Assembly: GCA_027941995.1 (NCBI GenBank) | Contig: CP115966.1 | Location: forward strand, 62,001 to 126,000 | Length of the DNA stretch: 64,000 nucleotides | Origin: Erythrobacteraceae bacterium WH01K | GTDB lineage: Bacteria; Pseudomonadota; Alphaproteobacteria; Sphingomonadales; Sphingomonadaceae | Direction of reading: 5' to 3' | Shown: one piece after another, positions 1 to 64,000 of the stretch | Layout: each line of letters begins with the position of its first letter | Position numbering within the stretch: the first letter of the stretch is position 1 | Program-made: the position numbers and the translations under genes | Notes under the pieces: generated by a model | The model's input: only the letters and a program-made list of their open reading frames with translations | Told to the model about the DNA's origin: nothing | Database searches by the model: none

Positions 1-1
1 C

Positions 2-463
2 GGGACCAATCTCAACCGCGAATGGGCGGAACCGAGCGCCGAGGCATCGCCCGAAGTGCTCGCCATTCGTGCGGCGATGGACGAAAGCGGTGTCGACTTC
101 GCCATGGATGTCCACGGCGACGAGGCGATTGCCGCCGTCTTCCTTGCCGGGTTCGAGGGTATCCCGTCCTGGACCGACGATCTTGGCGACAGGTTCTATC
201 GCTACCAGTCCATTCTGGAGCGGCGCACGCCGGACTTCCAGACGGCGAAGGGGTATCCTAAATCCGCCCCGGGCACGGCAAACCTCGCCATCAGCACCAA
301 CCAGGTGGCGGAGCGATACAAGGCCTGCGCGATGACGCTGGAAATGCCTTTCAAGGATAATGCGGACTGGCCCTACGAGGCCCAGGGATGGAGCCCGGAA
401 CGCAGCAAGTTGCTGGCGCGTGACTGCCTGGCCGCCCTGCTGGAATGGATCGAAAGCGAATGA
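2..463 (+). CDS. M14-family zinc carboxypeptidase, C-terminal part
   Basis: This is the last 153 residues of a metallopeptidase; the 5' end lies left of the window. The opening residues GTNLNREW match the substrate-binding N-R segment of M14 peptidases, and MDVHGDEAI is the usual D-x-H-x-D region. LEMPFKDN near the C-terminus holds the probable catalytic glutamate, preceded by [11 protein letters not shown]. This arrangement resembles the cytosolic carboxypeptidase (CCP-like) branch of M14. The zinc-binding HxxE would lie upstream and cannot be seen. The stop codon overlaps the possible ATG of the next, broken gene by four bases. Confidence 0.85.
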
Positions 464-1004
464 GTCCGAAGAAAGCCGGCACGTTCGCGCGCCGGGTTCA
501 CGGTCGCCGCGGTTTTTGCAGTCGTCGTCGCCATCCAGCTTGTCCGGCTTAATCCCTATCTGCCGTTCGCGCCGGAAAGGGCTGCCCTGTCGGATGACGA
601 CGACAATGGCTCGTGCTTCACCGCCCTGTCGCTCAATGTGAAGCAGGTGAACACGCAGCATTACCGGGTCGCCGCCCTGATCGAGCGGGAGGACCCCGAT
701 CTCCTGCTGTTGATGGAGACCAATGGCCGCTTACCGCGATCCGCGCGCGGGCCGCGGGACTTATCCGACATTTCCCGCCAGCATGGCCTTCATCGGCTGG
801 CCGCTCGACCAGATCATGGTGAAGAACGCCCTGCGCGTGCAGTCCTTCGCCGTGCTCGAAGATGTCGGCGCGGACCACCTGCCGGTGAAGGGCCGTTTCT
901 GCCTGCGTGACGGCGAAGGCGAGGTGCTGGAGAGTTTCGAACCGGCCCCTGACAGTCCCGTCGAGGGCTCGGAAAGCGCCACGACAGGCGGCACGACCGG
1001 CTAG
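460..1004 (+). pseudogene. Endonuclease/exonuclease/phosphatase family protein, internally deleted and frameshifted
   Basis: Three reading frames together give pieces of one EEP-fold (DNase I-like) protein. An ATG at 460 opens a frame that dies after about 30 codons. The frame from about 503 continues with a membrane segment (VAAVFAVVVAIQLVRL), then FTALSLNVKQVN and DPDLLLLMETNG, the usual N-terminal EEP motifs. It then jumps at about 725-735 to a third frame carrying the C-terminal block RAGRGTYPTFPASM and GADHLPVKGRF. The expected 110-130 residues between METNG and RAGRGTYP, which would include the N-D-F catalytic motif, are absent. An active enzyme is not possible from this locus. Either a real deletion plus indel or an assembly error would explain it. 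Confidence 0.8.
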
Positions 1005-1007
1005 AGG

Positions 1008-1436
1008 TCAGTCGAGACTGGCCGGACCGAAAGCGTGCGGGAGCAGCGCGCTCAGCCGGATGCGCCGTGTCTCGGTGTCGCCCACGCAGAGCACCAGCGG
1101 ATCGGTTCCGCCAAGCTGTGCGAGTTCGTTCAGCACCTGCCGGCAACGCCCGCACGGGGTGATCGGCGCGCCCCCGCCCTTGTCCGCAGGGCCCGTGACC
1201 GCCACGATTTCCAGGCCTCCGCGCACGCCGTCTGCCATCGCCTTCGCGGCCGCCACCGTTTCCGCGCACAGAGCTAGGCCGTAGCTCGCATTCTCGATAT
1301 TCGTGCCGGTCACGACCGACCCGTCGGCGAACCCCAGCGCGGAGCCGACGCTGTATTCGGAATAGGGGCTGTAGGACCGGGTCGCAGCATCCCGAGCCGC
1401 TGCAATCAGGGCATCTTCGCGCTGCGTGTCCGTCAT
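1008..1436 (-). CDS. cdd: Cytidine deaminase
   Basis: A 142-residue protein matching homotetrameric cytidine deaminases, which convert (deoxy)cytidine to (deoxy)uridine in pyrimidine salvage. The zinc site is visible: CAETVAAAKA (the C/H-A-E motif with catalytic Glu) and PCGRCRQVL (P-C-x-x-C). The substrate-binding stretch GTNIENASYGLALCAE is also intact. The ATG overlaps the stop of the upstream GH25-like gene by four bases, so the two are probably translationally coupled in a three-gene operon with the UPF0262 gene. Confidence 0.93.
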   Translation of the reverse strand: MTDTQREDALIAAARDAATRSYSPYSEYSVGSALGFADGSVVTGTNIENASYGLALCAETVAAAKAMADGVRGGLEIVAVTGPADKGGGAPITPCGRCRQVLNELAQLGGTDPLVLCVGDTETRRIRLSALLPHAFGPASLD

Positions 1437-2134
1437 GATCGCACCACCAGCCAGCGAAGCGGGGTTTCGGTTGCTTCCACGCGCAATTCCTCGTTTGCCG
1501 TCCAGATAAGCCATGGCCGCCCGCCATAGTCGGGCAGGAACCGTGTCCGGACGAGCCATAACTGGCGCTCTATCCGGCCGGCAATGCCGTATTCCGCCTC
1601 GAACTCCGGGGTGATTTTCAGGATCACCGGCTTGGCCTCGTGATTCTCGATCTGGTTGGCAAGCGTCATGAGCTCGCTTTCGACCGCGGCCTCGTTCACG
1701 CGCACGGCGCACTCGCCGGTCCCCCGGGTGAGGGCGATGACCGGCGGCAGCAGGTCGTTGTCGCGCGGGACCATGCGCGTGAAATTGGCGGATTGCCGGT
1801 CGGCAGGGCGGCACGGATCGAAGCGGTGGATCGCGCCCACCTGCAGCCCTGCCTCTCGCGCGCTGCGCAGATTGGCGACGAAGGCCGGATCCTGCGCCGT
1901 CTCTCCGTCGCTCGCATGGAGATAGGCGAATTTCGCCCCCAATGCCCGCAGGGTGCGGAAATTGACGGTCCCGTCGCGGGCGGAGATCTCGACGCCCTGG
2001 TCCGGATAGGCTCCCTCGTCCGGGCGCCAGTGGGCCGTGTCCCACCACAGCCATGCAGCGGCGATGCCTGCCATGACGGCCAGCGCCAATACGCCCTTCC
2101 AGAGCCAGCCGCCCCGGTTCCTCTTGCGCGCCAT
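1433..2134 (-). CDS. GH25 (lysozyme)-like protein, catalytic residues apparently lost
   Basis: A 233-residue protein with an N-terminal transmembrane anchor (about residues 12-30, LWKGVLALAVMAGIAAAWLW) and a GH25-like fold. The order of elements matches GH25 muramidases: GVEISARDG at the first strand, FAYLHASDG for the family's FAYIKATEG, VGAIHRFDPC for GAYHFF, then ITPEFEAEYG. The family's essential acids appear replaced: DVS reads EIS and the D-x-E strand (VLDVE-like) reads PPVIALTRG. It may bind glycans without hydrolysis. It sits between cdd (4-bp overlap) and UPF0262 (6-bp gap) on the same strand. Confidence 0.75.
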   Translation of the reverse strand: MARKRNRGGWLWKGVLALAVMAGIAAAWLWWDTAHWRPDEGAYPDQGVEISARDGTVNFRTLRALGAKFAYLHASDGETAQDPAFVANLRSAREAGLQVGAIHRFDPCRPADRQSANFTRMVPRDNDLLPPVIALTRGTGECAVRVNEAAVESELMTLANQIENHEAKPVILKITPEFEAEYGIAGRIERQLWLVRTRFLPDYGGRPWLIWTANEELRVEATETPLRWLVVRS

Positions 2135-2140
2135 GTGCCG

Positions 2141-2635
2141 TCAGCCCCGGATGTGCAGGACGCAGATCAGGGTAAAGAGCCGCCGCGCGGTGGCGAAGTC
2201 GGTTTCGACCTTGCCTTCCAGCCGGTCGAGCAGCAGTTCGGACGCCGTATTGTGAACCCCCCGCCGGGCCATGTCGATCGTCTCGATCTCGGCCGGGGTC
2301 GCCTTGCGAATCGCCTGGTAATAGCTGTCGCAGATCGCGAAATACTCGCGGATCGGTCGGCGGAACCGCGCCAGCCCCAGGACGATCATCTCCAGCGCCT
2401 CGTCCTGTTCGCTGCGGATGTCCATGGCCAGCCGCCCGTCCTGCACCGACAGTTTCAGCCGGTAAGGCCCGTTCTTCCCTGCTTCGGAGGCACGGACAGG
2501 GCGAAACACGTTCTCCTCGATCAGGTCGTAGATCGCCACGCGCCGCTCCTGCTCGACATCGGCGTTGCGCCAGAGAATCGTCTCCTCGTCGAGTTCGACA
2601 TGCGACAGGCGCCAGGTGGGAAGTGTTTGGGTCAT
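2141..2635 (-). CDS. UPF0262 family protein
   Basis: A 164-residue soluble protein that I recognise as UPF0262, a family of unknown function largely confined to Alphaproteobacteria. Typical segments are a short N-terminal strand region, IYDLIEENVFRP, GPYRLKLSVQDGRLAMDI and the helical C-terminal half (FRRPIREYFAICDSYYQAI). The chosen ATG at 2635 gives the usual family length; a longer in-frame extension has no family match. It is the first gene of the UPF0262-GH25-cdd unit and is divergent from dnaB, sharing 130 bp of upstream DNA. Confidence 0.9.
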   Translation of the reverse strand: MTQTLPTWRLSHVELDEETILWRNADVEQERRVAIYDLIEENVFRPVRASEAGKNGPYRLKLSVQDGRLAMDIRSEQDEALEMIVLGLARFRRPIREYFAICDSYYQAIRKATPAEIETIDMARRGVHNTASELLLDRLEGKVETDFATARRLFTLICVLHIRG

Positions 2636-2765
2636 GGTTTCGCCAGCCGCTTTCGCAGATAGGCGCGCCCCGCCGCAAGGGCCTTCGAACCATCCCCGAT
2701 ATCCACAGCACCGTGTTGCCGAAGTGCCCTTGCGCCTACCCGCCCGCGCGGCCAAACCGCTGGCC

Positions 2766-4301
2766 ATGGCAGACCAAGACCTCATGATCCGATCCGATGC
2801 GCCGACTCCCGCCGATAGTGGCGCGAAAGAGGGCGAATCGGGCCGCAGCCTGCCATCGAATATCGAGGCCGAGGCCGCGTTCCTCGGTGCTGTGCTGATC
2901 GACAACCGGGTGATCGAGGATTTGCAGACGCCCATCGGCCCGCAGCACTTCTACGCCCCGATCCATGCCCGCATCTACGAACGCGTACTGTCGCTGATCG
3001 ACCGGAACGCGACGGCCAGCCCGGTGACGCTCAAACCCTATTTCGAAGGGGACGGGGCATTGTCGGAACTGGGCGGGACGACCTATCTCGCCCAGTTGAC
3101 GGCGGACGGCCAGGGCCTGCTCGCCCCGCGCGACCTGGCCGACCAGATCTACGACCTTGCCCTGCTGCGCGAACTGGTGACGGTGGGCCGCGATCTCGTC
3201 GAAGGCGCGCTGGACACCAGCGAGACGGTCGAGCCGATGCGCCAGATCGAGGAGGCGGAGGCCTCGCTCTTCGCAGTGGCGGAAGGGGCGGCGACCGGGA
3301 ACGAGGCGTCGACCTTCCGCTCCGCAGCCCTGACCGCGCTCAAACTGGCCGAAACCGCCATGAATTCCGGCGGCGGCGTGTCGGGCAAGACGTCCGGCCT
3401 CGCATCGCTCGACGACAAGACGGCCGGCCTGCACGATTCCGACCTCATCATCCTTGCCGGACGCCCCGGCATGGGCAAGACCTCGCTCGCCACCAATATC
3501 GCCTTCAATTGCGCCGAAGAACACCTGAAGTTCATGCAGGACGGCGGCGATGTGAACCAGGGCGCGCCGGTCGCCTTCTTCAGCCTGGAAATGAGCGCCG
3601 ACCAGCTTGCCACGCGTATCCTGGCCGAACAGGCGGAAATCTCGTCCGAGGCGCTGCGTTCGGGTACGATGAAGCGGGAAGAGTTCCAGAAGCTCGCCCA
3701 TGCAAGCCAGCGGCTCGCGGAACTGCCGCTCTATATCGACGATACGCCCGCCCTGTCCGTCTCCGGCCTGCGGACCCGCGCGCGGCGGCTGAAGCGCAAG
3801 CACGATATCGGGCTGATCGTGGTCGATTACCTGCAGCTGATGCAGGGATCCAAGCGCAGCCAGGACAGCCGCGTCAACGAAATCTCGGAAATCAGTCGCG
3901 GGCTGAAGACCCTGGCGAAGGAGCTGGCCGTGCCGGTCATCGCACTGTCCCAGCTGAGCCGTGCGGTGGAACAGCGCGAGGACAAGCGCCCGATGTTGTC
4001 CGACCTTCGCGAATCCGGCTCGATCGAGCAGGACGCCGACATGGTCTGGTTCATCTTCCGCGGCGACTATTACCACGAGGCGCTGCGCCCGGACATGCCG
4101 AACGAGAATTCCAGCCCCGACATCGCGGAAAAATACGCGATCTGGGAAGAACGCTACCTGGAACTGAAAAACCGCGCGACCTTGATCGTGGCCAAGCAGC
4201 GTCATGGTTCGACCGGCAACGTCCCGCTGCACTTCCAGCCCGAGATCACGAAGTTCTCGTCCCCGAACATGAAGGATTACAGCGATTACGGCTACGAATA
4301 G
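2766..4301 (+). CDS. dnaB: Replicative DNA helicase DnaB
   Basis: A 511-residue hexameric 5'-3' helicase that unwinds DNA at the fork and recruits primase. The N-terminal domain (about residues 35-140) begins with the DnaB signature LPSNIEAEAAFLGAVLIDNR. The RecA-like domain follows the linker, with Walker A GRPGMGKTS near residue 232, Walker B IGLIVVDYLQLM, and SQLSRAVEQR with LRESGSIEQDAD near the C-terminus. The ATG at 2766 was chosen because it opens just before the conserved N-domain; the longer upstream open frame lies in the intergenic DNA shared with UPF0262. It ends 8 bp from the convergent phospholipase D-type gene. Confidence 0.96.
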   Translation: MADQDLMIRSDAPTPADSGAKEGESGRSLPSNIEAEAAFLGAVLIDNRVIEDLQTPIGPQHFYAPIHARIYERVLSLIDRNATASPVTLKPYFEGDGALSELGGTTYLAQLTADGQGLLAPRDLADQIYDLALLRELVTVGRDLVEGALDTSETVEPMRQIEEAEASLFAVAEGAATGNEASTFRSAALTALKLAETAMNSGGGVSGKTSGLASLDDKTAGLHDSDLIILAGRPGMGKTSLATNIAFNCAEEHLKFMQDGGDVNQGAPVAFFSLEMSADQLATRILAEQAEISSEALRSGTMKREEFQKLAHASQRLAELPLYIDDTPALSVSGLRTRARRLKRKHDIGLIVVDYLQLMQGSKRSQDSRVNEISEISRGLKTLAKELAVPVIALSQLSRAVEQREDKRPMLSDLRESGSIEQDADMVWFIFRGDYYHEALRPDMPNENSSPDIAEKYAIWEERYLELKNRATLIVAKQRHGSTGNVPLHFQPEITKFSSPNMKDYSDYGYE

Positions 4302-4309
4302 CGCGCTGG

Positions 4310-5515
4310 CTATAGCCCGAGATTTAGCCGCCGGCTGACCGTGTAATCCATCACCCCGACCAGGAACCAGCTGAAATTCCAGCGGATCCTGTTCCACAGC
4401 GTGTTGCGCCTGCGATGCACCTGCGGGGTCACGTCGAGCGAGGCCGGCAGGTGGCTGGCGATGAATTCGCGCATCCGGTCGGCAAAGGCCGCGTCCTCAA
4501 CCCGAAGGACGATCTCGAGATTGATATACAGGCTGCGCATGTCGAAATTGGCGCTGCCTAGGTAAACGGCATCGTCCAGCACCAGCAGCTTCGTATGCAT
4601 CTTGCAGGCGTCGAATTCGTAGACGTCCGCACCCTTGTGCAGCAGGTAATCGTAAAGCGAGCGCGAGGCGCCGATGGTGGCGGCATTGTCGGACTTGCCC
4701 GCCATCACAAGGTTGGCCTGCCCCTGCTGCGCAATCTTGCCGATCTTCCTCAGCAGCCGTTTCGGCGGGGAGAAATAGGCCATCATCAGGTCGAGGCGGC
4801 GGCCATTCTCCAGGTCGCGGCCGACCGTGCGCGCCCAGCTCGACAGCTTGCGCGTCGGGCCGCCCATCAGCCATCGGACCGCCCCCGCACCCGCATCCCA
4901 CTCGCGCACGGCGTGGCGGACATGCTTCCATTCCACCCCGTCGGAATCGGTCCATTCCAGCAGGTTGTCGTACCAATCGACCAGCGGCGAGACTGCCCGC
5001 CCCTCCAGCCATACGGCAAGGTCGTTCCAGCCATTGTCTGTCGGCGGCGCGAAATAGTCGTCGGCGATATTGAAACCGCCGACGATCGCGCGCTCATCGT
5101 CGGCCAGCGCGATCTTCTGGTGGTTGCGTATGAGGTATCGCAGCGATGCGCGTGACGAGAAAACGCGGAAATCCCCGCCGGCCGCAGTGAAATCGCGGAA
5201 GAACCTCGCATCGGCTTCCGCCCCGAAACCGTCCACGATCAGCGTGACCTTGACCCCGCGTGTCGCCGCCTCGGTCAGCGCGGTGCGCATGCGCCTGCCC
5301 ACATCGTCCTTCGCGAAGATATAAAAGCAGAGTTTGAGCGAGTGCTTCGCCCCCTCGACCAACGCCAACAGGGCCTCCAGACGTTCCCCGCCCCGCGGAT
5401 AGAGCCACAGATCCAGCCCGTCGACCGAGGCGGAAAAGCTGGGCGGATCGGAATATTCCTCCGGTGGAACCGGCGGTGCCGCGCCTGTGGTGTCTTGCGG
5501 AAGGACATCGGTCAT
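4310..5515 (-). CDS. Phospholipase D-like / cardiolipin synthase family protein
   Basis: A 401-residue protein with two HKD phosphatidyltransferase motifs: NHQKIALADD followed by GGFN, and MHTKLLVLDD followed by GSANFD. This duplicated layout is that of cardiolipin synthases, which join two phosphatidylglycerols or PG with PE. It lacks the N-terminal transmembrane pair of classical ClsA and so resembles ClsB/ClsC forms. The ATG at 5515 is preferred over an upstream TTG that would add an Arg-rich tail with no family support. It is divergent from rpoZ and convergent with dnaB. Substrate is inferred from family only. Confidence 0.88.
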   Translation of the reverse strand: MTDVLPQDTTGAAPPVPPEEYSDPPSFSASVDGLDLWLYPRGGERLEALLALVEGAKHSLKLCFYIFAKDDVGRRMRTALTEAATRGVKVTLIVDGFGAEADARFFRDFTAAGGDFRVFSSRASLRYLIRNHQKIALADDERAIVGGFNIADDYFAPPTDNGWNDLAVWLEGRAVSPLVDWYDNLLEWTDSDGVEWKHVRHAVREWDAGAGAVRWLMGGPTRKLSSWARTVGRDLENGRRLDLMMAYFSPPKRLLRKIGKIAQQGQANLVMAGKSDNAATIGASRSLYDYLLHKGADVYEFDACKMHTKLLVLDDAVYLGSANFDMRSLYINLEIVLRVEDAAFADRMREFIASHLPASLDVTPQVHRRRNTLWNRIRWNFSWFLVGVMDYTVSRRLNLGL

Positions 5516-5661
5516 CCCGGCATCCCTACGGCGGCGGCCCCGCCCCGACAAGATAGCCGCCCTGCGCCGTCCGAGGAGCGCGATTTCCTTGACTCTACGG
5601 CCCCCGGGGCGTATCCGGCGTCAACCCCGAAATTCCAATACCTGTTTGCGAGGGCACCTGC

Positions 5662-6006
5662 ATGGCGCGCGTTACCGTCGAAGATTGTGTCGACAAGATC
5701 CCCAACCGTTTCGATCTCGTCCTGCTTGCAGCTCAGCGCGCACGCGACATTTCCGGCGGTGCAGAGCTGACCCTGGAACGCGACCGGGACAAGAATCCCG
5801 TCGTCGCCCTGCGCGAAATCGCGGAACAGAACATCAAGCCGAAAGAACTGAAGGAATCGGTCGTCACCAACCTGCAGAAGATCCTGCCGGACGACGACGA
5901 CGACATCGATGAAATCGGTTCTCTCAGCCAGTCGGCAGAGGCACTGCGGATCACCGCTTCCGCCCCGACCCGCTCGACCTCGATCGGGGCCGATTACGAA
6001 GGCTGA
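5662..6006 (+). CDS. rpoZ: DNA-directed RNA polymerase omega subunit
   Basis: A 114-residue omega subunit, which binds beta-prime and helps assemble RNA polymerase and mediate ppGpp response. [20 protein letters not shown] and [11 protein letters not shown] are the family hallmark, and [11 protein letters not shown] is the conserved third helix. The C-terminal tail is longer and acidic (DDDDDIDE), as is common in Alphaproteobacteria. A strong hairpin with a T-run 27 bp after the stop terminates it, so it is probably monocistronic. Confidence 0.96.
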
Positions 6007-6032
6007 GGCCTTGTCCTTTGAACGATACAAAA

Positions 6033-6062
6033 GGCCGTCCCTTAACGGGGCGGCCTTTTTTT
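6033..6062 (+). terminator. Rho-independent terminator of rpoZ
   Basis: GGCCGTCCC and GGGGCGGCC form a nine-base stem with one mismatch around a five-base loop (TTAAC), followed directly by seven Ts. It lies 27 bp after the rpoZ stop and before the ParA-like gene. Confidence 0.88.
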
Positions 6063-6129
6063 GTGCCTCGGCACGGCGCGGGCCCATGTCCACACGGGTC
6101 TTTCACTTTCAAGGGAGAGCGAGGCACCG

Positions 6130-6864
6130 ATGGCAGTCGTAGCGGTCTACAGCGTCAAGGGCGGCGTCGGGAAGACGACGATGGCGGCCAACCTCGCCTG
6201 GTGCTCGGCCGAGATCTCCTGCCGCAGCACCCTGCTGTGGGACCTGGACGCATCGGGCGGGGCCAGTTTCCTGCTCGGCGTCGAACCGCGGAAGAAAAAA
6301 GTCGCGACCAGCGTGTTCGCGCTGGAGCGGGACCCGGAAAAGCTGATCCGGACAACGGGTTATCGCAGGCTGGATGTCCTGCCGGCGGACGAGACGATCC
6401 GCGCGCTGGAAAACCAGTTCATGGATATCGGCAAGCGCAAACGGCTGGCCAAGATCGCCGCCCAGTTGGGCAAGGATTACGAGCGGATTATCTTCGACTG
6501 TCCGCCGGTCCTCAACGAAACCAGCGCGCAGGTCGTGCGCGCCGCCGACCTCATCATCGTGCCGCTGCCGCCATCGCCGCTTTCGACGCGCGCATTCGAC
6601 CGCGTGGTGGAAGAGGTGAAGGCGAACACGTCGCGCCATCCCCCGATCCTGCCCGTGCTGTCCATGCTGGACTTGCGGCGCACGCTCCATCGCTCGGCAC
6701 GGGAAGAAAACCCCGACTGGCCCAGCATTCCGCAGGCGAGCGCGGCCGAACAATGTGCAGTGCGCCAGCAACCGGTCGGCGCCTTTGCCCCGCGCAGCCC
6801 CGCCGCTCGGTCGTTCCAGCACCTGTGGACGGCCATAGAGCGCAAGCTGGCGAAGCGGAAATAG
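6130..6864 (+). CDS. ParA/MinD-like P-loop ATPase
   Basis: A 244-residue deviant Walker ATPase. SVKGGVGKTTMAANLA is the signature KGGVGKT Walker A' motif with two lysines, LLWDLDASGGAS is the A'-following segment with conserved Asp, and IIFDCPPVLNETS is Walker B. Such proteins position chromosomes, plasmids or cell-pole cargo using ATP-driven dimerisation. No parB, minC or flagellar neighbour is present, so the cargo cannot be told. Its end approaches the convergent desaturase gene (3-bp gap). The ATG at 6130 is preceded by AGGGAGAGCGAGG, a good ribosome-binding region. Confidence 0.88.
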   Translation: MAVVAVYSVKGGVGKTTMAANLAWCSAEISCRSTLLWDLDASGGASFLLGVEPRKKKVATSVFALERDPEKLIRTTGYRRLDVLPADETIRALENQFMDIGKRKRLAKIAAQLGKDYERIIFDCPPVLNETSAQVVRAADLIIVPLPPSPLSTRAFDRVVEEVKANTSRHPPILPVLSMLDLRRTLHRSAREENPDWPSIPQASAAEQCAVRQQPVGAFAPRSPAARSFQHLWTAIERKLAKRK

Positions 6865-6867
6865 GCC

Positions 6868-7689
6868 CTATTCCTCGCCCGGGTGCCGGCGCGCAAATGG
6901 CAGGCGAAGGCTCCAGCCGAGACGGCCGGGCCGCTCGTCCTGATAGCCTTCCAGACCGAAGATCAGGCCGTTCTGGCCTTTTTTCGCCGCGCCCACATAG
7001 GTGCCGAGCAACCGGTCCCAGCCCGACAGGACGGTGCCGTAATTGCTGTTCGTTTCATCCATTTTGGCTGAGTGGTGGATGCGGTGCATGTCGGGGGTGA
7101 CGAACAGCCTGCGCCACGCAGCCTCGAGCCCCGATGGCAGGCGGAAATTGCCATGGGTGAAGATCGTGGCCACGGCAAAGCCGATCTCGAAGACGAACAC
7201 GGCGAGCGGCGCTGCCCCCAGCGCGACGACGATCGCCATCTTGTACGCCATGGACAGCACGATCTCGGCCGGGTGGAAGCGCGCACCCGTGGTAATGTCG
7301 AAGCCGGTGTCGGTATGATGGACCTTGTGCAGCCTCCAAAGAAGGGGGATCTCGTGGGTGGCCCGGTGCTGGATGTAAAGCGCGAGGTCGAGCAGCACGA
7401 TAGCCGCGATGAATTCTGCCCATGGCGGCAGTTGCGTGACGTTGAACAGGCCCCAGCCCGCATCACGCGCCCACACCGCTGCGCCGACCATGGCGAGCGG
7501 CAGCACCAGCCGAACGGCCAGCGTATCGATGGCGTAGAGGCCCAGATTGGTCCTCCACCGCGGCAGGCGGCCAAGCGGGAATTGGCGGAAAGGGCGCGCC
7601 AGCTCCAGCGCCGCAAACAGCGCGAAGGCAGCGGCGATAACGCCGAAGCCCATGATCGGGGCGCTGATCCCGAAGATTTCCATGCACAT
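6868..7689 (-). CDS. Sterol desaturase / fatty acid hydroxylase family membrane protein
   Basis: A 273-residue integral membrane di-iron protein. The eight-histidine pattern of the family is present: HRATH (H-x3-H), HKVHH (H-x2-HH), FTHGNF and HRIHH (H-x2-HH), followed by NYGTVLSGWDRLLGT, which is typical of the bacterial branch. Hydrophobic segments lie at about residues 8-28, 53-73 and 88-107, and near 150-175 between the histidine clusters. Members insert oxygen into lipids, carotenoids or sterol-like substrates; the substrate here is unknown. It is transcribed toward the ParA-like gene and away from the DUF3667 pair. Confidence 0.88.
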   Translation of the reverse strand: MCMEIFGISAPIMGFGVIAAAFALFAALELARPFRQFPLGRLPRWRTNLGLYAIDTLAVRLVLPLAMVGAAVWARDAGWGLFNVTQLPPWAEFIAAIVLLDLALYIQHRATHEIPLLWRLHKVHHTDTGFDITTGARFHPAEIVLSMAYKMAIVVALGAAPLAVFVFEIGFAVATIFTHGNFRLPSGLEAAWRRLFVTPDMHRIHHSAKMDETNSNYGTVLSGWDRLLGTYVGAAKKGQNGLIFGLEGYQDERPGRLGWSLRLPFARRHPGEE

Positions 7690-7780
7690 GATATCGGGCC
7701 CGTTTCCCGCCTGTGCAAGCCGTTCCGATTGCGTGGGTGCGGGGCGGGTCTATACCGATTGTGCCAAGATGGGAGCATTC

Positions 7781-8752
7781 ATGCCGGAACCGACCAACCC
7801 GGACGCAGAGACCTGCCGCAATTGCGAAACGTCGCTTTCCGGCGCCTTCTGCCATGCCTGCGGGCAGGAACGGCGGATAGGCATGGGCTTCCCGTCTCTG
7901 TTGAAGCGCTTTGCGGGGTCTGTAGCGACGCCCGGCGGCCGGTTCTTCGAGACGCTGACCGGCCTCGTCGCCTCGCCCGGAACACTGACGAGGGCGTATA
8001 ATGCGGGTGCCCGCGCGCGGTTCCTCTCGCCGTTCGCCATGTTGCTGTTCGCCATGATCGTGCTGCACGGAGTCCAGTGGATGACCGGCGGGAGCGACGG
8101 CGCGATCAGTCACGAACGCTCCGTAGACCGGGCACTGGCCCGCGCGCAGGCATCACTCGATGCCTATGCCGAGGGAGAGGCCGAAGAGGGGCCGGATACG
8201 CCCGGCCTGTTGCAGGACGACAGCAGCGCCGCGCGCGCGAAGCTGTCGGCGGAGGAACGGCGCGAGAGGGCCCTCAGCACCAAGTTCTTCGCCGATCAGG
8301 CGGTAAAGGCGTGGAACCCGGCCCCTTCGTCGCAGGATAGCGTGGCAGGATGGCGCGGCACGATTGCACGCGCCGCGTCCGCCTTGCCTGCGCTATTCCC
8401 GCTGATCGGCTGGCTGCTGATCCCGGCCCTGCTGCCTGTGACGCGCTTGCTGCTGCCGGGAAGCAGCAAGGCGGGTTCACTGGAACGCGCGCATTTCCTC
8501 GTCTTTACGCTCGCATTCGGTGCGCTCGTCATGGCTGCGGGAACGGCGCTGGTAGGGGCGGGAATACCCGTTTCTTTAGCGATTGCGGCGGCCGGTATCC
8601 TGATGCTCGCCCATACATCGGTTCATGTGCGGGGCGCGTTCGACCTTTCCTGGCCGGGGTCTGCTGCGCGCAGCGCCGCGCTGATCGGCGCCGGGATCGC
8701 TGTGCTGGGCGTGATCGGGACCGGGCTTAGCTTTTCCGGGATTCTGGGTTAG
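7781..8752 (+). CDS. DUF3667 domain membrane protein (first of tandem pair)
   Basis: A 323-residue protein of unknown function. The N-terminus has the DUF3667 zinc-ribbon-like motif CRNCETSLSGAFCHACGQ (two CxxC pairs), then LTRAYNAGARARFLSPFAMLLF, where the first membrane segment starts. A charged, Ala/Glu-rich soluble stretch separates it from three or four C-terminal membrane helices (about residues 205-320). The ATG at 7781 was chosen because GGGAG lies five bases upstream; an ATG at 7769 lacks this. The next gene is a paralog beginning 9 bp after the stop. Confidence 0.82.
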   Translation: MPEPTNPDAETCRNCETSLSGAFCHACGQERRIGMGFPSLLKRFAGSVATPGGRFFETLTGLVASPGTLTRAYNAGARARFLSPFAMLLFAMIVLHGVQWMTGGSDGAISHERSVDRALARAQASLDAYAEGEAEEGPDTPGLLQDDSSAARAKLSAEERRERALSTKFFADQAVKAWNPAPSSQDSVAGWRGTIARAASALPALFPLIGWLLIPALLPVTRLLLPGSSKAGSLERAHFLVFTLAFGALVMAAGTALVGAGIPVSLAIAAAGILMLAHTSVHVRGAFDLSWPGSAARSAALIGAGIAVLGVIGTGLSFSGILG

Positions 8753-8761
8753 GCTGGCCCG

Positions 8762-9868
8762 GTGAGCGGGGACGAATTCGACGCAATCGGGTCCATCGCG
8801 GCCGGCGGCCTCGTCGCCGGATCGCTGGAGCCCGATCATGGCGGGCCGGGCGGCAAAAAGCCGCCGGAGCAGCACGCCACGGTGACCTCCCGGCTCGGCG
8901 CCATAACCTGCGCGAATTGCGACACGCTTCTGCACGGCAAGTATTGCAGCAATTGCGGACAGAAGGCGGGCCTGCACCGCACGCTGACCGCGTTCTGGCA
9001 CGATTTCCTGCACGGGGCGCTCCATTTCGACGGCAAGATCTGGCGCACCCTGCCGCTGCTCGTGCTGAAGCCGGGCGAACTGACGCGCCGCTATGTCGAG
9101 GGAGAGCGGGCGCGTTTCGTCTCGCCCATGGCGCTGTTCCTATTCGCCGTGTTCCTGATGTTTGCCGTGTTCCAGGCGATCGGGCTGACCGCTCCGACGC
9201 AGATCAGGACACAGGACGGAATGCGCGCCGACCTGGAACAGGTGGCCGAGCAGCGAACGCAGAGACGCGACGCGCTGGCCGAGCGCCTGTCCGACACGGA
9301 CCTGACGGAGCAGGAGCGCGCTAGGCTGGAAGAGCAGCTGCTGGACGCATCGGAAGAAGTCGACGCGATCGACCGCGCGACCGACCTCATCGTCGATGGC
9401 AGCGAGACGTCGTCGATCACCGCCAACCTGACCGGCATCGAGTCGATAGATAGCGGCATCTTCAAGAAGTGGCGCGAGAACCCGTCGCTGATGGTCTACA
9501 AATTGCAGGCCAACAGTTACAAGTTCAGCTGGCTCCTGATCCCCCTTTCCGTGCCGTTCGTGTGGCTGCTGTTTTTCTGGAAACGGCGGTTCAAGGCTTA
9601 CGATCACGCCATCTTCGTGACCTATTCGCTGTCCTCCATGACCCTGCTGTTCATTGCGCTGTCGGTCATCGGTGCGGCCGGCTTCGCGCCGGGATGGCTG
9701 GTGATGGCGGGGCTGCTGATCCCGCTGGTGCACATGTACAGGCAGCTACGCGGCACTTACGCTCTGGGCAGGTTCAGCGCGGCATGGCGGCTGGCGGCCC
9801 TCATGGTGTTCATCACCATCGTGACAGGGCTGTTCCTGCAGCTCCTGCTTATCCTCGGCGCATTCTAG
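8762..9868 (+). CDS. DUF3667 domain membrane protein (second of tandem pair)
   Basis: A 368-residue paralog of the preceding protein, probably starting at GTG 8762. It has CANCDTLLHGKYCSNCGQ, then ELTRRYVEGERARFVSPMALFLFAVFLMF with the first membrane helix, a predicted coiled-coil (about residues 150-210, rich in Glu/Arg/Gln) and a C-terminal block of four membrane helices. The coiled-coil is longer than in the first copy. Its stop shares CTAG with the stop of the convergent gene, a four-base tail-to-tail overlap. Function is unknown for the family. Confidence 0.82.
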   Translation: MSGDEFDAIGSIAAGGLVAGSLEPDHGGPGGKKPPEQHATVTSRLGAITCANCDTLLHGKYCSNCGQKAGLHRTLTAFWHDFLHGALHFDGKIWRTLPLLVLKPGELTRRYVEGERARFVSPMALFLFAVFLMFAVFQAIGLTAPTQIRTQDGMRADLEQVAEQRTQRRDALAERLSDTDLTEQERARLEEQLLDASEEVDAIDRATDLIVDGSETSSITANLTGIESIDSGIFKKWRENPSLMVYKLQANSYKFSWLLIPLSVPFVWLLFFWKRRFKAYDHAIFVTYSLSSMTLLFIALSVIGAAGFAPGWLVMAGLLIPLVHMYRQLRGTYALGRFSAAWRLAALMVFITIVTGLFLQLLLILGAF

Positions 9869-10254
9869 CTGCAGGGATAACGCTTTTTCATCAGGTCGGC
9901 GAATGCGGTTTTGAGCGGGATGGCCTGACGCCTGCTGGCAGGATAGCTGCGCAGGTGGGCGAGCATGTCGTCGCTGGAAATCGATGCCTTACCCTTGGGC
10001 GGAGGACAGGAGTGCGGCGTCCGGCCCGCCTTGCGATCGGCGGCGAGCGATGCGCGGTAAGCGTCCCCGGCGCCCTCCGCTTCCGCCTTCAGAACCTTGA
10101 GGTCGGAAGAGAACATCGCCATCATCCCTTTCTTCTCCAGCGCCTCTGCCCTGGCAAGGAACGTCGCCACGCTCATGTCGCCGGGCGCGGCGGACAGGCC
10201 AGCGGGCATGGCCGCCAAAGACAATGCTCCAAGAAATACCGTGACGCCGCGCAT
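9865..10254 (-). CDS. Small exported protein of unknown function
   Basis: A 129-residue protein with a clear Sec signal peptide (MRGVTVFLGALSLAAMPAGL then SAAPGD, cleavage likely after SAA). The mature part is helical (FLARAEALEKKGMMAMF) with two cysteines, near the middle (SCPPPKG) and at the C-terminus (KRYPCS), that could pair. The layout is reminiscent of Rap1a/Tai-type small periplasmic proteins, but I cannot assign it. The ATG at 10254 is preceded by GGGAGGG embedded in a hairpin (separate entry). Confidence 0.72.
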   Translation of the reverse strand: MRGVTVFLGALSLAAMPAGLSAAPGDMSVATFLARAEALEKKGMMAMFSSDLKVLKAEAEGAGDAYRASLAADRKAGRTPHSCPPPKGKASISSDDMLAHLRSYPASRRQAIPLKTAFADLMKKRYPCS

Positions 10255-10256
10255 GG

Positions 10257-10286
10257 AAAAACCCTCCCGAAATTTAACGGGAGGGT
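10257..10286 (-). terminator. Intrinsic terminator/attenuator abutting a start codon
   Basis: Read on the minus strand, ACCCTCCCG and CGGGAGGGT form a perfect nine-base stem with an eight-base loop, followed by four more Ts and then CC-ATG of the small exported protein. It should terminate transcripts from the DUF3072 gene 50 bp upstream. The 3' arm contains the only good Shine-Dalgarno (GGGAGGG) for the downstream gene, so folding would also hide its ribosome-binding site. Confidence 0.65.
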
Positions 10287-10335
10287 CCTGCCTGCCGGAC
10301 AATGAACGGCAGCTTTCCGGCAACGAGGGGCTGTG

Positions 10336-10569
10336 TTACCCGCCCCGCCCCGTTTCGCCTTGCAGCGCATCGATACGGCGCGATGCCTCTGCCTTGGTCA
10401 GTTCGGTGTCGTAGGCATCCGGCTGGCCCGCTTCTTCCGACAGTGTCTTCAGGTAGCTGGCCTGCGCGCCGGTCATCGCCTCGTCGCCGGTGGTCCAGTT
10501 TTCCGGCTTCTTTTCGGCGTTCGATACCGGGTCGGCCTTCGGATGTTCGCTTGGTTGCGGTGCAGTCAT
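10336..10569 (-). CDS. DUF3072 domain protein
   Basis: A 77-residue soluble protein matching DUF3072: an acidic, Pro-rich N-terminus, then the conserved WTTGDEAMTGAQASYLKTL, SEEAGQ and LTKAEASRRIDALQ segments. The family is small, widespread in Proteobacteria and Actinobacteria, and uncharacterised. GGAG lies nine bases before the ATG. Transcription likely ends at the hairpin just before the next gene. Confidence 0.87.
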   Translation of the reverse strand: MTAPQPSEHPKADPVSNAEKKPENWTTGDEAMTGAQASYLKTLSEEAGQPDAYDTELTKAEASRRIDALQGETGRGG

Positions 10570-10646
10570 GAGTGTTACTCCTTTTGCGGAATCAACACTT
10601 ATGTTCTACACTTGTTCCCGACGTCCGACGTGAAGGCGGAGCGAAA

Positions 10647-10922
10647 TCAGGAACCCAGATCGTCGCCCAGCACCGGTGCGGGCCCGGGTTCTTCATCGTC
10701 GCCCGCTTCCAGATTGTCGCGCAGGTTTGCCGCCCCTTCGCTGACACTGTCCGCTGCGTCGATCGCGCCTTCCTCGATCACTTCGCCAGCGACGTCCAGA
10801 TTGGCCTCGGCATCCTGCGCCGCACGGTCAACCATTTCCGATGCGTCCTGCTCCGTCTGCTGGGAGCATCCTGCCACCAGCAATCCGGTGCCAAGGGCTG
10901 CAAAAAGAATTGCACGGTTCAT
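10647..10922 (-). CDS. Small acidic lipoprotein
   Basis: A 91-residue protein with a lipoprotein signal: MNRAILFAALGTGLLVAGC, with lipobox LVAGC and modified Cys at residue 19. The mature part is a long acidic amphipathic helix rich in Ala, Asp and Glu (repeated A-x-x-A-x-D pattern), similar in character to entericidin-like or YtxH-like envelope proteins, but no family is firmly recognised. A GGAG lies eight bases before the ATG. It lies immediately downstream of ftsH on the same strand. Confidence 0.72.
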   Translation of the reverse strand: MNRAILFAALGTGLLVAGCSQQTEQDASEMVDRAAQDAEANLDVAGEVIEEGAIDAADSVSEGAANLRDNLEAGDDEEPGPAPVLGDDLGS

Positions 10923-10954
10923 AGTCAATCTCCGTTGCGAGCTCTCGGGCTCTT

Positions 10955-12928
<1,974 letters not shown>

Positions 12929-13027
12929 GATCGGATGCGTACCTTTCCTATGTCCGATATGTAGGCGCGCGGGGGTGAATGGCAAGTTAGCCCGAAGGCG
13001 GGGGATGCGTTGGAAAAGCCGATTATT

Positions 13028-13666
13028 CTAATCGTCGCAATCGCCGGTCGCATAACCCTTGCAGAACAGGTCCACCGCGCCCGCTATGCGCTGGCAGTCG
13101 CGCGCAGGGTCCGCAGGAAGACCGAACCGCCGGTCGAGGTCGCCCATCCCCTTGCAGAGCGAAGCAAACTGCTCTGCCGCCAGCGCCGGATCCGGCACCC
13201 GGACTTCGCCTGCGGCATCCATTGCCGACAACAGGTCTGCGAAAGCCTGTTTCATCCGGTGGGGTCCGGCGGCCAGGAACGCCCGGCCGATGGTCGGCTC
13301 ATGCTCCGTCTCCGCCGCGATCCGCCGCTCGAACCGGACCATTTCGGGGCGTGAGAGGAACGCCACCATCGCCTCCCCGATTGCTGTCAGGCGCGCGCGC
13401 AGGGACGAGCCGGGCATGGCCTCGATACTGAAATGCCCGCGCATTTTCTCGCATTCCCGCTCGACCGCGGCGGTGAACAGGCCCTTCTTGTCGCCAAAAT
13501 GGTTGTACACCGTCACTTTCGAGACACTGGCCGCCTCTGCAATCGCCTCGATCGACGACGCGGCGAAACCGTCGGAGAAGAAGGACTCCGATGCCGCCGC
13601 CAGAATGGCGTCGCGCTTGGCCTCGCTGGAGGGTCGCAGGGGTTTTTCTGCCGGATCGATTGACAA
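13028..13666 (-). CDS. TetR/AcrR family repressor
   Basis: A 212-residue regulator with the TetR helix-turn-helix (about residues 17-60: SSIEAIAEAASVSKVTVYNHFGDKKGLF) and a helical ligand-binding half. Its only plausible start is a TTG at 13666, preceded by GGAG at nine bases; that Shine-Dalgarno lies inside a palindromic operator. The gene is divergent from the ABC/HlyD/TolC exporter operon, the standard layout for a repressor controlling its own efflux system. Ligand unknown. Confidence 0.87.
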   Translation of the reverse strand: MSIDPAEKPLRPSSEAKRDAILAAASESFFSDGFAASSIEAIAEAASVSKVTVYNHFGDKKGLFTAAVERECEKMRGHFSIEAMPGSSLRARLTAIGEAMVAFLSRPEMVRFERRIAAETEHEPTIGRAFLAAGPHRMKQAFADLLSAMDAAGEVRVPDPALAAEQFASLCKGMGDLDRRFGLPADPARDCQRIAGAVDLFCKGYATGDCDD

Positions 13667-13668
13667 AC

Positions 13669-13702
13669 TGAACGACTCCGTTCATTTGAACGCTACCGTT
13701 CA
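13669..13702. promoter_or_regulatory. Tandem palindromic operator of the TetR/exporter divergon
   Basis: Two near-identical 16-bp palindromes, TGAACGACTCCGTTCA (13669-13684) and TGAACGCTACCGTTCA (13687-13702), each with perfect six-base arms and a four-base spacer, lie 18 bp centre to centre. They occupy the gap between the tetR start and the exporter operon, consistent with two TetR dimers binding adjacent sites and repressing both directions. Confidence 0.82.
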
Positions 13703-13759
13703 TTTATGGGCATTCGCGCCCCGTGATGCAACCGCCGGCCGGAAAGGATCGAGTCCCGA

Positions 13760-14896
13760 ATGCTCTGGATCGCCATCCGCATGCTCACCGGCGACAAGCA
13801 GAAATTCTACGGCCTCGTCTTCGGGATCGCGTTCTCGACCCTGCTTATCACGCAGCAGCTGACGATCTTCGTGAACCTGATCGAACGCGGGGCGAGCGGC
13901 GCGTACAATGTCGGCGAGGCTGAGGTCTGGGTAATGGACCCCGTCAGCCGGACGACCGATATCACCTATGCTTTGCCGGCCACCGCGCTCGACGCCGTGC
14001 GCGGGGTGCCGGGCGTCGACTGGGCCGTGCCGCATCTGCGCTCCTCCGCATCGGTCCGCACGCGGGACGGCGATCTGGAAGGGGTGGCGATCATCGGGGT
14101 CGACGATGCCACCCTGATCGGCCTGCCGAAACGCATGGCGGAAGGCAGCATCGACGTCCTGTCCCAGCCCGACAGCGTGATCATCGACGATGTCGGCGCG
14201 GTCAACATGTTCGGCGAAGGAAGAGACCCGATCGGGGAGCGGCTGGAGCTCAACGACCAGCGCGCCGTGGTACGCGCCATCGCCGATGCCACGCCCAGCT
14301 TCACCAGCCAGGTCACGCTCTACACCAAATACAGCCAGGCGCTGAATTACGTACCGGGCACGCGCAACCGGATGAGCTTCGTGCTGGCCGGGGTGGCCGA
14401 CGGGCTTACGGCGGAGGAGGTCGCCGACCGGATCGAGAGCCAGACGGGCCTCAAGGCCGAGACGCGCGACGAATTCGCGCAGGCCGGGGTGGATTTCATC
14501 ATCGAGAATACGGGCATCCCGACCAATTTCGGCATCACCGTGGTGCTGGGTTTCGTGGTCGGGGTGGCAATCGTCGGGCTGACCTTCAGCCTGTTCATCC
14601 GCGACAATATCAAGCAATTCGGCGCGCTGAAGGCGATCGGCGTCACCAATGGCCGCATATTGCGGATGGTGACAGTGCAGGCGGCGCTGGTCGGGCTGAT
14701 CGGATACGGCCTTGGCGTGCTGGGGACGGTGGCGTTCCTGTGGGGCTTCAGCGGCAGTCCCTTCTTCAAGGGGTTCTACATCCCGTGGCAGATCCCGCTC
14801 GTCAGCCTCGTCGCGGTCATCCTGATCCTCGCCATAACGGGGGTCCTGGCCCTACGCAGCGTGTTCCGCACCGAACCGGCATCGGTGTTCCGCTGA
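13760..14896 (+). CDS. ABC transporter permease (FtsX/MacB-like)
   Basis: A 378-residue permease with one N-terminal membrane helix (about 19-40), a large periplasmic domain (about 45-260) and three C-terminal helices (about 275-300, 315-340 and 350-370). The C-terminal FtsX domain contains LFIRDNIKQFGALKAIGVTN, the usual cytoplasmic loop that contacts the ATPase. This DevC/MacB-type topology acts in tripartite export with HlyD and TolC partners. The ATPase start codon overlaps its stop by one base. First gene of the TetR-controlled operon. Confidence 0.88.
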   Translation: MLWIAIRMLTGDKQKFYGLVFGIAFSTLLITQQLTIFVNLIERGASGAYNVGEAEVWVMDPVSRTTDITYALPATALDAVRGVPGVDWAVPHLRSSASVRTRDGDLEGVAIIGVDDATLIGLPKRMAEGSIDVLSQPDSVIIDDVGAVNMFGEGRDPIGERLELNDQRAVVRAIADATPSFTSQVTLYTKYSQALNYVPGTRNRMSFVLAGVADGLTAEEVADRIESQTGLKAETRDEFAQAGVDFIIENTGIPTNFGITVVLGFVVGVAIVGLTFSLFIRDNIKQFGALKAIGVTNGRILRMVTVQAALVGLIGYGLGVLGTVAFLWGFSGSPFFKGFYIPWQIPLVSLVAVILILAITGVLALRSVFRTEPASVFR

Positions 14897-15612
14897 TGAC
14901 CGAGACATCCCAATCTTCCGCCATCCGCACCAGCGGTGTGACGCGCGACTTCAAGTCCGGCCAGCAGACCATCACCGTGCTGCACGGTATCGATACCGAG
15001 ATCCGGTCGGGCGAGATGACTTTCCTCGTCGGGGAGAGCGGGTCGGGCAAGACCACCCTGATTTCGATCATGTGCGGCATTCTCTACCCGACGCAAGGCG
15101 AGGTGGAGGTGTTCGGCACGGACATCTACGCGCTGGACGATACCGACCTGGTGAATTTCCGCCTGGAGAATATCGGCTTCATCTTCCAGCAGTACAATCT
15201 CATCCCGTCCATCGATGCTGCCAGCAACGCCGCCGTCCCGCTGATCGCGCAGGGATTGGACCGGCTGGAAGCGCGGGAAAAGGCGCGCACGATTCTCGAA
15301 AAGCTCAATATCGGCGACCAGGCGGACAAGCTGCCGAGCCAGCTATCGGGCGGGCAGCAGCAGCGCGTCGCCATCGCCCGGGCTTTGGTCCACGAGCCGC
15401 GGCTGGTGGTGTGCGACGAACCGACCGCAGCGCTCGACGCCAGTTCCGGCAGGCGGGTGATGGACCTGCTGCGGGACGTCGCCGTGGCAGAGGACCGCGC
15501 CTGCATCATCGTGACCCACGACAACCGCATATTCGACCTCGCCGACCGTATCCTCGTGCTCGAGGATGGCTGCATTACCCATGACGGCACCGAAATGCCG
15601 GACGGCCACTAG
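14896..15612 (+). CDS. ABC transporter ATP-binding protein (LolD/MacB/DevA type)
   Basis: A 238-residue nucleotide-binding subunit. Walker A GESGSGKTT (near residue 47), Q-loop FIFQQYNLIPS, signature LSGGQQQRVAIARAL, Walker B LVVCDEPTAALD and the switch His in IVTHDNRIF are all intact. It powers the preceding FtsX-like permease. ATG overlaps the permease stop (TGATG), so translation is coupled. Confidence 0.92.
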   Translation: MTETSQSSAIRTSGVTRDFKSGQQTITVLHGIDTEIRSGEMTFLVGESGSGKTTLISIMCGILYPTQGEVEVFGTDIYALDDTDLVNFRLENIGFIFQQYNLIPSIDAASNAAVPLIAQGLDRLEAREKARTILEKLNIGDQADKLPSQLSGGQQQRVAIARALVHEPRLVVCDEPTAALDASSGRRVMDLLRDVAVAEDRACIIVTHDNRIFDLADRILVLEDGCITHDGTEMPDGH

Positions 15613-15625
15613 GGACCTGACGACC

Positions 15626-16699
15626 ATGGCATTCAATCTCGACAATTTCAGCTTCTCCCGCATGGGACTGCCCCTGATCGCGGTCATCGGGCTGGTCGTG
15701 GCGGCCATCTACATCGCAGGCGGCCTGCCGGACCGCGAACTGGGCGAACCGGAACGCGAACCGCCCAGCGCGGATGGCGAGCTGGCAGACGCGCCGCGCG
15801 TCGCAGGGGCCGGTATCGTCGAACCTTCGAGCGAGCTCATCGAAGTGGGCACCGCGCTTGCCGGGCTGGTCACCGACCTGCGGGTCCAGCCCGGCCAATT
15901 CGTCGACAAGGGGCAGCCGCTGTTCACGGTCGATACCCGCGCGCTGCGCGCCAGGGCAGAGGAAACGCAGGCGGCCATCGGCGTAGCCAGCGCCGCCATG
16001 GGCGAGGCGCGGGCGGCGATCGCAGAAGCGCGTGCAGCAGAGGACACGGCCGGACGCCAGCTTGCGCTCTACCGCAATGTCGACGATCCGGCCGCCGTCA
16101 GCCGGGCCGAAGTCATCCGCGCAGAGGGAGAGGCAAGTGCGGCCCGCGAGCGGCGACAGCTTGCCCAGGCTCGCCTCGCTGCCGCGCAGGCCCGTCTCCA
16201 GAGCGCGCAGGCCCAAGCCGCCAGCACGAGGACCGAACTGGGGCGCGCCGTGGTCCGTGCGCCGATTGCCGGGGAAATACTGGCGGTGAATATCCGACCG
16301 GGCGAATTCCTCTCCAACCAGGGCGGCGGCAATGCAGAACCGTTCATCACGATGGGCGAGACGCGCCCGCTGCATATCCGCATCGACATCGACGAAGAGC
16401 AGGCCTCCCGCGTCGCCATGGGCGAACCGGCGACCGTGTCGCCGCGCGGCGCGGCGCGAAACCAGGTGAAGGCCAGCTTCGTGCGAGCCGAACCGCAGGT
16501 GGTTCCCAAACGCCAGCTGACGAATACCGCGGCAGAGCGGGTCGATGTGCGCGTACTGCAGGTGATCTACGCCCTCCCCGCCGATGCGCGCGGCGATTTC
16601 CGCGTGGGGCAGCAGGTCGATGCCTTCATTCCTGCGCGCAGCACGGGCGCGCCTTCGCGGCAGGACGGGCGTGATACCCAGGCGGACGGTGCTTCGTGA
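15626..16699 (+). CDS. HlyD/MacA-type periplasmic adaptor
   Basis: A 357-residue membrane-fusion protein with an N-terminal anchor (about residues 15-32, LPLIAVIGLVVAAIYIAG). It has a biotinyl-lipoyl half (TDLRVQPGQFVDKGQPLFTVD), a long Ala/Arg/Glu-rich alpha-hairpin (about 110-215) that would reach the outer-membrane channel, the second lipoyl half (VVRAPIAGEILAVNIRPG) and a beta-barrel domain. It would bridge the ABC pump to the TolC-like protein encoded next. Confidence 0.9.
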   Translation: MAFNLDNFSFSRMGLPLIAVIGLVVAAIYIAGGLPDRELGEPEREPPSADGELADAPRVAGAGIVEPSSELIEVGTALAGLVTDLRVQPGQFVDKGQPLFTVDTRALRARAEETQAAIGVASAAMGEARAAIAEARAAEDTAGRQLALYRNVDDPAAVSRAEVIRAEGEASAARERRQLAQARLAAAQARLQSAQAQAASTRTELGRAVVRAPIAGEILAVNIRPGEFLSNQGGGNAEPFITMGETRPLHIRIDIDEEQASRVAMGEPATVSPRGAARNQVKASFVRAEPQVVPKRQLTNTAAERVDVRVLQVIYALPADARGDFRVGQQVDAFIPARSTGAPSRQDGRDTQADGAS

Positions 16700-18165
16700 G
16701 CCGCCCAAGCAAACCCGCACCCGCACGCAATCGGCCACGCTCCTGTAGCGCTGCATGGGGCCTGTGCCTCGCCTCGTCGCTTGCACTGGCCGCCTGCGCC
16801 GCAGGTCCGGTGGGTGAGATCGCCACGCCTCCTCCGTCCATCCCGGACCGTTTCGCATTCGCGCCGGACACCGGGACGCAGGCGGATGTCGCAGCCCTGC
16901 TTCCTTCCGCCGATCCGGCATTCGGGCAGCTAGCCGCCATGGCCCTGGCCGGCGCGCCGACACTCGGCGAAGCGGCTGCACGCATCGAGGCCGCACGCGC
17001 ATCTGCACGCCGCGCAGGGGCAAACCGCTTGCCCCGCCTCGACGCGGATGCCGCGATGACCGCGACGCGTACCAATCCCGCCCAATTCGGCGGCGACCTG
17101 CCAGGCGGGATCGCCTTCGACACGGAACGCGTCAGCTACGGCGCGAACCTTCTTGCCAGCTGGGACCCCGACCTGTTCGGACGGCTGGCCGCGCGCGAGC
17201 GGGCGGCGGCGGCCCGTCTCGGGGCTGCGAGCGCCGAGGCGCAGGGCGTTCGCCTGGCCTTGCTGTCGGAAATCGCAGGTGCTGTCATCGACTGGCGCAC
17301 GCTTGCCGCGAGGCAGGCCGAACTCGAAAGCGACCTCGCTTCGGCAGAGCGCCTCGTCTCGCTTGCCGGATCGCGGGAACGGGCAGGCATCGCCCCCGGC
17401 TTCGACCGGGTCCGCGCCGAGAGCGCTGCCGAGGCAAGCCGCAGCCGCATCGCCGCTTTGGCAAGCGAGCGGGCGCGGATTGCCGGGCGGCTGGTCACTC
17501 TGACCGCCGAACCCGCGCAGTCGGTACTGGACCGCCTTGCCGTGCCTGCCCCCGCAGCCAGCGAGCCGCCTGCGCCGGCCACGCTGCCCGCCTCGCTTCT
17601 GGCAAACCGGCCCGACGTGCTGGCCGCCGCCGCCCGGCTGGAAGCCAGCGACGCGGAGCTTTATGCCGCCTCCGCTGCACGGTTCCCGCAATTCACCCTG
17701 TCCGCCGCGCTGGGCCTGCTGGCCTTCGACCTGGGCGACCTGTTCAGCGAGGACGCCATTGTCGGCAGCGCGAGTGCCGGGCTCCTCGCGCCGGTGCTCG
17801 ATTTCGGGCGGATAGAGGCCGACATCGACGCCGCAGAGGCGGACAAGAAACTGGTCTTCCAATCCTATCGCCGGGCCGTGTTCACCGCGCTGGGCGATGC
17901 GGAAACCGCCTATGGGCTGGTCGCGGCCGCCGACCGCGAACTGGCCGCCGCTACGCGCGAGGCGGCCAACGCCCAGCGTGCAGCAAGCCTGGCGGAAACG
18001 CGCTTCAATGCGGGTCTGTCGAACTTCCTCGAAGTGCTGGAAGCCCGCCGGGCCGCAGATGCGAGCGGCGAACGCACGGCGGCGGCACGGGGCCGGGCCC
18101 TCAGGGCGCGCGTATTGCTGTGGCAGGCGCTTGGCGGCGACGGTTATCGCCCGGAGACGCCCTAG
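16696..18165 (+). CDS. TolC/NodT-family outer-membrane efflux lipoprotein
   Basis: A 489-residue outer-membrane channel. A GTG start overlaps the adaptor stop. The N-terminus has a basic stretch and lipobox-like LALAACAAG, so it is probably lipid-anchored as in the NodT branch. Two repeats of the OEP domain (about 75-255 and 290-480) are Ala/Arg-rich long helices; ASWDPDLFGRLAARERAAAA and LLANRPDVLAAAARLEA are typical NodT motifs. It completes the four-gene exporter and ends two bases before the convergent ExoD-like gene. Confidence 0.9.
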   Translation: MSRPSKPAPARNRPRSCSAAWGLCLASSLALAACAAGPVGEIATPPPSIPDRFAFAPDTGTQADVAALLPSADPAFGQLAAMALAGAPTLGEAAARIEAARASARRAGANRLPRLDADAAMTATRTNPAQFGGDLPGGIAFDTERVSYGANLLASWDPDLFGRLAARERAAAARLGAASAEAQGVRLALLSEIAGAVIDWRTLAARQAELESDLASAERLVSLAGSRERAGIAPGFDRVRAESAAEASRSRIAALASERARIAGRLVTLTAEPAQSVLDRLAVPAPAASEPPAPATLPASLLANRPDVLAAAARLEASDAELYAASAARFPQFTLSAALGLLAFDLGDLFSEDAIVGSASAGLLAPVLDFGRIEADIDAAEADKKLVFQSYRRAVFTALGDAETAYGLVAAADRELAAATREAANAQRAASLAETRFNAGLSNFLEVLEARRAADASGERTAAARGRALRARVLLWQALGGDGYRPETP

Positions 18166-18166
18166 C

Positions 18167-18778
18167 TCAGCCCGAACCGCTGCCCGACAGCAGCGTATTG
18201 AGCGCGAAGATCATCGAGCCGCCGCCCAGCACCATCGCGACCAGCAGCAGCAGCAGCCCGTCCCGCACCAGCAATGCGAGTCCGATGCAGGCCACGGCAA
18301 TCATCGGGACGCTGCTCGCGAAGGGCAGGAATTCCAGCGGCGGAACCGACAGGCACAGCAGCAGGATCACGATGGCCGCGATCCTGGGCCAGACCCCTTT
18401 CAGCATCCAGTCGAGGCGGTCCCCGATGTGATTGTCGATCCAGACGGCGGTCTTGTCGAGCTTATGCATTCCCTTGGCCAGCTTGCGCCCGTCGACCTTG
18501 CGGTTCTCGATCACGTCCGGCAGCCACACGTGGTCGCGCCCGACCAGCAATTGCAGGGCAATGAGCGCGATGATCGTGGCGAGCACGGTGGGAAAGCCCG
18601 GTATGCCGCCGAGCGGGCTGATCTCGATCAGCGGCAGCACGATCAGCAGGGGCGAGAAACTGCGATGGCCGAACGCTTCCAGCGCATCGCCCAGCGAGAC
18701 TTCGGCGTTTTCCTCGCCCAGGCTTTCCAGCCCACCGACGACGTCCTCGAGGTTTTCGGGTTCCTTGCTCTCGCTCAT
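18167..18778 (-). CDS. ExoD family membrane protein
   Basis: A 203-residue membrane protein matching the ExoD family, first linked to exopolysaccharide synthesis and root-nodule invasion in Sinorhizobium. An acidic N-terminus precedes LGDALEAFGHRSFSPLLIVLP, and the family segment SPLGGIPGFPTVLATIIALIALQLLVGR follows. Three or four further helices end at about residue 195. Actual biochemical role is unknown. The ATG at 18778 was preferred to a TTG-like upstream extension. Confidence 0.87.
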   Translation of the reverse strand: MSESKEPENLEDVVGGLESLGEENAEVSLGDALEAFGHRSFSPLLIVLPLIEISPLGGIPGFPTVLATIIALIALQLLVGRDHVWLPDVIENRKVDGRKLAKGMHKLDKTAVWIDNHIGDRLDWMLKGVWPRIAAIVILLLCLSVPPLEFLPFASSVPMIAVACIGLALLVRDGLLLLLVAMVLGGGSMIFALNTLLSGSGSG

Positions 18779-18838
18779 CCTGCGTCTCCCCTGTTCGCGC
18801 TTCAACGACAGGAGAGCGCAGAATATCCCGAAGGCGGC

Positions 18839-20002
18839 CTACATGGAGCGGGCGATCACCATCTTCATCACCTCGTTCGACCCGCCGAAAATGCGGGTGA
18901 TGCGGCAATCGCGGTACATGCGGGCGATGGGGTAGTCGTTGATGAAGCCCGCCCCGCCGTGGAACTGCAGGCACTTGTCGACCACTTCGCCCTGAAGCTC
19001 CGTCACCATCAGTTTCGCCATGCAGGCCGTGGGCACGTCCAGCTTGCCTTCCAGGTGCTGCGCGATGCAGTGATTGACGAACACCCGTGCCGCCGTGGCC
19101 CTGGCATTGAGTTCGGCCAGCACGAACTGCGTGTTCTGGAAATCCCAGATCGTCTGCCCGAACGCCTTGCGCTCCTTGACGAATTCCATGGTCACTTCCA
19201 GCGCTTTCTCGATACCGGTCATGGCGCCCATGGCGATGATCAGGCGTTCCTGAGGCAGCTCGCCCATCAGCTGGTAGAAGCCCTTGCCCTCTTCGCCGCC
19301 GAGCACCGCGTCGCTCGGCACGAACACGTCGTCGAAGAACAGTTCGGAGGTGTCGGCGGCATCCATCCCGACCTTGTCCAGCTTCTTGCCCCGCTGGAAG
19401 CCTTCCGCGCCCTCCGTCTCGAGCAGCATCAGCGAGATGCCCTTGGCCCGTTCCTTGGGATCGGTCTTGGCGACCACGATGATGAAATCGGCGGTCTGAC
19501 CGTTGGAGATATAGGTCTTGGCCCCGTTAATGCGGTAGCCGTTGCCGTCCTTCAGGGCTGTCGTCGTGATGCCCTGCAGGTCGCTGCCCACACCCGGTTC
19601 GGTCATGGCGATGGCGCTGACCAGTTCGCCCGTCACCAGCTTGGGCAGGTATTTCTTCTTCTGCTCCTCCGTCCCGTGCCGCACCAGATACGGCAGGATC
19701 ACGGTATTGTGCAGGCTGGCGGCGAAGCCTTCCACGCCGTGCTTCGCCTGCTGGTCGATGACCACCATCTCGTGACGGAAATCGCCGCCATGGCCGCCAT
19801 ACTCCTCCGGCACGGATACGCCGAGCAGCCCGGCCTCGCCCGCCTCGTTCCAGAATTCGCGTTCGACCTGCCCGTCCTCGCGCCATTTCAGCACCCGCTT
19901 TTCGGGCGCCTTGTCCTGGTAGAACTTGCCCACGGCATCGGCGAAGATCGCGATCTCCTCGTCTTCCATGAATTCGGGCTGCGGCACATTAACGGTGGGC
20001 AT
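18839..20002 (-). CDS. Acyl-CoA dehydrogenase
   Basis: A 387-residue FAD enzyme that introduces the alpha-beta double bond in acyl-CoA. Signature 1 is AMTEPGVGSDLQG and signature 2 lies at the C-terminus (QFHGGAGFINDYPIARMYRD, then FGGSNEVMKM). The three-domain order (helical, beta-sheet, helical) is complete and length is normal. It closely resembles the dehydrogenase at 22684-23826. The ATG at 20002 is preceded by AGAGGAATG, a good ribosome-binding site. Divergent from the hydrolase gene. Confidence 0.93.
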   Translation of the reverse strand: MPTVNVPQPEFMEDEEIAIFADAVGKFYQDKAPEKRVLKWREDGQVEREFWNEAGEAGLLGVSVPEEYGGHGGDFRHEMVVIDQQAKHGVEGFAASLHNTVILPYLVRHGTEEQKKKYLPKLVTGELVSAIAMTEPGVGSDLQGITTTALKDGNGYRINGAKTYISNGQTADFIIVVAKTDPKERAKGISLMLLETEGAEGFQRGKKLDKVGMDAADTSELFFDDVFVPSDAVLGGEEGKGFYQLMGELPQERLIIAMGAMTGIEKALEVTMEFVKERKAFGQTIWDFQNTQFVLAELNARATAARVFVNHCIAQHLEGKLDVPTACMAKLMVTELQGEVVDKCLQFHGGAGFINDYPIARMYRDCRITRIFGGSNEVMKMVIARSM

Positions 20003-20099
20003 GGGGCATTCCTCTCGTTTTGTTTTATTGCCATCCACCGTACATAATCGGTAGCGGACTGCAACGCGTTCCGAAGACCATAGACGACAGGACGGATTC

Positions 20100-20975
20100 A
20101 TGGAGTTGATCGGCCCCACTTCGCAGAGCTTCATCAGCCAGCGCACCCGGCTGCACTATGCCGACTGGGGCAATCCCGATGCGCCCCCGCTGATCCTGCT
20201 GCATGGCGGGCGCGACCATTGCCGCAGCTGGGACTGGACGGCGGAGAAGCTGCGGCGGGACTGGCATGTCATCTGCCCCGACCTGCGCGGCCATGGCGAC
20301 AGCGAATGGACCAATACAGGCGTCTATCACGTCGGAAGTTACGTCTACGACCTGGCGCAGCTGGTCCACCAGCTAGAACTGGCACCGGTCACCATCGTCG
20401 CCCACTCGCTGGGCGGCAACGTTGCTATCCGCTTTACCGGTCTGTTCCCCGAAAAGGTGCGCAAGCTGGTCGCGATCGAGGGGCTGGGCCCCAGCCCCAA
20501 GGTGCAGGCGGAAATGGACCAGACCCCGTGGTTCGAGCGGCGAACGGAATGGATGGAGAAAAAGCGCGAGGCCAGCGCGCGCTCCATTCGCAAATACAAC
20601 ACGTTCGAGGACGCGCTCGACCGGATGCACGAGGCCAACAGCTACCTCAGCCGCGCGCAGGCGGAGCACCTGACCCGCCACGGCGCCATCCGCAACGAGG
20701 ATGGCACGTGGAGCTGGAAATTCGATCCCCACCTGCACGCCTGGCCGCCGGACGACCTGACGAGCGAGCAGGTGGAGGAGCTATGGGCGCGCGTCGCCTG
20801 CCCCACGCTGATGGTCTATGGCAATGACAGCTGGGCCAGCAATCCGGAGAAGGACGGCCGCATCGGGCATTTCGGCGAGAACGTGCAGGTCAGCGCCTAT
20901 GACCGCGCCGGCCACTGGGTCCATCACGATCGGTTCGACGATTTCGTTGAAGAGGTGCGGCAATTCATCGAATGA
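20100..20975 (+). CDS. Alpha/beta-hydrolase
   Basis: A 291-residue hydrolase. LILLHGGRDHCRSWDW is the oxyanion-hole strand and loop, CPDLRGHGDSEW follows, and the nucleophile elbow is AHSLGGNVA (G-x-S-x-G as H-S-L-G-G). The acid probably lies in MVYGNDSW and the catalytic His in AGHWVHHDRFDDF. The family includes epoxide hydrolases, esterases and C-C hydrolases. Position among acyl-CoA genes suggests a thioester or ester substrate, but this is only inference. Confidence 0.87.
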   Translation: MELIGPTSQSFISQRTRLHYADWGNPDAPPLILLHGGRDHCRSWDWTAEKLRRDWHVICPDLRGHGDSEWTNTGVYHVGSYVYDLAQLVHQLELAPVTIVAHSLGGNVAIRFTGLFPEKVRKLVAIEGLGPSPKVQAEMDQTPWFERRTEWMEKKREASARSIRKYNTFEDALDRMHEANSYLSRAQAEHLTRHGAIRNEDGTWSWKFDPHLHAWPPDDLTSEQVEELWARVACPTLMVYGNDSWASNPEKDGRIGHFGENVQVSAYDRAGHWVHHDRFDDFVEEVRQFIE

Positions 20976-21020
20976 GGCTCAATCGATACCCCGGCAAAGT
21001 CAGGTCTCGGTAGCCTGCCG

Positions 21021-22586
21021 TCAGGCCGCTTCGCGCGATTTTATCAGGTCGTGAACACCGGGCACGATGATCGTCCGCTCTCCGCCGAATTCTTCCCGGA
21101 CGGTAATCAGCCCGCTGCGCTCGAGATGGTCCAGCAGGCGGCGAACCCGGCTTGGCGAGGAACTGCCGTAAAGCAGCGCCAGATCGTCTTCGCCGGGCAT
21201 ATCCTCGCCCAGGGCCGTGGCCACGACCATGGCGAGGAAGGGCGCCAGAACATCGTCGTCGACATTTTCGATGATCTGCTCGGCGGCATCCCGGGCAGCC
21301 CCCTGCAGCCTGTCCAGGCCGCCGATCTGGCAGGCGAACAATCGCCGGAACCGGATCATGTCGACATGCGCACTCGGCACACCGTATTGCCTGGACCGGA
21401 CGGCGAAATCGCGGAAGAGCGAGGTTGCGGGCCGGAAGGTCGCACCCTCGCCTGCCGCCAGTTCGCGGATCACGCCTGCTATATCGGTAACAGGCCCGAC
21501 CGGTCCGGCTTCGGCGGGCACGGCAGGCACTGACGCGTTCGTCTCGCCGGTATCAGCTTCTCCAATCAGGTCTTGCCCTGCGCCGCAATCATCCTCCCGC
21601 GTTTCCGGGCCGGCACGATCCGCCAGGCGCATCTGGGCCGATGGCGGCGCAGCCTGCAACACCTCGTCGAAGTCGATAGCCTGTCTGCGTGACACCGCCG
21701 CGGGCGGCGCGCTCCGCACGGTCACCGCGTCTTCCAGCTTGTCCGTAAGCAGTGCCTCCATGTCTTCGGACGGCGTATCCGGCAACGGCATCAGGCCCTG
21801 ACTCGCGTTCTTGCCGCGTGTGCGGACCGGGCCGACATTCACGGCGACCGGGCGGCGACTGATGGCCGGACCGAGGCCGAGGAACTGGCCGCGCTGGAGA
21901 TCCCGTATGCGGTCGGCCTGGCGACGGTCCATGCCGAGCAGGTCGGCTGCCCGCTGCATGTCGATGTCCAGAAAGGTTCGGCCCATGAGGAAATTGGACG
22001 CCTCCGCCGCGACGTTCTTGGCCAGTTTCGCCAGTCGCTGGGTCGCAACGATCCCGGCAAGTCCGCGTTTGCGCCCGCGGCACATGAGATTGGTCATGGC
22101 CGACAATGTCAGGCGCCGCGTGTCGTCGGACATCTCCCCCGCCGCGGCCGGAGCGAACATCTGAGCCTCGTCGACGACGACGAGCGCGGGATACCAGTGC
22201 TCTCGCGGAGCATCGAACATCGCTGAAAGAAACAGGGCCGCGCAGCGGATCTGCTGTTCGACCTCCAGTTCGTCGAGCGCGAGGACCACGGATGCCCGGT
22301 GCTGCCGGACGCGCTGTGCCAGTGCCTCGATCTCGCGGGGAGAATGGGCCGCCCCGTCTATGACGACATGGTCGAACAGATCCGCAAGCGTGACGAAATC
22401 ACCCTCCGGGTCGATGACCACCTGCTGCACCTGCCCGGCGCATTCCTCCAGCAGGCGGCGAAGAAGGTGCGACTTGCCCGACCCCGAATTGCCCTGGACC
22501 AGCAAGCGGGTGGCCAGCAACTCCTCGAGATCGATGGCAATGTCCCGGTCGGCCGAATCCTGCCCGATGTTGATCTGCGCGCTCAC
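21021..22586 (-). CDS. HerA-like (DUF87) ATPase
   Basis: A 521-residue FtsK/HerA-superfamily ATPase. Residues 20-60 hold Walker A QGNSGSGKSHLLRRLLEE and the following IDPEGDF; Walker B is ALVVVDEAQMFAP, and GLAGIVATQRLAKL is the sensor segment. The second half is less conserved and ends in a winged-helix-like part (RVRRLLDHLERSGLI). HerA pumps DNA with the nuclease NurA in archaea and in bacterial defence; no nuclease partner is adjacent here. The start is uncertain: GTG 22586 (used) or TTG 22634. Confidence 0.8.
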   Translation of the reverse strand: MSAQINIGQDSADRDIAIDLEELLATRLLVQGNSGSGKSHLLRRLLEECAGQVQQVVIDPEGDFVTLADLFDHVVIDGAAHSPREIEALAQRVRQHRASVVLALDELEVEQQIRCAALFLSAMFDAPREHWYPALVVVDEAQMFAPAAAGEMSDDTRRLTLSAMTNLMCRGRKRGLAGIVATQRLAKLAKNVAAEASNFLMGRTFLDIDMQRAADLLGMDRRQADRIRDLQRGQFLGLGPAISRRPVAVNVGPVRTRGKNASQGLMPLPDTPSEDMEALLTDKLEDAVTVRSAPPAAVSRRQAIDFDEVLQAAPPSAQMRLADRAGPETREDDCGAGQDLIGEADTGETNASVPAVPAEAGPVGPVTDIAGVIRELAAGEGATFRPATSLFRDFAVRSRQYGVPSAHVDMIRFRRLFACQIGGLDRLQGAARDAAEQIIENVDDDVLAPFLAMVVATALGEDMPGEDDLALLYGSSSPSRVRRLLDHLERSGLITVREEFGGERTIIVPGVHDLIKSREAA

Positions 22587-22683
22587 TCTCTCGGCGTAGG
22601 CATCTGGCGCGTGACCGCAAAGATGACCCGCCAAGTTTTCCAGCGTTTCAGCGGGGGCGGAAGCAGGCGATCCGCGCCTGCGC

Positions 22684-23826
22684 TCAAACCTCGCGGCTTA
22701 CGACTTCCTTCATGATCTCGCTGGTTCCGCCGTAGATGCGCTGGACGCGGGCATCACGCCACAGGCGGGCGATCACGTATTCGTTCATGTAGCCGGCGCC
22801 GCCATGAAGCTGCAGCGCGGTGTCGACGCAGTCCCATTGCATCTCCGTGTGCCACAGCTTGGCAGCGCTCGCCTCGCCCGTGGTCAGTTCGCCGCGCAAA
22901 TGGCGGGCGATGGCCCAGTCGAGATGGGCCCAGCCGACCTGCAGTTTCGCCTTCAGGTCGGCCAGCGTGAAGCGGGTGTTCTGGAATTCGAACACGGTCT
23001 TGCCGAATGCCTCGCGTTCCTTGGTAAACTTCACCGCCTCGTCGAAGGCGCGCTGGGCCCCGGCCTGCGCGCCGACCGCGATCGAAAGGCGCTCCTGCGG
23101 CAATTCCTCCATCAGGTGGATGAAGCCGCGGTTCTCCCCGCCAAGGATATTGGTCTTCGGCACGCGGACATCGTTGAAGAACAGCTCGGACGTGTCGGCC
23201 GCATGCTGGCCGATCTTGTCGAGATTGCGTCCGCGCTCGAACCCTTCGGCCCCAGCATCGACCAGCACCAGCGACGTCCCCTTCGCCCCCGCGGCGGGAT
23301 CGGTCTTCGCCACGACGATAACGACATCGGCGTTCTGGCCGTTGGTGATGTAGGTCTTGGACCCGTTGATGACCAGGTCGTCACCGTCCGCCTTCGCGGT
23401 GGTGTTGATGCCCTGCAAGTCGCTGCCCGCGCCCGGTTCCGTCATGGCGATGGCGGAAATGATGTCGCCGGAGATCATGCCGGGCAGGTATTTCGCCTTC
23501 TGCTCCGGCGTGCCCAGGCGCTCGAAATAATTGACGGTGATGTCGTTCTGCAAGGTGAAGCCGGCGGACGAGCCGAGATAGGCGAGTTCTTCCGCAATCA
23601 CGCAGTTGAAACCGAAATCGAGGCCTAAGCCGCCATGTTCCTCGGCCACGGTAGGGCACAGCATGCCTGCCTCGCCCAGCGCCTTCCACGCCTCGCGTCC
23701 GACGATGCCCTCGCGCTCGTGATCGTCAAGGAACGGCTCCATGTGTTCGGCCAGGACCTTGCGAACCGTATCGCGGAAGGCCTCGTGGTCGTCGGTGTAT
23801 GCGGTGCGTGTCGCTGTTTGCAGCAT
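22684..23826 (-). CDS. Acyl-CoA dehydrogenase
   Basis: A 380-residue acyl-CoA dehydrogenase with complete three-domain structure. Signature 1 reads AMTEPGAGSDLQG, and the C-terminal signature QLHGGAGYMNEYVIARLWRD is followed by YGGTSEIMKE. Long stretches match the dehydrogenase at 18839, suggesting duplication. It lies upstream of HerA-like and downstream of the CoA-transferase and crotonase genes on the same strand, consistent with an acyl-CoA degradation operon (17-bp gap to the CoA-transferase). Confidence 0.93.
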   Translation of the reverse strand: MLQTATRTAYTDDHEAFRDTVRKVLAEHMEPFLDDHEREGIVGREAWKALGEAGMLCPTVAEEHGGLGLDFGFNCVIAEELAYLGSSAGFTLQNDITVNYFERLGTPEQKAKYLPGMISGDIISAIAMTEPGAGSDLQGINTTAKADGDDLVINGSKTYITNGQNADVVIVVAKTDPAAGAKGTSLVLVDAGAEGFERGRNLDKIGQHAADTSELFFNDVRVPKTNILGGENRGFIHLMEELPQERLSIAVGAQAGAQRAFDEAVKFTKEREAFGKTVFEFQNTRFTLADLKAKLQVGWAHLDWAIARHLRGELTTGEASAAKLWHTEMQWDCVDTALQLHGGAGYMNEYVIARLWRDARVQRIYGGTSEIMKEVVSREV

Positions 23827-23843
23827 GGCCGTTTGGCCTCCTC

Positions 23844-25004
23844 TCAGTTCACGGTGCCTGCTTCACGCAGGGCTTCCCTCTCGCTTTCATCCAGTCCCAG
23901 ATCGGCCAGTATGGCATCGGTCTGGTCGCCCGGCATCGGGGCCGGGTCAGGCCTTGCCGTAGGCGTTCCCGAATAGCGTGGTGCAGGCGCGGGCTGCGTA
24001 TCGCCGCCGATCTCAATGAAGGTCTCGCGCGCGGTGTTGTGCGGATGCCGTGCGGCTTCGCTCATGGTCAGCACCGGTGCGTAACAGATATCGGTATGCT
24101 CCATCAGGGCGTCCCATTCGTCGCGGGTCTTCGTCCTGAAAAGGGCAGCCAGCCTGTCTTTCAGACCGTCCCACGCGGCAGGGTCCATCTGCGCGTCGAA
24201 ATCGCTGTCCTCTTCCAGCCCGGCAACCTTGCGAAGTTCGGCATAGAATTGCGGCTCGATGCTGCCGATGGAGACGAACTTGCCGTCCGCCGTCTCGTAG
24301 GTGTCGTAGAAATGCGCGCCGGTATCGAGCAGGTTGACGCCCAGCTCCTCGCGCCAGGTGCCGGTGTTCTTCATGCCATGCATCATGCTCATCAGCACCG
24401 CCGTGCCGTCGGTCATGGCCGCGTCGATCACCTGTCCGGCCCCGCCACGGGCCACGCCCAGCAGCGCGGCGACCATCCCGAAGGCCAGCATCATCCCGCC
24501 GCCGCCGAAATCGCCGACCATGTTGATCGGCGGCGTCGGCTTTTCGCCCTTGCGCCCGAAATGGGCGAGCGCGCCGGCAAGGGCGATATAATTGATATCA
24601 TGCCCGGCATAGGGTGCATACGGTCCTGTCTGGCCCCAGCCCGTCATGCGGCCGTAGACCAGCTTCGGATTGTCGGAGAGCAGTTCGTCCGGACCCAGGC
24701 CAAGCCGTTCCATCACCCCGGGCCGGAAGCCTTCGATGATACCGTCCGCACTCGCACACAGTTTGCGGGCGAGCGCGACGCCTTCTTCGCTCTTGAGGTT
24801 CAGCGCGATGGATTTGCGCCCGCGCGCCAGCACGTCCTTCGTCGTGATGGGCTGGCTGCCTCCCCGCCCGCCGACAGCGCGGTCGATGCGGATGACCTCC
24901 GCGCCGTGATCGGCCAGCATCATCCCGCAGAAGGGGCCCGGCCCGATCCCGGCGAATTCTATGATGCGGATGCCGTGCAGGGGCCCCGCCCCGTTCCCGG
25001 CCAC
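23844..25004 (-). CDS. CaiB/BaiF family CoA-transferase (alpha-methylacyl-CoA racemase-like)
   Basis: A 386-residue class III CoA-transferase/racemase. The N-terminus LHGIRIIEFAGIGPGPFCGMMLADHGAEVIRID is the family hallmark, followed by DVLARGRKSIALNLKS. The segment GHDINYIALAGALAHFGRKG and the MVGDFGGGGMMLAFGM motif match alpha-methylacyl-CoA racemase, which inverts 2-methyl branched acyl-CoA before oxidation. This would suit degradation of branched (isoprenoid or sterol side-chain) acids. GTG start; two bases after the crotonase stop. Confidence 0.9.
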   Translation of the reverse strand: MAGNGAGPLHGIRIIEFAGIGPGPFCGMMLADHGAEVIRIDRAVGGRGGSQPITTKDVLARGRKSIALNLKSEEGVALARKLCASADGIIEGFRPGVMERLGLGPDELLSDNPKLVYGRMTGWGQTGPYAPYAGHDINYIALAGALAHFGRKGEKPTPPINMVGDFGGGGMMLAFGMVAALLGVARGGAGQVIDAAMTDGTAVLMSMMHGMKNTGTWREELGVNLLDTGAHFYDTYETADGKFVSIGSIEPQFYAELRKVAGLEEDSDFDAQMDPAAWDGLKDRLAALFRTKTRDEWDALMEHTDICYAPVLTMSEAARHPHNTARETFIEIGGDTQPAPAPRYSGTPTARPDPAPMPGDQTDAILADLGLDESEREALREAGTVN

Positions 25005-25006
25005 GA

Positions 25007-25780
25007 TTACTTGCCCTGCCAGTTGGGGGCGCGCTTCTCGGCAAAGGCCTTGCTACCTTCCTGCGCATCCTGCGACATGAAGACCTGCGGCAGCAACTTG
25101 GCCTGTTCCTCGTATCGTTTGTCGAGGGGCCAGCCGCGCGATTCGTCCATGATCTGCTTGGACACGCGCACCGCGATGGGGCCATTGGCGGTGATCGCCT
25201 TCGCCAGTTCCAGCGCGCCGTCCAGCGCGGCGCCATCGGTCACGCGGTTGATCATGCCGAGATCGTAGGCGCGACCCGCATCGATGAAATCACCGGTCAG
25301 GGCCAGTTCCATCGCAACCTTGTGCGGGATCAGATCGGGCAGGACCATCAGGCCGCCCGCCGCCGCGGCCAGACCGCGCTTCGCCTCGGGAATGCCGAAC
25401 TTCGCGCCCGAGCTCGCCACCACCAGGTCGCAGGCGATCATCAGCTCCAGCCCGCCGGCCAGCGCATAGCCCTCGACCGCGGCAATCAGCGGCTTGACCG
25501 GCTTCTGTTCCGTCAGGCCGCCGAAACCGCGGCCGGGAACGCTGGGGCTCTCGCCGCGCAGGAAGCCCTTGAGGTCCATGCCCGAACAGAAGGTGCCCCC
25601 TGCGCCGGTCAGGATGCCGACGCGCAGGTCGTCATCCTCGTCCAGCCGGTCGAGCTGGGCGGCGATGGCTTCCGAACACGCTTTGGTCATGGCGTTCTTC
25701 GCCTCGGGGCGGTTGATCGTGAGGATCAGCACGCCGTCCTTCACTTCGGCCAGCAGTTCGTCGGTCCCGGTGTCGGTCAT
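25007..25780 (-). CDS. Enoyl-CoA hydratase/isomerase (crotonase) family protein
   Basis: A 257-residue crotonase-fold protein. GILTGAGGTFCSGMDLKG forms the first oxyanion-hole region, and AVEGYALAGGLELMIACDLVVASSGAKFGIPEAKRG the second. The catalytic glutamate pair of hydratases is not obvious at both sites, so isomerase or hydrolase activity is also possible. The ATG at 25780 matches the family start; the longer frame runs back into the divergent promoter region. First gene of the 25780-to-22684 unit. Confidence 0.9.
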   Translation of the reverse strand: MTDTGTDELLAEVKDGVLILTINRPEAKNAMTKACSEAIAAQLDRLDEDDDLRVGILTGAGGTFCSGMDLKGFLRGESPSVPGRGFGGLTEQKPVKPLIAAVEGYALAGGLELMIACDLVVASSGAKFGIPEAKRGLAAAAGGLMVLPDLIPHKVAMELALTGDFIDAGRAYDLGMINRVTDGAALDGALELAKAITANGPIAVRVSKQIMDESRGWPLDKRYEEQAKLLPQVFMSQDAQEGSKAFAEKRAPNWQGK

Positions 25781-25875
25781 TCTCTCTCTCCGTGGCTTTT
25801 TGAAACTTTTCTTGTGACGGTGCTGCCCAGCCTTTACGAAAACGTCAACCGACAAAAGAAGAGAGGACCGATTCC

Positions 25876-27141
25876 ATGCCTGCACAGCCCCATACCGCCT
25901 ATATCGTCGATGCCGTCCGCACCCCGCGCGGCATCGGGAAGCAGGGCAAGGGCGCCCTCGCCGCAGAGCATCCGCAGCACCTGGCTGCCACTGTGCTGAA
26001 AGCGATTGCAGAGCGCAGCGGCCTCGACACGAAGACGGTCGACGACGTGATCTGGTCGGTCAGCACGCAGGATGGGAAGCAGGCGGGCGACATGGGCCGC
26101 ATGGCCGCGCTCGACGCCGGATACGACGTTACCAGCAGCGGCATGACACTGGACCGCTTCTGCGGCGGTGGCATCACCTCGGTGAACCTGGCGGCCGCGC
26201 AGGTCATGTCCGGCATGGCCGACTGCGTCGTTGCAGGCGGGACCGAGATGATGAGCCTGACGGCCCAGATGACGAAGGACAAGATGGCCGCCGGCATCGC
26301 CCCGCCGATGATGGGCAGCTATAACGAGCGCCTGCAGGCAAAGCATCCGCAAAGCCACCAGGGCGTGTGCGGCGACGCGATTGCCAGCATGGAAGGCTTC
26401 ACGCGCGAGGAGCTGGACGAGGTCGGCTATCGTAGCCAGCAGCGCGCCGCACAGGCGATCGAGGAAGGCCGCTTCGACAAGTCGCTGGTGAGCGTGGTCG
26501 ACGACGAGGGCAATGTCATTCTCGACCGCGAAGAATTCCCCCGGCCGCAGACGACGATGGAAACGCTCGCCGCGCTGGAGCCCGCCTTTACCAAGCTGGC
26601 GGACGTACCGCTGGACAAGGAAGGGACCACGTTCCGGAAGCTGATCAACCGGAAATACCCGGATCTCGAGATCGAGCATTTCCACCATGCGGGCAACAGT
26701 TCCGGCGTGGTCGACGGTGCGGCGGCGGTGCTGATCGCGTCGAAGGAGTATTGCGACGAGCACGGCCTGAAACCGCGCGCGAAGATCGTGGCGACCGCGA
26801 ATATGGGCGACGATCCGACGCTGATGCTCAACGCCCCGGTCCCGGCAGCGAAACGCGTGCTGGAGCGCGCCGGGCTGACGCTGGACGATATCGACCTGTT
26901 CGAGATCAACGAGGCGTTCGCCGTGGTCGCGGCGAAGTTCGTGCGCGATCTCGGGCTGGACTGGGACAAGGTGAACGTGAATGGCGGCGCGATTGCGCTG
27001 GGTCATCCCATCGGCGCGACAGGCTCCATGCTGATCGGCACGATGGTCGACGAACTGGAACGCCAGGACAAGAAGCGCGGCCTTGTCACCATGTGCGCGG
27101 CAGGCGGCATGGCTCCTGCCATCATGGTGGAGCGTGTCTGA
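25876..27141 (+). CDS. Acetyl-CoA C-acyltransferase (thiolase)
   Basis: A 421-residue thiolase that cleaves 3-ketoacyl-CoA at the last step of beta-oxidation. The nucleophilic Cys96 is in LDRFCGGG, His377 is in GHPIGATG and the proton-donating Cys407 is in [17 protein letters not shown] at the N-terminus and [13 protein letters not shown] are family signatures. It is divergent from the crotonase-CoA-transferase-dehydrogenase operon, sharing a 95-bp control region. The ATG at 25876 has AGAGAGGA upstream. Confidence 0.95.
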
Positions 27142-27162
27142 TCCGGTGTGGGGGCGCGGCGG

Positions 27163-27607
27163 TCAATCCGCGCGCTCCCACTTCTCCATCTTGCGATAGA
27201 TCGTCGACGGACTGACCCCCAGCGTGCGGGCGGCCTGCACGATGTTGCCGTCCATCGCCGCCAACCGCGCCTCGATTGCCGCGCGCTCTATCGCATCCAG
27301 GGTGGTGGACGTATCCGCGCCCATATTCTCTGTCATGCCGAGCGTTGCCGATGCCGCCGGCACGGCCGCAGCGCCATCATGCTCCTGCTGGCTGTCCGGG
27401 CCGGGCGATGTCGCAAGAGCCGCCGGGCGCGGCGCCGCAGTTCCAGCGGTATGACGTCACGTCGAACCGCGCGCCGGTCAACTGCGTCTCCGCCCCGGCC
27501 CCGGTCTGGGCCAGTTCCACCTCGTGCCCCGCTTCCGACAATTGCGCGGCATAGCTCATGGCGAGCGATGCGCTGTCTTCGACGATCAGGATACGCGCTG
27601 CGTTCAT
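27163..27607 (-). pseudogene. Sigma-54-dependent response regulator (LuxO/NtrC type), central part deleted
   Basis: Both ends of an NtrC-family regulator survive in different frames. The ATG at 27607 opens a receiver domain (MNAARILIVEDSASLAMSYAAQL, EVELAQTGAGAE) that stops being recognisable after about 50 residues, before its phosphoacceptor Asp. From about 27450 another frame gives the interdomain linker and a Fis-type helix-turn-helix ([20 protein letters not shown] then [17 protein letters not shown]). The end of the receiver and the whole AAA+ sigma-54 activation domain (roughly 1 kb) are missing. The ATG overlaps the H-NOX stop (ATGA), so the pair was an operon. Confidence 0.8.
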
Positions 27608-27989
27608 GCGGCGGCCTTTTCTTCGCCGACGATCCTGAAGCTGGCGCTGGGGGATCGGCATCCGTGATCCATTCGGGCCGCCGCGGGTCGCCGTAATGCT
27701 TCAGGCAGCCGCGGATCAGGCCGTGGGCGATATGGGCGAGTGGGCGGTGCGAACTGTAATGCACCTGAAGTGCACCATCCTCTGCGTAACTGGTGCTGAC
27801 CTGCGGGGGTTTTGCATCGGGATACAGCACCACGACCTCTTCATCGATATGCGATCCCACATGTTCCAGCATGGATTCCGCACTTGGATAGCGTCCCACG
27901 ATGTCGGGATAGAGGACCACGAAGCGTCCGAACAGCCATTCGCCATAGGCATCGCACAGGCTTTCCACCGGCGTGCCGCCAAATCTGAC
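27604..27989 (-). pseudogene. H-NOX (heme NO/O2-binding) sensor, N-terminally truncated and frameshifted
   Basis: The remaining piece starts in the middle of an H-NOX domain: TPVESLCDAYGEWLFGRFV, then a likely proximal heme-ligand region SHIDEEVVVLYPDAKPP, and YSSHR, the Y-x-S-x-R motif that holds the heme propionates. About 60-70 N-terminal residues are absent. Near 27650-27665 the frame shifts; the other frame supplies a fitting C-terminus (SASFRIVGEEKAAA, stop) that overlaps the ATG of the response regulator. H-NOX proteins sense nitric oxide and inhibit or activate partner kinases. This copy cannot make a complete domain. Confidence 0.75.
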
Positions 27990-28006
27990 GCATAATGCGA
28001 AAATGT

Positions 28007-28042
28007 TTTCATTTTGCAAAAATCAGCCGTTGCATTTTGCGA
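28007..28042 (+). promoter_or_regulatory. Two tandem LuxO-like enhancer sites
   Basis: TTTCATTTTGCAA (28007-28019) and TTGCATTTTGCGA (28030-28042) each match TTGCA-N3-TGCAA, the consensus I recall for LuxO, with one mismatch, and are 23 bp apart centre to centre (about two helical turns). They lie 55-90 bp upstream of a sigma-54-like promoter. The stretch is noticeably AT-rich against its surroundings. Binding by the adjacent (now broken) regulator is inference. Confidence 0.5.
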
Positions 28043-28093
28043 ACGGCGAGTAGGCAAGATGCGAAGTCCCAATGTTTTCAAGGAGGCTACCGG

Positions 28094-28111
28094 TTTGGCA
28101 CGGGTCTTGAA
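28094..28111 (+). promoter_or_regulatory. Sigma-54-type promoter
   Basis: TTTGGCACGGGTCTTGAA has a perfect -24 element (TTGGCACG) and, ten bases on from GG, a -12 element reading TTGA instead of TTGC. It is about 40 bp before the ATG of the export-lipoprotein pseudogene and downstream of two candidate enhancer sites. Confidence 0.6.
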
Positions 28112-28150
28112 CAGGAGGGGGCACACAGAAACCTGACCGGATGATGTTCG

Positions 28151-28652
28151 ATGCCCCGTTCCCCCTTCACCGCTCCGCTCGCCAGCCTTGCCGCCGCGTC
28201 CATGACGCTGGGCGGATGCGCTGCCGGACGGCCCCTGCCAACCTGTCACAGGCGCGCTGGGCGCCGGGACAGGAGGCGGCCGGCACCGTCATCCGCAGGG
28301 CGAGTGGACCGCGCCGGACGCAGCTTCCGCGCAGGCCTCCTGCACCAATGCCCTCCTCCCCTCCGTTCCCGGCGCCCTTCGGGTCGCACCAGGTGAGCTG
28401 GGAACGGCGACCCTCCGGCTTGCTCCGGGCGATCGACTGCTGGTCGAGATCCTGGGCGACCCCGACGCGCTGAGCGGCACTTATGCCGTCGGCGCCGACG
28501 GCATGATGGCCCTCGGGTCCATCGATCCTGTCGACGCGCTCGGAGCAACGCCGGAGCGGTTTGCACGTGATCTGAAACCCGCCCTCGTCGCTGCCGGGCT
28601 GGTTCGCCCGTTGAGGAATGCGGTTCGCGTCAGGCTGGAGGAGGCGGGCGGG
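28151..28652 (+). pseudogene. Polysaccharide export (Wza/KpsD-like) lipoprotein, frameshifted and 3'-truncated
   Basis: The start gives a lipoprotein signal, PFTAPLASLAAASMTLGGCAAG, in one frame. A frameshift between about 28230 and 28385 moves to a second frame that carries the poly-export domain: LAPGDRLLVEILGDPDALSG, TYAVGADGMMALGSI, then FARDLKPALVAAGLV and NAVRVRLEEAGG. After about 28652 the sequence becomes the antisense of a receiver domain, so the SLBB domains and the rest of the gene are gone. The family forms the outer-membrane pore or co-factor for exopolysaccharide export. The upstream sigma-54 promoter and enhancers suggest nitrogen/NO or quorum-type control when intact. Confidence 0.72.
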
Positions 28653-29640
28653 GTAATGCCGATGACCGGTGTGCGCGAGACGCCCCCCATCGACCGGATG
28701 GTGCGGACGGCTGTTTCGCCGTCCATGACGGGCATCTGCACGTTCTTCAGCACGGCGTCGAATGCCTCGCGGCTTACGAGGTCCACGGCCTCGGCACCAT
28801 TGGTCACGGTCCGCACCGTGCAGCCCAGCTTCTCCAGCAGGGCAGCGATAATCTGCCGGTTGCTCTCGGTATCCTCGGCCAGCAGGACGGAAGGTGCGTC
28901 CCCGTCGCCGGTGCGAAGCGGGACCGCCTCGCCGCCGTCGCCATCGGCCGCGACCGGCAGCGGTTCGGACGGCCAGCGCGTCCTCCGCGCGGGTTCTTTC
29001 AACCTCCAGGTCCTGCGTTACGCGGTCCAGCTCCTTCACCCGCCGTTCCGCCCGCAATTGCAGCATCCGCACGGTCCGCTCGTTCTGGCGAATTTCGGTT
29101 ATGTCCCGCACTGAGCCATAGATACCGCGCGCCGTGCGGCCCTTCCCGGTGGAACGGCGCATATGCCAGCGCAGCCAGCGCGTCCCCGTCTCCGGATGGA
29201 CGATGCGATGGTCGAATTCATAGTCGATGTCGGGCGGCAGTTCGGAATAGAAGCGCTTCGTTTCCGCCATCATCCGCCGAGCATCGAGCGGGTGGATGCG
29301 GGCAACCACGTCCTTCGGCGTCATCTGCTTGTCCGGCGGATAGCCGAAGATATGGCTGAGCTGGACAGAGCTGGTGAAAGGCTCCCCCGGACCGCCGTGG
29401 ATCGTGGCGAAACCGCCGGTGCGCTGGGCGCTCACCAATTGCTGGTTCTGCAGTTCCAGCCGGCGAACGAGCTCTTCCTCGCTCTTGCGCAATTCGCGGT
29501 TGGCGCTGTCGAGTTCCCGCATCCGGCCTTCCAGCGCGCGCTCCGCCTCGGCCAGCGCCTTTCCGCGCGGGCGCCAGCTTGCGCTGGAGTATCTCGGCCA
29601 TCCGTTCCGGCGAAGGCGTGCCGGATGTGTCGATCTTCAT
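28653..29640 (-). pseudogene. PAS-receiver hybrid sensor kinase, kinase core deleted
   Basis: Pieces lie in three frames. ATG 29640 gives MKIDTSGTPSPERMAEILQR, and the next frame carries a coiled-coil (ANRELRKSEEELVRRLELQN) plus a PAS_3 domain (FGYPPDKQMTPKDVVARIHP, GTRWLRWHMRRST, YGSVRDITEIRQNE) and a second coil. At about 28970 the frame jumps to a receiver domain (SVLLAEDTESNRQIIAALLE). The HisKA and ATPase domains expected between are missing. The receiver's phosphorylation site reads VLKNVQMPVMDG, with Asn where Asp is expected. It ends abruptly at TPVIGIT where it joins the export gene tail to tail. Confidence 0.75.
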
Positions 29641-31370
29641 CTAGCTGTCCTCCAGCGCCTGCGCGATCATGTCTGCATCGGGCACGCCGCCAAGCGTGAT
29701 GACCCGCGCCCCGGTATGACCGGGACCGGGCGCTGCCCCGTCGAGGCAGATGACAATATCGGGATCGTGTCCGTCATCCCCCTCGCCCACGACCCGGCAG
29801 CCCAGTTCTTCCAGCGCAGCCTCCGCCGCCAGCCGTGCAATGGCGCTGCCCCCGGCAATCGCCGCCGTCAGCCCGGTACCCGGAAGCCTCGCGGTGCCGC
29901 GCCGGTCGCGCCGTGCGGGCAGGTCTAGGATAAAAGTGCTGCCCTCGCCCTCCACGCTCGTCACATCGACATCCCCGCACATAGCGCGGGCATAGGTCCG
30001 GCAGATGGAGAGCCCGAGCCCGGTGCCGCCGAAACGTCGCTCTGTCGAGGCATCGACCTGTTCGAACGGGGTGAACAGGGCGTCCAGCCTGTCTTCCGGT
30101 ATTCCGATGCCGGTATCGGTGACGGACAGGCGCAGGCGCACGTCGTCGCCATCCACCGGCACGATTTCGCACGCCATGCGCACTTCGCCGCTGGCGGTGA
30201 ACTTGATGGCATTGGACAGGAAATTGGCGAGGATCTGCTGGATCCGCGCCTCGTCCCCCCAGCAATATCTCACGCGGCCCCGGCTCCAGCGCCAGGCCTA
30301 CGCCCTTGCGCCGCGCCAACGGTTCGAACAGCTCGCCCGCCCGGCGGACCATTTCGGCTGTATCGAACGGTCGCTCCTCCAGCTGGACAGCATTGCTTTC
30401 GGCCCGCGCCGTTCGCAGCACATCGTCCAGCACGCGCATCAGTGCCTCTGCCGAATTCTCGATCGTGGCCAGCGCCCGATCGCGTGCGCGCCGAATTGTC
30501 CTGCCGGACCTGTTCCAGCATTCCCAGGATACCGGTCATCGGCGTGCGAATTTCATGGCTAACCGTCGCGAGCAGCGTCTTGCGGTTTTCCGCCGCGTTA
30601 CGGGCATCGTCCCGCGCGGCGAGCAGGGCGTCCTCGGCGGCCTTCTGCTGACTGATATCGCGCGCGATATAGGCAGAGCCGGTCAGCTTGCCCGCATTGT
30701 CGGTAATCGCCTCGATCGCTTCTTCGGCCCAGAAGATGCGGCCCTGCCCGCCTCGCAGTTCGTTGGAGCGAGAGACCCGGCCTTCCTGCGCCACCTGTGC
30801 CAGCAGTTCGCGCGCCATGAGCGTGGCTGCCGCACCGCCTGCCGGGGCTCCCCGGCCTGCCCCCGGCTCTCCGACCTGTGCCCACACCTGCGCGAGACCG
30901 AGATTGCTCGATGCGTCCCAGCCATAGACCTGCGTCGCGGCACGGTTGGCCCGCGTGATCCGCCCTTCCGCATCCAGCAGCAGGACTGCGTGCTCTTCGA
31001 GCGAACCGACCAGCAAATCGAAGGATTGCGTCAGCCGCAGGCGTTCGCGGGTCACACGGCTTTCCATGTCGTCGAAGGCACGGTCGAGCCGGGCGATCTC
31101 GTCGCCTCCGGCATCAGCCGCTATGCCGCCGCCTGCAAGTTCCCGCTCCATCCGGTCGATGGCGGATTGCTGGGCAGCCTCGATCTCGGCAAAGCGCGAT
31201 TGCAATTCGCGGCCTGCCAGCGTGCGATCTTCCCTCAGTGCAGAAAGCGCGGATCCGATTTCGCGGCTGCGCGCCTCGTCATAGGCGACCCATGTTGAAA
31301 TGCCGAACAACAACAGGCCGATCGGCAAGATGATCTCAAGCGCCCGTGTGCCGAGATGGCCAAGCCGCAA
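29641..31370 (-). pseudogene. PAS histidine kinase with two frameshifts
   Basis: A TTG start at 31370, with GGAG six bases upstream, opens a membrane helix (LEIILPIGLLLFGISTWVAY), a coiled-coil, a PAS domain and HisKA with phosphoacceptor His in LLATVSHEIRTPM. Near 30490 a few codons are lost and the frame changes to finish HisKA (TIENSAEALMRVLDDVLRTA). Near 30277 it changes again into an intact-looking ATPase domain (N-box ANFLSNAIKF, DTGIGIPED, GGTGLGLSICRTY) and a weak receiver-like tail. Its stop abuts the ATG of the next kinase, so the two were co-transcribed. Confidence 0.78.
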
Positions 31371-31417
31371 GACAGACTCCTATCGCGGCATCTTCGAACA
31401 TGCGCGCCTCAGGCAGT

Positions 31418-32233
31418 CTAGTGCCATTTCCCGACCAATTGTTGATCGCCCGATCGTAAAGCCTGACCGAACAAATGGACGCGGACCCAGTCGACACTTG
31501 AGTTTGCATCGCCCGGTACTTCGCCGGACAGGACGTCTTCGCCCAGCATGCGCGACCAGTAAGTCTGCGCCCCGCCTTCCAGCCTCCAGCGGTGGATGGC
31601 CCGCGTGTAGAGATTGAGGTCGTGTTCCGCGCTGATGCCGATCGCACCGAAGACGGCGTGTGCAGTGTTCGCCACGCGCGGTGCGGCCTCTGCGGCGACG
31701 GTCTTTGCCATGGCCGCTTGCGCGCGCCCGGGCCACCCGCCGGACGCCGCCAGTTCCACTGCCAGCCGCATCGCGACACAGTCCTGCGCCATGACCGCCA
31801 GTTGCTGCTGCAGCGCCTGCTGCTTGCCGATGGGCTTGCCGAACTGGACCCGCTCGTTCGAATGATCGACCGCCATGGCCAGCAGCCTGTCCGCCGCGCC
31901 CGCGATCAGGGCAGCGTGAAGCAGCGCGGCCGCGTTCTCGCGCCGCTCCGGTTCGTTCTCGCCGGTCGCGCGGTCGATCATCGCCTCGCCAATCCCGGCG
32001 GGCACGGCATGGCGTCCCAGCGCCATCCACAGCGGCGCGACATCGGTAAGGCCCAGCCCGGCCCCGCCCGCATCCTCGGCCACCAGCGCATCGAGGAAGC
32101 CGGACGCCTCGACCGCCTGCATGGCCCCGGTATCCTCGCCGGCCTCCATGGCGCGAACCTGCGCGGGCGCGAAATGCTCGCCCAGCATCTGTTCGAACGG
32201 TTCGAGATATTCGTTGGTCACCGGCGCGCTCAT
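31418..32233 (-). CDS. Short acyl-CoA dehydrogenase-like protein lacking the middle domain
   Basis: A 271-residue protein. Residues 1-80 match the N-terminal helical domain (GFLDALVAEDAGGAGLGLTD, LWMALGRHAVPAGIGE) and 100-260 the C-terminal domain (LIAGAADRLLAMAVDHSNER, VQFGKPIGKQQALQQQLAVM). The beta-sheet middle domain (about 90-100 residues, with the FAD/substrate signature) is absent, the two halves being joined at MIDRATGENEPERREN. It may act as the non-catalytic partner of the next dehydrogenase, or be a gene with an in-frame deletion. GGAG lies six bases before the ATG, within a tandem repeat. Confidence 0.78.
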   Translation of the reverse strand: MSAPVTNEYLEPFEQMLGEHFAPAQVRAMEAGEDTGAMQAVEASGFLDALVAEDAGGAGLGLTDVAPLWMALGRHAVPAGIGEAMIDRATGENEPERRENAAALLHAALIAGAADRLLAMAVDHSNERVQFGKPIGKQQALQQQLAVMAQDCVAMRLAVELAASGGWPGRAQAAMAKTVAAEAAPRVANTAHAVFGAIGISAEHDLNLYTRAIHRWRLEGGAQTYWSRMLGEDVLSGEVPGDANSSVDWVRVHLFGQALRSGDQQLVGKWH

Positions 32234-32285
32234 CTCAGACTCCTCATCTCAGGCCCCTCATCTCAGACCCCTCATCTCAGGCCCA
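32230..32285 (-). repeat. Four tandem 14-bp repeats carrying stop, Shine-Dalgarno and start signals
   Basis: Four consecutive 14-bp units with consensus TCATCTCAGRCCCC begin at 32230, 32244, 32258 and 32272. On the minus strand each unit reads as TGA-GATGA preceded by a GGGG or GGAG run, so every unit offers a stop, a ribosome-binding site and an ATG. The upstream dehydrogenase stops in the first unit read and the downstream gene starts in the last. Because 14 is not a multiple of three, each repeat shifts frame. Confidence 0.9.
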
Positions 32286-33411
32286 AACCCCGCGCGATGA
32301 TCCCGCGCAGGATTTCGCGGGTCCCACCCCGCAACGAGAAGCTGGGCGCGATATGCGTGACATAGGTCAGCGCCGCGCGAAAATCGTCGCTCACCGGTTC
32401 TTCCGGATAGGCGGCCAGATCGTCTCCGATGGCAATCGGCAGCGCCTGTTCGAAGGCGGTGCCCAGGTCCTTCACCACCGAAGCCTCGACCACCGGACTT
32501 TCCCCGGCCGCCAGTTGCCCGGTGCATGCGAGCGACATGGCGCGCAGGGCCGCCAGCTTCGCCATGAAGCCGCCGACCAGCGCCAGGGTCGCCGGATCGC
32601 GTCGCTGCACGCGGCGCAAATGCGCCAGCCACGCATCCAGCAGCACGATGCTGGAATAGATCCGCTCCGGCCCGCTGCGTTCGAAGGCGAGTTCCGCGAC
32701 CACCTGCTGCCAGCCGCCGCCTTCCTCACCGATCAGCGCATCGGCAGGCAGGTCCACGTCCTCGAAGAAAACCTCGGCAAAATGCACGTCGCCGGCAAGG
32801 TCGGTGATCGGACGGATATCCACGCCGGGCGCTTTCAGGTCCACGATCAGCTGCGACAGGCCGCGATGGCGGTCGTCTGCCGTGCCCGATGTGCGGACCA
32901 GCGCGATCATGTAATCCGAATGCATCGAATTGGTGGTCCAGATCTTCTGGCCGTTGAGACGCCACCCGGCCTGGGTGCGTTCGGCGCGTGTGCGCACGCT
33001 GGCAAGGTCCGAACCGCTGCCCGGCTCGCTCATCCCGATGCAGAACAGCAATTCGCCGCGGCAGATGGCCGGGATATATTTGCGGCGCTGTTCCTCGGTC
33101 CCGAAATTCAGGATCAGCGGCGCGCTCTGCCGGTCGGCGATCCAGTGGGCGGCAACCGGTGCGCCCGCGACCAGCAATTCCTCCACCACGACGAACCGTG
33201 CGAAAGGGCCTCGGCCTCCCCCGCCATATTGGGTCGGCAGGGTCAGGCCGAGCAGCCCTGCCTCTCCCAGCTTGCGGCTGAAGTCCGCATCGAAACCCGA
33301 CCACGACCGCGATCGCTGGGCCGGCGTCATCTCCGCCACCGCCTCCGCCGCAAGCGCTCGCACTTGTTCGCGCAGCGCCTCGTCTTCACGCGGTATCTCG
33401 GCAAGGGTCAT
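32272..33411 (-). CDS. Acyl-CoA dehydrogenase
   Basis: A 379-residue dehydrogenase. GMSEPGSGSDLASVRTRAER is signature 1 and WTTNSMHSDYMIALVRTSG follows, as in FadE-type enzymes acting on larger (for example cyclic or sterol-derived) acyl-CoAs. The end, FSLRGGTREILRGIIARGL, is the usual C-terminal signature. The ATG at 33411 is chosen over a GTG at 33450 because MTLAEIPRED matches the family start and the GTG lacks a ribosome-binding site. It pairs with the shorter dehydrogenase downstream, separated by the 14-bp repeats. Confidence 0.92.
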   Translation of the reverse strand: MTLAEIPREDEALREQVRALAAEAVAEMTPAQRSRSWSGFDADFSRKLGEAGLLGLTLPTQYGGGGRGPFARFVVVEELLVAGAPVAAHWIADRQSAPLILNFGTEEQRRKYIPAICRGELLFCIGMSEPGSGSDLASVRTRAERTQAGWRLNGQKIWTTNSMHSDYMIALVRTSGTADDRHRGLSQLIVDLKAPGVDIRPITDLAGDVHFAEVFFEDVDLPADALIGEEGGGWQQVVAELAFERSGPERIYSSIVLLDAWLAHLRRVQRRDPATLALVGGFMAKLAALRAMSLACTGQLAAGESPVVEASVVKDLGTAFEQALPIAIGDDLAAYPEEPVSDDFRAALTYVTHIAPSFSLRGGTREILRGIIARGLGLR

Positions 33412-33473
33412 CTGGTCGAACAGGGCATCGTCTCCGCAGTCTTGCCGCACATTTAGGTTTACGCGGGCCCGCC

Positions 33474-34295
33474 ATGCAACCTAGCACAGCGTCCATGGAA
33501 CCGTTTCTGAAAACAGAGCGCGATGGCCCCGTCGTCATCGCCAGCCTCAATCGCCCCGACACCCGTAACGCCATTTCGGAAACCGCACATAGCGAGGAAA
33601 TCGCCGCGTTCTGCGCCGACATGACCCGCGACCGCAGCGTGCGCGCCATCGTCCTGACCGGCGAAGGCAGCGCCTTTTGCGCGGGTGGCAATGTGAAGGA
33701 CATGGTCGGTAAATCGGCAATGTTCGCAGGCAGCCCCTACGAAATCCGCAACCGCTACCGCACCGGCATCCAGCTGATTCCGGCGGCGCTCTACGACCTG
33801 GAAGTGCCGGTGGTCGCCGCGGTCAACGGACCTGCCATCGGCGCCGGACTGGACCTTGCCTGCATGGCCGACATCCGCATCGGCAGCGAGAAAGCGATCT
33901 TCGGCGAGACGTTCGTGAAACTGGGCATCATCCCCGGCGATGGCGGTGCATGGCTGCTGCCGCGCGTGATCGGCATGGCGCGTGCGACGCAGATGACGCT
34001 GACCGGCGAGATCATCGACGCGGCAAAGGCGCTGGAATTCGGGCTGATCAGCGAATGCGTCCCGCATGACGAATGCCTGCCGCGCGCCGTCGAGGTGGCA
34101 GGCGCAATCGCGGTCAATCCCGGTCACTCGACCCGCATGGCGAAGCGCCTGCTCCGCGAAGGGCAGGACATGAAGCTGGGCCCTCTGCTTGAACTGAGCG
34201 CCGCCTACCAGGCGCTGGCCCACCATACGGACGATCACCACGAGGCGGTGGATGCCTTCATGGAGAAGCGGAAGCCCGACTTCCGCGACAGCTGA
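33474..34295 (+). CDS. Enoyl-CoA hydratase/isomerase family protein
   Basis: A 273-residue crotonase. VLTGEGSAFCAGGNVKDM is the first oxyanion-hole segment, and AAVNGPAIGAGLDLACMADIRIGSEKAIFGE the second; FGETFVKLGIIPGDGGAWLLPR supplies the catalytic region with Glu. A second ATG seven codons in (MEPFLKTERDG) is an alternative start. Divergent from the dehydrogenase pair. Confidence 0.91.
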   Translation: MQPSTASMEPFLKTERDGPVVIASLNRPDTRNAISETAHSEEIAAFCADMTRDRSVRAIVLTGEGSAFCAGGNVKDMVGKSAMFAGSPYEIRNRYRTGIQLIPAALYDLEVPVVAAVNGPAIGAGLDLACMADIRIGSEKAIFGETFVKLGIIPGDGGAWLLPRVIGMARATQMTLTGEIIDAAKALEFGLISECVPHDECLPRAVEVAGAIAVNPGHSTRMAKRLLREGQDMKLGPLLELSAAYQALAHHTDDHHEAVDAFMEKRKPDFRDS

Positions 34296-34408
34296 ACTTT
34301 TTTACCCGGCGCGGGTCGCGGGTGCCGTAACGGAACCCTGCACCAGCGTCTCGACAGCGATGCAGCGGGTCTGCAATGCAGCGGCACAAAACAAGACAGG
34401 AGCGAGCG

Positions 34409-35191
34409 ATGGCCTATAACACTTTGCGTACCGAGCAGGACGGTCCGGTCCTGAAGATCACCCTCAACCGGCCCGACCGGCTGAATGCCTGCCCGCCGGA
34501 GATGGCGGACGAGCTGTTCGACGCCCTGCGCGACCTGGACGGCGCGCGCGCCGTCCTGCTGAGCGGGGAGGGCCGTGCCTTCTGTTCCGGGGCGGATCTC
34601 GCATCCAGCGCCGACAGCGCCATCACCGGCGGCGCACGGTCCTACACCGCCCTGCAGAAGCATTATAACCCGATGGTCGAACTGCTCGCGGGCCTGCGCG
34701 TCCCGGTGGTCGCCGCAGTGCAGGGTCCGGCGGCGGGCATAGGCTGCTCGATCGCGCTGGCAGCGGACTTCGTGATCGCGGGCAAGAGCGGCTATTTCCT
34801 GCAGGCCTTCGTCAATATCGGCCTCGTTCCCGATGGCGGGTCCAGCTGGATGCTGCCGCGTCTGGTCGGCCTGGCGCGGGCAAGCCGGATGATGATGCTG
34901 GGCGAGCGCATCCACGGCGAAGAGGCCGAGCGTATCGGGCTGATCTACAAATGCGTCGAGGACGATGCCCTGATGGGCGAGGCGAACGCCCTGACGGAAA
35001 AGCTGGCCAATGGCCCGACCGTGGCGCTGGGCCAGATGAAGCAGACCCTGCGCGGCGGACTGGAAACCGATTTCACCTCCACCCTCTCGGCAGAAGCCGC
35101 AGGCCAGCGCATCGCCGGCAGCACGCAGGACGCGATGGTCGGCGCAGCATCGTTCCTCAGCAAGCAGAAGCCGCAATTCACCGGCAAGTAG
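34409..35191 (+). CDS. Enoyl-CoA hydratase/isomerase family protein
   Basis: A 260-residue crotonase. VLLSGEGRAFCSGADLASS and VQGPAAGIGCSIALAADFVIAGKSGYF are the two oxyanion-hole regions; AFVNIGLVPDGGSSWMLPRLVG follows. The second site has Asp/Gly where hydratases have Glu, more like PaaG-type isomerases. The ATG at 34409 is preceded by AGGAGCG. It follows the previous hydratase by 113 bp with its own probable promoter. Confidence 0.91.
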   Translation: MAYNTLRTEQDGPVLKITLNRPDRLNACPPEMADELFDALRDLDGARAVLLSGEGRAFCSGADLASSADSAITGGARSYTALQKHYNPMVELLAGLRVPVVAAVQGPAAGIGCSIALAADFVIAGKSGYFLQAFVNIGLVPDGGSSWMLPRLVGLARASRMMMLGERIHGEEAERIGLIYKCVEDDALMGEANALTEKLANGPTVALGQMKQTLRGGLETDFTSTLSAEAAGQRIAGSTQDAMVGAASFLSKQKPQFTGK

Positions 35192-35257
35192 GCAGGCGGC
35201 AGGGACGCGGAGACGAATGAGTTGAAGGCTGCCGCCTGTGCGCATAGATGCGGACAG

Positions 35258-35938
35258 GTGAGCAGCCCTCCTTCCCACGACAATCGCAGCACGCAGTCCG
35301 GCACCGCGCCCTCGATGGGCGATGGCCACCGCGACGCGTTCCGGGAAGCACTGGGCTCCTTCGCCACCGGGGTCACCATCGCGACCACGCTGGATGCGGA
35401 AGGTCAGCCGGTCGGAGTCACGGCCAGCAGTTTCAATTCCGTCAGCCTTGCCCCCCCGCTGGTCCTCTGGTCGCTGGCCAAGGACAGCCAGTCGCGCGCC
35501 GCCTTCGAGGAAAGCGGCCATTTCGCTATCCACGTGCTGGCCGCCTCGCAGGAAGAGCTGTCGAACCGGTTTGCGCGGCGCGGCGCGGACAAGTTCAGCG
35601 GCGTCCCGTGGACCCCCGGCCGCCTCGGCTCCCCGGTCTTCGCGGATCACGCGGCGCTTTTCGAATGCACCACGCGCCACCTCTACGATGGCGGCGACCA
35701 CGTGATCATGGTCGGCGAAGTGGTGGATTTCGAAGCGCGCGACGAGGCGCCGCTTCTGTTCCACGGGGGGCGCTATGCCGACCACCGCCCGCGCGCAGGC
35801 TCGCCCGACGAGACCGAAGCCCAGCGACTGGCCCTGGCGGCCGGAATGGTCGAGCAGGCCCTGACCGGCCCGCTTTCAGGCGATTTTGCGCAAGGCGATC
35901 TGGATGCCGCGCTGAAGGTCCTGCGCGCGCTGATCTGA
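35258..35938 (+). CDS. Flavin reductase family (HpaC/NTA-type) protein
   Basis: A protein of about 226 residues with the flavin reductase-like split-barrel fold. FREALGSFATGVTIATTLD and PVGVTASSFNSVSLAPPLVLWSLA are the FMN-binding hallmark, and HFAIHVLAASQEELSNRFA follows. Such proteins supply reduced flavin to a two-component monooxygenase, but no oxygenase partner is adjacent. The start is uncertain: GTG 35258 (used), ATG 35315 (just before the domain) or TTG 35222. Confidence 0.85.
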   Translation: MSSPPSHDNRSTQSGTAPSMGDGHRDAFREALGSFATGVTIATTLDAEGQPVGVTASSFNSVSLAPPLVLWSLAKDSQSRAAFEESGHFAIHVLAASQEELSNRFARRGADKFSGVPWTPGRLGSPVFADHAALFECTTRHLYDGGDHVIMVGEVVDFEARDEAPLLFHGGRYADHRPRAGSPDETEAQRLALAAGMVEQALTGPLSGDFAQGDLDAALKVLRALI

Positions 35939-35972
35939 CTTCCCTGGCCTGAGCGCGGAGGAACTGCCCCGG

Positions 35973-37865
35973 CTAGCCCGCCGAGAATTGCTCGATCGTC
36001 TCGCCCAGTTCCATCCACCGTGCCTCCGCCTCTTCCAGCCGCTCGGTGATCTTTGCGCGGAGCGAGAGCAATTCGCTCATCGGCTGGTCGGCCAGCCTCG
36101 GGTCCGAGCTTGCCGGTTCGTACATCGCGCGGTCGACGACGGTGCGTTCCTTCTCCAGCCTGGCCATGTCCTGTTCGGTCCTGGCCAGTTCCGCGCGCAG
36201 GCTGCGCAGCTTGGCCTTCTCCTTCGCGGACAGGCCGCCCCGCCCCCGGTTCGCCTTCTTCGCGTCCTTCCCGCCTGCGGCATCCGTATCCTTGCGCGGC
36301 GGCGAACCGCCGAGCACGAAGTCGATATAATCCTCCATGCTGCCGGGAAATTCCTGCGCCGTGCCCTCGTCCACCAGCACCAGCCGGTCCGCGGTCAATT
36401 CGACCATGTGACGGTCATGGCTGATCAGGATGACCGCGCCCGTATAGTCGTTCAGCGCCTGCACCAGCGCCTCGCGGGCATCGACGTCCAGGTGGTTGGT
36501 CGGCTCGTCCAGGATCAGCAGGTGCGGTGCATCCCGGGTGATGAGAGCCAGGGCCAGCCGCGCCCGCTCCCCGCCCGACAGCTTGCCCACTTCCTGCGTC
36601 GCGCGGTTGCCGGAGAACCCGAACCGGCCCAGCTGCGCGCGCACCGCGCCGGGCGACTGCCCCTCCATCGCGCGGGTCATGTGTTCCAGCGGCGTGTCGT
36701 CGCCGTCCAGTTCTTCCACCTGGTACTGCGTGAAATAGCCGACCTTCATCTTGCCGAGCGCATTGACCGCGCCTTCCATCGCGGGAAGCTGCGCTGCCAG
36801 CAGGCGGGCGAGCGTCGTCTTGCCGTTGCCGTTGCGGCCCAGCAGCGCGATCCGGTCGTCGGGCTCGATCCGCAGGTTCATCCGGCGCAGGATGGGCGTA
36901 TCCTCCGCATAGCCGACGGCGGCCATGTCCATCGTGATCATCGGCGGTTTCAGCTCGGCGGGATCGGGGAAGGAGAAGCTGAGCGAGGGGTCTTCCATCA
37001 GCGCGGCGATAGGCTGCATCTTCTCCAGCATCTTGGCCCGCGACTGGGCCTGCCGCGCGGTGGAGGCGCGGGCGCTGTTGCGCGCGACGTAGTCCTGCAG
37101 CCGGGCCCGCTGCGCGTCCTGCGCGGCCTTGGCGCTGGCCAGCTGCGCCGCCCGTTCGGCCCGCTGCTTTTCGAAGCTGTCATACCCGCCGGGATAGAGC
37201 GTCAGCTGCCCGCCCTGCAGATGCAGGATGTGATCGACGACCTTGTTCAGAAGGTCGCGCTCGTGGCTGATGAGCAGCAGCGTGGCGGGATAGCTCTTCA
37301 GGAAGTTTTCCAGCCACAACGTCGCTTCGAGGTCGAGATGGTTGGACGGTTCGTCCAGCAACAGCACATCGGGCTGCGAGAACAGCAGCGCCCCCAGTGC
37401 GACGCGCATCTTCCATCCGCCCGAGAACGTGTCGAGCGGACGCTTCTGCATGTCCTCGTCGAAGCCCAGCCCGGTCAGGATCCGCGCGGCACGCGACGGC
37501 GCGCTGTAGGCATCGATGGCCAGCAGCCGCTCGTGCACGTCGCCCAGACGGTCCATGTCGGTGCAGGTTTCCGATTCCTCCAGCAACGCGGCACGTTCCG
37601 TATCGGCAGCCAGAACCGCTTCTTCGGGCGTCAGCGATCCGGCGGGTGCTTCCTGCGCGATATAGCCCAGCTTCACGCGCGAACCCTTGGCGATCTCGCC
37701 TGCATCGGGTTCGATCTCGCCGATCAGGGTCTTCATCAAGGTGGACTTGCCCGCCCCATTGCGTCCGATCAGCCCGACGCGCGCGCCCACCGGGATGGCG
37801 GCGCTTGCGCGTTCGAGGATGGGCCGCCCGCCCAGCCGCACGGTGATGTCGTCGATCGTCAGCAT
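35973..37865 (-). CDS. ABC-F family ATPase (Uup/YheS-like)
   Basis: A 630-residue soluble protein with two ABC domains and no membrane part. First domain: GRNGAGKST, FSGGWKMRVALGALL, LLLDEPSNHLDL. Second: GRNGNGKTT (about 345), LSGGERARLALAL, LILDEPTNHLDV. The ABC-F linker between them (about 240-300) is Gln/Arg/Ala-rich. The C-terminal coiled-coil (about 555-625, LRSLRAELARTEQDMARLEK) is the Uup/YheS type that binds ribosome or DNA. ABC-F proteins act on stalled ribosomes. The ATG at 37865 is family-like. Confidence 0.94.
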   Translation of the reverse strand: MLTIDDITVRLGGRPILERASAAIPVGARVGLIGRNGAGKSTLMKTLIGEIEPDAGEIAKGSRVKLGYIAQEAPAGSLTPEEAVLAADTERAALLEESETCTDMDRLGDVHERLLAIDAYSAPSRAARILTGLGFDEDMQKRPLDTFSGGWKMRVALGALLFSQPDVLLLDEPSNHLDLEATLWLENFLKSYPATLLLISHERDLLNKVVDHILHLQGGQLTLYPGGYDSFEKQRAERAAQLASAKAAQDAQRARLQDYVARNSARASTARQAQSRAKMLEKMQPIAALMEDPSLSFSFPDPAELKPPMITMDMAAVGYAEDTPILRRMNLRIEPDDRIALLGRNGNGKTTLARLLAAQLPAMEGAVNALGKMKVGYFTQYQVEELDGDDTPLEHMTRAMEGQSPGAVRAQLGRFGFSGNRATQEVGKLSGGERARLALALITRDAPHLLILDEPTNHLDVDAREALVQALNDYTGAVILISHDRHMVELTADRLVLVDEGTAQEFPGSMEDYIDFVLGGSPPRKDTDAAGGKDAKKANRGRGGLSAKEKAKLRSLRAELARTEQDMARLEKERTVVDRAMYEPASSDPRLADQPMSELLSLRAKITERLEEAEARWMELGETIEQFSAG

Positions 37866-37969
37866 GGCCGCGCCCCTAGCAAGCCGCGCGGGTCTTCCCA
37901 ATCGAATATGGCGCGAAGCCGGGCACTGTTCTCCTTTGCAAGCGGCCCCGCCCGGTCTAGCGCCCGCTC

Positions 37970-38230
37970 ATGGACATGGAAAACCTGCTGCTGCGCCATT
38001 TCGGCACGACCGACCTCGCCCAGGTCAAGGTCGATGCCATCCCCGCCGCGACCGACCGGATGCTGGTCGATCTGGGCATGGAGAAAGACCGCGCCAATCG
38101 CTTCGCCCTGTGGAGCCTGCTTTACATGCTGGACGCCGCGCCCGACCTCGACGTCGCATTCGAGGACGAGGCCGACCGCGAAGCTGCGCGCAATTTCATG
38201 GACATCGCCATCGCTGCGGGCGGCACGTGA
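37970..38230 (+). CDS. Small conserved-looking hypothetical protein
   Basis: An 86-residue acidic, helical protein (DLAQVKVDAIPAATDRMLVD, then FALWSLLYMLDAAPDLDVAF). I do not recognise a family. Its stop overlaps the GTG of the following RoxA-like gene, which suggests coupled translation and supports it being real. The C-terminus is rich in Asp, Glu and Ala. Confidence 0.7.
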   Translation: MDMENLLLRHFGTTDLAQVKVDAIPAATDRMLVDLGMEKDRANRFALWSLLYMLDAAPDLDVAFEDEADREAARNFMDIAIAAGGT

Positions 38231-39381
38231 ACCTGCCTGCCATCACCCTTGCGGATTTCGATCCGCAGGCTTTCCTGCGCGACACCTGGCAGAAGAAACC
38301 GCTGCTGGTGCGCGGCGCCTTTGCCGACTGGTCTAACCCGGTCGAACCGGACGAACTGGCCGGTCTCGCCTGCGAAAGCGGGATCGAATCGCGACTGGTA
38401 CACGGGGCCGAGGGCGCTCTTTCGGTCGAGCACGGCCCGCTGGCGGCGGAGCGGTTCGATGCGCTCGGCACGTCGCCATGGACCCTGCTGGTGCAGGCGG
38501 TCGATCACCACGTGCCGGAAGTCGCAGGGCTGCTGGATGCGTTTCGCTTCGTGCCGAACTGGCGCATCGACGATGTCATGGTCAGCTACGCCACCGATGG
38601 CGGCGGGGTCGGCGCGCATTACGACCAGTACGACGTGTTCCTGATCCAGGGTCTCGGACGCAGGCGCTGGGAACTGGGCGATATGTGCAACGACGAAACG
38701 CCGCTCTTGCCGCATGAGGACCTGCGCCTGCTGGCACAGTTTATCGCGCGGCAGGACTTCGTTCTGGAACCGGGCGACATGCTTTACGTGCCCCCCGGCC
38801 TTGCGCACCGCGGGACCGCCATCGGACATGACTGCTTGACCTATTCGGTCGGCTTTCGCGCGCCGTCGCAGGGCGAATTGGTGGAAGGCTGGACGGACGC
38901 GGTGCTGGACACCCTGGCAGAGGACGATCGCTATGCCGATCCCGACCTGACGCTGCAGGACAATCCCGGCGAGATCACGAAAGCCGCGCTTGGCCGCCTC
39001 CATGCCGCCGCAATCGAGAAGCTGAACGACCGGCAGGCCTTCGCCCTCTGGTTCGGCCGGCTGGCGACCGCGCCGAAGAACGGCCTGATCGACTGGCGGC
39101 CGGAAGAAAGGGCAGACGCCCGGCAGGTCGCTGCGCTGCTGGCCGGTGGTGCAGCAATCCTGCGCAACCCCGCCAGCCGCTTCGCCTTCATCCGCACGGG
39201 CGAGGACGAGGTGCACCTTTACGTCGATGGCGAAGGCGTCCGGTGCACGGGCCTCGCATCCCGCTTCGCCGCCGAACTGTGCGCTTCGCCGCGCGTCGAG
39301 ATTGTGCAGGCGAATGCCGAAATGACGCAGCTTCTCGTCACGCTCTGCAATCGCGGCTGCGTGGCTTTCGAGGAAGTCTGA
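38227..39381 (+). CDS. JmjC/cupin ribosomal oxygenase (RoxA/YcfD-like)
   Basis: A 384-residue 2-oxoglutarate/Fe(II) oxygenase. After QKKPLLVRGAF, the cupin core has GGGVGAHYDQYDVFLIQGLG, with the H-x-D iron ligands, then RRRWELGD; the third ligand is in PGLAHRGTAIGHDCLTYSVGF. RoxA hydroxylates an arginine of ribosomal protein L16. The C-terminal part (about 290-384) is a winged-helix-like domain as in YcfD. GTG start at 38227 overlaps the stop of the small gene before it. Confidence 0.9.
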   Translation: MNLPAITLADFDPQAFLRDTWQKKPLLVRGAFADWSNPVEPDELAGLACESGIESRLVHGAEGALSVEHGPLAAERFDALGTSPWTLLVQAVDHHVPEVAGLLDAFRFVPNWRIDDVMVSYATDGGGVGAHYDQYDVFLIQGLGRRRWELGDMCNDETPLLPHEDLRLLAQFIARQDFVLEPGDMLYVPPGLAHRGTAIGHDCLTYSVGFRAPSQGELVEGWTDAVLDTLAEDDRYADPDLTLQDNPGEITKAALGRLHAAAIEKLNDRQAFALWFGRLATAPKNGLIDWRPEERADARQVAALLAGGAAILRNPASRFAFIRTGEDEVHLYVDGEGVRCTGLASRFAAELCASPRVEIVQANAEMTQLLVTLCNRGCVAFEEV

Positions 39382-39933
39382 CTAGCCGGCGCTTCGCTCG
39401 GTCCAGCGCCCCGGCTCCACCCCGGCAATCGTCCAGTCGCCGATCGACCACCGCACCAGCCTCAGCGTGGGATGGCCGACCGCCGCCGTCATGCGCCGCA
39501 CCTGCCGGTTGCGCCCTTCGCGCAGGGTCAGGCGGATCCAGCTGTCGGGTATGGACTTGCGGACCCTGATCGGCGGATCGCGCGGCCATAACTCGGGGTC
39601 GGCAATCCGCTCCGCACCGGCGGGACGGGTCATGCCGTCCTTCAGCCGAACGCCTTTTCGTAAAGCCGCCAGCGCCGCCTCGTCCGGCTCCCCCTCCACC
39701 TGAACGAGATAGGTCTTGGGCAGTTTGAACCTGGGATCGGCAATGCGCGCCTGCAGTTTCCCGTCATCGGTCAGCAGCAGCAGTCCCTCGCTGTCCCGGT
39801 CCAGCCGTCCCGCCGGATAGACACCCGGCACATCGACGAAATCCGACAGGGTCTGCCGCGTGGTCGGGCTTCCCCGGTCGGTGAATTGCGACAGCACGCC
39901 GTGCGGCTTGTTGAACAGGATGAGGCGGGTCAT
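39382..39933 (-). CDS. rRNA large-subunit pseudouridine synthase (RsuA/RluE family)
   Basis: A 183-residue pseudouridine synthase of the short RluE type without an S4 domain. [13 protein letters not shown] opens the fold; the catalytic Asp is in [17 protein letters not shown], and KTYLVQVEG and [20 protein letters not shown] are the remaining motifs. RluE modifies U2457 of 23S rRNA in E. coli. It lies tail to tail with the RoxA-like gene with no gap, so both neighbours act on the ribosome. The ATG at 39933 is used. Confidence 0.92.
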
Positions 39934-40295
39934 GGCCGTCAGGCCTTCGGGCAAGCCGCGCCTGAGTCAAGCTTCGCGAAAGCGCTTCGGCTTCCATGCA
40001 TCCGGGCCCATTGGCGGCTGGCGCAGAGCGCCCCGGCCGAAACCCCGCAAAAAAATTTCACCGCACGCTCCGACTTCCAACTGTCTCATTCGGCCGGACC
40101 GGTCGCTCCCCCGCTTTTCGCAGAAGGCGTAACGGCAACCGCATGCTTGGCGCGCCGTACCGGATGCCGGGAATGGCCGAAGTCGGGCGTTTCAGCCTGC
40201 CCCTTGGGACGCGGTGACTCGCAATTCGCCCTTGTGTAGACAGGTCCACATGGCACAGACCTGTCGCAAATAGCGACGAATTGGAGAGACAGCGC
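39934..40295 (+). other. Intergenic region, 362 bp
   Basis: No protein-coding gene is supported here. The right part, from about 40230, is the control region of the following dehydrogenase, with inverted repeats described separately. The left two thirds contain nothing that I can identify beyond an A-run at about 40050. Confidence 0.6.
40240..40264. promoter_or_regulatory. Inverted repeat upstream of acyl-CoA dehydrogenase operon
   Basis: ACAGGTC (40240-40246) and GACCTGT (40258-40264) are perfect seven-base arms with an 11-bp centre, 32 bp before the ATG of the first dehydrogenase. GTCGC/GCGAC (40263-40277) forms a second, overlapping hairpin. It is suited to a TetR- or FadR-like regulator, but no regulator is adjacent. 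Confidence 0.5.
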
Positions 40296-41492
40296 ATGAA
40301 CCTTGAATTCACCCCAGAAGAGATCGCCTTCCGCAAGGAGGTGCGTACGTTCATCGAGGAAAACCACCCCAAGCACCTGGGTGATTTCGGCATGCGCGAG
40401 GACATGTCGCCTGAAGACATGACCGCCTGGCACAAGGTGCTGGGCGAAAAGGGCTGGTCCGTCCCCGCCTGGCCGGAACAGTATGGCGGCACCGACTGGA
40501 CGCCGACCCAGCGCTATATCTGGTCGGAGGAAAACGCGCGCGCCAACACCTTCATGCCGCTGCCCTTCGGCGTCTCGATGGTCGGCCCCGTGATCTACAC
40601 CTTCGGCAGTGAAGAGCAGAAGGAGAAGCACCTGCCCGGCATTCGCAGCGGCGATGTCTGGTGGTGCCAGGGCTATAGCGAACCCGGCGCAGGCTCCGAC
40701 CTCGCCTCGCTCAAGACGACCGCCGTGCGCGACGGCGATCACTACGTAATCAACGGCCAGAAGACCTGGACCACGCTGGCCCAGCATGCCGACTGGGGTT
40801 TCTTCCTGTGCCGCACGGATCCCGATGCGGCCAAGCCGCAGGAAGGTATCAGCTTCATCCTGATCGACATGAAGACACCCGGTATCGAAGTGCGCCCGAT
40901 CAAGCTGATCGACGGCGGCTACGAAGTCAACGAGACCTGGCTGACCGATGTCCGCGTGCCGGTCGAGAACCTTGTGGGTGAAGAGAACAAGGGCTGGACC
41001 TATGCCAAGTTCCTGCTGGCCCATGAACGCACCGGCATTGCCGGCGTCGCCCGGTCGAAGCGCGGCGTGGAGAAACTGCGCGATATCGCCCGGTCCGAAC
41101 AGGTCGGCGGCGAACCGCTGATGGACGATGTCGATTTCGCCCGGAAGGTCAGCCAGCTCGAAATCGACCTGGCCGCCCTGGAAATCACCGAACTGCGCAC
41201 GCTGGCCGGTGAACAGGCGGGCAAGGGTCCGGGGCCGGAAAGCTCCATCCTGAAGATCAAGGGCACCGAGATCCAGCAGCGCCTTACGGAACTGACGCTG
41301 GAGGCGGTCGGGCATTACGGCACGCCGATGTATGGCCGGATGGAAGTGCCGGGCAACAACGAATACGCCGTCGGGCCGGGTCATGCCCAGCACGTCGCGG
41401 CAGCCTATTTCAACATGCGCAAGGCATCGATCTACGGCGGTTCGAACGAGATCCAGCGCAACATCATCAGCAAGATGATCCTCGGTCTCTAA
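40296..41492 (+). CDS. Acyl-CoA dehydrogenase, probable catalytic partner
   Basis: A 398-residue dehydrogenase. GYSEPGAGSDLASLKT is signature 1, preceded by WWCQ, and NGQKTWTTLAQHADWGFFLCRTD follows; this form is found in FadE enzymes of sterol and aromatic-side-chain degradation. The C-terminus has YGGSNEIQRNIISKMIL. GGAGAG lies 11 bases before the ATG. The next gene, 37 bp on, encodes another dehydrogenase with a degenerate signature, suggesting a heteromeric alpha2beta2 enzyme. Confidence 0.93.
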   Translation: MNLEFTPEEIAFRKEVRTFIEENHPKHLGDFGMREDMSPEDMTAWHKVLGEKGWSVPAWPEQYGGTDWTPTQRYIWSEENARANTFMPLPFGVSMVGPVIYTFGSEEQKEKHLPGIRSGDVWWCQGYSEPGAGSDLASLKTTAVRDGDHYVINGQKTWTTLAQHADWGFFLCRTDPDAAKPQEGISFILIDMKTPGIEVRPIKLIDGGYEVNETWLTDVRVPVENLVGEENKGWTYAKFLLAHERTGIAGVARSKRGVEKLRDIARSEQVGGEPLMDDVDFARKVSQLEIDLAALEITELRTLAGEQAGKGPGPESSILKIKGTEIQQRLTELTLEAVGHYGTPMYGRMEVPGNNEYAVGPGHAQHVAAAYFNMRKASIYGGSNEIQRNIISKMILGL

Positions 41493-41529
41493 GGCCGGCA
41501 AGAGACGAAGAGACTAGAGAGGAAACACC

Positions 41530-42666
41530 GTGGATTTCAATTTCACCGAAGAACAGGACATGGTTCGCGACGGGCTGTCGCGGCTGGTGCGCGAGGAGTA
41601 TGACTGGGAAACGCGCCGCGGCGTCGTGAACAGCGACAGCGGCTGGCGCCCCGAAATCTGGGCCCGGCTGGCCGAACTGGGCATCCTCGGCATGCCTTTT
41701 TCCGAAGAGGATGGCGGCTTTGGCGGCGGCGCGGTCGACGCGATGGTCGTGATGGAAGAACTGGGCAAGGGGCTGGTCGTCGAACCCTTCGTGCCGACCG
41801 TCGTCTGCGCAGGCGGCTTCCTGAAGCACGCCGGCACGGATGCGCAGAAGGAAGAGCATATCGGCGGCATCGTCGATGGCAGCCGCATCTTCGCCTTCGC
41901 CTATGCCGAACCGCAGGGCCGCTACGATTATGCCGACCTGCAGACAACCGCGAAGAAGGATGGCGACGGATACACGCTGAACGGTCACAAGGCCGTGGTC
42001 ATCGGCGCTCCGTGGGCCAGCCACCTCGTCGTGACCGCACGCACTTCCGGCGAACAGCGCGACCATGACGGGGTGTCCGTCTTCATCGTCGACAAGTCCG
42101 CCGACGGGGTCACGACCCGCGATTACCCGACCTTCGACGGGCGCATGGCTTCTGAAGTCTATTTCGAGAACGTGTCGGTTCCGGCGGATGGCCTGCTCGG
42201 CGAAGAAGGCAAGGCCCTGCCCCTGATCGAGCGTGTCGCGGACGAAGCCATCGCCGCGTCCTGCGCAGAGGCGTGCGGCGCGATGAAGGTCGCCCACGCC
42301 ATGACGGTCGACTATTCGCGCCAGCGCAAGCAGTTCGGCGTGCCGATCGGTTCGTTCCAGGTGTTGCAGCACCGCATGGTCGACATGTATACCGAATACG
42401 AACAGTCCGTCTCGCTGACCTATCTCGCGACGATGAAACTGGATGCGCCGGAGAAAGAGCGCAAGCTGGCCGTATCGGCGGCGAAGGTCCGCCTGGGCCA
42501 GGCTGCGAAATATATCGGCGAGGAAGCGATCCAGATCCATGGCGGCATGGGCGTGACCGACGAACTGGCGATTGGCGGCTATTTCAAGCGGCTGACGATC
42601 TTCAAGTCCGAATTCGGCAGCATCGACCACCACATGAAGCGCCACATCGCGCTGTCTGCGGGCTAA
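41530..42666 (+). CDS. Acyl-CoA dehydrogenase, probable heteromeric partner
   Basis: A 378-residue dehydrogenase starting at GTG 41530 behind GAGGAAACACC. The N-terminal (FNFTEEQDMVRDGLSRLVRE) and C-terminal domains (QIHGGMGVTDELAIGGYFKR) are normal. The central signature reads AEPQGRYDYADLQT instead of TEPxxGSD, a change seen in non-FAD-contributing subunits of alpha2beta2 dehydrogenases. Co-directional with the previous gene and followed by a hairpin. Confidence 0.92.
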   Translation: MDFNFTEEQDMVRDGLSRLVREEYDWETRRGVVNSDSGWRPEIWARLAELGILGMPFSEEDGGFGGGAVDAMVVMEELGKGLVVEPFVPTVVCAGGFLKHAGTDAQKEEHIGGIVDGSRIFAFAYAEPQGRYDYADLQTTAKKDGDGYTLNGHKAVVIGAPWASHLVVTARTSGEQRDHDGVSVFIVDKSADGVTTRDYPTFDGRMASEVYFENVSVPADGLLGEEGKALPLIERVADEAIAASCAEACGAMKVAHAMTVDYSRQRKQFGVPIGSFQVLQHRMVDMYTEYEQSVSLTYLATMKLDAPEKERKLAVSAAKVRLGQAAKYIGEEAIQIHGGMGVTDELAIGGYFKRLTIFKSEFGSIDHHMKRHIALSAG

Positions 42667-42672
42667 TCATGC

Positions 42673-42697
42673 AGGGGCCGGTTCGATGCCGGCCCCT
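42673..42697 (+). terminator. Hairpin terminator of the dehydrogenase pair
   Basis: AGGGGCCGG and CCGGCCCCT form a perfect nine-base stem with a seven-base loop just after the stop. The T-run is missing (CTATCC follows), so termination may be weak. Confidence 0.55.
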
Positions 42698-42872
42698 CTA
42701 TCCGCCCGCAGTCGGAGCGCTGCAAATACGGGATATCCCGCCGGAATCGCACGGGTCGAAAAACTCTTTGCAATGAAGCGACATTGCCGTGTTGACCAAG
42801 CCCGCCCCCTGAGCTAACTGCCCGCGCCTACCCCGGCGAAACCGCACAGGATGACGGATTCGCCAGGCGAGT

Positions 42873-42959
42873 GCCCAGATGGCGGAATTGGTAGACGCGC
42901 ATGCTTCAGGTGCATGTATCCGAGAGGGTGTGGAGGTTCGAGTCCTCTTCTGGGCACCA
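42873..42959 (+). tRNA. tRNA-Leu (CAG anticodon)
   Basis: The acceptor stem GCCCAGA pairs with TCTGGGC, followed by encoded ACCA. The anticodon arm CATGC/GCATG closes loop TTCAGGT, giving anticodon CAG. The T-arm GGAGG/CCTCT encloses TTCGAGT. A long variable arm, typical of class II tRNA, lies between. It marks the left edge of the integrated element. Confidence 0.97.
42935..42959 (+). other. Probable left attachment site (tRNA 3' end)
   Basis: A tyrosine integrase of the DUF4102 (P4-like) type begins 177 bp downstream of the tRNA in the same direction, and such integrases normally use the T-arm to CCA end of a tRNA as attachment core. A matching direct repeat was looked for to the right edge and was not seen, so the far end is probably outside. 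Confidence 0.5.
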
Positions 42960-43135
42960 TTTCAGCGTTCAGCGATGTCCAAACTTATTGCATAAATGGC
43001 GGAATTCTGCCACTTTTTCTCCGGTCCTAGTGATTGGAGTCCCGCTTTGTTCCACTGTGTTTTGCATCGACTGGGGGCCTCAATGGGGGCTCATTTTGGC
43101 GAAGGTGCGTTCGCGAATCTGAGTGAGGCCCCCGG

Positions 43136-44338
43136 ATGGCTTTGACGAATCAGCAGGTTCGCGGGTTTAAGCCGAAGGACAAGCCTTACAAAAAGGGCGA
43201 TGAGAGAGGCCTGTACCTCCTCGTAAAACCGAACGGCTCAAAGCTCTGGCATCTCAAGTATCGCTTCGGCGGCAGGGAAAAGAAGATGCCGATTGGCCCT
43301 TTCCCTGAAGTTGGCCTGGCACAGGCGCGTCATGAAAGGGACCGCGCGCGCCTCGCGATTGCCGATGGCATCGACCCCATGCGGGAGCGCAAGCGGGAAA
43401 AGGCGCAGATCAAACTCGGTGCAGAGAACACGTTTGCATCAGTGGCGCAAACTTACATCGAGGAGAAGATGGTGCGGGAAGGGCGGGCCGAGGCCACGCT
43501 TCGCAAGGCACGCTGGTTTCTCGATCTGCTCAAGCCTGCCGTTGGGAATATGCCGCTCAATGATGTCGATCCGCAGCTGATGCTGGCGGCGCTCAAGAAG
43601 CTGGAGGCGAAAGGCAATCTGGAAACGGCGAAGAAGTGCCGTTCGTTTGCAAGCCGGGTGTTCCGGTTTGGAGCGGCCATGGGACTTTGCGAGACCGATC
43701 CGACATCAATCCTGAAAGGCGCGCTAGTTTCGCCCAAGGCGCGACACTACGCAGCAATCCTCGAACCAGAGAAACTGGGTCAACTGTTGCGCGCGATCGA
43801 TGGCTACGAATGCTATCCGGTCACGAAATTCGCTTTGCAGATCGCGCCTCACATTTTCGTCCGCCCCGGCGAACTTCGTCATGGGGAGTGGGAGGAGATC
43901 GACTGGGATAAGGCCATCTGGACCATTCCGGAAGGCAAGATGAAGGCGCGCCGAACTCATGTCGTGCCTTTGTCGCGACAGGTCCTGGAACTGCTTCGTG
44001 AGCTCAAGTCGATTTCCGGCGGGAAGGGGTACATTTTCCCTGCCTTCCACACCCGGCAACGGCCCATGAGCGAGAACACGATCAACGCGGCCTTCCGCCG
44101 CATGGGCTTCACCAAAGACGAAGTGACCGCTCACGGGCTTCGCTCGACGGCATCGACGATGCTCAATGAAAGCGGTTTGTGGCATCCGGATGCCATCGAG
44201 CGGGCGCTCGCGCATGGTGACAGCAATGCGATCCGGGGGGTCTACAACCGCGGGAACTACTGGGATGAGCGCGTCAAAATGGCTCAGTGGTGGAGTGATA
44301 ATCTGGATACGCTTCGAAAAGGCGAAACAGGCCATTGA
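43136..44338 (+). CDS. Tyrosine-type site-specific integrase (DUF4102/P4 type)
   Basis: A 400-residue recombinase. The N-terminal DUF4102 domain (about 1-90: FKPKDKPYKKGDERGLYLLV, LWHLKYRFGGREKKMPIG) is typical of integrases that target tRNA genes. The SAM-like core-binding domain spans about 100-190, and the catalytic domain has Arg243 (RPGELR), His333-x-x-Arg336 (HGLRST), and the nucleophile Tyr370 (GVYNRG). All catalytic residues appear intact. It points away from the tRNA. Confidence 0.95.
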   Translation: MALTNQQVRGFKPKDKPYKKGDERGLYLLVKPNGSKLWHLKYRFGGREKKMPIGPFPEVGLAQARHERDRARLAIADGIDPMRERKREKAQIKLGAENTFASVAQTYIEEKMVREGRAEATLRKARWFLDLLKPAVGNMPLNDVDPQLMLAALKKLEAKGNLETAKKCRSFASRVFRFGAAMGLCETDPTSILKGALVSPKARHYAAILEPEKLGQLLRAIDGYECYPVTKFALQIAPHIFVRPGELRHGEWEEIDWDKAIWTIPEGKMKARRTHVVPLSRQVLELLRELKSISGGKGYIFPAFHTRQRPMSENTINAAFRRMGFTKDEVTAHGLRSTASTMLNESGLWHPDAIERALAHGDSNAIRGVYNRGNYWDERVKMAQWWSDNLDTLRKGETGH

Positions 44339-44458
44339 TGCAGGTTTGCTTCATGGGCCACCGCTTTGCGCCCTGATCCCGGGAGTTGAAGTTCGACCAC
44401 CGATTACCCGAAAGCTGACAACAGGGTGGCGGTCTTGGATCGGTAGCTGGCTGCAGCC

Positions 44459-45595
44459 TTAGCCAGCTGGCCGGTTGGGGTCGCGCGGATTGGGCCTGAC
44501 GCGCTCCAGTTCGGCTTTCAAATCTGAAACCTGCCGGGACAGAGCATCGATTTCGGCCTGCTGCCGCTCCACCTCACCTCTCAGTGCCGGAACTGAAGCC
44601 CGCGCTTCATCGGGAGCTGTGCTGTAACGGTCTATTTCACTAACGTGCCGCTCAAGCGCACTGCGCATTGCCTCGGTGTCTGACCTAAGCGTTCCGGCTA
44701 TCTCTTCATTCCGTGACGACAATCCGCTGTTAAAATTCCAAAATGCCATTGTAAGCCCCGCTAGGGCTATGGCTGCCGCGACCATTGCATAGATGTTGAG
44801 AGTGCGAAGAGACTTAGCTTCGCCCGCTGCCGTCTCCGCGTCTGCCGCCGATTTCTTCACTGAAGCGTTCGCTGCCTCAAACATTGTTGGCAATGAACTC
44901 TTGATAGGCACTTTGTGCCCTCGATACTGGTCCGCTGCTTTGTGCAGGAATTTTTCAATATCCCAATGTTCTTTCCTTGGCTCCACAGAGCTTCCTTGTG
45001 GAGCGCGGGCCGCGTCGGATTCGTCGGTGGGTAGGGTTGTCTTGGTAAACTCGATCCAGATCAAACCCTCATCGCGTGGGATTTGGTAATCTTCATCAGT
45101 CAGGTTGTGCAGCGGTATGCATAGCTTGCCCCAAAAGCCAGGGTCGATCAGCGGGCCTGTGCCAAGCAGCAGCCCCCGATGAACATGCTGAATCTGCAAG
45201 TTGAAGCGCAGCGCAATGAAATCCGGAATCCGAAAATCCAGATCGCTTTCGACAAATACGATACTGTTCCGGGGGACTGTGAGATATTCATCTTTTGACT
45301 GATCGAAGATTTGATCCGGTCGGTTTGTGTCTCGGTAGATGTATGCCCTAGTTCCAATCCGGCCTTCATATGCCGCCTTCTTAAGGCGGTCTTTCCGAAG
45401 ACCTTGTGAGAAGAAAAAGGGCGCAACTATACCGGTCGCCTCAACCACTTCAGTTATGTGTGCCGAAGTGAGAAGTGTGTCGGGAATATTCAGCTGTTTT
45501 GGTTTCTTGTCCCAAGCCTCGGCAAGCTTTTTGCCTCGAGCGCGTGAGACGAGCAATTTTTCTCCGGGCGCAGCCTCGTCAGCCAGCAAACGCAC
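44459..45595 (-). CDS. Membrane-anchored dCTP deaminase/dUTPase-fold protein
   Basis: A 378-residue protein. Residues about 15-200 look like the DCD/dUTPase trimeric beta-fold: YLTVPRNSIVFVESDLDFRI, IALRFNLQIQHVHRGLLLGT, then GPLIDPGFWGKLCIPLHNLT, which matches the family's G-h-h-DPG-y-G-L strand. A membrane helix (about 275-300, IYAMVAAAIALAGLTMAFW) and a C-terminal coiled-coil (HVSEIDRYSTAP, then VERQQAEIDALSRQVSDLKA) follow, an unusual arrangement. GTG at 45595 is chosen because GGAG lies seven bases upstream; it overlaps the PurZ-like gene by 17 bp. Last gene of the left arm; catalytic activity is uncertain. Confidence 0.72.
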   Translation of the reverse strand: MRLLADEAAPGEKLLVSRARGKKLAEAWDKKPKQLNIPDTLLTSAHITEVVEATGIVAPFFFSQGLRKDRLKKAAYEGRIGTRAYIYRDTNRPDQIFDQSKDEYLTVPRNSIVFVESDLDFRIPDFIALRFNLQIQHVHRGLLLGTGPLIDPGFWGKLCIPLHNLTDEDYQIPRDEGLIWIEFTKTTLPTDESDAARAPQGSSVEPRKEHWDIEKFLHKAADQYRGHKVPIKSSLPTMFEAANASVKKSAADAETAAGEAKSLRTLNIYAMVAAAIALAGLTMAFWNFNSGLSSRNEEIAGTLRSDTEAMRSALERHVSEIDRYSTAPDEARASVPALRGEVERQQAEIDALSRQVSDLKAELERVRPNPRDPNRPAG

Positions 45596-46625
45596 TTCTG
45601 CGCTCCATCGACAAAGGTGAGAATCCAAGATGATCGATTGGCCTTCCGATTGCTCGTTCAACTTCCGTTATAAAGCCCGCTACCTTGGCGTACTCCTGAT
45701 TGCCCATGTGTCCCGAACCGACATAGTCCAAATGATTAAGCACGATCGCCGTTGGATTGTTGCAAGCAATCGCGGCCTTCACCACCGAAGCATCGAAATG
45801 GCCGACGCGGCGCAGTTTCTTTGTCACTGTCGTAAATTCACGCAGGTCGGATTGCGCGTCGATGGACTCGGAAATCGCTTCCCAACTCGTCTCGCCTGGC
45901 AGCGGGCCGGAATTTCCAGCAACCCGGATCGGATATGACCGGATGACGAGCACAACATTGTCCACGTCCATTGGGCTCAGACCTGTCTCGGCCAAAGCCG
46001 CCGCCGCCGTGGTTGCGCGCGAGGTGGCTTTGGGCCAATGTCCACCATCGTATAGTGACAGGCCGAACCCTTGCGTTCCTTCGATGACAATCCGAACGCC
46101 AGCATCCAGCCAGGTTCGCATCAAGGCCGTCGTGTCGCGCAAGAATGGTTCCAAAGGTGCGCAATGCGCGGCATCGTGCCGATGGAGCGGGAAATTGGAC
46201 GCCTCGCGGGCGACCTGCGCCATGATCGCCGCGCCAACGCCGCTACCGGTTGATCCAATTCCGGAAACCAACCCGGCCTCGACCTCCCAGGTCTTTTGCT
46301 CGGGAGTGATGATGTTTGCGTAGTGGCTTATGAAGATGCGTTTGCGCGGGTAATCAAGTTCATCAATCTCACGCAGCAACACATCAACGTCGACAAATGA
46401 ACCGGCCGGGAAAACGACATCGACATTGCGATCAACCGCGCCCGCCGGAAGCTGGCGCAGCGCAAACTTCCTACCCGAACGGTCGTAGGCTGTATGTCCG
46501 GAATTGGGGCCGCCGACCCGAACCACCGCAATCTGCCGCTCAGTCGCCATTCTGACGAGCTCAAGGGAAACCTTGCCCTTGCCTTCCGATCCAAATTGGC
46601 CACCAACGACGATTGATACTGGCAT
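45579..46625 (-). CDS. PurZ-like adenylosuccinate synthetase family protein
   Basis: A 348-residue homolog of PurA, shorter than the usual 430-residue bacterial enzyme and of the length of archaeal PurA and phage PurZ. The GTP loop reads VVGGQFGSEGKGKVS: the catalytic Asp of PurA (GDEGKGK) is Ser13. Other motifs hold: GGPNSGHTAYD, STGSGVGA (PurA has R in this loop), EGTQGFGLSLYDG and TTVTKKLRRVGHFD. As I recall, Asp-to-Ser in this loop is typical of PurZ, which makes N6-succino-2-amino-dAMP from dGMP for 2-aminoadenine DNA. ATG overlaps the upstream stop (ATGA). Confidence 0.82.
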   Translation of the reverse strand: MPVSIVVGGQFGSEGKGKVSLELVRMATERQIAVVRVGGPNSGHTAYDRSGRKFALRQLPAGAVDRNVDVVFPAGSFVDVDVLLREIDELDYPRKRIFISHYANIITPEQKTWEVEAGLVSGIGSTGSGVGAAIMAQVAREASNFPLHRHDAAHCAPLEPFLRDTTALMRTWLDAGVRIVIEGTQGFGLSLYDGGHWPKATSRATTAAAALAETGLSPMDVDNVVLVIRSYPIRVAGNSGPLPGETSWEAISESIDAQSDLREFTTVTKKLRRVGHFDASVVKAAIACNNPTAIVLNHLDYVGSGHMGNQEYAKVAGFITEVERAIGRPIDHLGFSPLSMERRSAFAG

Positions 46626-48502
46626 CAGTTCCCCTCTTCCCACTGCGCCGACAGGCTCAGAAGCGACGTAGCCATATCGTCCTTGGTGCCGATGTTGAAG
46701 AGCGTTTCGTGCGCGAGGCGTCCAAGCGTGGGCACCATGCGCTCGACTTCGGAAGCGTTGGCTTCCTCAAACGCCTTGCCAGCTTCCGAATGTGACAGCT
46801 CCAACCTTGCAGCATATCGCTTTCTGCGGACCTCATCGGGCGCGGACACATGAATATGGTGAAACCTGAAGCCAAACTTTTCCTTCAGAAAGGCATGATC
46901 ATCTGGGAAGCGGAGTCCGTCCACGACGATCTGACTTGCTCCTTCAACTCTTGAAACCGTACGCTCTGCCAGTTCTCTCTGCCGTCCGTCCCGATTGATC
47001 TCGATACCGACCGCCTGGCGGTTTTTGCGGTTAAGCGGCAAGCCTTGCTCCATCAGGATGTCGTCAATGACCAGGCTGAAGCGGGTGTAGGCATAGCCAT
47101 GTGCTTGCAAGATTTCAGCCAAGGTTGTCTTTCCTGCTGCGATTGGTCCGCTAACGCCAATCACAAAAGGTGTGCGACTTACGTCCAGGCGTGGGATGAT
47201 CAGTGGTGGTTCGTTGGCCGTACCAAGTTCCTCCGAAAGGCCGGCAAGGTGGAAAGTACCGACGAGAGCTGAAGTGATTGCATCGAGCTCGTCGTGAGTA
47301 ACCTTGGTGGTTTCGTATTTGCCCCGAATGCCGAAGTTCTTCAGACCCAATTTAAGCCATTCTTCTCCAGCGCCCTTTCGCGGGATACGCATCACATCTT
47401 GAGCCGCGCCCGGGTAACTCTCGATGACGGGCAGGCCGTGCGATCTGAATACCTGTGCTAGCCTGATGCCACGTGCAGTCAGCTTCTGCATGCTTGGGAG
47501 AAGGCTAGGGTAAACGTTCACGCCGCGCCGCTTAAGTTCGCGCTCGCAAAACCGCATTATGCCGAATTCTTCGCGCGTCGGATCGTCATCGAACACTGTC
47601 TGTCGACCGAATGGCAGGCAAAGAGGGGAATCGATTGAAATTAGGTCTGGCGATGCCGCCATCGTCCGCTCAACAAGCTCTTCGTCGGTAGAAATCGTCT
47701 CGGTCTTTGCCTTGCGCCCGTCGAGTAAGCACCACCCCGTTGGCCTTGCTTCTGATCCGGTCAGGTCGATTCCGACAATTCTGGACGTCTCGGCGCGAAG
47801 GCCATCAAATAACTCGCGAAACGTTGGTGCTCGCGTCAACTCTGGAGCGGCCTTCTTCAGCCCATTTGGTAGCTTTTGTCTGTCTTTGGGGTTGGACCAA
47901 TCAACGAACCTGACAGGCTGGCCGATCAGATCGGGTTCATAGCCCAGCATTGCCAAGGCATGATCCATTAGGCCTCCCATCGCAGCGATATCGGCCCGGT
48001 TATAAGCGATCAGGCGCTTGAGAGCTCCTAGTTCACCACGAAGATACTGATGCCACAACAACACTGCTGCGAACCCATCGACCCCCTCCAGATCATCTCG
48101 AAAATTGAGTCCCAATGTCGCTTCGATTGCCTTCTGGCCACCAGTTAAGCCTACTCGACGACAGAGGTACATCAGATCGATATGTGTTTCAGGAAGGCCG
48201 ACTTGCGGAAACTCCTGCTTCAAAAACCGCTGATCAAACCGAATGCCGTTGAATGTGACAACCGCCATCGCCCGCTGAGCGACCTGCAACATCTCTGATG
48301 GATCTTGGCCCTTTATGAATGTGCCGGATTTGCCGCCTATGGCCCAACCTACGATTGTGATTTCATCGTAAAAATGACTCAAGCCTGTCGTTTCGATGTC
48401 AAGAAATAGCACTCGATCGGGATGTTCGTGACAGATTGCTAGCTTATCCCGAAGTTCCCTGGAGATTGGTTTGGCAGTCTGGGCTCGGGCTGTTCGACGC
48501 AT
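46625..48502 (-). CDS. Three-domain fusion: RNase H-like exonuclease, DUF429, P-loop kinase
   Basis: A 625-residue protein. Domain 1 (about 30-210) is DEDD/YprB-type exonuclease-like: VLFLDIETTGLSHFYDE, VVTFNGIRFDQRFLKQEF, and RADIAAMGGLMDHAL. Domain 2 (about 240-440) is DUF429, predicted RNase H-fold: IVGIDLTGSEARPTGWCLLD, ISIDSPLCLPFG, ESYPGAAQDVM, HDELDAITSALVG. Domain 3 (about 460-620) is a nucleotide-kinase-like P-loop: VIGVSGPIAAGKTTLAEIL, with ASQIVVDGLRFPDD as probable Walker B. The three-domain order is unusual. ATG start at 48502. First gene of a three-gene translationally coupled unit with the PurZ-like and DCD-like genes. Confidence 0.78.
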   Translation of the reverse strand: MRRTARAQTAKPISRELRDKLAICHEHPDRVLFLDIETTGLSHFYDEITIVGWAIGGKSGTFIKGQDPSEMLQVAQRAMAVVTFNGIRFDQRFLKQEFPQVGLPETHIDLMYLCRRVGLTGGQKAIEATLGLNFRDDLEGVDGFAAVLLWHQYLRGELGALKRLIAYNRADIAAMGGLMDHALAMLGYEPDLIGQPVRFVDWSNPKDRQKLPNGLKKAAPELTRAPTFRELFDGLRAETSRIVGIDLTGSEARPTGWCLLDGRKAKTETISTDEELVERTMAASPDLISIDSPLCLPFGRQTVFDDDPTREEFGIMRFCERELKRRGVNVYPSLLPSMQKLTARGIRLAQVFRSHGLPVIESYPGAAQDVMRIPRKGAGEEWLKLGLKNFGIRGKYETTKVTHDELDAITSALVGTFHLAGLSEELGTANEPPLIIPRLDVSRTPFVIGVSGPIAAGKTTLAEILQAHGYAYTRFSLVIDDILMEQGLPLNRKNRQAVGIEINRDGRQRELAERTVSRVEGASQIVVDGLRFPDDHAFLKEKFGFRFHHIHVSAPDEVRRKRYAARLELSHSEAGKAFEEANASEVERMVPTLGRLAHETLFNIGTKDDMATSLLSLSAQWEEGN

Positions 48503-48777
48503 GCTTGCCTTTCACCATAGATGCCCTGTGCTGTATAGGTTGGACCTAAATGCGGGCATTTTAGACCACCCGACCTGGTGCGACATTCGGAGCGCTTCCA
48601 CAGCTTGGCACTCTCCTTCCCCACACCTTGACGCTTCGTAACATCTTACTGCGTCAGCGGCATTTTCGCGATCGTGCGGGAGATGGGCGCGTCGGTTGCT
48701 CTTGACCGTGATGGTGCCGGCACCGATTACGGCAAAGATAAAGAAAAGTGATGGCTGCAGTGTAACCTGGCAACAAC

Positions 48778-49596
48778 TCAGAGCGCTTTCCTCGGCATTG
48801 GTCCGCAAGCCAAGTTCTTCTCCGAATAAAGTGGGCTTAAGCCTTGGTTGGCTACCAACCATTGCACGTATCCCTCTGTTGAAGGAGCGCCAATATTGAT
48901 CGCGAATTCAACGCCAAAGATCGCCAGGATAAAGTACCATTCCCCCATCGGCGTTACTAGGAAGTCACTCTCGTGGACAATCTGAACACGTTGTCCGTTC
49001 GCGTCGAGGACGAAATCGTTGGCACCATAGATCGTTCGTATATGCACGGGCCACAAGTTTGGCGAACCTACGCGGGCGTAATTGCGGAGTGGGTCGAGCT
49101 GCTCTTCATCGCAAAGATAAGCGAGCCCTTCAGGAGCGTTAACTAATCGCTGAGCCATGAACTCAAGCGCGACCTTGGCGAGAAACCTTGCAATCACCGC
49201 GTCGGATGGCGCAGATCCAGTCAAAGGAACAATTAGTCGCCCATTCGGTCTCGCGGCTATTGCCCCAAGTGCGTCTGGCGACACCTCGACCGACGTCAAA
49301 TTTTTTCGTGGCAATCTAGTTACGAGGGCCGGGATACAGGGAGTAATCAGTCCGTCTATAGATGGAACGCGACCGCGTTTGTTCTCGAGCTCTTGATGAA
49401 ATCGCAGACTCTTTATCGCTGGGCTTTCGAGGAAAGGTGCCTCAACCTTTCGCGCGAAGTAGTTGTTGCAGCGATCGCAGATAACACCCCGTGGTAGCAC
49501 ATGAAGGGTGTTTCCGAGTGATTCCGGAATGATGTGCTCAACACTTCGAGAAGCCGATGAATCTGCTTTGCAGAACAGGCATCTTGTTTGCGGAAT
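48778..49596 (-). CDS. HNH endonuclease (HNH_5-like), apparent ATT start
   Basis: A 272-residue protein if started at an ATT at 49596. The N-terminal part then has the zinc and HNH motif: CLFCK, SVEHIIPESLGN and CDRCNNYFARKVEAP (two Cys pairs and the E-H-I-I-P-E block). The remainder (about 60-270) is mostly beta, unassigned. The frame is open without ATG, GTG or TTG from the TAG at 49609 until GTG 49500, which would cut the HNH motif in half. AGGAGG lies about 11 bases before the ATT. Either ATT initiates, as in infC, or the base call or start was lost. It is divergent from XRE-ASCH. Confidence 0.7.
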   Translation of the reverse strand: MPQTRCLFCKADSSASRSVEHIIPESLGNTLHVLPRGVICDRCNNYFARKVEAPFLESPAIKSLRFHQELENKRGRVPSIDGLITPCIPALVTRLPRKNLTSVEVSPDALGAIAARPNGRLIVPLTGSAPSDAVIARFLAKVALEFMAQRLVNAPEGLAYLCDEEQLDPLRNYARVGSPNLWPVHIRTIYGANDFVLDANGQRVQIVHESDFLVTPMGEWYFILAIFGVEFAINIGAPSTEGYVQWLVANQGLSPLYSEKNLACGPMPRKAL

Positions 49597-49656
49597 TGTG
49601 CCGACTGCCTCCTACATGGCTGGCAAGATCAAAAAACCATAATCAGTGGATTCCAA

Positions 49657-49674
49657 TATCATGTCAACATGATA
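49657..49674. promoter_or_regulatory. Perfect 18-bp palindrome between the two arms
   Basis: TATCATGTCAACATGATA has eight-base perfect arms around CA. It lies 23 bp before the ATG of the XRE-ASCH gene and 61 bp before the HNH start, in an AT-rich spot. It is the natural operator for the XRE protein to control both arms of the cluster. Confidence 0.75.
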
Positions 49675-49696
49675 CTAGGGGACCAATGGAGCGCCA

Positions 49697-50500
49697 ATGA
49701 CCAGAAAATCGAGAACACTTGACCCCATCAATACGCGCCCTTCAGCCGGTACCGATCACATTGGTCGGCGGTTGAGGGGTGCCCGCATGTTCGCTGGTCT
49801 AACGCAAATCGAAGTGGCCCGACGTCTAGGAGTACAGCAATCTGCGGTGTCACGCATCGAGAACGAGCCGGACATGCGTATTTCGACGATACAGCGCTAC
49901 TTAGGCGTGTTGGGGGCTGGGATCGATTTGAATGCACGGTTCGACGCGTCCGCGATCGATGATCTTGGGGTGCCCCATGACGATCAGACTATAGACGGCC
50001 AATTCATTGTTCCGATTTTGGGTGACTGTTGGGCACCACAGAACCGCGAGTTCATCTTTAGCGTCAAGCCTCGTTATTCGCAGAAGATTGAGACGGGAGA
50101 GAAGACCGTCGAACTCCGCCGTCGGTTTCCAAAGTATGTTCCCGAGGGGACCATCGCCCTTATCTACTCGACTAGCCCAACGCGAGCATTGACAGGGATC
50201 GCCGAAATCGAGGGCGTGGAAGTTGGGACGCCAAGCGCGATATGGTCGGAATATGCGGAGCGCGCCTGCATCGGACGAAATGATTTCGACACATACTTCT
50301 CTGGCGCAGACTGTGCTCATGCCATTAAATTGCGTAGTGCTCGCCCGCTTCGCCGAAGTCTGGATCTTACTGAACTAAGAGAACGATTTGGTTTTGAACC
50401 CCCTCAATCCTATCGTTATGCCAAACCTGAACTTCGTGAGGCTCTGAGACATGAGTGGGGTGAGATATCTGATCGACACCAATGTATTCATCGGCCTTGA
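49697..50500 (+). CDS. XRE-type helix-turn-helix protein with ASCH-like domain
   Basis: A 267-residue protein. Residues about 22-80 are an XRE/Cro HTH (GRRLRGARMFAGLTQIEVAR, LGVQQSAVSRIENEPDMR), and about 105-200 an ASCH/PUA-like fold (FIFSVKPRYSQKIETGEKTV, ELRRRFPK, TIALIYSTSPTRALTGIAEI). ASCH domains bind RNA or modified bases. HTH plus ASCH suggests an antitoxin or regulator sensing a nucleotide/RNA ligand. Its last 50 bp overlap the PIN-GNAT gene. The palindrome just upstream is its probable operator. Confidence 0.82.
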   Translation: MTRKSRTLDPINTRPSAGTDHIGRRLRGARMFAGLTQIEVARRLGVQQSAVSRIENEPDMRISTIQRYLGVLGAGIDLNARFDASAIDDLGVPHDDQTIDGQFIVPILGDCWAPQNREFIFSVKPRYSQKIETGEKTVELRRRFPKYVPEGTIALIYSTSPTRALTGIAEIEGVEVGTPSAIWSEYAERACIGRNDFDTYFSGADCAHAIKLRSARPLRRSLDLTELRERFGFEPPQSYRYAKPELREALRHEWGEISDRHQCIHRP

Positions 50501-51992
50501 GGATTCGCGAGAAGTAGCACCGGATTTTGCTTCGTTTCGGCAGTTGGCTGCTCGTCACGGTGTCGGCGTTTTTATCCATGAAGCCGCAAAAGACGATATT
50601 GCGCGAGACAAGGATGACGCTCGACGGCGGATATCATTGAGCAAAATCGCAAAATTCCCGACCATTGCAAAGGTTAGGGGTTTGACGAACGCTGACCTGG
50701 AAGCTGAATTTGGCGGGCTTTCCCGCCCAAACGACGTAGTCGATACCACGTTACTGCATGCACTTCGGATTGGAGTTGTAGACTTTCTCGTAACTGAGGA
50801 TGGGGGGCTGCATGATCGCGCACGCCGCTATGCCTCGGGCATTGCCGATCGCGTCCTTTTTGTTGCCGATGCCACGGCGCTCTTGCGCTCGACGTATGAA
50901 CCGCAAGAGGTTCAGTTCCGCTACGTCGAAGAGGTCGACGCGCATACTATCCCAACCACCGATCCAATCTTCGAAAGTCTGAGAGAAGGTTATCCGCAAT
51001 TCGACACTTGGTGGCGGGACAGCTGTGTTGCGAAGTTGCGCAAATGCTGGGTTGTGACCGATAACGACGGCTTAGCCGGCCTTGTCGTACGCAAAGATGA
51101 GACCGCGACCAACACCGACGCGACCTTGCCGGGCGAACGGATACTTAAGATTTGCACATTCAAGGTACGGCCTGAGCGACGCGGTCTCAAGCTGGGCGAA
51201 CTGCTGCTGAAGCAAATCCTCTGGTTCGCTCAGAAGAACGGTTACGATGTCCTGTATCTCACCACGTATCCTGAACAGACTGCGCTCATCAGCTTGATTG
51301 AATACTATGGCTTTTGCCGAACCAAGGTTGCTGATGACGGCGAACTCACATTTGAGAAAGGCTTAAGCCGATTGCCGCTCGCGTGTGAGAATGGCGCAGA
51401 TTTGTTCGAAGTAGCGGCACGGTCATATCCGAGGTTTTGTGCCGACTCTACGGTCGCTGCTTATGGTATCCCGATTCAGGAAGACTATCACGAGGTGCTC
51501 TTCCCAGAGCTTCGTGACGATCGTCAACAAGACCTGTTTGAATTTGGCGGCATCGGTACCGGACCGCGAAAAGCGGGAAATACAATCCGAAAAGTCTATC
51601 TCTGCCACGCGCCCGCGAACCTGAGCGAGCGCGGCGCTTTGTTGTTCTTCTACAAAGGACAGTCGGAGAGGATGCCGTCGCAGGCGATTACAACAGTCGG
51701 AATCTTCGAAAATATGGCACTGGCTCGATCAACCGACGAACTACGTCGACTTGCTGGCGGGCGATCCGTTTACAGCGAACGCCAGCTGCAGTCATGGAAT
51801 GCGAGTCCCAAGAATCCGGTCAAGGTGATTAACTTTCTACTGGCAGGCCATTTGTCACCCGCTATGCAGATTGACGAGCTCCGAAGGGCCGGAGTGATTT
51901 CCAAGCAGCCACCCCAGTCGATCTTCAAGCTCGATCATACACGGCGTGCGCCCCTGTTGGCTCGGCTCGATTTGGGATTTTCGCTTCAATGA
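50451..51992 (+). CDS. PIN-GNAT protein with C-terminal ASCH/PUA-like domain
   Basis: A 513-residue protein. PIN nuclease domain (about 5-150) with acidic residues in YLIDTNVFIGLED, DTTLLHALRIG and VTEDGGLHDRAR. GNAT acetyltransferase domain (about 180-305) with coenzyme A-binding RPERRGLKLGELLLKQI and YDVLYLTTYPEQTALISLIE. The C-terminal part (about 375-500, KVYLCHAPANLSERGALLFF, ITTVGIFENM) is ASCH/PUA-like. PIN toxins cut RNA; GNAT toxins acetylate aminoacyl-tRNA. The start overlaps the XRE-ASCH gene by 50 bp, the layout of an antitoxin-toxin pair. Confidence 0.82.
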   Translation: MSGVRYLIDTNVFIGLEDSREVAPDFASFRQLAARHGVGVFIHEAAKDDIARDKDDARRRISLSKIAKFPTIAKVRGLTNADLEAEFGGLSRPNDVVDTTLLHALRIGVVDFLVTEDGGLHDRARRYASGIADRVLFVADATALLRSTYEPQEVQFRYVEEVDAHTIPTTDPIFESLREGYPQFDTWWRDSCVAKLRKCWVVTDNDGLAGLVVRKDETATNTDATLPGERILKICTFKVRPERRGLKLGELLLKQILWFAQKNGYDVLYLTTYPEQTALISLIEYYGFCRTKVADDGELTFEKGLSRLPLACENGADLFEVAARSYPRFCADSTVAAYGIPIQEDYHEVLFPELRDDRQQDLFEFGGIGTGPRKAGNTIRKVYLCHAPANLSERGALLFFYKGQSERMPSQAITTVGIFENMALARSTDELRRLAGGRSVYSERQLQSWNASPKNPVKVINFLLAGHLSPAMQIDELRRAGVISKQPPQSIFKLDHTRRAPLLARLDLGFSLQ

Positions 51993-52534
51993 AAACTGTC
52001 GCCGTCGTTGGCCTATCGGGCGTGGGCAAGTCCACCTCGATCCGGCGAGCAGCGATGGACATTGATCTATTGCACTTGCAGGCTAGCGCGCTGATTAAAC
52101 TAGAACAGGAACATCGGGCAGGATCCGCATGTTCATCAGAGGACCTTCGGCTCGGTCCTGTGCTCGATAATCAGGCTCTAATGCTGGCCGCATTCTCGCG
52201 GATGACCCATGGAGTTCGATCTCTGGTGGTGTTCGATGGGCATACGATCATAGACGGTGCAGCAGGTCCGATATTCATTCCAGCGGAGGTCTTCAATGCT
52301 CTAGGTTGTAAGAGCATGGCTTTCCTGTGGGACGAGCCAGAATTGATAGCCCAACGCCGCCAGGCTGATCATCGTCGCGATCGCCCCGCGCTAACTTCAC
52401 ATTTGCTTAGCCGGCATCAAAATTTGGCCGAACGTGCCGCGCGGGAAATATGCGGCGAGTTAGATATTCCTCTGAAATTGATCAAAGGGTCCGATCAGAC
52501 CGCCTTTCAAGAGTTCCTCGTGGCTGCGGTGTAG
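51989..52534 (+). CDS. P-loop nucleotide-kinase-like protein
   Basis: A 181-residue P-loop NTPase: VAVVGLSGVGKST is Walker A and SLVVFDGHTIID a probable Walker B. Arg-rich RRQADHRRDRPAL in the second half is a candidate lid, as in AAA_18/adenylate kinase-like enzymes. ATG overlaps the stop of the PIN-GNAT gene (ATGA). It ends the right arm of the cluster; the left arm also contains a P-loop kinase domain, fused to nucleases. Confidence 0.78.
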   Translation: MKTVAVVGLSGVGKSTSIRRAAMDIDLLHLQASALIKLEQEHRAGSACSSEDLRLGPVLDNQALMLAAFSRMTHGVRSLVVFDGHTIIDGAAGPIFIPAEVFNALGCKSMAFLWDEPELIAQRRQADHRRDRPALTSHLLSRHQNLAERAAREICGELDIPLKLIKGSDQTAFQEFLVAAV

Positions 52535-52652
52535 TCAGACGCAATGTCATCGATTGGGTTGCATGCCGGATGGCTGCCATCTTTTTTCTGCTTCCGAAAC
52601 CAGACAGTCGCCTTCCGATCCAAAACTTGTCAAAGTGCCCGAAGGCCGGGCG

Positions 52653-52877
52653 CTAAGCGCCCGGTTCCTTCTTCTCGTCGTCCAGCGGCGTGCGCAGAAC
52701 GATCCGGCCATTTATCGGCACGACTTCCAGCTGAAGCGAGAGGCATTTTCGGTCGCGGTGGAACCATGCGGCTCCGATGCGGGTCCAGAAACCCTTGTCG
52801 CCTTTGTTGGCGACATGCCAGGCGAGGAAGTCCGGCGGATTGGTCTCCAGTGCGGGTGCGGTATTGCTGCGTGCCAT
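52653..52877 (-). CDS. Small conserved island protein
   Basis: A 74-residue basic/aromatic protein: MARSNTAPALETNPPDFLAW, HVANKGDKGFWTRIGAAWFH, then SLQLEVVPINGRIVLRTP. I recall such proteins beside conjugation genes on sphingomonad plasmids and islands; function unknown. AAGGAAA lies before the ATG. An eight-base palindromic hairpin (CCGGGCGC/GCGCCCGG, 52646-52664) holds its stop codon in the loop. Confidence 0.75.
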   Translation of the reverse strand: MARSNTAPALETNPPDFLAWHVANKGDKGFWTRIGAAWFHRDRKCLSLQLEVVPINGRIVLRTPLDDEKKEPGA

Positions 52878-53179
52878 GATGATTTCCTTTCGTGTCTGGT
52901 GGCTCGTTGCACCAAACAGGAAGGCCGAACGGCCAAGGTAAGGATTCATGTCCAACACGGGTGAGCGGAGCGAACCGGCGCGGGCAGGACATTGAAAGCT
53001 GACCGAGTGCGGCCAGTCGGGGTGCTCAAAACGAAGCCGACAATGAGAAGAGAATTCTCGCACGTGCTGCACCGCGCGGAACCAGACCGGACTTCCGGTC
53101 GAATCCGGTTTGCAGTTCAAGCAAGCGCCAAGAATTGGATGGGAAGCGCACCGCATTTGGCGGCACGCTGCTCGCCGCT
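52878..53179 (-). other. Intergenic region, 302 bp
   Basis: No coding gene is supported between the small island protein and the DUF3768 gene. The minus-strand leader of the former (AAGGAAATC) is at the left edge. I see no strong hairpin or repeat elsewhere. Confidence 0.5.
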
Positions 53180-53563
53180 TTAATATTCCGATGCCAGCAT
53201 GATCGTCAGCACGCGCCGGGTCACGGCAGGATTGGCCGGGTCATCGCTCCCGAACCGCAAATCGCGGTCATATGCATCGATCTTCCAGAACACGGTTTCG
53301 GCAGGCCGCGCAGGTCGCGTGGTCGTCCAGCTACCTTCGTCATCCTGAAAGATCGCCCCGAAATCGCGTTCTCCGTAAGGATCGTTGTCAGGTGTGAAGG
53401 CGTCAAACGTCTCGACCAGTTCGCGCACGCGCGACTGATCTTGCTCGGGCAAGGCCCGGAACCCCTCGGTTGCCACGGCAACGCAGGCCAGGCCCATCGC
53501 CTGCCGTGCCCTATCATTGAGCCGGGCAATCCGCTCACTGCGGGAAAGAGTGCCAGCGGTCAT
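53180..53563 (-). CDS. DUF3768 domain protein
   Basis: A 127-residue protein of the DUF3768 family, common on alphaproteobacterial plasmids and islands. The C-terminal part carries the signature VFWKIDAYDRDLRFGSDDPA and AVTRRVLTIMLASEY. Function is unknown. ATG overlaps the stop of the upstream small gene (ATGA), so the two are coupled. Confidence 0.87.
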   Translation of the reverse strand: MTAGTLSRSERIARLNDRARQAMGLACVAVATEGFRALPEQDQSRVRELVETFDAFTPDNDPYGERDFGAIFQDDEGSWTTTRPARPAETVFWKIDAYDRDLRFGSDDPANPAVTRRVLTIMLASEY

Positions 53564-53748
53564 TGCACCGCCCTCCCGCCGCGCTCACAAATATCAACCA
53601 GCTCGCCGAAATCCTCGCGCTCGCCCAGCTCCTCGGCAAGCCGACGCACTGTTACGAACGGCAAGCCGTTCTCATTGGCCAGCATCCGCAACCAGTCCTC
53701 GCGGCACTCGGCACCGCAAGCCCGGTAGTTCAAGATCAGGTCACCCAT
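53560..53748 (-). CDS. Small protein upstream of DUF3768
   Basis: A 62-residue acidic protein (MGDLILNYRACGAECREDWL, RMLANENGLPFVTVRRLAEE). GGAGG lies six bases before the ATG and the stop overlaps the DUF3768 start. I know no function; its pairing with DUF3768 looks like a conserved island gene pair. Confidence 0.75.
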   Translation of the reverse strand: MGDLILNYRACGAECREDWLRMLANENGLPFVTVRRLAEELGEREDFGELVDICERGGRAVQ

Positions 53749-54067
53749 TTTCTGCCCTCCTTCGGCTGAAAGCCGCGTCCGACACGCGGCATGCGGCCTG
53801 CCTTCCGGCGAGGATGGGAGGGGGAGGGAAAACCGGAATCGATGCCCTGGCGCGGGCCAGCGGGCACAGCCCGCCACACGGGGGCGTCTATTTCCGGTTT
53901 CGGGAACGAGAGGGCAAAGCCCTTGGTGTTCCCGCCAGGGATCGCCCGGCGATCCAGAAAGCATGGCACCCTTGCAACGGCGCGAAGCCGACGGAGGTCC
54001 TGCGCGCGCGATCAGTGCGCCAGCGGGCCTCCGGCAATGAGAGAGGCAAGAGTGCCTGCGGGTTAGC

Positions 54068-54268
54068 TCAGGAATGCCGCGCCCTCAGGAGCGCAGAATG
54101 CGCGGGACAGAGCGCGTCCGTCAGGAATTCCCGCTCCGCTTCCAAATGCTCCTGATCGTCACCCGAACTGGCCGGGACTACAGGCCCGGTCCGCGCCAGC
54201 GGATAGAGCAGGTCGCCCGCAAGGGCAGCCCGGTAGGGCTCTACCCCCAACGCACTCTCAGCAAGCAT
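54068..54268 (-). CDS. Doubtful small protein
   Basis: A 66-residue frame (MLAESALGVEPYRAALAGDL, LLYPLARTGPVVPASSGDD) with codon use like its neighbours and a charged C-terminal half. There is no ribosome-binding site before the ATG, and I recognise no family. It is reported because the surrounding 650 bp otherwise hold nothing. Confidence 0.25.
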   Translation of the reverse strand: MLAESALGVEPYRAALAGDLLYPLARTGPVVPASSGDDQEHLEAEREFLTDALCPAHSALLRARHS

Positions 54269-54365
54269 TCAAAACCAGCTTGAAAATGCTCCACAGATTC
54301 GGCAGACAGGCGCCGAACAAATTGCGAACAAAATTGCTCGCGGGGCTTGCTATCTGGGAATAAAA

Positions 54366-54380
54366 ACGACACCATGTCGT
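54366..54380. promoter_or_regulatory. Candidate methyltransferase operator
   Basis: ACGACACCATGTCGT is a palindrome with six-base arms and a CCA centre, 20 bp before the methyltransferase ATG. GACACC/GGTGTC arms (54368-54399) form a wider overlapping repeat. The methyltransferase carries an N-terminal HTH; SsoII-like enzymes use such a domain to repress their own promoter at a 15-bp palindrome. Confidence 0.5.
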
Positions 54381-54399
54381 AAATTGTCCCAGAGGTGTC

Positions 54400-55620
54400 A
54401 TGCTCAACGAATTTGCTGCTCTCCGCGTCCGCGCTGGTCTTTCTCTCGACGATGTTGCCCGAATGACCGGTTATAGCGTCCGGCACGTGCAACGCTGGGA
54501 AGCGGGGGACGGAAAGCCGAGAGAGGCAGCTGTCAGACTGCTCCACTCTATGGCTTCTGTTGGGCCTGTCCAGTCAGGCAGCCGGTTCAACTTCATCGAT
54601 CTGTTCGCGGGGATCGGCGGCATCCGGAAGGGCTTCGATGCCATCGGCGGGCACTGTGTGTTCACCTCCGAATGGAACAAGTTCGCTCAGGAAACCTACG
54701 CTGCAAACTTCCGGGACAACCATCCCCCGCATGGCGACATCACAGCGATAGAAACTGACGAGATTCCGGATCACGATGTACTGCTGGCGGGCTTCCCGTG
54801 TCAGCCGTTCTCGATCGCCGGTGTTTCCAAAAAGAACTCGCTGGGTCGCAAGCACGGTTTCCTCGATGAAACGCAGGGTACGCTGTTCTTTGACGTAGCC
54901 CGCATCATCCGGGCAAAGCGGCCTGCGGCTTTCCTTCTGGAAAACGTGAAAAATCTCAAGAGCCATGACAAGGGGCGGACCATCGATGTCATCCTGCGAA
55001 CGCTGACCGAGGAACTTGGCTACAAGGTCTGGCATCAGGTGATCGATGCGCAGCACTTTGTGCCGCAGCATCGCGAACGGATCGTGATTGTCGGCTTCCG
55101 CGAAGCCGTGCCATTCAGCTGGGACGACCTGAGACTCCCGCCCAAAGGGAGCGTCCGGCTGAACAGCATCCTTCATCCGGAAGACGGTTCGGAGAGAGCT
55201 GAGGCTCCTTACACCCTCGGTCCGGACGCTGCCGTCAACGGCAAGTACACACTGACCGACAAGCTCTGGCAGTATCTCCAGGGCTATGCGGAAAAACACA
55301 AGGCTGCGGGCAACGGCTTTGGCTTTGGCCTGGTGACGCCCGACGATGTCGCACGCACGCTTTCAGCCCGGTATTACAAGGATGGCTCGGAAATCCTTGT
55401 CAGTCAGGGGCCGAAACGCAATCCGCGACGCCTGACGCCGCGCGAATGCGCACGGCTCATGGGCTATGGCGACGACTACCGCATCCCTGTGTCTGACACG
55501 CAGGCCTACAAACAATTCGGCAACTCGGTGGCAGTGCCGGTCTTTGAGGCCGTGGCCCGCGTTATGCAGCCCCATATTCAGGCTCTGGTCGAGCCTGTCA
55601 GGGGAAGCAAAGCGGCCTGA
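54400..55620 (+). CDS. DNA (cytosine-5)-methyltransferase with N-terminal HTH
   Basis: A 406-residue C5 methyltransferase. Residues 1-50 form an HTH ([31 protein letters not shown]). The catalytic domain starts [20 protein letters not shown]; motif IV is GFPCQPFS (nucleophile Cys134), motif [11 protein letters not shown], motif [14 protein letters not shown], and motif [13 protein letters not shown]. It resembles EcoRII/Dcm-type enzymes of CCWGG or the related CCNGG class. First gene of a restriction-modification operon; the Vsr gene begins three bases after its stop. Confidence 0.94.
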
Positions 55621-55623
55621 CGC

Positions 55624-56076
55624 ATGGCCGACGTTCATGACGTTGCCACGCGCAGCCGCAACATGGCGGCGATCAGAGGTGCCAACACGAAGCCGGAACT
55701 CCAGGTCCGCCGGGCTTTGCACGCGCTCGGGCTTCGCTTCCGGCTTCATGCAAAGGAACTGCCCGGAAAGCCTGACCTCGTATTCCCGCGTCACAATGCG
55801 GTGATCTTCGTCCATGGCTGCTTCTGGCACGGGCATGATTGTCACCTCTTCAAAATGCCCGCGACACGGCAGGAATTCTGGGCGGACAAGATCGGGCGCA
55901 ATACAGCCAATGATAAGAAGGCTGCCGCTGCACTTCAGGCTGATGGATGGCGCGTCGGCGTGGTCTGGGAATGCGCGCTGAAAGGCCGGACGAAGCCAGA
56001 TTTTGCTGAAACTATGCAGGCACTTGCCTTGTGGGTAAGGTCGACTGAACCGTCGATCACGCTCAGGGGCAATTAA
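55624..56076 (+). CDS. vsr: Very short patch repair endonuclease
   Basis: A 150-residue Vsr nuclease that nicks at T:G mismatches arising from 5-methylcytosine deamination. VATRSRNMAAIRGANTKPEL is the family start, then PGKPDLVFPRHNAVIFVHGC with the catalytic Asp (near residue 50) and zinc-binding FWHGHDCHLF. Its role fits a cytosine-5 methyltransferase one gene upstream. The endonuclease TTG start immediately follows its stop. Confidence 0.95.
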   Translation: MADVHDVATRSRNMAAIRGANTKPELQVRRALHALGLRFRLHAKELPGKPDLVFPRHNAVIFVHGCFWHGHDCHLFKMPATRQEFWADKIGRNTANDKKAAAALQADGWRVGVVWECALKGRTKPDFAETMQALALWVRSTEPSITLRGN

Positions 56077-57396
56077 TTGGCCGGATCACTCGCGCAATTG
56101 CTAGACCTCCTGCGGCATCACGGCGCGACCCGCATCTACGCAAAACGTCTCGCGCCGAACGATAACTCGAAAAACCAAGTGTATCTCGGCGGCGACTTCT
56201 CGGCTCTCAACATCATTCCGCATGGTGAGATCTACAGCGATGATACTGACGTCGCCGGGGCCGTGCGTGACCGCGCCAAGGCATCTGTCGACTTCTACTG
56301 GGCGGATGAAGACGGACTCCACCATGCCCCCAACACGGGCCTGATCCTCTATCCTAAGTATCCCGAAGTTCGCATGTCGGGCTTCCTTCTCGGCTGCAAA
56401 GCGGCACCATCGGACATCATGCGGGTAAGGGATGAAGGCCGCGTGCTGTTCGTCGGCATCACGCGCACCGGGTCAGTCGTGGCCTATGCGGTATCAGGCG
56501 ATGACCCGGTGGCGGGGGAGCTGCTCGCCCGCGAATGGCCGATGATCGGCGTATTCCTCGAACTGCCCCTTACGCTTGATGATGCGAGGGACCCCCGCGA
56601 GCAGCTTCTTGACGAACTGCGCCGGATATACCGGCTGAACTGGATCGCATCGCAGAAGCTGGCCGCTGACGGCACCAAAGCGCCATATGCTGCCCGCAAT
56701 GGCGGTGGCTACACGCTCGAAGCCGAACTTGGTGTCACGCCCAATGGCTATGCAGAGCCAGACTATCTGGGTTGGGAAGTGAAGCAATACGGTGTGCGCG
56801 ACTTCCTGTCCTTCAAGGCGAAGTCACCGGTCACACTGATGACGCCTGAGCCTACCGGGGGCATTTACCGCACAGAGGGTGTCGATGCTTTCATGCGGCG
56901 GTTCGGATATCCCGATCAGTCCGGGAAAGCAGACCGCATCAACTTTGGTGGCCGGTACGACTGCCAGCGTAAGCACCATCTGCTGACCGGACTGCGAATG
57001 ACGCTGTCGGGCTATGATGAAATCACCGGGAAGATCAGCGATCTTGATGGCGAGCTCATTCTGATCAGCGACCGGGATGAGGTCGCAGCGACCTGGAGCT
57101 TCAAGGGGATGATGGCACACTGGAACCGCAAGCATGCGCAGGCCGCCTATGTGCCCTCACTGTTCCGAACACCGCCTCCTGAATATTGCTACGGCCCACA
57201 GGTGCTCCTGTGCGAAGAGACTGACTTCCTGATGTTTCTCCAGGCGTTCGCCAGAGGGCAGGTCTACTATGATCCCGCCATAAAGTTGGTGAACGCGTCT
57301 ACAATGACACCTGAGATCAAGCGCCGGAGCCAGTTTCGCGTTGCGCACAACGATCTCACCGGACTCTACAGGCGATCTGAGAAAGTCAGCCTGTAA
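56077..57396 (+). CDS. MvaI/BcnI-family type II restriction endonuclease
   Basis: A 439-residue protein, likely starting at TTG 56077 right after the vsr stop. The C-terminal half has the MvaI/BcnI restriction-endonuclease core: TLEAELGVTPNGYAEPDYLG, GWEVKQYGVRD (PD...ExK-like catalytic motif). MvaI cuts CCWGG and BcnI CCSGG, which fits the methyltransferase type. The N-terminal ~190 residues are extra, perhaps a DNA-recognition part. It ends just before the convergent relaxase. Confidence 0.86.
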   Translation: MAGSLAQLLDLLRHHGATRIYAKRLAPNDNSKNQVYLGGDFSALNIIPHGEIYSDDTDVAGAVRDRAKASVDFYWADEDGLHHAPNTGLILYPKYPEVRMSGFLLGCKAAPSDIMRVRDEGRVLFVGITRTGSVVAYAVSGDDPVAGELLAREWPMIGVFLELPLTLDDARDPREQLLDELRRIYRLNWIASQKLAADGTKAPYAARNGGGYTLEAELGVTPNGYAEPDYLGWEVKQYGVRDFLSFKAKSPVTLMTPEPTGGIYRTEGVDAFMRRFGYPDQSGKADRINFGGRYDCQRKHHLLTGLRMTLSGYDEITGKISDLDGELILISDRDEVAATWSFKGMMAHWNRKHAQAAYVPSLFRTPPPEYCYGPQVLLCEETDFLMFLQAFARGQVYYDPAIKLVNASTMTPEIKRRSQFRVAHNDLTGLYRRSEKVSL

Positions 57397-57412
57397 GCTG
57401 CATTGCAGTAAC

Positions 57413-60160
57413 TCAGCCCAGCCCGGCACCCATCGATTTCGAGGTTCCGGCGTCCGGTGTGCCCGCGGTCATGGCCGTCTGCTTCTCACCTGCGCGCTCA
57501 CAGATCGCGCGAACGAGCCGGTCCTTATCGTCGGTAACGACCACGGCCTCGGCCCTGGCACGCGACAGCGCGACATAGAGCATCTTCTGGTCAACCAGAT
57601 TGGTGGAGCGGCTGTCGGCGTGAATCAGGACACGCTCGGCGGTCTGGCCCTGGACGGCGTGGGCGGTCTGGACATAGGCGTGGCGTAAATGGGCATCGCG
57701 CGGATCGGAGAGATCGAGCTTCTGCTCGCGCCCATTGGCGAGCTTCACGGTTGCCCGGCCACGGTCGGAATCGATGCTGGTAATGGACCCGCCAAGGCCA
57801 TTGACCCGCCCGGCCTCGCGGTCGTTGCGCGTGAACTGCACGCGGTCGCCGATGCGGAGTTCCATCGAATTGGGCTCGAACACCTCGGCTTTGCCTGCAC
57901 CCCACTGCCGGGGATGCCAGTCAACCGACCTTCCATCGCGGCCTTCCAGGGCAATACGCCCGCGTTCAGGATCGAAAGCGGCGATCGCAAAGCTCTCGCC
58001 TCGGCGCACGCCCTTGGCGGCGTAGTCGCGGCTGAACCGGACAACATCGCCGAGGGCATAGCTTGCAGCCTCGCGCGCTTCGGCACGGGTCAGGCCTTTC
58101 GCTTCAAGCGCGTGGAACAGGACGGCCTCCGCTGACAGCTCGCCGCGCCCGGTCAGTTTCGTGCGGATCATGTCAGTAAGCTTGTCGCGGCCCTCGCGCG
58201 ATGGCTCGATGACCAGGGTTCGCGCGCGCTCTGAGGGCGACAAAGTCAGATAGTGCCGGGCCATCGCCTCAAGGCGCTCATCTGGCGTTGCGCCTTCCAT
58301 CACCTTGCCGCCGCCACGTTCAAGCGCGGCCAGAGCCTTGCCCGCATGGCCTTCGATTGAGGCCATCACGGCTTCGCGGGTCCCGGCATTGGTCTGCCGG
58401 ACGACCTCGGCAAGCTTGGCGGTCGCCATGCCTGCCTGCTGCAACTGGGCGAAGGCTGCGCCAGCGCCGACCGATCCCAGCTGCTTGACGTCGCCGACCA
58501 GAACGAGCCGGGCTCCGGCCTTGTCGGCACGGGTAAAGAGTTTCGTCATATCGTGCGCCGAAAGCATCGAGGCTTCATCGACGATCCAGACGGCTTCCTT
58601 GCCTGGTCTCTTCGCCTCGGGCGCGAGCAGGTGCCGAGCCACGGTATCGCCACGCAGGCTCAGCGCCTCGCCCAGCACGGTTGCTGCCGATGCGGTTGGC
58701 GCGAGCGCAGTCACGGCAAGTCCTCCCCGCTGGGCCTCGCGAGCATAGGTTGCAAGCACGGTCGTGGTCTTGGCTGTCCCGGCATAGCCCTGGACCGCAG
58801 CGACGCGGTCACGCGAGGTGAGCAGGTCTGCGGCCGCCCGCTTCTGATCCCCGGTCCAGGCGTAGCCGGACCGGGCTGACTGCCGTGCCGCGCGCTCGAT
58901 GGTCCGTGCTGCCGCCACCGGACTGGCGAGCGCTTGCTCCATGCCGCGTCCCGCCTCCTCAAGGCCCAGCATTGTGCGCTCGGTTGCGATAGCCTGCGGC
59001 GTCGTGAACCCGGCAAACTCCGCGCCCCGCCGGTCAAAGAAAGTGCGTGTGACAAGCTCGCCGCGCTTCCCGGCCTCGGCAATCGCTGCGCTGATTGGGC
59101 TGTGTCCGGCCTTGCCAAAGGCAAAGTCTCCGGCTTCGCGCGCGAGTGTGCTGGCCGAGAATACGGCCTCTCGTTCGGACAGCTTGGCTGCAGCCCAGGC
59201 CACCGCCTGCCGCGCCAGCAATTCCGGGCTGGCGGCTGCTTCGTTGCCTTTAACCCACTCTCTCGCCCTACCGATCAGCCTGTCTCGCGCTGCCTGGTCG
59301 AACCCGTGGGCATCGGCAGTCGCCCGCCAGTCGGCTCGCAAACTGCGATGATCCGCACTGGTCTTGGCCTCGCGCGTATCGAGCGCGGCGATCTGCTTTT
59401 CAGCAGCACTCGCCTCCGCGCGGCTCGTGCCGCGCTCGGCGAGCCGGGCATCGATCGCTGCGGTGCGCTGGCTCAACGCATCGATGGCCTTCTCCGGAAC
59501 ACCTGCGATCTCGAAGAGCGAGTCTTTGGCAACTTCGATCTTGTATCCCAGCGCGGCAACGCCGTGCACCAGTTCCTGCCGGTAGATCGCGCCAATCTCC
59601 TTTTGCAGCTGGTAAAAGGCGCGCGGCTCAAGGCTTCGCCAGTTGCCATCCTTGTCCTGCGTGGCATTGAGGATGACGCCGTGGGTATGCAACTGCGGGT
59701 CCTGCGCCCGGCTTGTGGCATGGCGGAAGGTGGCGATGGCGAGATTGCCGGTCATCTCGCGCCGGACCTCGCTGCCCTTCCTGATCCGCGTTGCTGCCAT
59801 GTGCTTCTCGACATGGGCTAGCGCCACTTTCACCGCCGCGCCATGCGCCTTGATCAACCGCTTGTCTCCGGCAACCTCGGCCATGATCGACACCGACTTG
59901 GGCGCGGAGAGGGTGATGTCCCAGCCTGGCCGGTGCTCCACTTTGCCATCGCGCGTGGTGCCAAGTTGTTGCCCGGCAACGCGGCCTTCGAGCAGTTCGG
60001 CAAACTTCTCGCGATCGACCTCGCCCGACAAGCCCAGCTTTTCCGCCGCTTCGCCAAACCACTCGGACGGAGCCATGCCACCTTCGGCATAGTAGTCGTC
60101 GGCTTCGTAATAGCTGGCAGCCTGACCGGCACTCGACAGAGCCGAGACCGATGCGACCAC
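57413..60160 (-). CDS. traA: MobF-family conjugative relaxase/helicase TraA
   Basis: A 915-residue relaxase that nicks oriT and unwinds the transferred strand. The GTG start overlaps the traD stop; the N-terminus VVASVSALSSAGQAASYYEA, DDYYAEGG carries the catalytic tyrosines. The His triad lies in QLHTHGVILN. RecD-like helicase: VQGYAGTAKTTTVLATYARE (Walker A with Ala where Gly is usual), WIVDEASMLSAHDM, LVLVGDVKQLGSVGAG, and C-terminal AYVQTAHAVQGQTAERVLIH. The C-terminus is shorter than some plasmid homologs, but the domains look complete. Confidence 0.93.
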   Translation of the reverse strand: MVASVSALSSAGQAASYYEADDYYAEGGMAPSEWFGEAAEKLGLSGEVDREKFAELLEGRVAGQQLGTTRDGKVEHRPGWDITLSAPKSVSIMAEVAGDKRLIKAHGAAVKVALAHVEKHMAATRIRKGSEVRREMTGNLAIATFRHATSRAQDPQLHTHGVILNATQDKDGNWRSLEPRAFYQLQKEIGAIYRQELVHGVAALGYKIEVAKDSLFEIAGVPEKAIDALSQRTAAIDARLAERGTSRAEASAAEKQIAALDTREAKTSADHRSLRADWRATADAHGFDQAARDRLIGRAREWVKGNEAAASPELLARQAVAWAAAKLSEREAVFSASTLAREAGDFAFGKAGHSPISAAIAEAGKRGELVTRTFFDRRGAEFAGFTTPQAIATERTMLGLEEAGRGMEQALASPVAAARTIERAARQSARSGYAWTGDQKRAAADLLTSRDRVAAVQGYAGTAKTTTVLATYAREAQRGGLAVTALAPTASAATVLGEALSLRGDTVARHLLAPEAKRPGKEAVWIVDEASMLSAHDMTKLFTRADKAGARLVLVGDVKQLGSVGAGAAFAQLQQAGMATAKLAEVVRQTNAGTREAVMASIEGHAGKALAALERGGGKVMEGATPDERLEAMARHYLTLSPSERARTLVIEPSREGRDKLTDMIRTKLTGRGELSAEAVLFHALEAKGLTRAEAREAASYALGDVVRFSRDYAAKGVRRGESFAIAAFDPERGRIALEGRDGRSVDWHPRQWGAGKAEVFEPNSMELRIGDRVQFTRNDREAGRVNGLGGSITSIDSDRGRATVKLANGREQKLDLSDPRDAHLRHAYVQTAHAVQGQTAERVLIHADSRSTNLVDQKMLYVALSRARAEAVVVTDDKDRLVRAICERAGEKQTAMTAGTPDAGTSKSMGAGLG

Positions 60161-61980
60161 TATACCGGTCCCGGTTTGGCGTCGGGCTCGGCGCCTTTGG
60201 CGATCTCGCTGACCCGGCTCCACAGCGTGCCTGCCGGATCGCCAGGCACGTAACCGGGCTGACGCGGCTCGCCACGCCGGGTGATATGATCTGCGGTGAG
60301 GCCAATGCGCGCAACCGGCAGTCCATCGGGAAGAAGCAAATAACCTTGATGTGGACTGAGCCTCAGTTCGCTTTCGAGCACGGCGGGGCGGAATTGCCGC
60401 TGGGTGGCGATGGTCGTGCGCGGCACCTCGCTGCCAATCGACAACGTGTCGGTAGCAACGCGCAGTTCCACCTCGCACTGACCGATGGTCTCGCTCGCCC
60501 ATTTGCGCGTTTCTTGATCGACGGTTTGCAGGAACAGTTTGGTGTTGCAGCAGGCGAGCATGGCTTCGGCGATGTTCGCGCCATAGCGATTGCGCATCTG
60601 CCCGAGCGCCTGAAATGTGAGCACGATCGCTGCGCCAAACTTGCGACCTTCTGGCAAAAGCCGCGCAAGGTTCTCGACGCGAGGCAGGTCGGCCAGCTCG
60701 TCGAGCACGAACCAGATGCGGCGGTCTGGCGATGGCGACAGACCCAGTACCGCACTCGCCGCGCATTCGAGCCAGCAGGCCATGAGCGGCTTGGACGCTT
60801 CGAAGTAGTCTTCCTTGCGGGGGACAAAGATCCAGGGCTTTGCACCTTCGCACTCATCCAGCTTGGCGATGAAATCGCGGAAGGCGAAGCGGTCCTCTCC
60901 CTCATCTTCGACCTTGAGGAACTGGATCAGGTTCGCTGCCTTGGCGAGCATGAAGAGCACGCTGCCGGTGGCGCGATCGGCGTCATTGGCAAAGGTGCGG
61001 GCGGACGACGTGTGCCCCAGCCACTCCTTCAATTGCTCCTTGTCCTTGACCTGCAAGGCTTCGAGCAAAGCTTCGAGGCTGCAGTTCTTTTCCGCCCAGA
61101 GTGAACGGATCATGTTGGCGACAAGAATGCGGCTTGTTTCGAGCCAGACATCGTCATCCTGACTGCTGGTTTCCGAGACCAGCTGGCGTGCAATCCGGTC
61201 GGCGTCGGCTGGGTGCGAAATCTCGTCGAACGGTGTCCAGAAAGCACACCGCGCGTCGAAGGGATTGAGGATGATGTCGCCGCGCGCGGGGTTGTAATAG
61301 TGCGCGATGAACTCGCCCGATGTGTCATAGACCAGCGCCGCTTCGCCACGCCTTTCGATGCCATCAAGCATCTGGCGCAAGGCTGTGGTCTTCCCGCTGC
61401 CGGTGGTGCCGAGAATGGCAAAGTGACGGGTCTCGATCCGGCGCGGAACCGGGATCGGACCGATGCGCAATGCATCCCTGCCACAGAGCAATGTGGTTTG
61501 TGCGGCGACGTCCTCTTCATCCGCCACGCGGGTGCCGCCGATGACCCGGTCGGCGAGCGTATCCTTGCCCTGTTCAGACATGGTTCGCTGGAGCACCCAG
61601 ACTGTGAACAGTCCTATCACAAGCCCGGTGATTGCACCGCCAGCGATCACTTTGACGACCTGCCAGAAGGTATCGATGAAGAGCGGTTCAGAGGCGAACC
61701 AAGCGGCGGACACGGTCCAGCGCTGGCCTTCCATCGCAATGTTCATCTTGATGTCGCTGCCCCCAAGGGAACCGAGCAGGGTCAGCACGTTGGCCCACGC
61801 ATACTGCACCGCTGTCGTTATAGCGGGGCCATGCAGTAAGAGCTGCGGGGCGATGATTGCTCCAGTCGCTGCTGCACCAAAAGTGATCGTGGAAAAGAAG
61901 CGAAACCGTTGCTGCCATTGCGCCATGCGCACCCGCCACAGGGCATGGGCGCGGGTAACAAAATCGATGTTCGAATTCAT
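60160..61980 (-). CDS. traD: Type IV coupling protein TraD (VirD4-like ATPase)
   Basis: A 606-residue coupling protein that feeds relaxase-bound DNA to a type IV secretion channel. Two N-terminal membrane segments (about 28-50 and 105-132) flank a periplasmic loop. FAILGTTGSGKTTALRQML is Walker A (about 190-198), RRIWFVLDELADLPRVENL Walker B, and VLTFQALGQMRNRYG the sensor region. The start overlaps the stop of the small RHH gene by four bases and its stop overlaps the traA start. Confidence 0.93.
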   Translation of the reverse strand: MNSNIDFVTRAHALWRVRMAQWQQRFRFFSTITFGAAATGAIIAPQLLLHGPAITTAVQYAWANVLTLLGSLGGSDIKMNIAMEGQRWTVSAAWFASEPLFIDTFWQVVKVIAGGAITGLVIGLFTVWVLQRTMSEQGKDTLADRVIGGTRVADEEDVAAQTTLLCGRDALRIGPIPVPRRIETRHFAILGTTGSGKTTALRQMLDGIERRGEAALVYDTSGEFIAHYYNPARGDIILNPFDARCAFWTPFDEISHPADADRIARQLVSETSSQDDDVWLETSRILVANMIRSLWAEKNCSLEALLEALQVKDKEQLKEWLGHTSSARTFANDADRATGSVLFMLAKAANLIQFLKVEDEGEDRFAFRDFIAKLDECEGAKPWIFVPRKEDYFEASKPLMACWLECAASAVLGLSPSPDRRIWFVLDELADLPRVENLARLLPEGRKFGAAIVLTFQALGQMRNRYGANIAEAMLACCNTKLFLQTVDQETRKWASETIGQCEVELRVATDTLSIGSEVPRTTIATQRQFRPAVLESELRLSPHQGYLLLPDGLPVARIGLTADHITRRGEPRQPGYVPGDPAGTLWSRVSEIAKGAEPDAKPGPV

Positions 61981-62348
61981 GGCTCGATCTCCAGGGCAAG
62001 CGAGCGCTGGCGCTCGAACGCAGCGCGCGCTTCGGCTGCAATTGTCTCGTCAGATTTCTTCGTTCCCAGCGCCGCATGGCGGGCGTAAGCGTAGGCCGCG
62101 CAGGCGGTGAACAGGGTGCGGTCGAGCACCCGTTCTGCCTCGGCCAGGCGCGCCGATATCGCCCCGATCTCGCGCGCCAGTTCGGCAAGATCGGTCTCCT
62201 TGTCGGTGCCGTGAAGCATGGCGAGAAAGCCTGCTTCCACGACCCGCGCCAGCATGGCGTAGTCGCTCAGGCCCCTCCGCTTTGCGAAGTCGGCCAGCAC
62301 CCGGTATTGCGACGGACTGAGGCGCACCGTTTGCGCCCGCGCGCTCAT
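61977..62348 (-). CDS. Ribbon-helix-helix-like mobilization accessory protein
   Basis: A 123-residue protein. The N-terminus MSARAQTVRLSPSQYRVLAD is a short beta-strand and helix typical of RHH/MobC-like relaxosome proteins; the rest is helical and Ala/Glu-rich. Its position before traD and traA fits an oriT-binding accessory. Coupled to traD by a four-base overlap. Confidence 0.75.
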   Translation of the reverse strand: MSARAQTVRLSPSQYRVLADFAKRRGLSDYAMLARVVEAGFLAMLHGTDKETDLAELAREIGAISARLAEAERVLDRTLFTACAAYAYARHAALGTKKSDETIAAEARAAFERQRSLALEIEP

Positions 62349-62552
62349 CGGACCGCTCCGATGGCGATGCTATCCGCCATCGCGAGGAATGGCGGAATTG
62401 CCCAAGTTCCGGGCAAGTGGCCTGAACGCGATGCTATCCGCATCTCCTCAAACCCGCCGAAATCCTCGATGCACATGTGCGTGGGGTGTGTATTGAAATT
62501 ACGGGTCCGATACGCAGTATCGTGGCCCCATCTTTCTCCAGTCCTTATCCGG

Positions 62553-63068
62553 TCAATCGGCATGGACGTCTTGCTCCATGCTTGCCGTTGGAGGCGTCGC
62601 AGACAGGATCAGTCTTTGGGAGGTATCGTCCTCGTACCGGCGATCGCGAGATTGCCGACAAGGCAATTTGCGAGCGGCCATTTTAGGGTCGGTGAACCAG
62701 CGAAGCAGGGTCTGGTCGATCGCTGATCGAACGTCATCTGCGAGCCGGTTGGTCTCTTCTGGCGTGAGGTCCAGCCACCCGAATTCGGTGCGAAGCTGAC
62801 TGCCAAGCGGATATCCGGTTCCGTCCCGGCCCTTGTAGACCGGGCCCTCGACTGTGAGGTCACACTCGTGCCCCACAAACCGCTCGCGGACCGGGCGTTC
62901 GTACCAGAGCCAGGGCTGCAATGTGTGGCGACGGGCGCGCCCATCGGCATTGTCTTCAACGAGCAATTCGATGAGCCGGGCCGCGCGCTCTTCTTCGTCG
63001 CTTGGAAGGCTGGCGATCAGCCAGCCATGCTTCTGCAGGGCCGCGTTGATCAAGGTAAGGATAGACAT
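62553..63068 (-). CDS. Hypothetical island protein
   Basis: A 171-residue protein without a family I recognise. The body is charged with several Trp (LQPWLWYERPVRERFVGHE, LGSQLRTEFGWLDLTPEETN). It lies between AlpA and the mobilization genes on the same strand. Start at ATG 63068 has no convincing ribosome-binding site, so the start could be internal. Confidence 0.6.
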   Translation of the reverse strand: MSILTLINAALQKHGWLIASLPSDEEERAARLIELLVEDNADGRARRHTLQPWLWYERPVRERFVGHECDLTVEGPVYKGRDGTGYPLGSQLRTEFGWLDLTPEETNRLADDVRSAIDQTLLRWFTDPKMAARKLPCRQSRDRRYEDDTSQRLILSATPPTASMEQDVHAD

Positions 63069-63110
63069 GGGGGAGATGCTTTCTGCGGGCCATTGCCCGC
63101 CTTGGATGGG

Positions 63111-63302
63111 TCAATAGCTGCGCAGGGGGAGGGCCTCGATCCACTCCTCGATGTCAGTGGAACGCCAGCGGATACGTCCGCCGCCAATGTCTATCGGATG
63201 AGGAAAGGCACCTCGGCGGATGCGTCGCCAGATTGTGGTCCGGCTGCGGATGCCGGTGAGGCGCATGACCTCATGGCAGGTGAGCAGTTCAGTATTCGGC
63301 AT
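63111..63302 (-). CDS. AlpA-family helix-turn-helix regulator
   Basis: A 63-residue MerR/excisionase-like protein of the AlpA type: LLTCHEVMRLTGIRSRTTIW, RRIRRGAFPHPIDIGGGRIR, WRSTDIEEWIE. AlpA proteins act as excisionase or transcription activator for an island integrase. It is the first gene of the leftward mobilization unit. Confidence 0.88.
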   Translation of the reverse strand: MPNTELLTCHEVMRLTGIRSRTTIWRRIRRGAFPHPIDIGGGRIRWRSTDIEEWIEALPLRSY

Positions 63303-63821
63303 AACAGATTCCTTCGTTTCAAGGTTCTGTCACCGAAGCCGCGTTCCCCTGCGACGATGGGTTGTCCTTCAGATTGCCGTTGCGGAATGTGCGATCAGAT
63401 ATTCAACTCAGCGACACCAGGCTGCGGTGACGTGATTGAGGCTATGTGGATCGCAATCATGTAGGAAAGAACAAAAAGGGATCAAAATTGGTTCCATTGC
63501 GCCGATGGAACGATGTGAGACCATTTGGGGCCTTGCGAGACCTGAAAATTTTTTTGCTTCAAAAGTGGCAAGCGAGGCAGACTTGCTCAGCAAGAGCATT
63601 TTCGACCGGATTCTGCGCCTGAGCGGCGTGATTTCGCGCGCCAGCTGCCGGATTCTGCGCGAATCGCATTGCCACTGATCATGTTAGCTAAACAGGCGTT
63701 CGCTTTGCACGTTGCTGTGGACATGCAAAGAAAACGCAGAAATCTTTACACGTTGCCCCGGCTCGGGCGGATTTATCCCGCGTTTATTGAAAAATGGCGA
63801 TTTGTGGGATAAACCGCATCG
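63303..63821 (+). other. Intergenic region, 519 bp
   Basis: No gene is supported. The left end contains the AlpA leader. A pair of CTGCGC-type motifs (GATTCTGCGCC, GATTCTGCGCG) lies at about 63610-63660. The right end has an inverted repeat before the next gene (separate entry). No copy of the tRNA 3' end is found. Confidence 0.55.
63767..63817. promoter_or_regulatory. Inverted repeat upstream of the GSU2403-type gene
   Basis: GCGG-A-TTTATCCC (63767-63779) and GGGATAAACCGC (63806-63817) pair over 12 bases with one bulged A, separated by 26 bp. The right arm lies five bases before the ATG of the next gene, so binding there would block transcription or translation start. Confidence 0.55.
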
Positions 63822-64000
63822 ATGGCGGTTATCCAACCTTTCTCTGCCGAGCAGGAACGCGCGCTCATCAACATGCGCCAGCGCTATGATGCGTGGATCG
63901 AAGCCGAGCGCGAACTCTATTCCATGCCTTACGACCTGAGGTGCAAGAAAGTCGGCGATTACGAGTATCTTTACGAGATCTTCGATCGCAGCGGGAACGG
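63822..64000 (+). CDS. GSU2403-family nucleotidyltransferase-fold protein, N-terminal part
   Basis: Only about 60 residues are in the window: FSAEQERALINMRQRYDAWI, ELYSMPYDLRCKKVGDYEYL, YEIFDRSGNG. This matches the opening of GSU2403-type nucleotidyltransferase-fold proteins, where a nucleotide-binding region follows the Y-L-Y-E-I segment. The family is often on mobile elements and is functionally unassigned. The gene runs off the right edge. Confidence 0.72.
   Translation, partial: MAVIQPFSAEQERALINMRQRYDAWIEAERELYSMPYDLRCKKVGDYEYLYEIFDRSGN

Follow-up and report, generated by a model that had tools for sequence, protein, structure and literature searches.

Introduction

The anti-phage defences by dCTP deaminase and by dGTPase and the Kongming dITP system act on deoxynucleotide pools or by means of a non-standard purine; the first two stop phage replication by pool starvation. 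The synthesis of Z-DNA is treated as a phage trait in the sections of PMC8342488 and PMC12884076 considered here. Phage S-2L carries a datZ-mazZ-purZ cluster, and the features given as separating its PurZ from PurA are Ser23, Thr273, Gln308 and a loop insertion after Val241 (PMC8342488). According to the same sections, expression of phage Z genes in E. coli is toxic and leads to Z in the DNA, at 12.1% of the adenine in plasmids and 3.9% of that in the chromosome. A cell could therefore damage replicating DNA by means of Z. A second phage enzyme is PurZ0, represented by the solved structure 7vf6 from phage Archimedes. In PurZ0 phages PurZ is adjoined by DutZ, a protein of dUTPase/DCD fold that removes dATP (sections of PMC12884076 considered here).

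Here we describe three minus-strand genes in a stretch of 64,000 nucleotides from Erythrobacteraceae bacterium WH01K (contig CP115966.1, hereafter the window), which together are one cassette under purifying selection. What is new is the joining of these genes, for a nuclease-kinase fusion, a PurZ-like enzyme and a DCD-fold protein, in one cassette that recurs across bacterial loci and in one archaeal metagenome-assembled genome (MAG). A bacterial PurZ operon was not found among the matches listed in the open-licence PMC literature, which does not prove its absence. From its gene content we lean, if only modestly, towards a mobile cellular cassette that would make Z deoxynucleotides and serve in conflict with phages or mobile DNA. 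A conserved cassette of this kind would make Z chemistry part of cellular immunity and would provide a candidate non-standard purine weapon or signal that can be tested.

Results and Discussion

Extent and setting of the cassette

The purZ-like gene (45579..46625, minus strand) encodes a homologue of 2-aminoadenylosuccinate synthetase with Ser13, of 348 aa if translation begins at the ATG at 46625 or of 354 aa if it begins six codons earlier, at a GTG (46643). Upstream of it lies the gene for a 625-aa fusion of RNase_H_2 exonuclease-like, DUF429-like and AAA_18 kinase-like parts (46625..48502, minus strand), whose stop codon shares one base with the start of purZ (TGATG). Downstream follows the DCD gene (44459..45595, minus strand), with a likely GTG start at 45595 in an ORF that extends to a TTG at 45661. 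The features from which the earlier note had started, namely GSEGKGK, the length of 348 residues, the STGSGVGA loop and the DCD-fold and nuclease-kinase neighbours, are all present; the strand, which it did not state, is minus.

DNA similarity to related loci covers 44457..48538 without regard to strand (44457-48538 for locus L005, 44502-48526 for L004). It stops at the cassette edges, and the flanks compared gave no match; the border on the DCD side rests on L004 with a flank of 6.9 kb, as L005 gives 144 bases beyond on that side. Two other loci, L007 and L109, match the window over a further, separate stretch, at 57.4-62.3 kb for L007 and 57.4-58.8 kb for L109. The dN/dS ratios indicate purifying selection: 0.071-0.083 for purZ in all three comparisons, 0.047-0.050 for the nuclease-kinase gene and 0.094 for the DCD gene, the latter two in two of three comparisons with the third saturated. 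Together with the recurrence across distinct loci, these values rule out a chance arrangement or a pseudogene.

The island is adjoined by a tRNA-Leu (CAG) gene (42873..42959, plus strand) and has its own tyrosine integrase (43136..44338, plus strand). It lies in a stretch of reduced G+C content, 0.53-0.57 compared with about 0.65. No exact repeat of the 23-base tRNA 3' end was found as a target-site repeat; this sequence occurs once in the genome.

The window enzyme groups with PurZ and not with PurA

The P-loop of the window protein reads GQFGSEGKGK, compared with G(A/S)QWGDEGKGK in the PurA of its own genome and other bacterial PurA, and the second loop reads GSTGSGVGA compared with GTTGRGIGPAYE in the same PurA proteins. 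The Pfam family PF00709 is matched at E=4.6e-49 and PHROG 1211 at E=2.8e-76. When solved structures were compared by sequence, the PurZ0 structure 7vf6 scored best with 183.6 bits; Pyrococcus PurA 5k7x reached 164.5 bits.

In a maximum-likelihood tree of 58 rows, 11 bacterial PurA rows are split from all others at 100/100, followed by Pyrococcus PurA and a Rhizobium PurA from a deazapurine-like cluster. A PurZ superclade of 45 rows is split from these archaeal-type PurA at 100/98; it comprises phage PurZ, phage PurZ0, a viral group of about 410 aa, kinase-fused proteins and the window type. The 11 rows of the window type are a single clade (99/97). Judged from sequence, the window protein is thus firmly placed in the PurZ superclade, outside both bacterial and archaeal PurA. 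The earlier note had proposed a PurZ-like protein and had named grouping within ordinary PurA as what would speak against it; tree and active-site columns (see below) both support the proposal. Its nearest relatives are placed less firmly: the window clade is joined to phage PurZ0 at 84/89 and then to an archaeal sequence (L009) at 85/92, values below the tool's star, so that PurZ0 is only the likely sister group. The phage PurZ rows are not monophyletic in this tree, as the cellular Ser-type rows L029 and L030, together with L019, fall among them.

Of the S-2L features, Ser at position 23, Thr at position 273 (Thr265 in the window protein) and the loop insertion are found in all 11 window-type rows. 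The loop after Val241 reads PIRVAGNSGPL in the window compared with a TRVGSGPF-like sequence in PurA. The column of Gln308 is occupied differently: Asn or Gln, which contacts the adenine-nucleotide donor, stands there in 5/5 phage PurZ rows, and Asp in 11/11 window-type, 6/6 PurZ0 and 11/11 bacterial PurA rows. At this position the window type is therefore PurZ0-like and not S-2L-like, which favors a guanine-nucleotide donor. In the sections of PMC12884076 considered here, the introduction gives ATP as the donor for PurZ and the results state the preferences the other way round; our reading is taken from the residue at 308 and not from that wording. We infer that in the window enzyme dGMP would be the acceptor and the donor a guanine nucleotide.

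The same column can be read in favor of a PurA-like salvage or house-cleaning enzyme that acts on another substrate, such as dIMP or GMP, and is unlinked to Z, since the fold is that of PurA and Asp at the guanine-nucleotide position is shared with it. We regard this as improbable. The PurZ-specific Ser, Thr and loop insertion are all there, the tree places the protein elsewhere, and a separate, full canonical PurA (571 bits) is encoded in the same genome as well as in 9/9 other carriers tested, six of the DCD type and three with the kinase fusion. Some room for such an enzyme is left by two small alphaproteobacterial genomes (99% and 91% complete) which have a chromosomal Ser-type enzyme and in which a PF00709 search found no full-length canonical PurA. 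These genomes also qualify the concern of the earlier note that Ser13 might be common in housekeeping PurA. It does not apply to the bacterial PurA rows of our tree, which have Asp in the catalytic-Asp column in 11 of 11 cases, and it keeps some force for the two genomes with the Ser-type enzyme only. Ser alone is consequently an incomplete mark of a second, Z-making enzyme and does not by itself prove the use of dGMP.

Comparison with phage Z systems

The nearest phage group in the tree, PurZ0 (Archimedes, 7vf6; Arthrobacter phage Wayne), resembles the window protein in Ser for Asp, the TTVT loop, the PIRVAGNSG insertion and Asp at the guanine-nucleotide position. The window type differs in its location on cellular islands and plasmids, in an identity of about 36-42% among the best phage matches listed, and in its surroundings: there is no DpoZ beside it and its partners are the nuclease-kinase and DCD-helix proteins. 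With the S-2L datZ-mazZ-purZ cluster, as described in the sections of PMC8342488 considered here, cellular modules share the pairing of PurZ with pool-control partners, and sister modules (see below) have a YfbR/DatZ-like HD gene; the window set has no MazZ or DatZ homologue, has the exonuclease-like/DUF429/kinase fusion, and is not part of a phage genome.

These likenesses raise the question of whether the genes are the leftover of a Z-phage or prophage. The nearest described enzymes are those of phages, relatives on viral contigs are up to 47% identical, and an integrase is adjacent. Nevertheless we find this origin very hard to credit. No DpoZ-like ORF was detected by phmmer among the 376 window ORFs of at least 60 aa (references: Wayne DpoZ and a Klebsiella-phage polymerase), and all three genes are under purifying selection. 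References for DatZ, MazZ, DutZ, dNK, PurB, HD and DUF7002 likewise gave no match among these ORFs, so the window cassette is without a dedicated dATP or dGTP hydrolase of known kin. We also surveyed the best 80 of 200 viral PurZ contig loci: PurZ was recorded in 78, DutZ-like ORFs in 48, DpoZ-like ORFs in 25 and the KIN, KINf and HD types in 1, 2 and 1, respectively, and none of the 80 had an RNH or DUF429 domain. The DCD query matched in 8 of these best 80 loci, at least one match being a DutZ-like ORF. Scans of viral contigs, which start from short exact patterns and may miss distant copies, gave only two weak RNase H matches with the nuclease profile and no relative with the DCD profile. 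The view that the window locus is not a phage genome strategy, as the earlier note had it, is supported by the lack of a DpoZ-like ORF in the window and by the recurrence of the cassette in cellular genomes.

The nuclease-kinase fusion protein and the sister modules

Three domains can be distinguished in the 625-aa protein. The RNase_H_2 domain (residues 32-182; 47957..48409, minus strand) has D35, E37, D90, Y167 and D171 invariant in 10/10 aligned rows, which we take to be a DEDDy set. It is followed by a DUF429-like domain with conserved acidic residues (about residues 243-438; 47189..47776, minus strand), for which the match to PF04250 is weak (E=0.0035 for the window protein, 6.3e-4 for the archaeal one), and by a P-loop kinase domain (residues 448-568; 46799..47161, minus strand). 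The best structural match of the kinase is the AMP-bound, adenylate-kinase-related structure 3lw7 (E=4.8e-7). The domain is homologous to a kinase that is fused to PurZ itself on Rhizobiaceae plasmids (E=2e-6 and 5e-6).

Such fusions, with the kinase at the N-terminus of PurZ, were found at 11 loci: 8 plasmid records (7 Rhizobiaceae, 1 Methylobacterium) and 3 alphaproteobacterial genomes. Fusion and adjacency together tie the kinase to PurZ. A DUF7002 homologue, possibly akin to DarT-type proteins, follows the fusion in all 11 (E=1.9e-72 at locus L022). A YfbR/DatZ-like HD gene (E=2.5e-88 at L061) and a protein of 450-500 aa, presumably PPDK-like, are each present near the fusion in 10 of 11 loci, L055 being without both. 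The alignment of the HD proteins with DatZ (hhalign E=6.9e-8) spans 70 columns, with two rows on the DatZ side. The kinase-fused group has Ser in 11/11 rows and the loop insertion, but Gly at S-2L position 273 in 10/11 rows, which makes the substrate of this group less sure.

The DCD-fold protein: a possible enzyme or sensor

In the third protein a DCD/dUTPase-fold domain is followed by a hydrophobic helix that probably spans the membrane and by a coiled coil. Support for the fold comes from hhalign against housekeeping Dcd (E=1.5e-12) and, on a predicted model (pLDDT 68 on average and mostly above 80 for residues 31-210), from Foldseek matches to Dcd/dUTPase entries of the PDB (E=3.5e-10). 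The match to DutZ is weaker (hhalign E=1.2e-7), the protein being nearer to Dcd. Where the hhalign alignment puts the deaminase glutamate (E. coli Glu138), an invariant Pro183 is found (10/10, 14/14 and 12/12 rows), and with the catalytic glutamate absent an active dCTP deaminase is ruled out. The cassette differs from the dCTP deaminase, dGTPase and Kongming systems in its enzymes, and from the first also in this residue. Asp173 of the Dut-type motif (ID-x-G) is invariant, and the RSS phosphate motif reads RFN; lack of RSS as well as the hydrophobic helix and coiled coil set the protein apart from DutZ, with which it shares the fold and the place next to PurZ (PMC12884076, sections considered here). 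A hydrophobic stretch of 19 residues in the C-terminal part was found in 15/15 sequences, with mean hydropathy of 1.56-2.79; the two S. medicae rows are lowest (1.56), slightly below the usual cut-off of 1.6.

Two further explanations depend on this protein. According to the first, a Z deoxynucleotide would be an alarm of infection; the membrane-tethered DCD-fold protein would detect it and, with the nuclease protein, act as effector. A fold kept with an invariant Pro183 in place of the deaminase Glu is consistent with a sensor, as are the hydrophobic stretch in every sequence and the continued pairing of PurZ and DCD at two loci, L112 and L021, with no nuclease-kinase gene nearby. Set against these, the invariant Asp173 makes hydrolysis possible, and we know of no dZTP receptor; we therefore rate this kind of signalling as unlikely. 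According to the second, PurZ would drain dGMP and the DCD protein another dNTP, phage replication would halt and Z would be a mere by-product. PurZ and DCD-fold proteins are paired in phage Z metabolism as well, where DutZ lowers dATP, and the hhalign link to DutZ and the YfbR/DatZ-like HD genes beside the sister modules are in line with pool starvation. As PurZ acts on dGMP and not dGTP, as the kinase of the cassette would restore triphosphates, and as RFN replaces the RSS motif, we give starvation little credence.

Proposed pathway

Under the reading that we prefer, a cellular cassette making Z deoxynucleotides, the exonuclease-like/DUF429 protein would break down DNA to dNMPs including dGMP. 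The PurZ-like enzyme is predicted from tree and active site to convert dGMP and aspartate to dSMP, a step for which a guanine nucleotide is the probable donor. PurB of the cell may then turn dSMP into dZMP, in keeping with the purB gene that follows the archaeal copy. The kinase, judging by its fusion and domain, would phosphorylate dZMP to dZDP, and cell enzymes would complete dZTP. The DCD-fold protein, being without the deaminase glutamate, might bind or hydrolyse a deoxynucleotide as a gauge or sensor. The end point may be poisoning, marking, starvation or signalling.

A bolder form of this idea, which we put forward tentatively and would sooner doubt than assert, is that bacteria and archaea own a Z pathway which would not be taken over for a phage genome but serve as an immune device, leading from DNA breakdown over Z nucleotides to a poison, mark or signal via a membrane DCD-fold receptor. 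If true, Z chemistry would be a weapon common to cells and phages.

Distribution of the gene set

With genes in the compared loci called by codon-position scoring and duplicates merged, the set of RNH-DUF429-kinase, PurZ and DCD genes was found at 13 distinct bacterial loci: the window, L004, L005, L006, L007, L008, L109, L110, L111, L230, L242, L243 and L244. At L008 the order is shuffled and there are two DCD genes. Among 396 genomes of the order, that of the window included, the DCD profile gave 7 matches at E<1e-70. PurZ is adjacent in all of these, and 6 of 7 have the nuclease-kinase gene; many of the weaker matches resemble housekeeping Dcd. The nuclease-kinase profile gave 8 matches among 377 genomes of the family, that of the window again included. 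In 7 the match is full length, and each of these has PurZ and DCD as neighbors; the remaining one covers RNase H only and sits at the end of a contig. In a draw from the phylum, 2/398 genomes (that of the window and that of L230) were positive, both with the set. L230 belongs to another class of the phylum, in which 1/78 genomes was positive, and its set ends in a deoxynucleoside kinase (E=2.3e-24). The DCD query over 72,556 plasmid records gave 3 matches, all from Sinorhizobium medicae beside PurZ; these plasmids have no nuclease gene nearby and a YfbR-like HD gene.

The archaeal copy, L009, is in a Methanophagales MAG. It has the set without the fused kinase domain, with a separate deoxynucleoside kinase (PF01712, E=1.4e-22) and then an adenylosuccinate lyase (purB) gene; in its purZ, Gly replaces the Ser and the reading frame is broken by a single stop codon. 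Through this copy the cassette would bear on the origin of PurZ. Overall, the patchy distribution fits horizontal transfer.

Possible association with defence genes

We sampled 10 hand-picked neighboring proteins from 4 loci, a small set without a matched background, of which 7 matched PADLOC models, with at least one at each locus, and 3 had no match. They include a type I restriction enzyme and an Argonaute at L004, PDC-S41 and a weak PDC-M41A at L006, type I R and S subunits at L110 and a IIG-like protein at L008. This suggests that cassette copies lie in defence islands. The nucleotide-modifying conflict system put forward in the earlier note is, on gene set and sampled neighbors, a plausible description. 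Of the cassette proteins, PurZ and the DCD protein matched no PADLOC family at E<=0.001, and the matches of the 625-aa protein were confined to its kinase domain (dCTPase model) and, weakly, its nuclease. In the window itself a PDC-M11 pair and a C5 methyltransferase are located near the cassette.

Ser-type PurZ-like enzymes in other genomic contexts

The sister module, in which the kinase is fused to the N-terminus of PurZ, is represented by eleven loci (L022, L023, L055-L057 and L060-L065). It comprises a YfbR/DatZ-like HD gene, the kinase-PurZ fusion, DUF7002 and a protein of 450-500 aa, the HD gene and the latter protein each being found in all loci except L055. In Agrobacterium rubi (L065) we noticed an extra DCD/dUTPase-like ORF close to the fusion gene (4036-4962). 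This ORF matches DutZ weakly (E=1e-4), carries a hydrophobic stretch at its C-terminal end and is followed by a methyltransferase gene.

Ser-type enzymes were also encountered in two small alphaproteobacterial genomes, G058 (99% complete) and G275 (91%). In G058 (locus L059) the PurZ-like gene (GSTGKG) is flanked by cytidylate kinase and ribosomal S1-domain genes and adjoined by a Ham1-family gene. Judged from ORF sizes, the gene order is the same in G275 (locus L058). Both proteins were placed among phage PurZ in the 58-row maximum-likelihood tree. A PF00709 search of both genomes did not detect a full-length canonical PurA.

Two uncultured Tenericutes MAGs (L010, L011) encode Ser-type (GSCGKGK) PurZ relatives of 526-530 aa with an N-terminal extension. 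On a Dyadobacter plasmid (L227, 4432-6594) a stand-alone protein shares 53% identity with the DUF429 domain; its neighboring gene is annotated as diadenylate cyclase. A plasmid cluster of Rhizobium leguminosarum (L024, 9384-17732) contains genes for FolE, an archaeal-type PurA (GDEAKGK), PurB, QueE, IMP dehydrogenase, nitrile hydratase and QueC, and looks like a 7-deazapurine nucleoside pathway.

Shared island DNA and further genes of the window

Positions 57412-62316 of the window show approximately 76% DNA identity with the islands of L007 (over 4.9 kb) and L109 (1.4 kb). Both islands also bear the three-gene cassette, there with different neighboring genes. At 49697-52534 of the window an HTH-ASCH-like protein and a GNAT-containing protein match the PADLOC candidates PDC-M11B/A, and an AAA_17 kinase gene comes after this pair. 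A C5-cytosine methyltransferase with an HTH is encoded at 54400-56076, followed by an ORF which we take to resemble a Vsr endonuclease.
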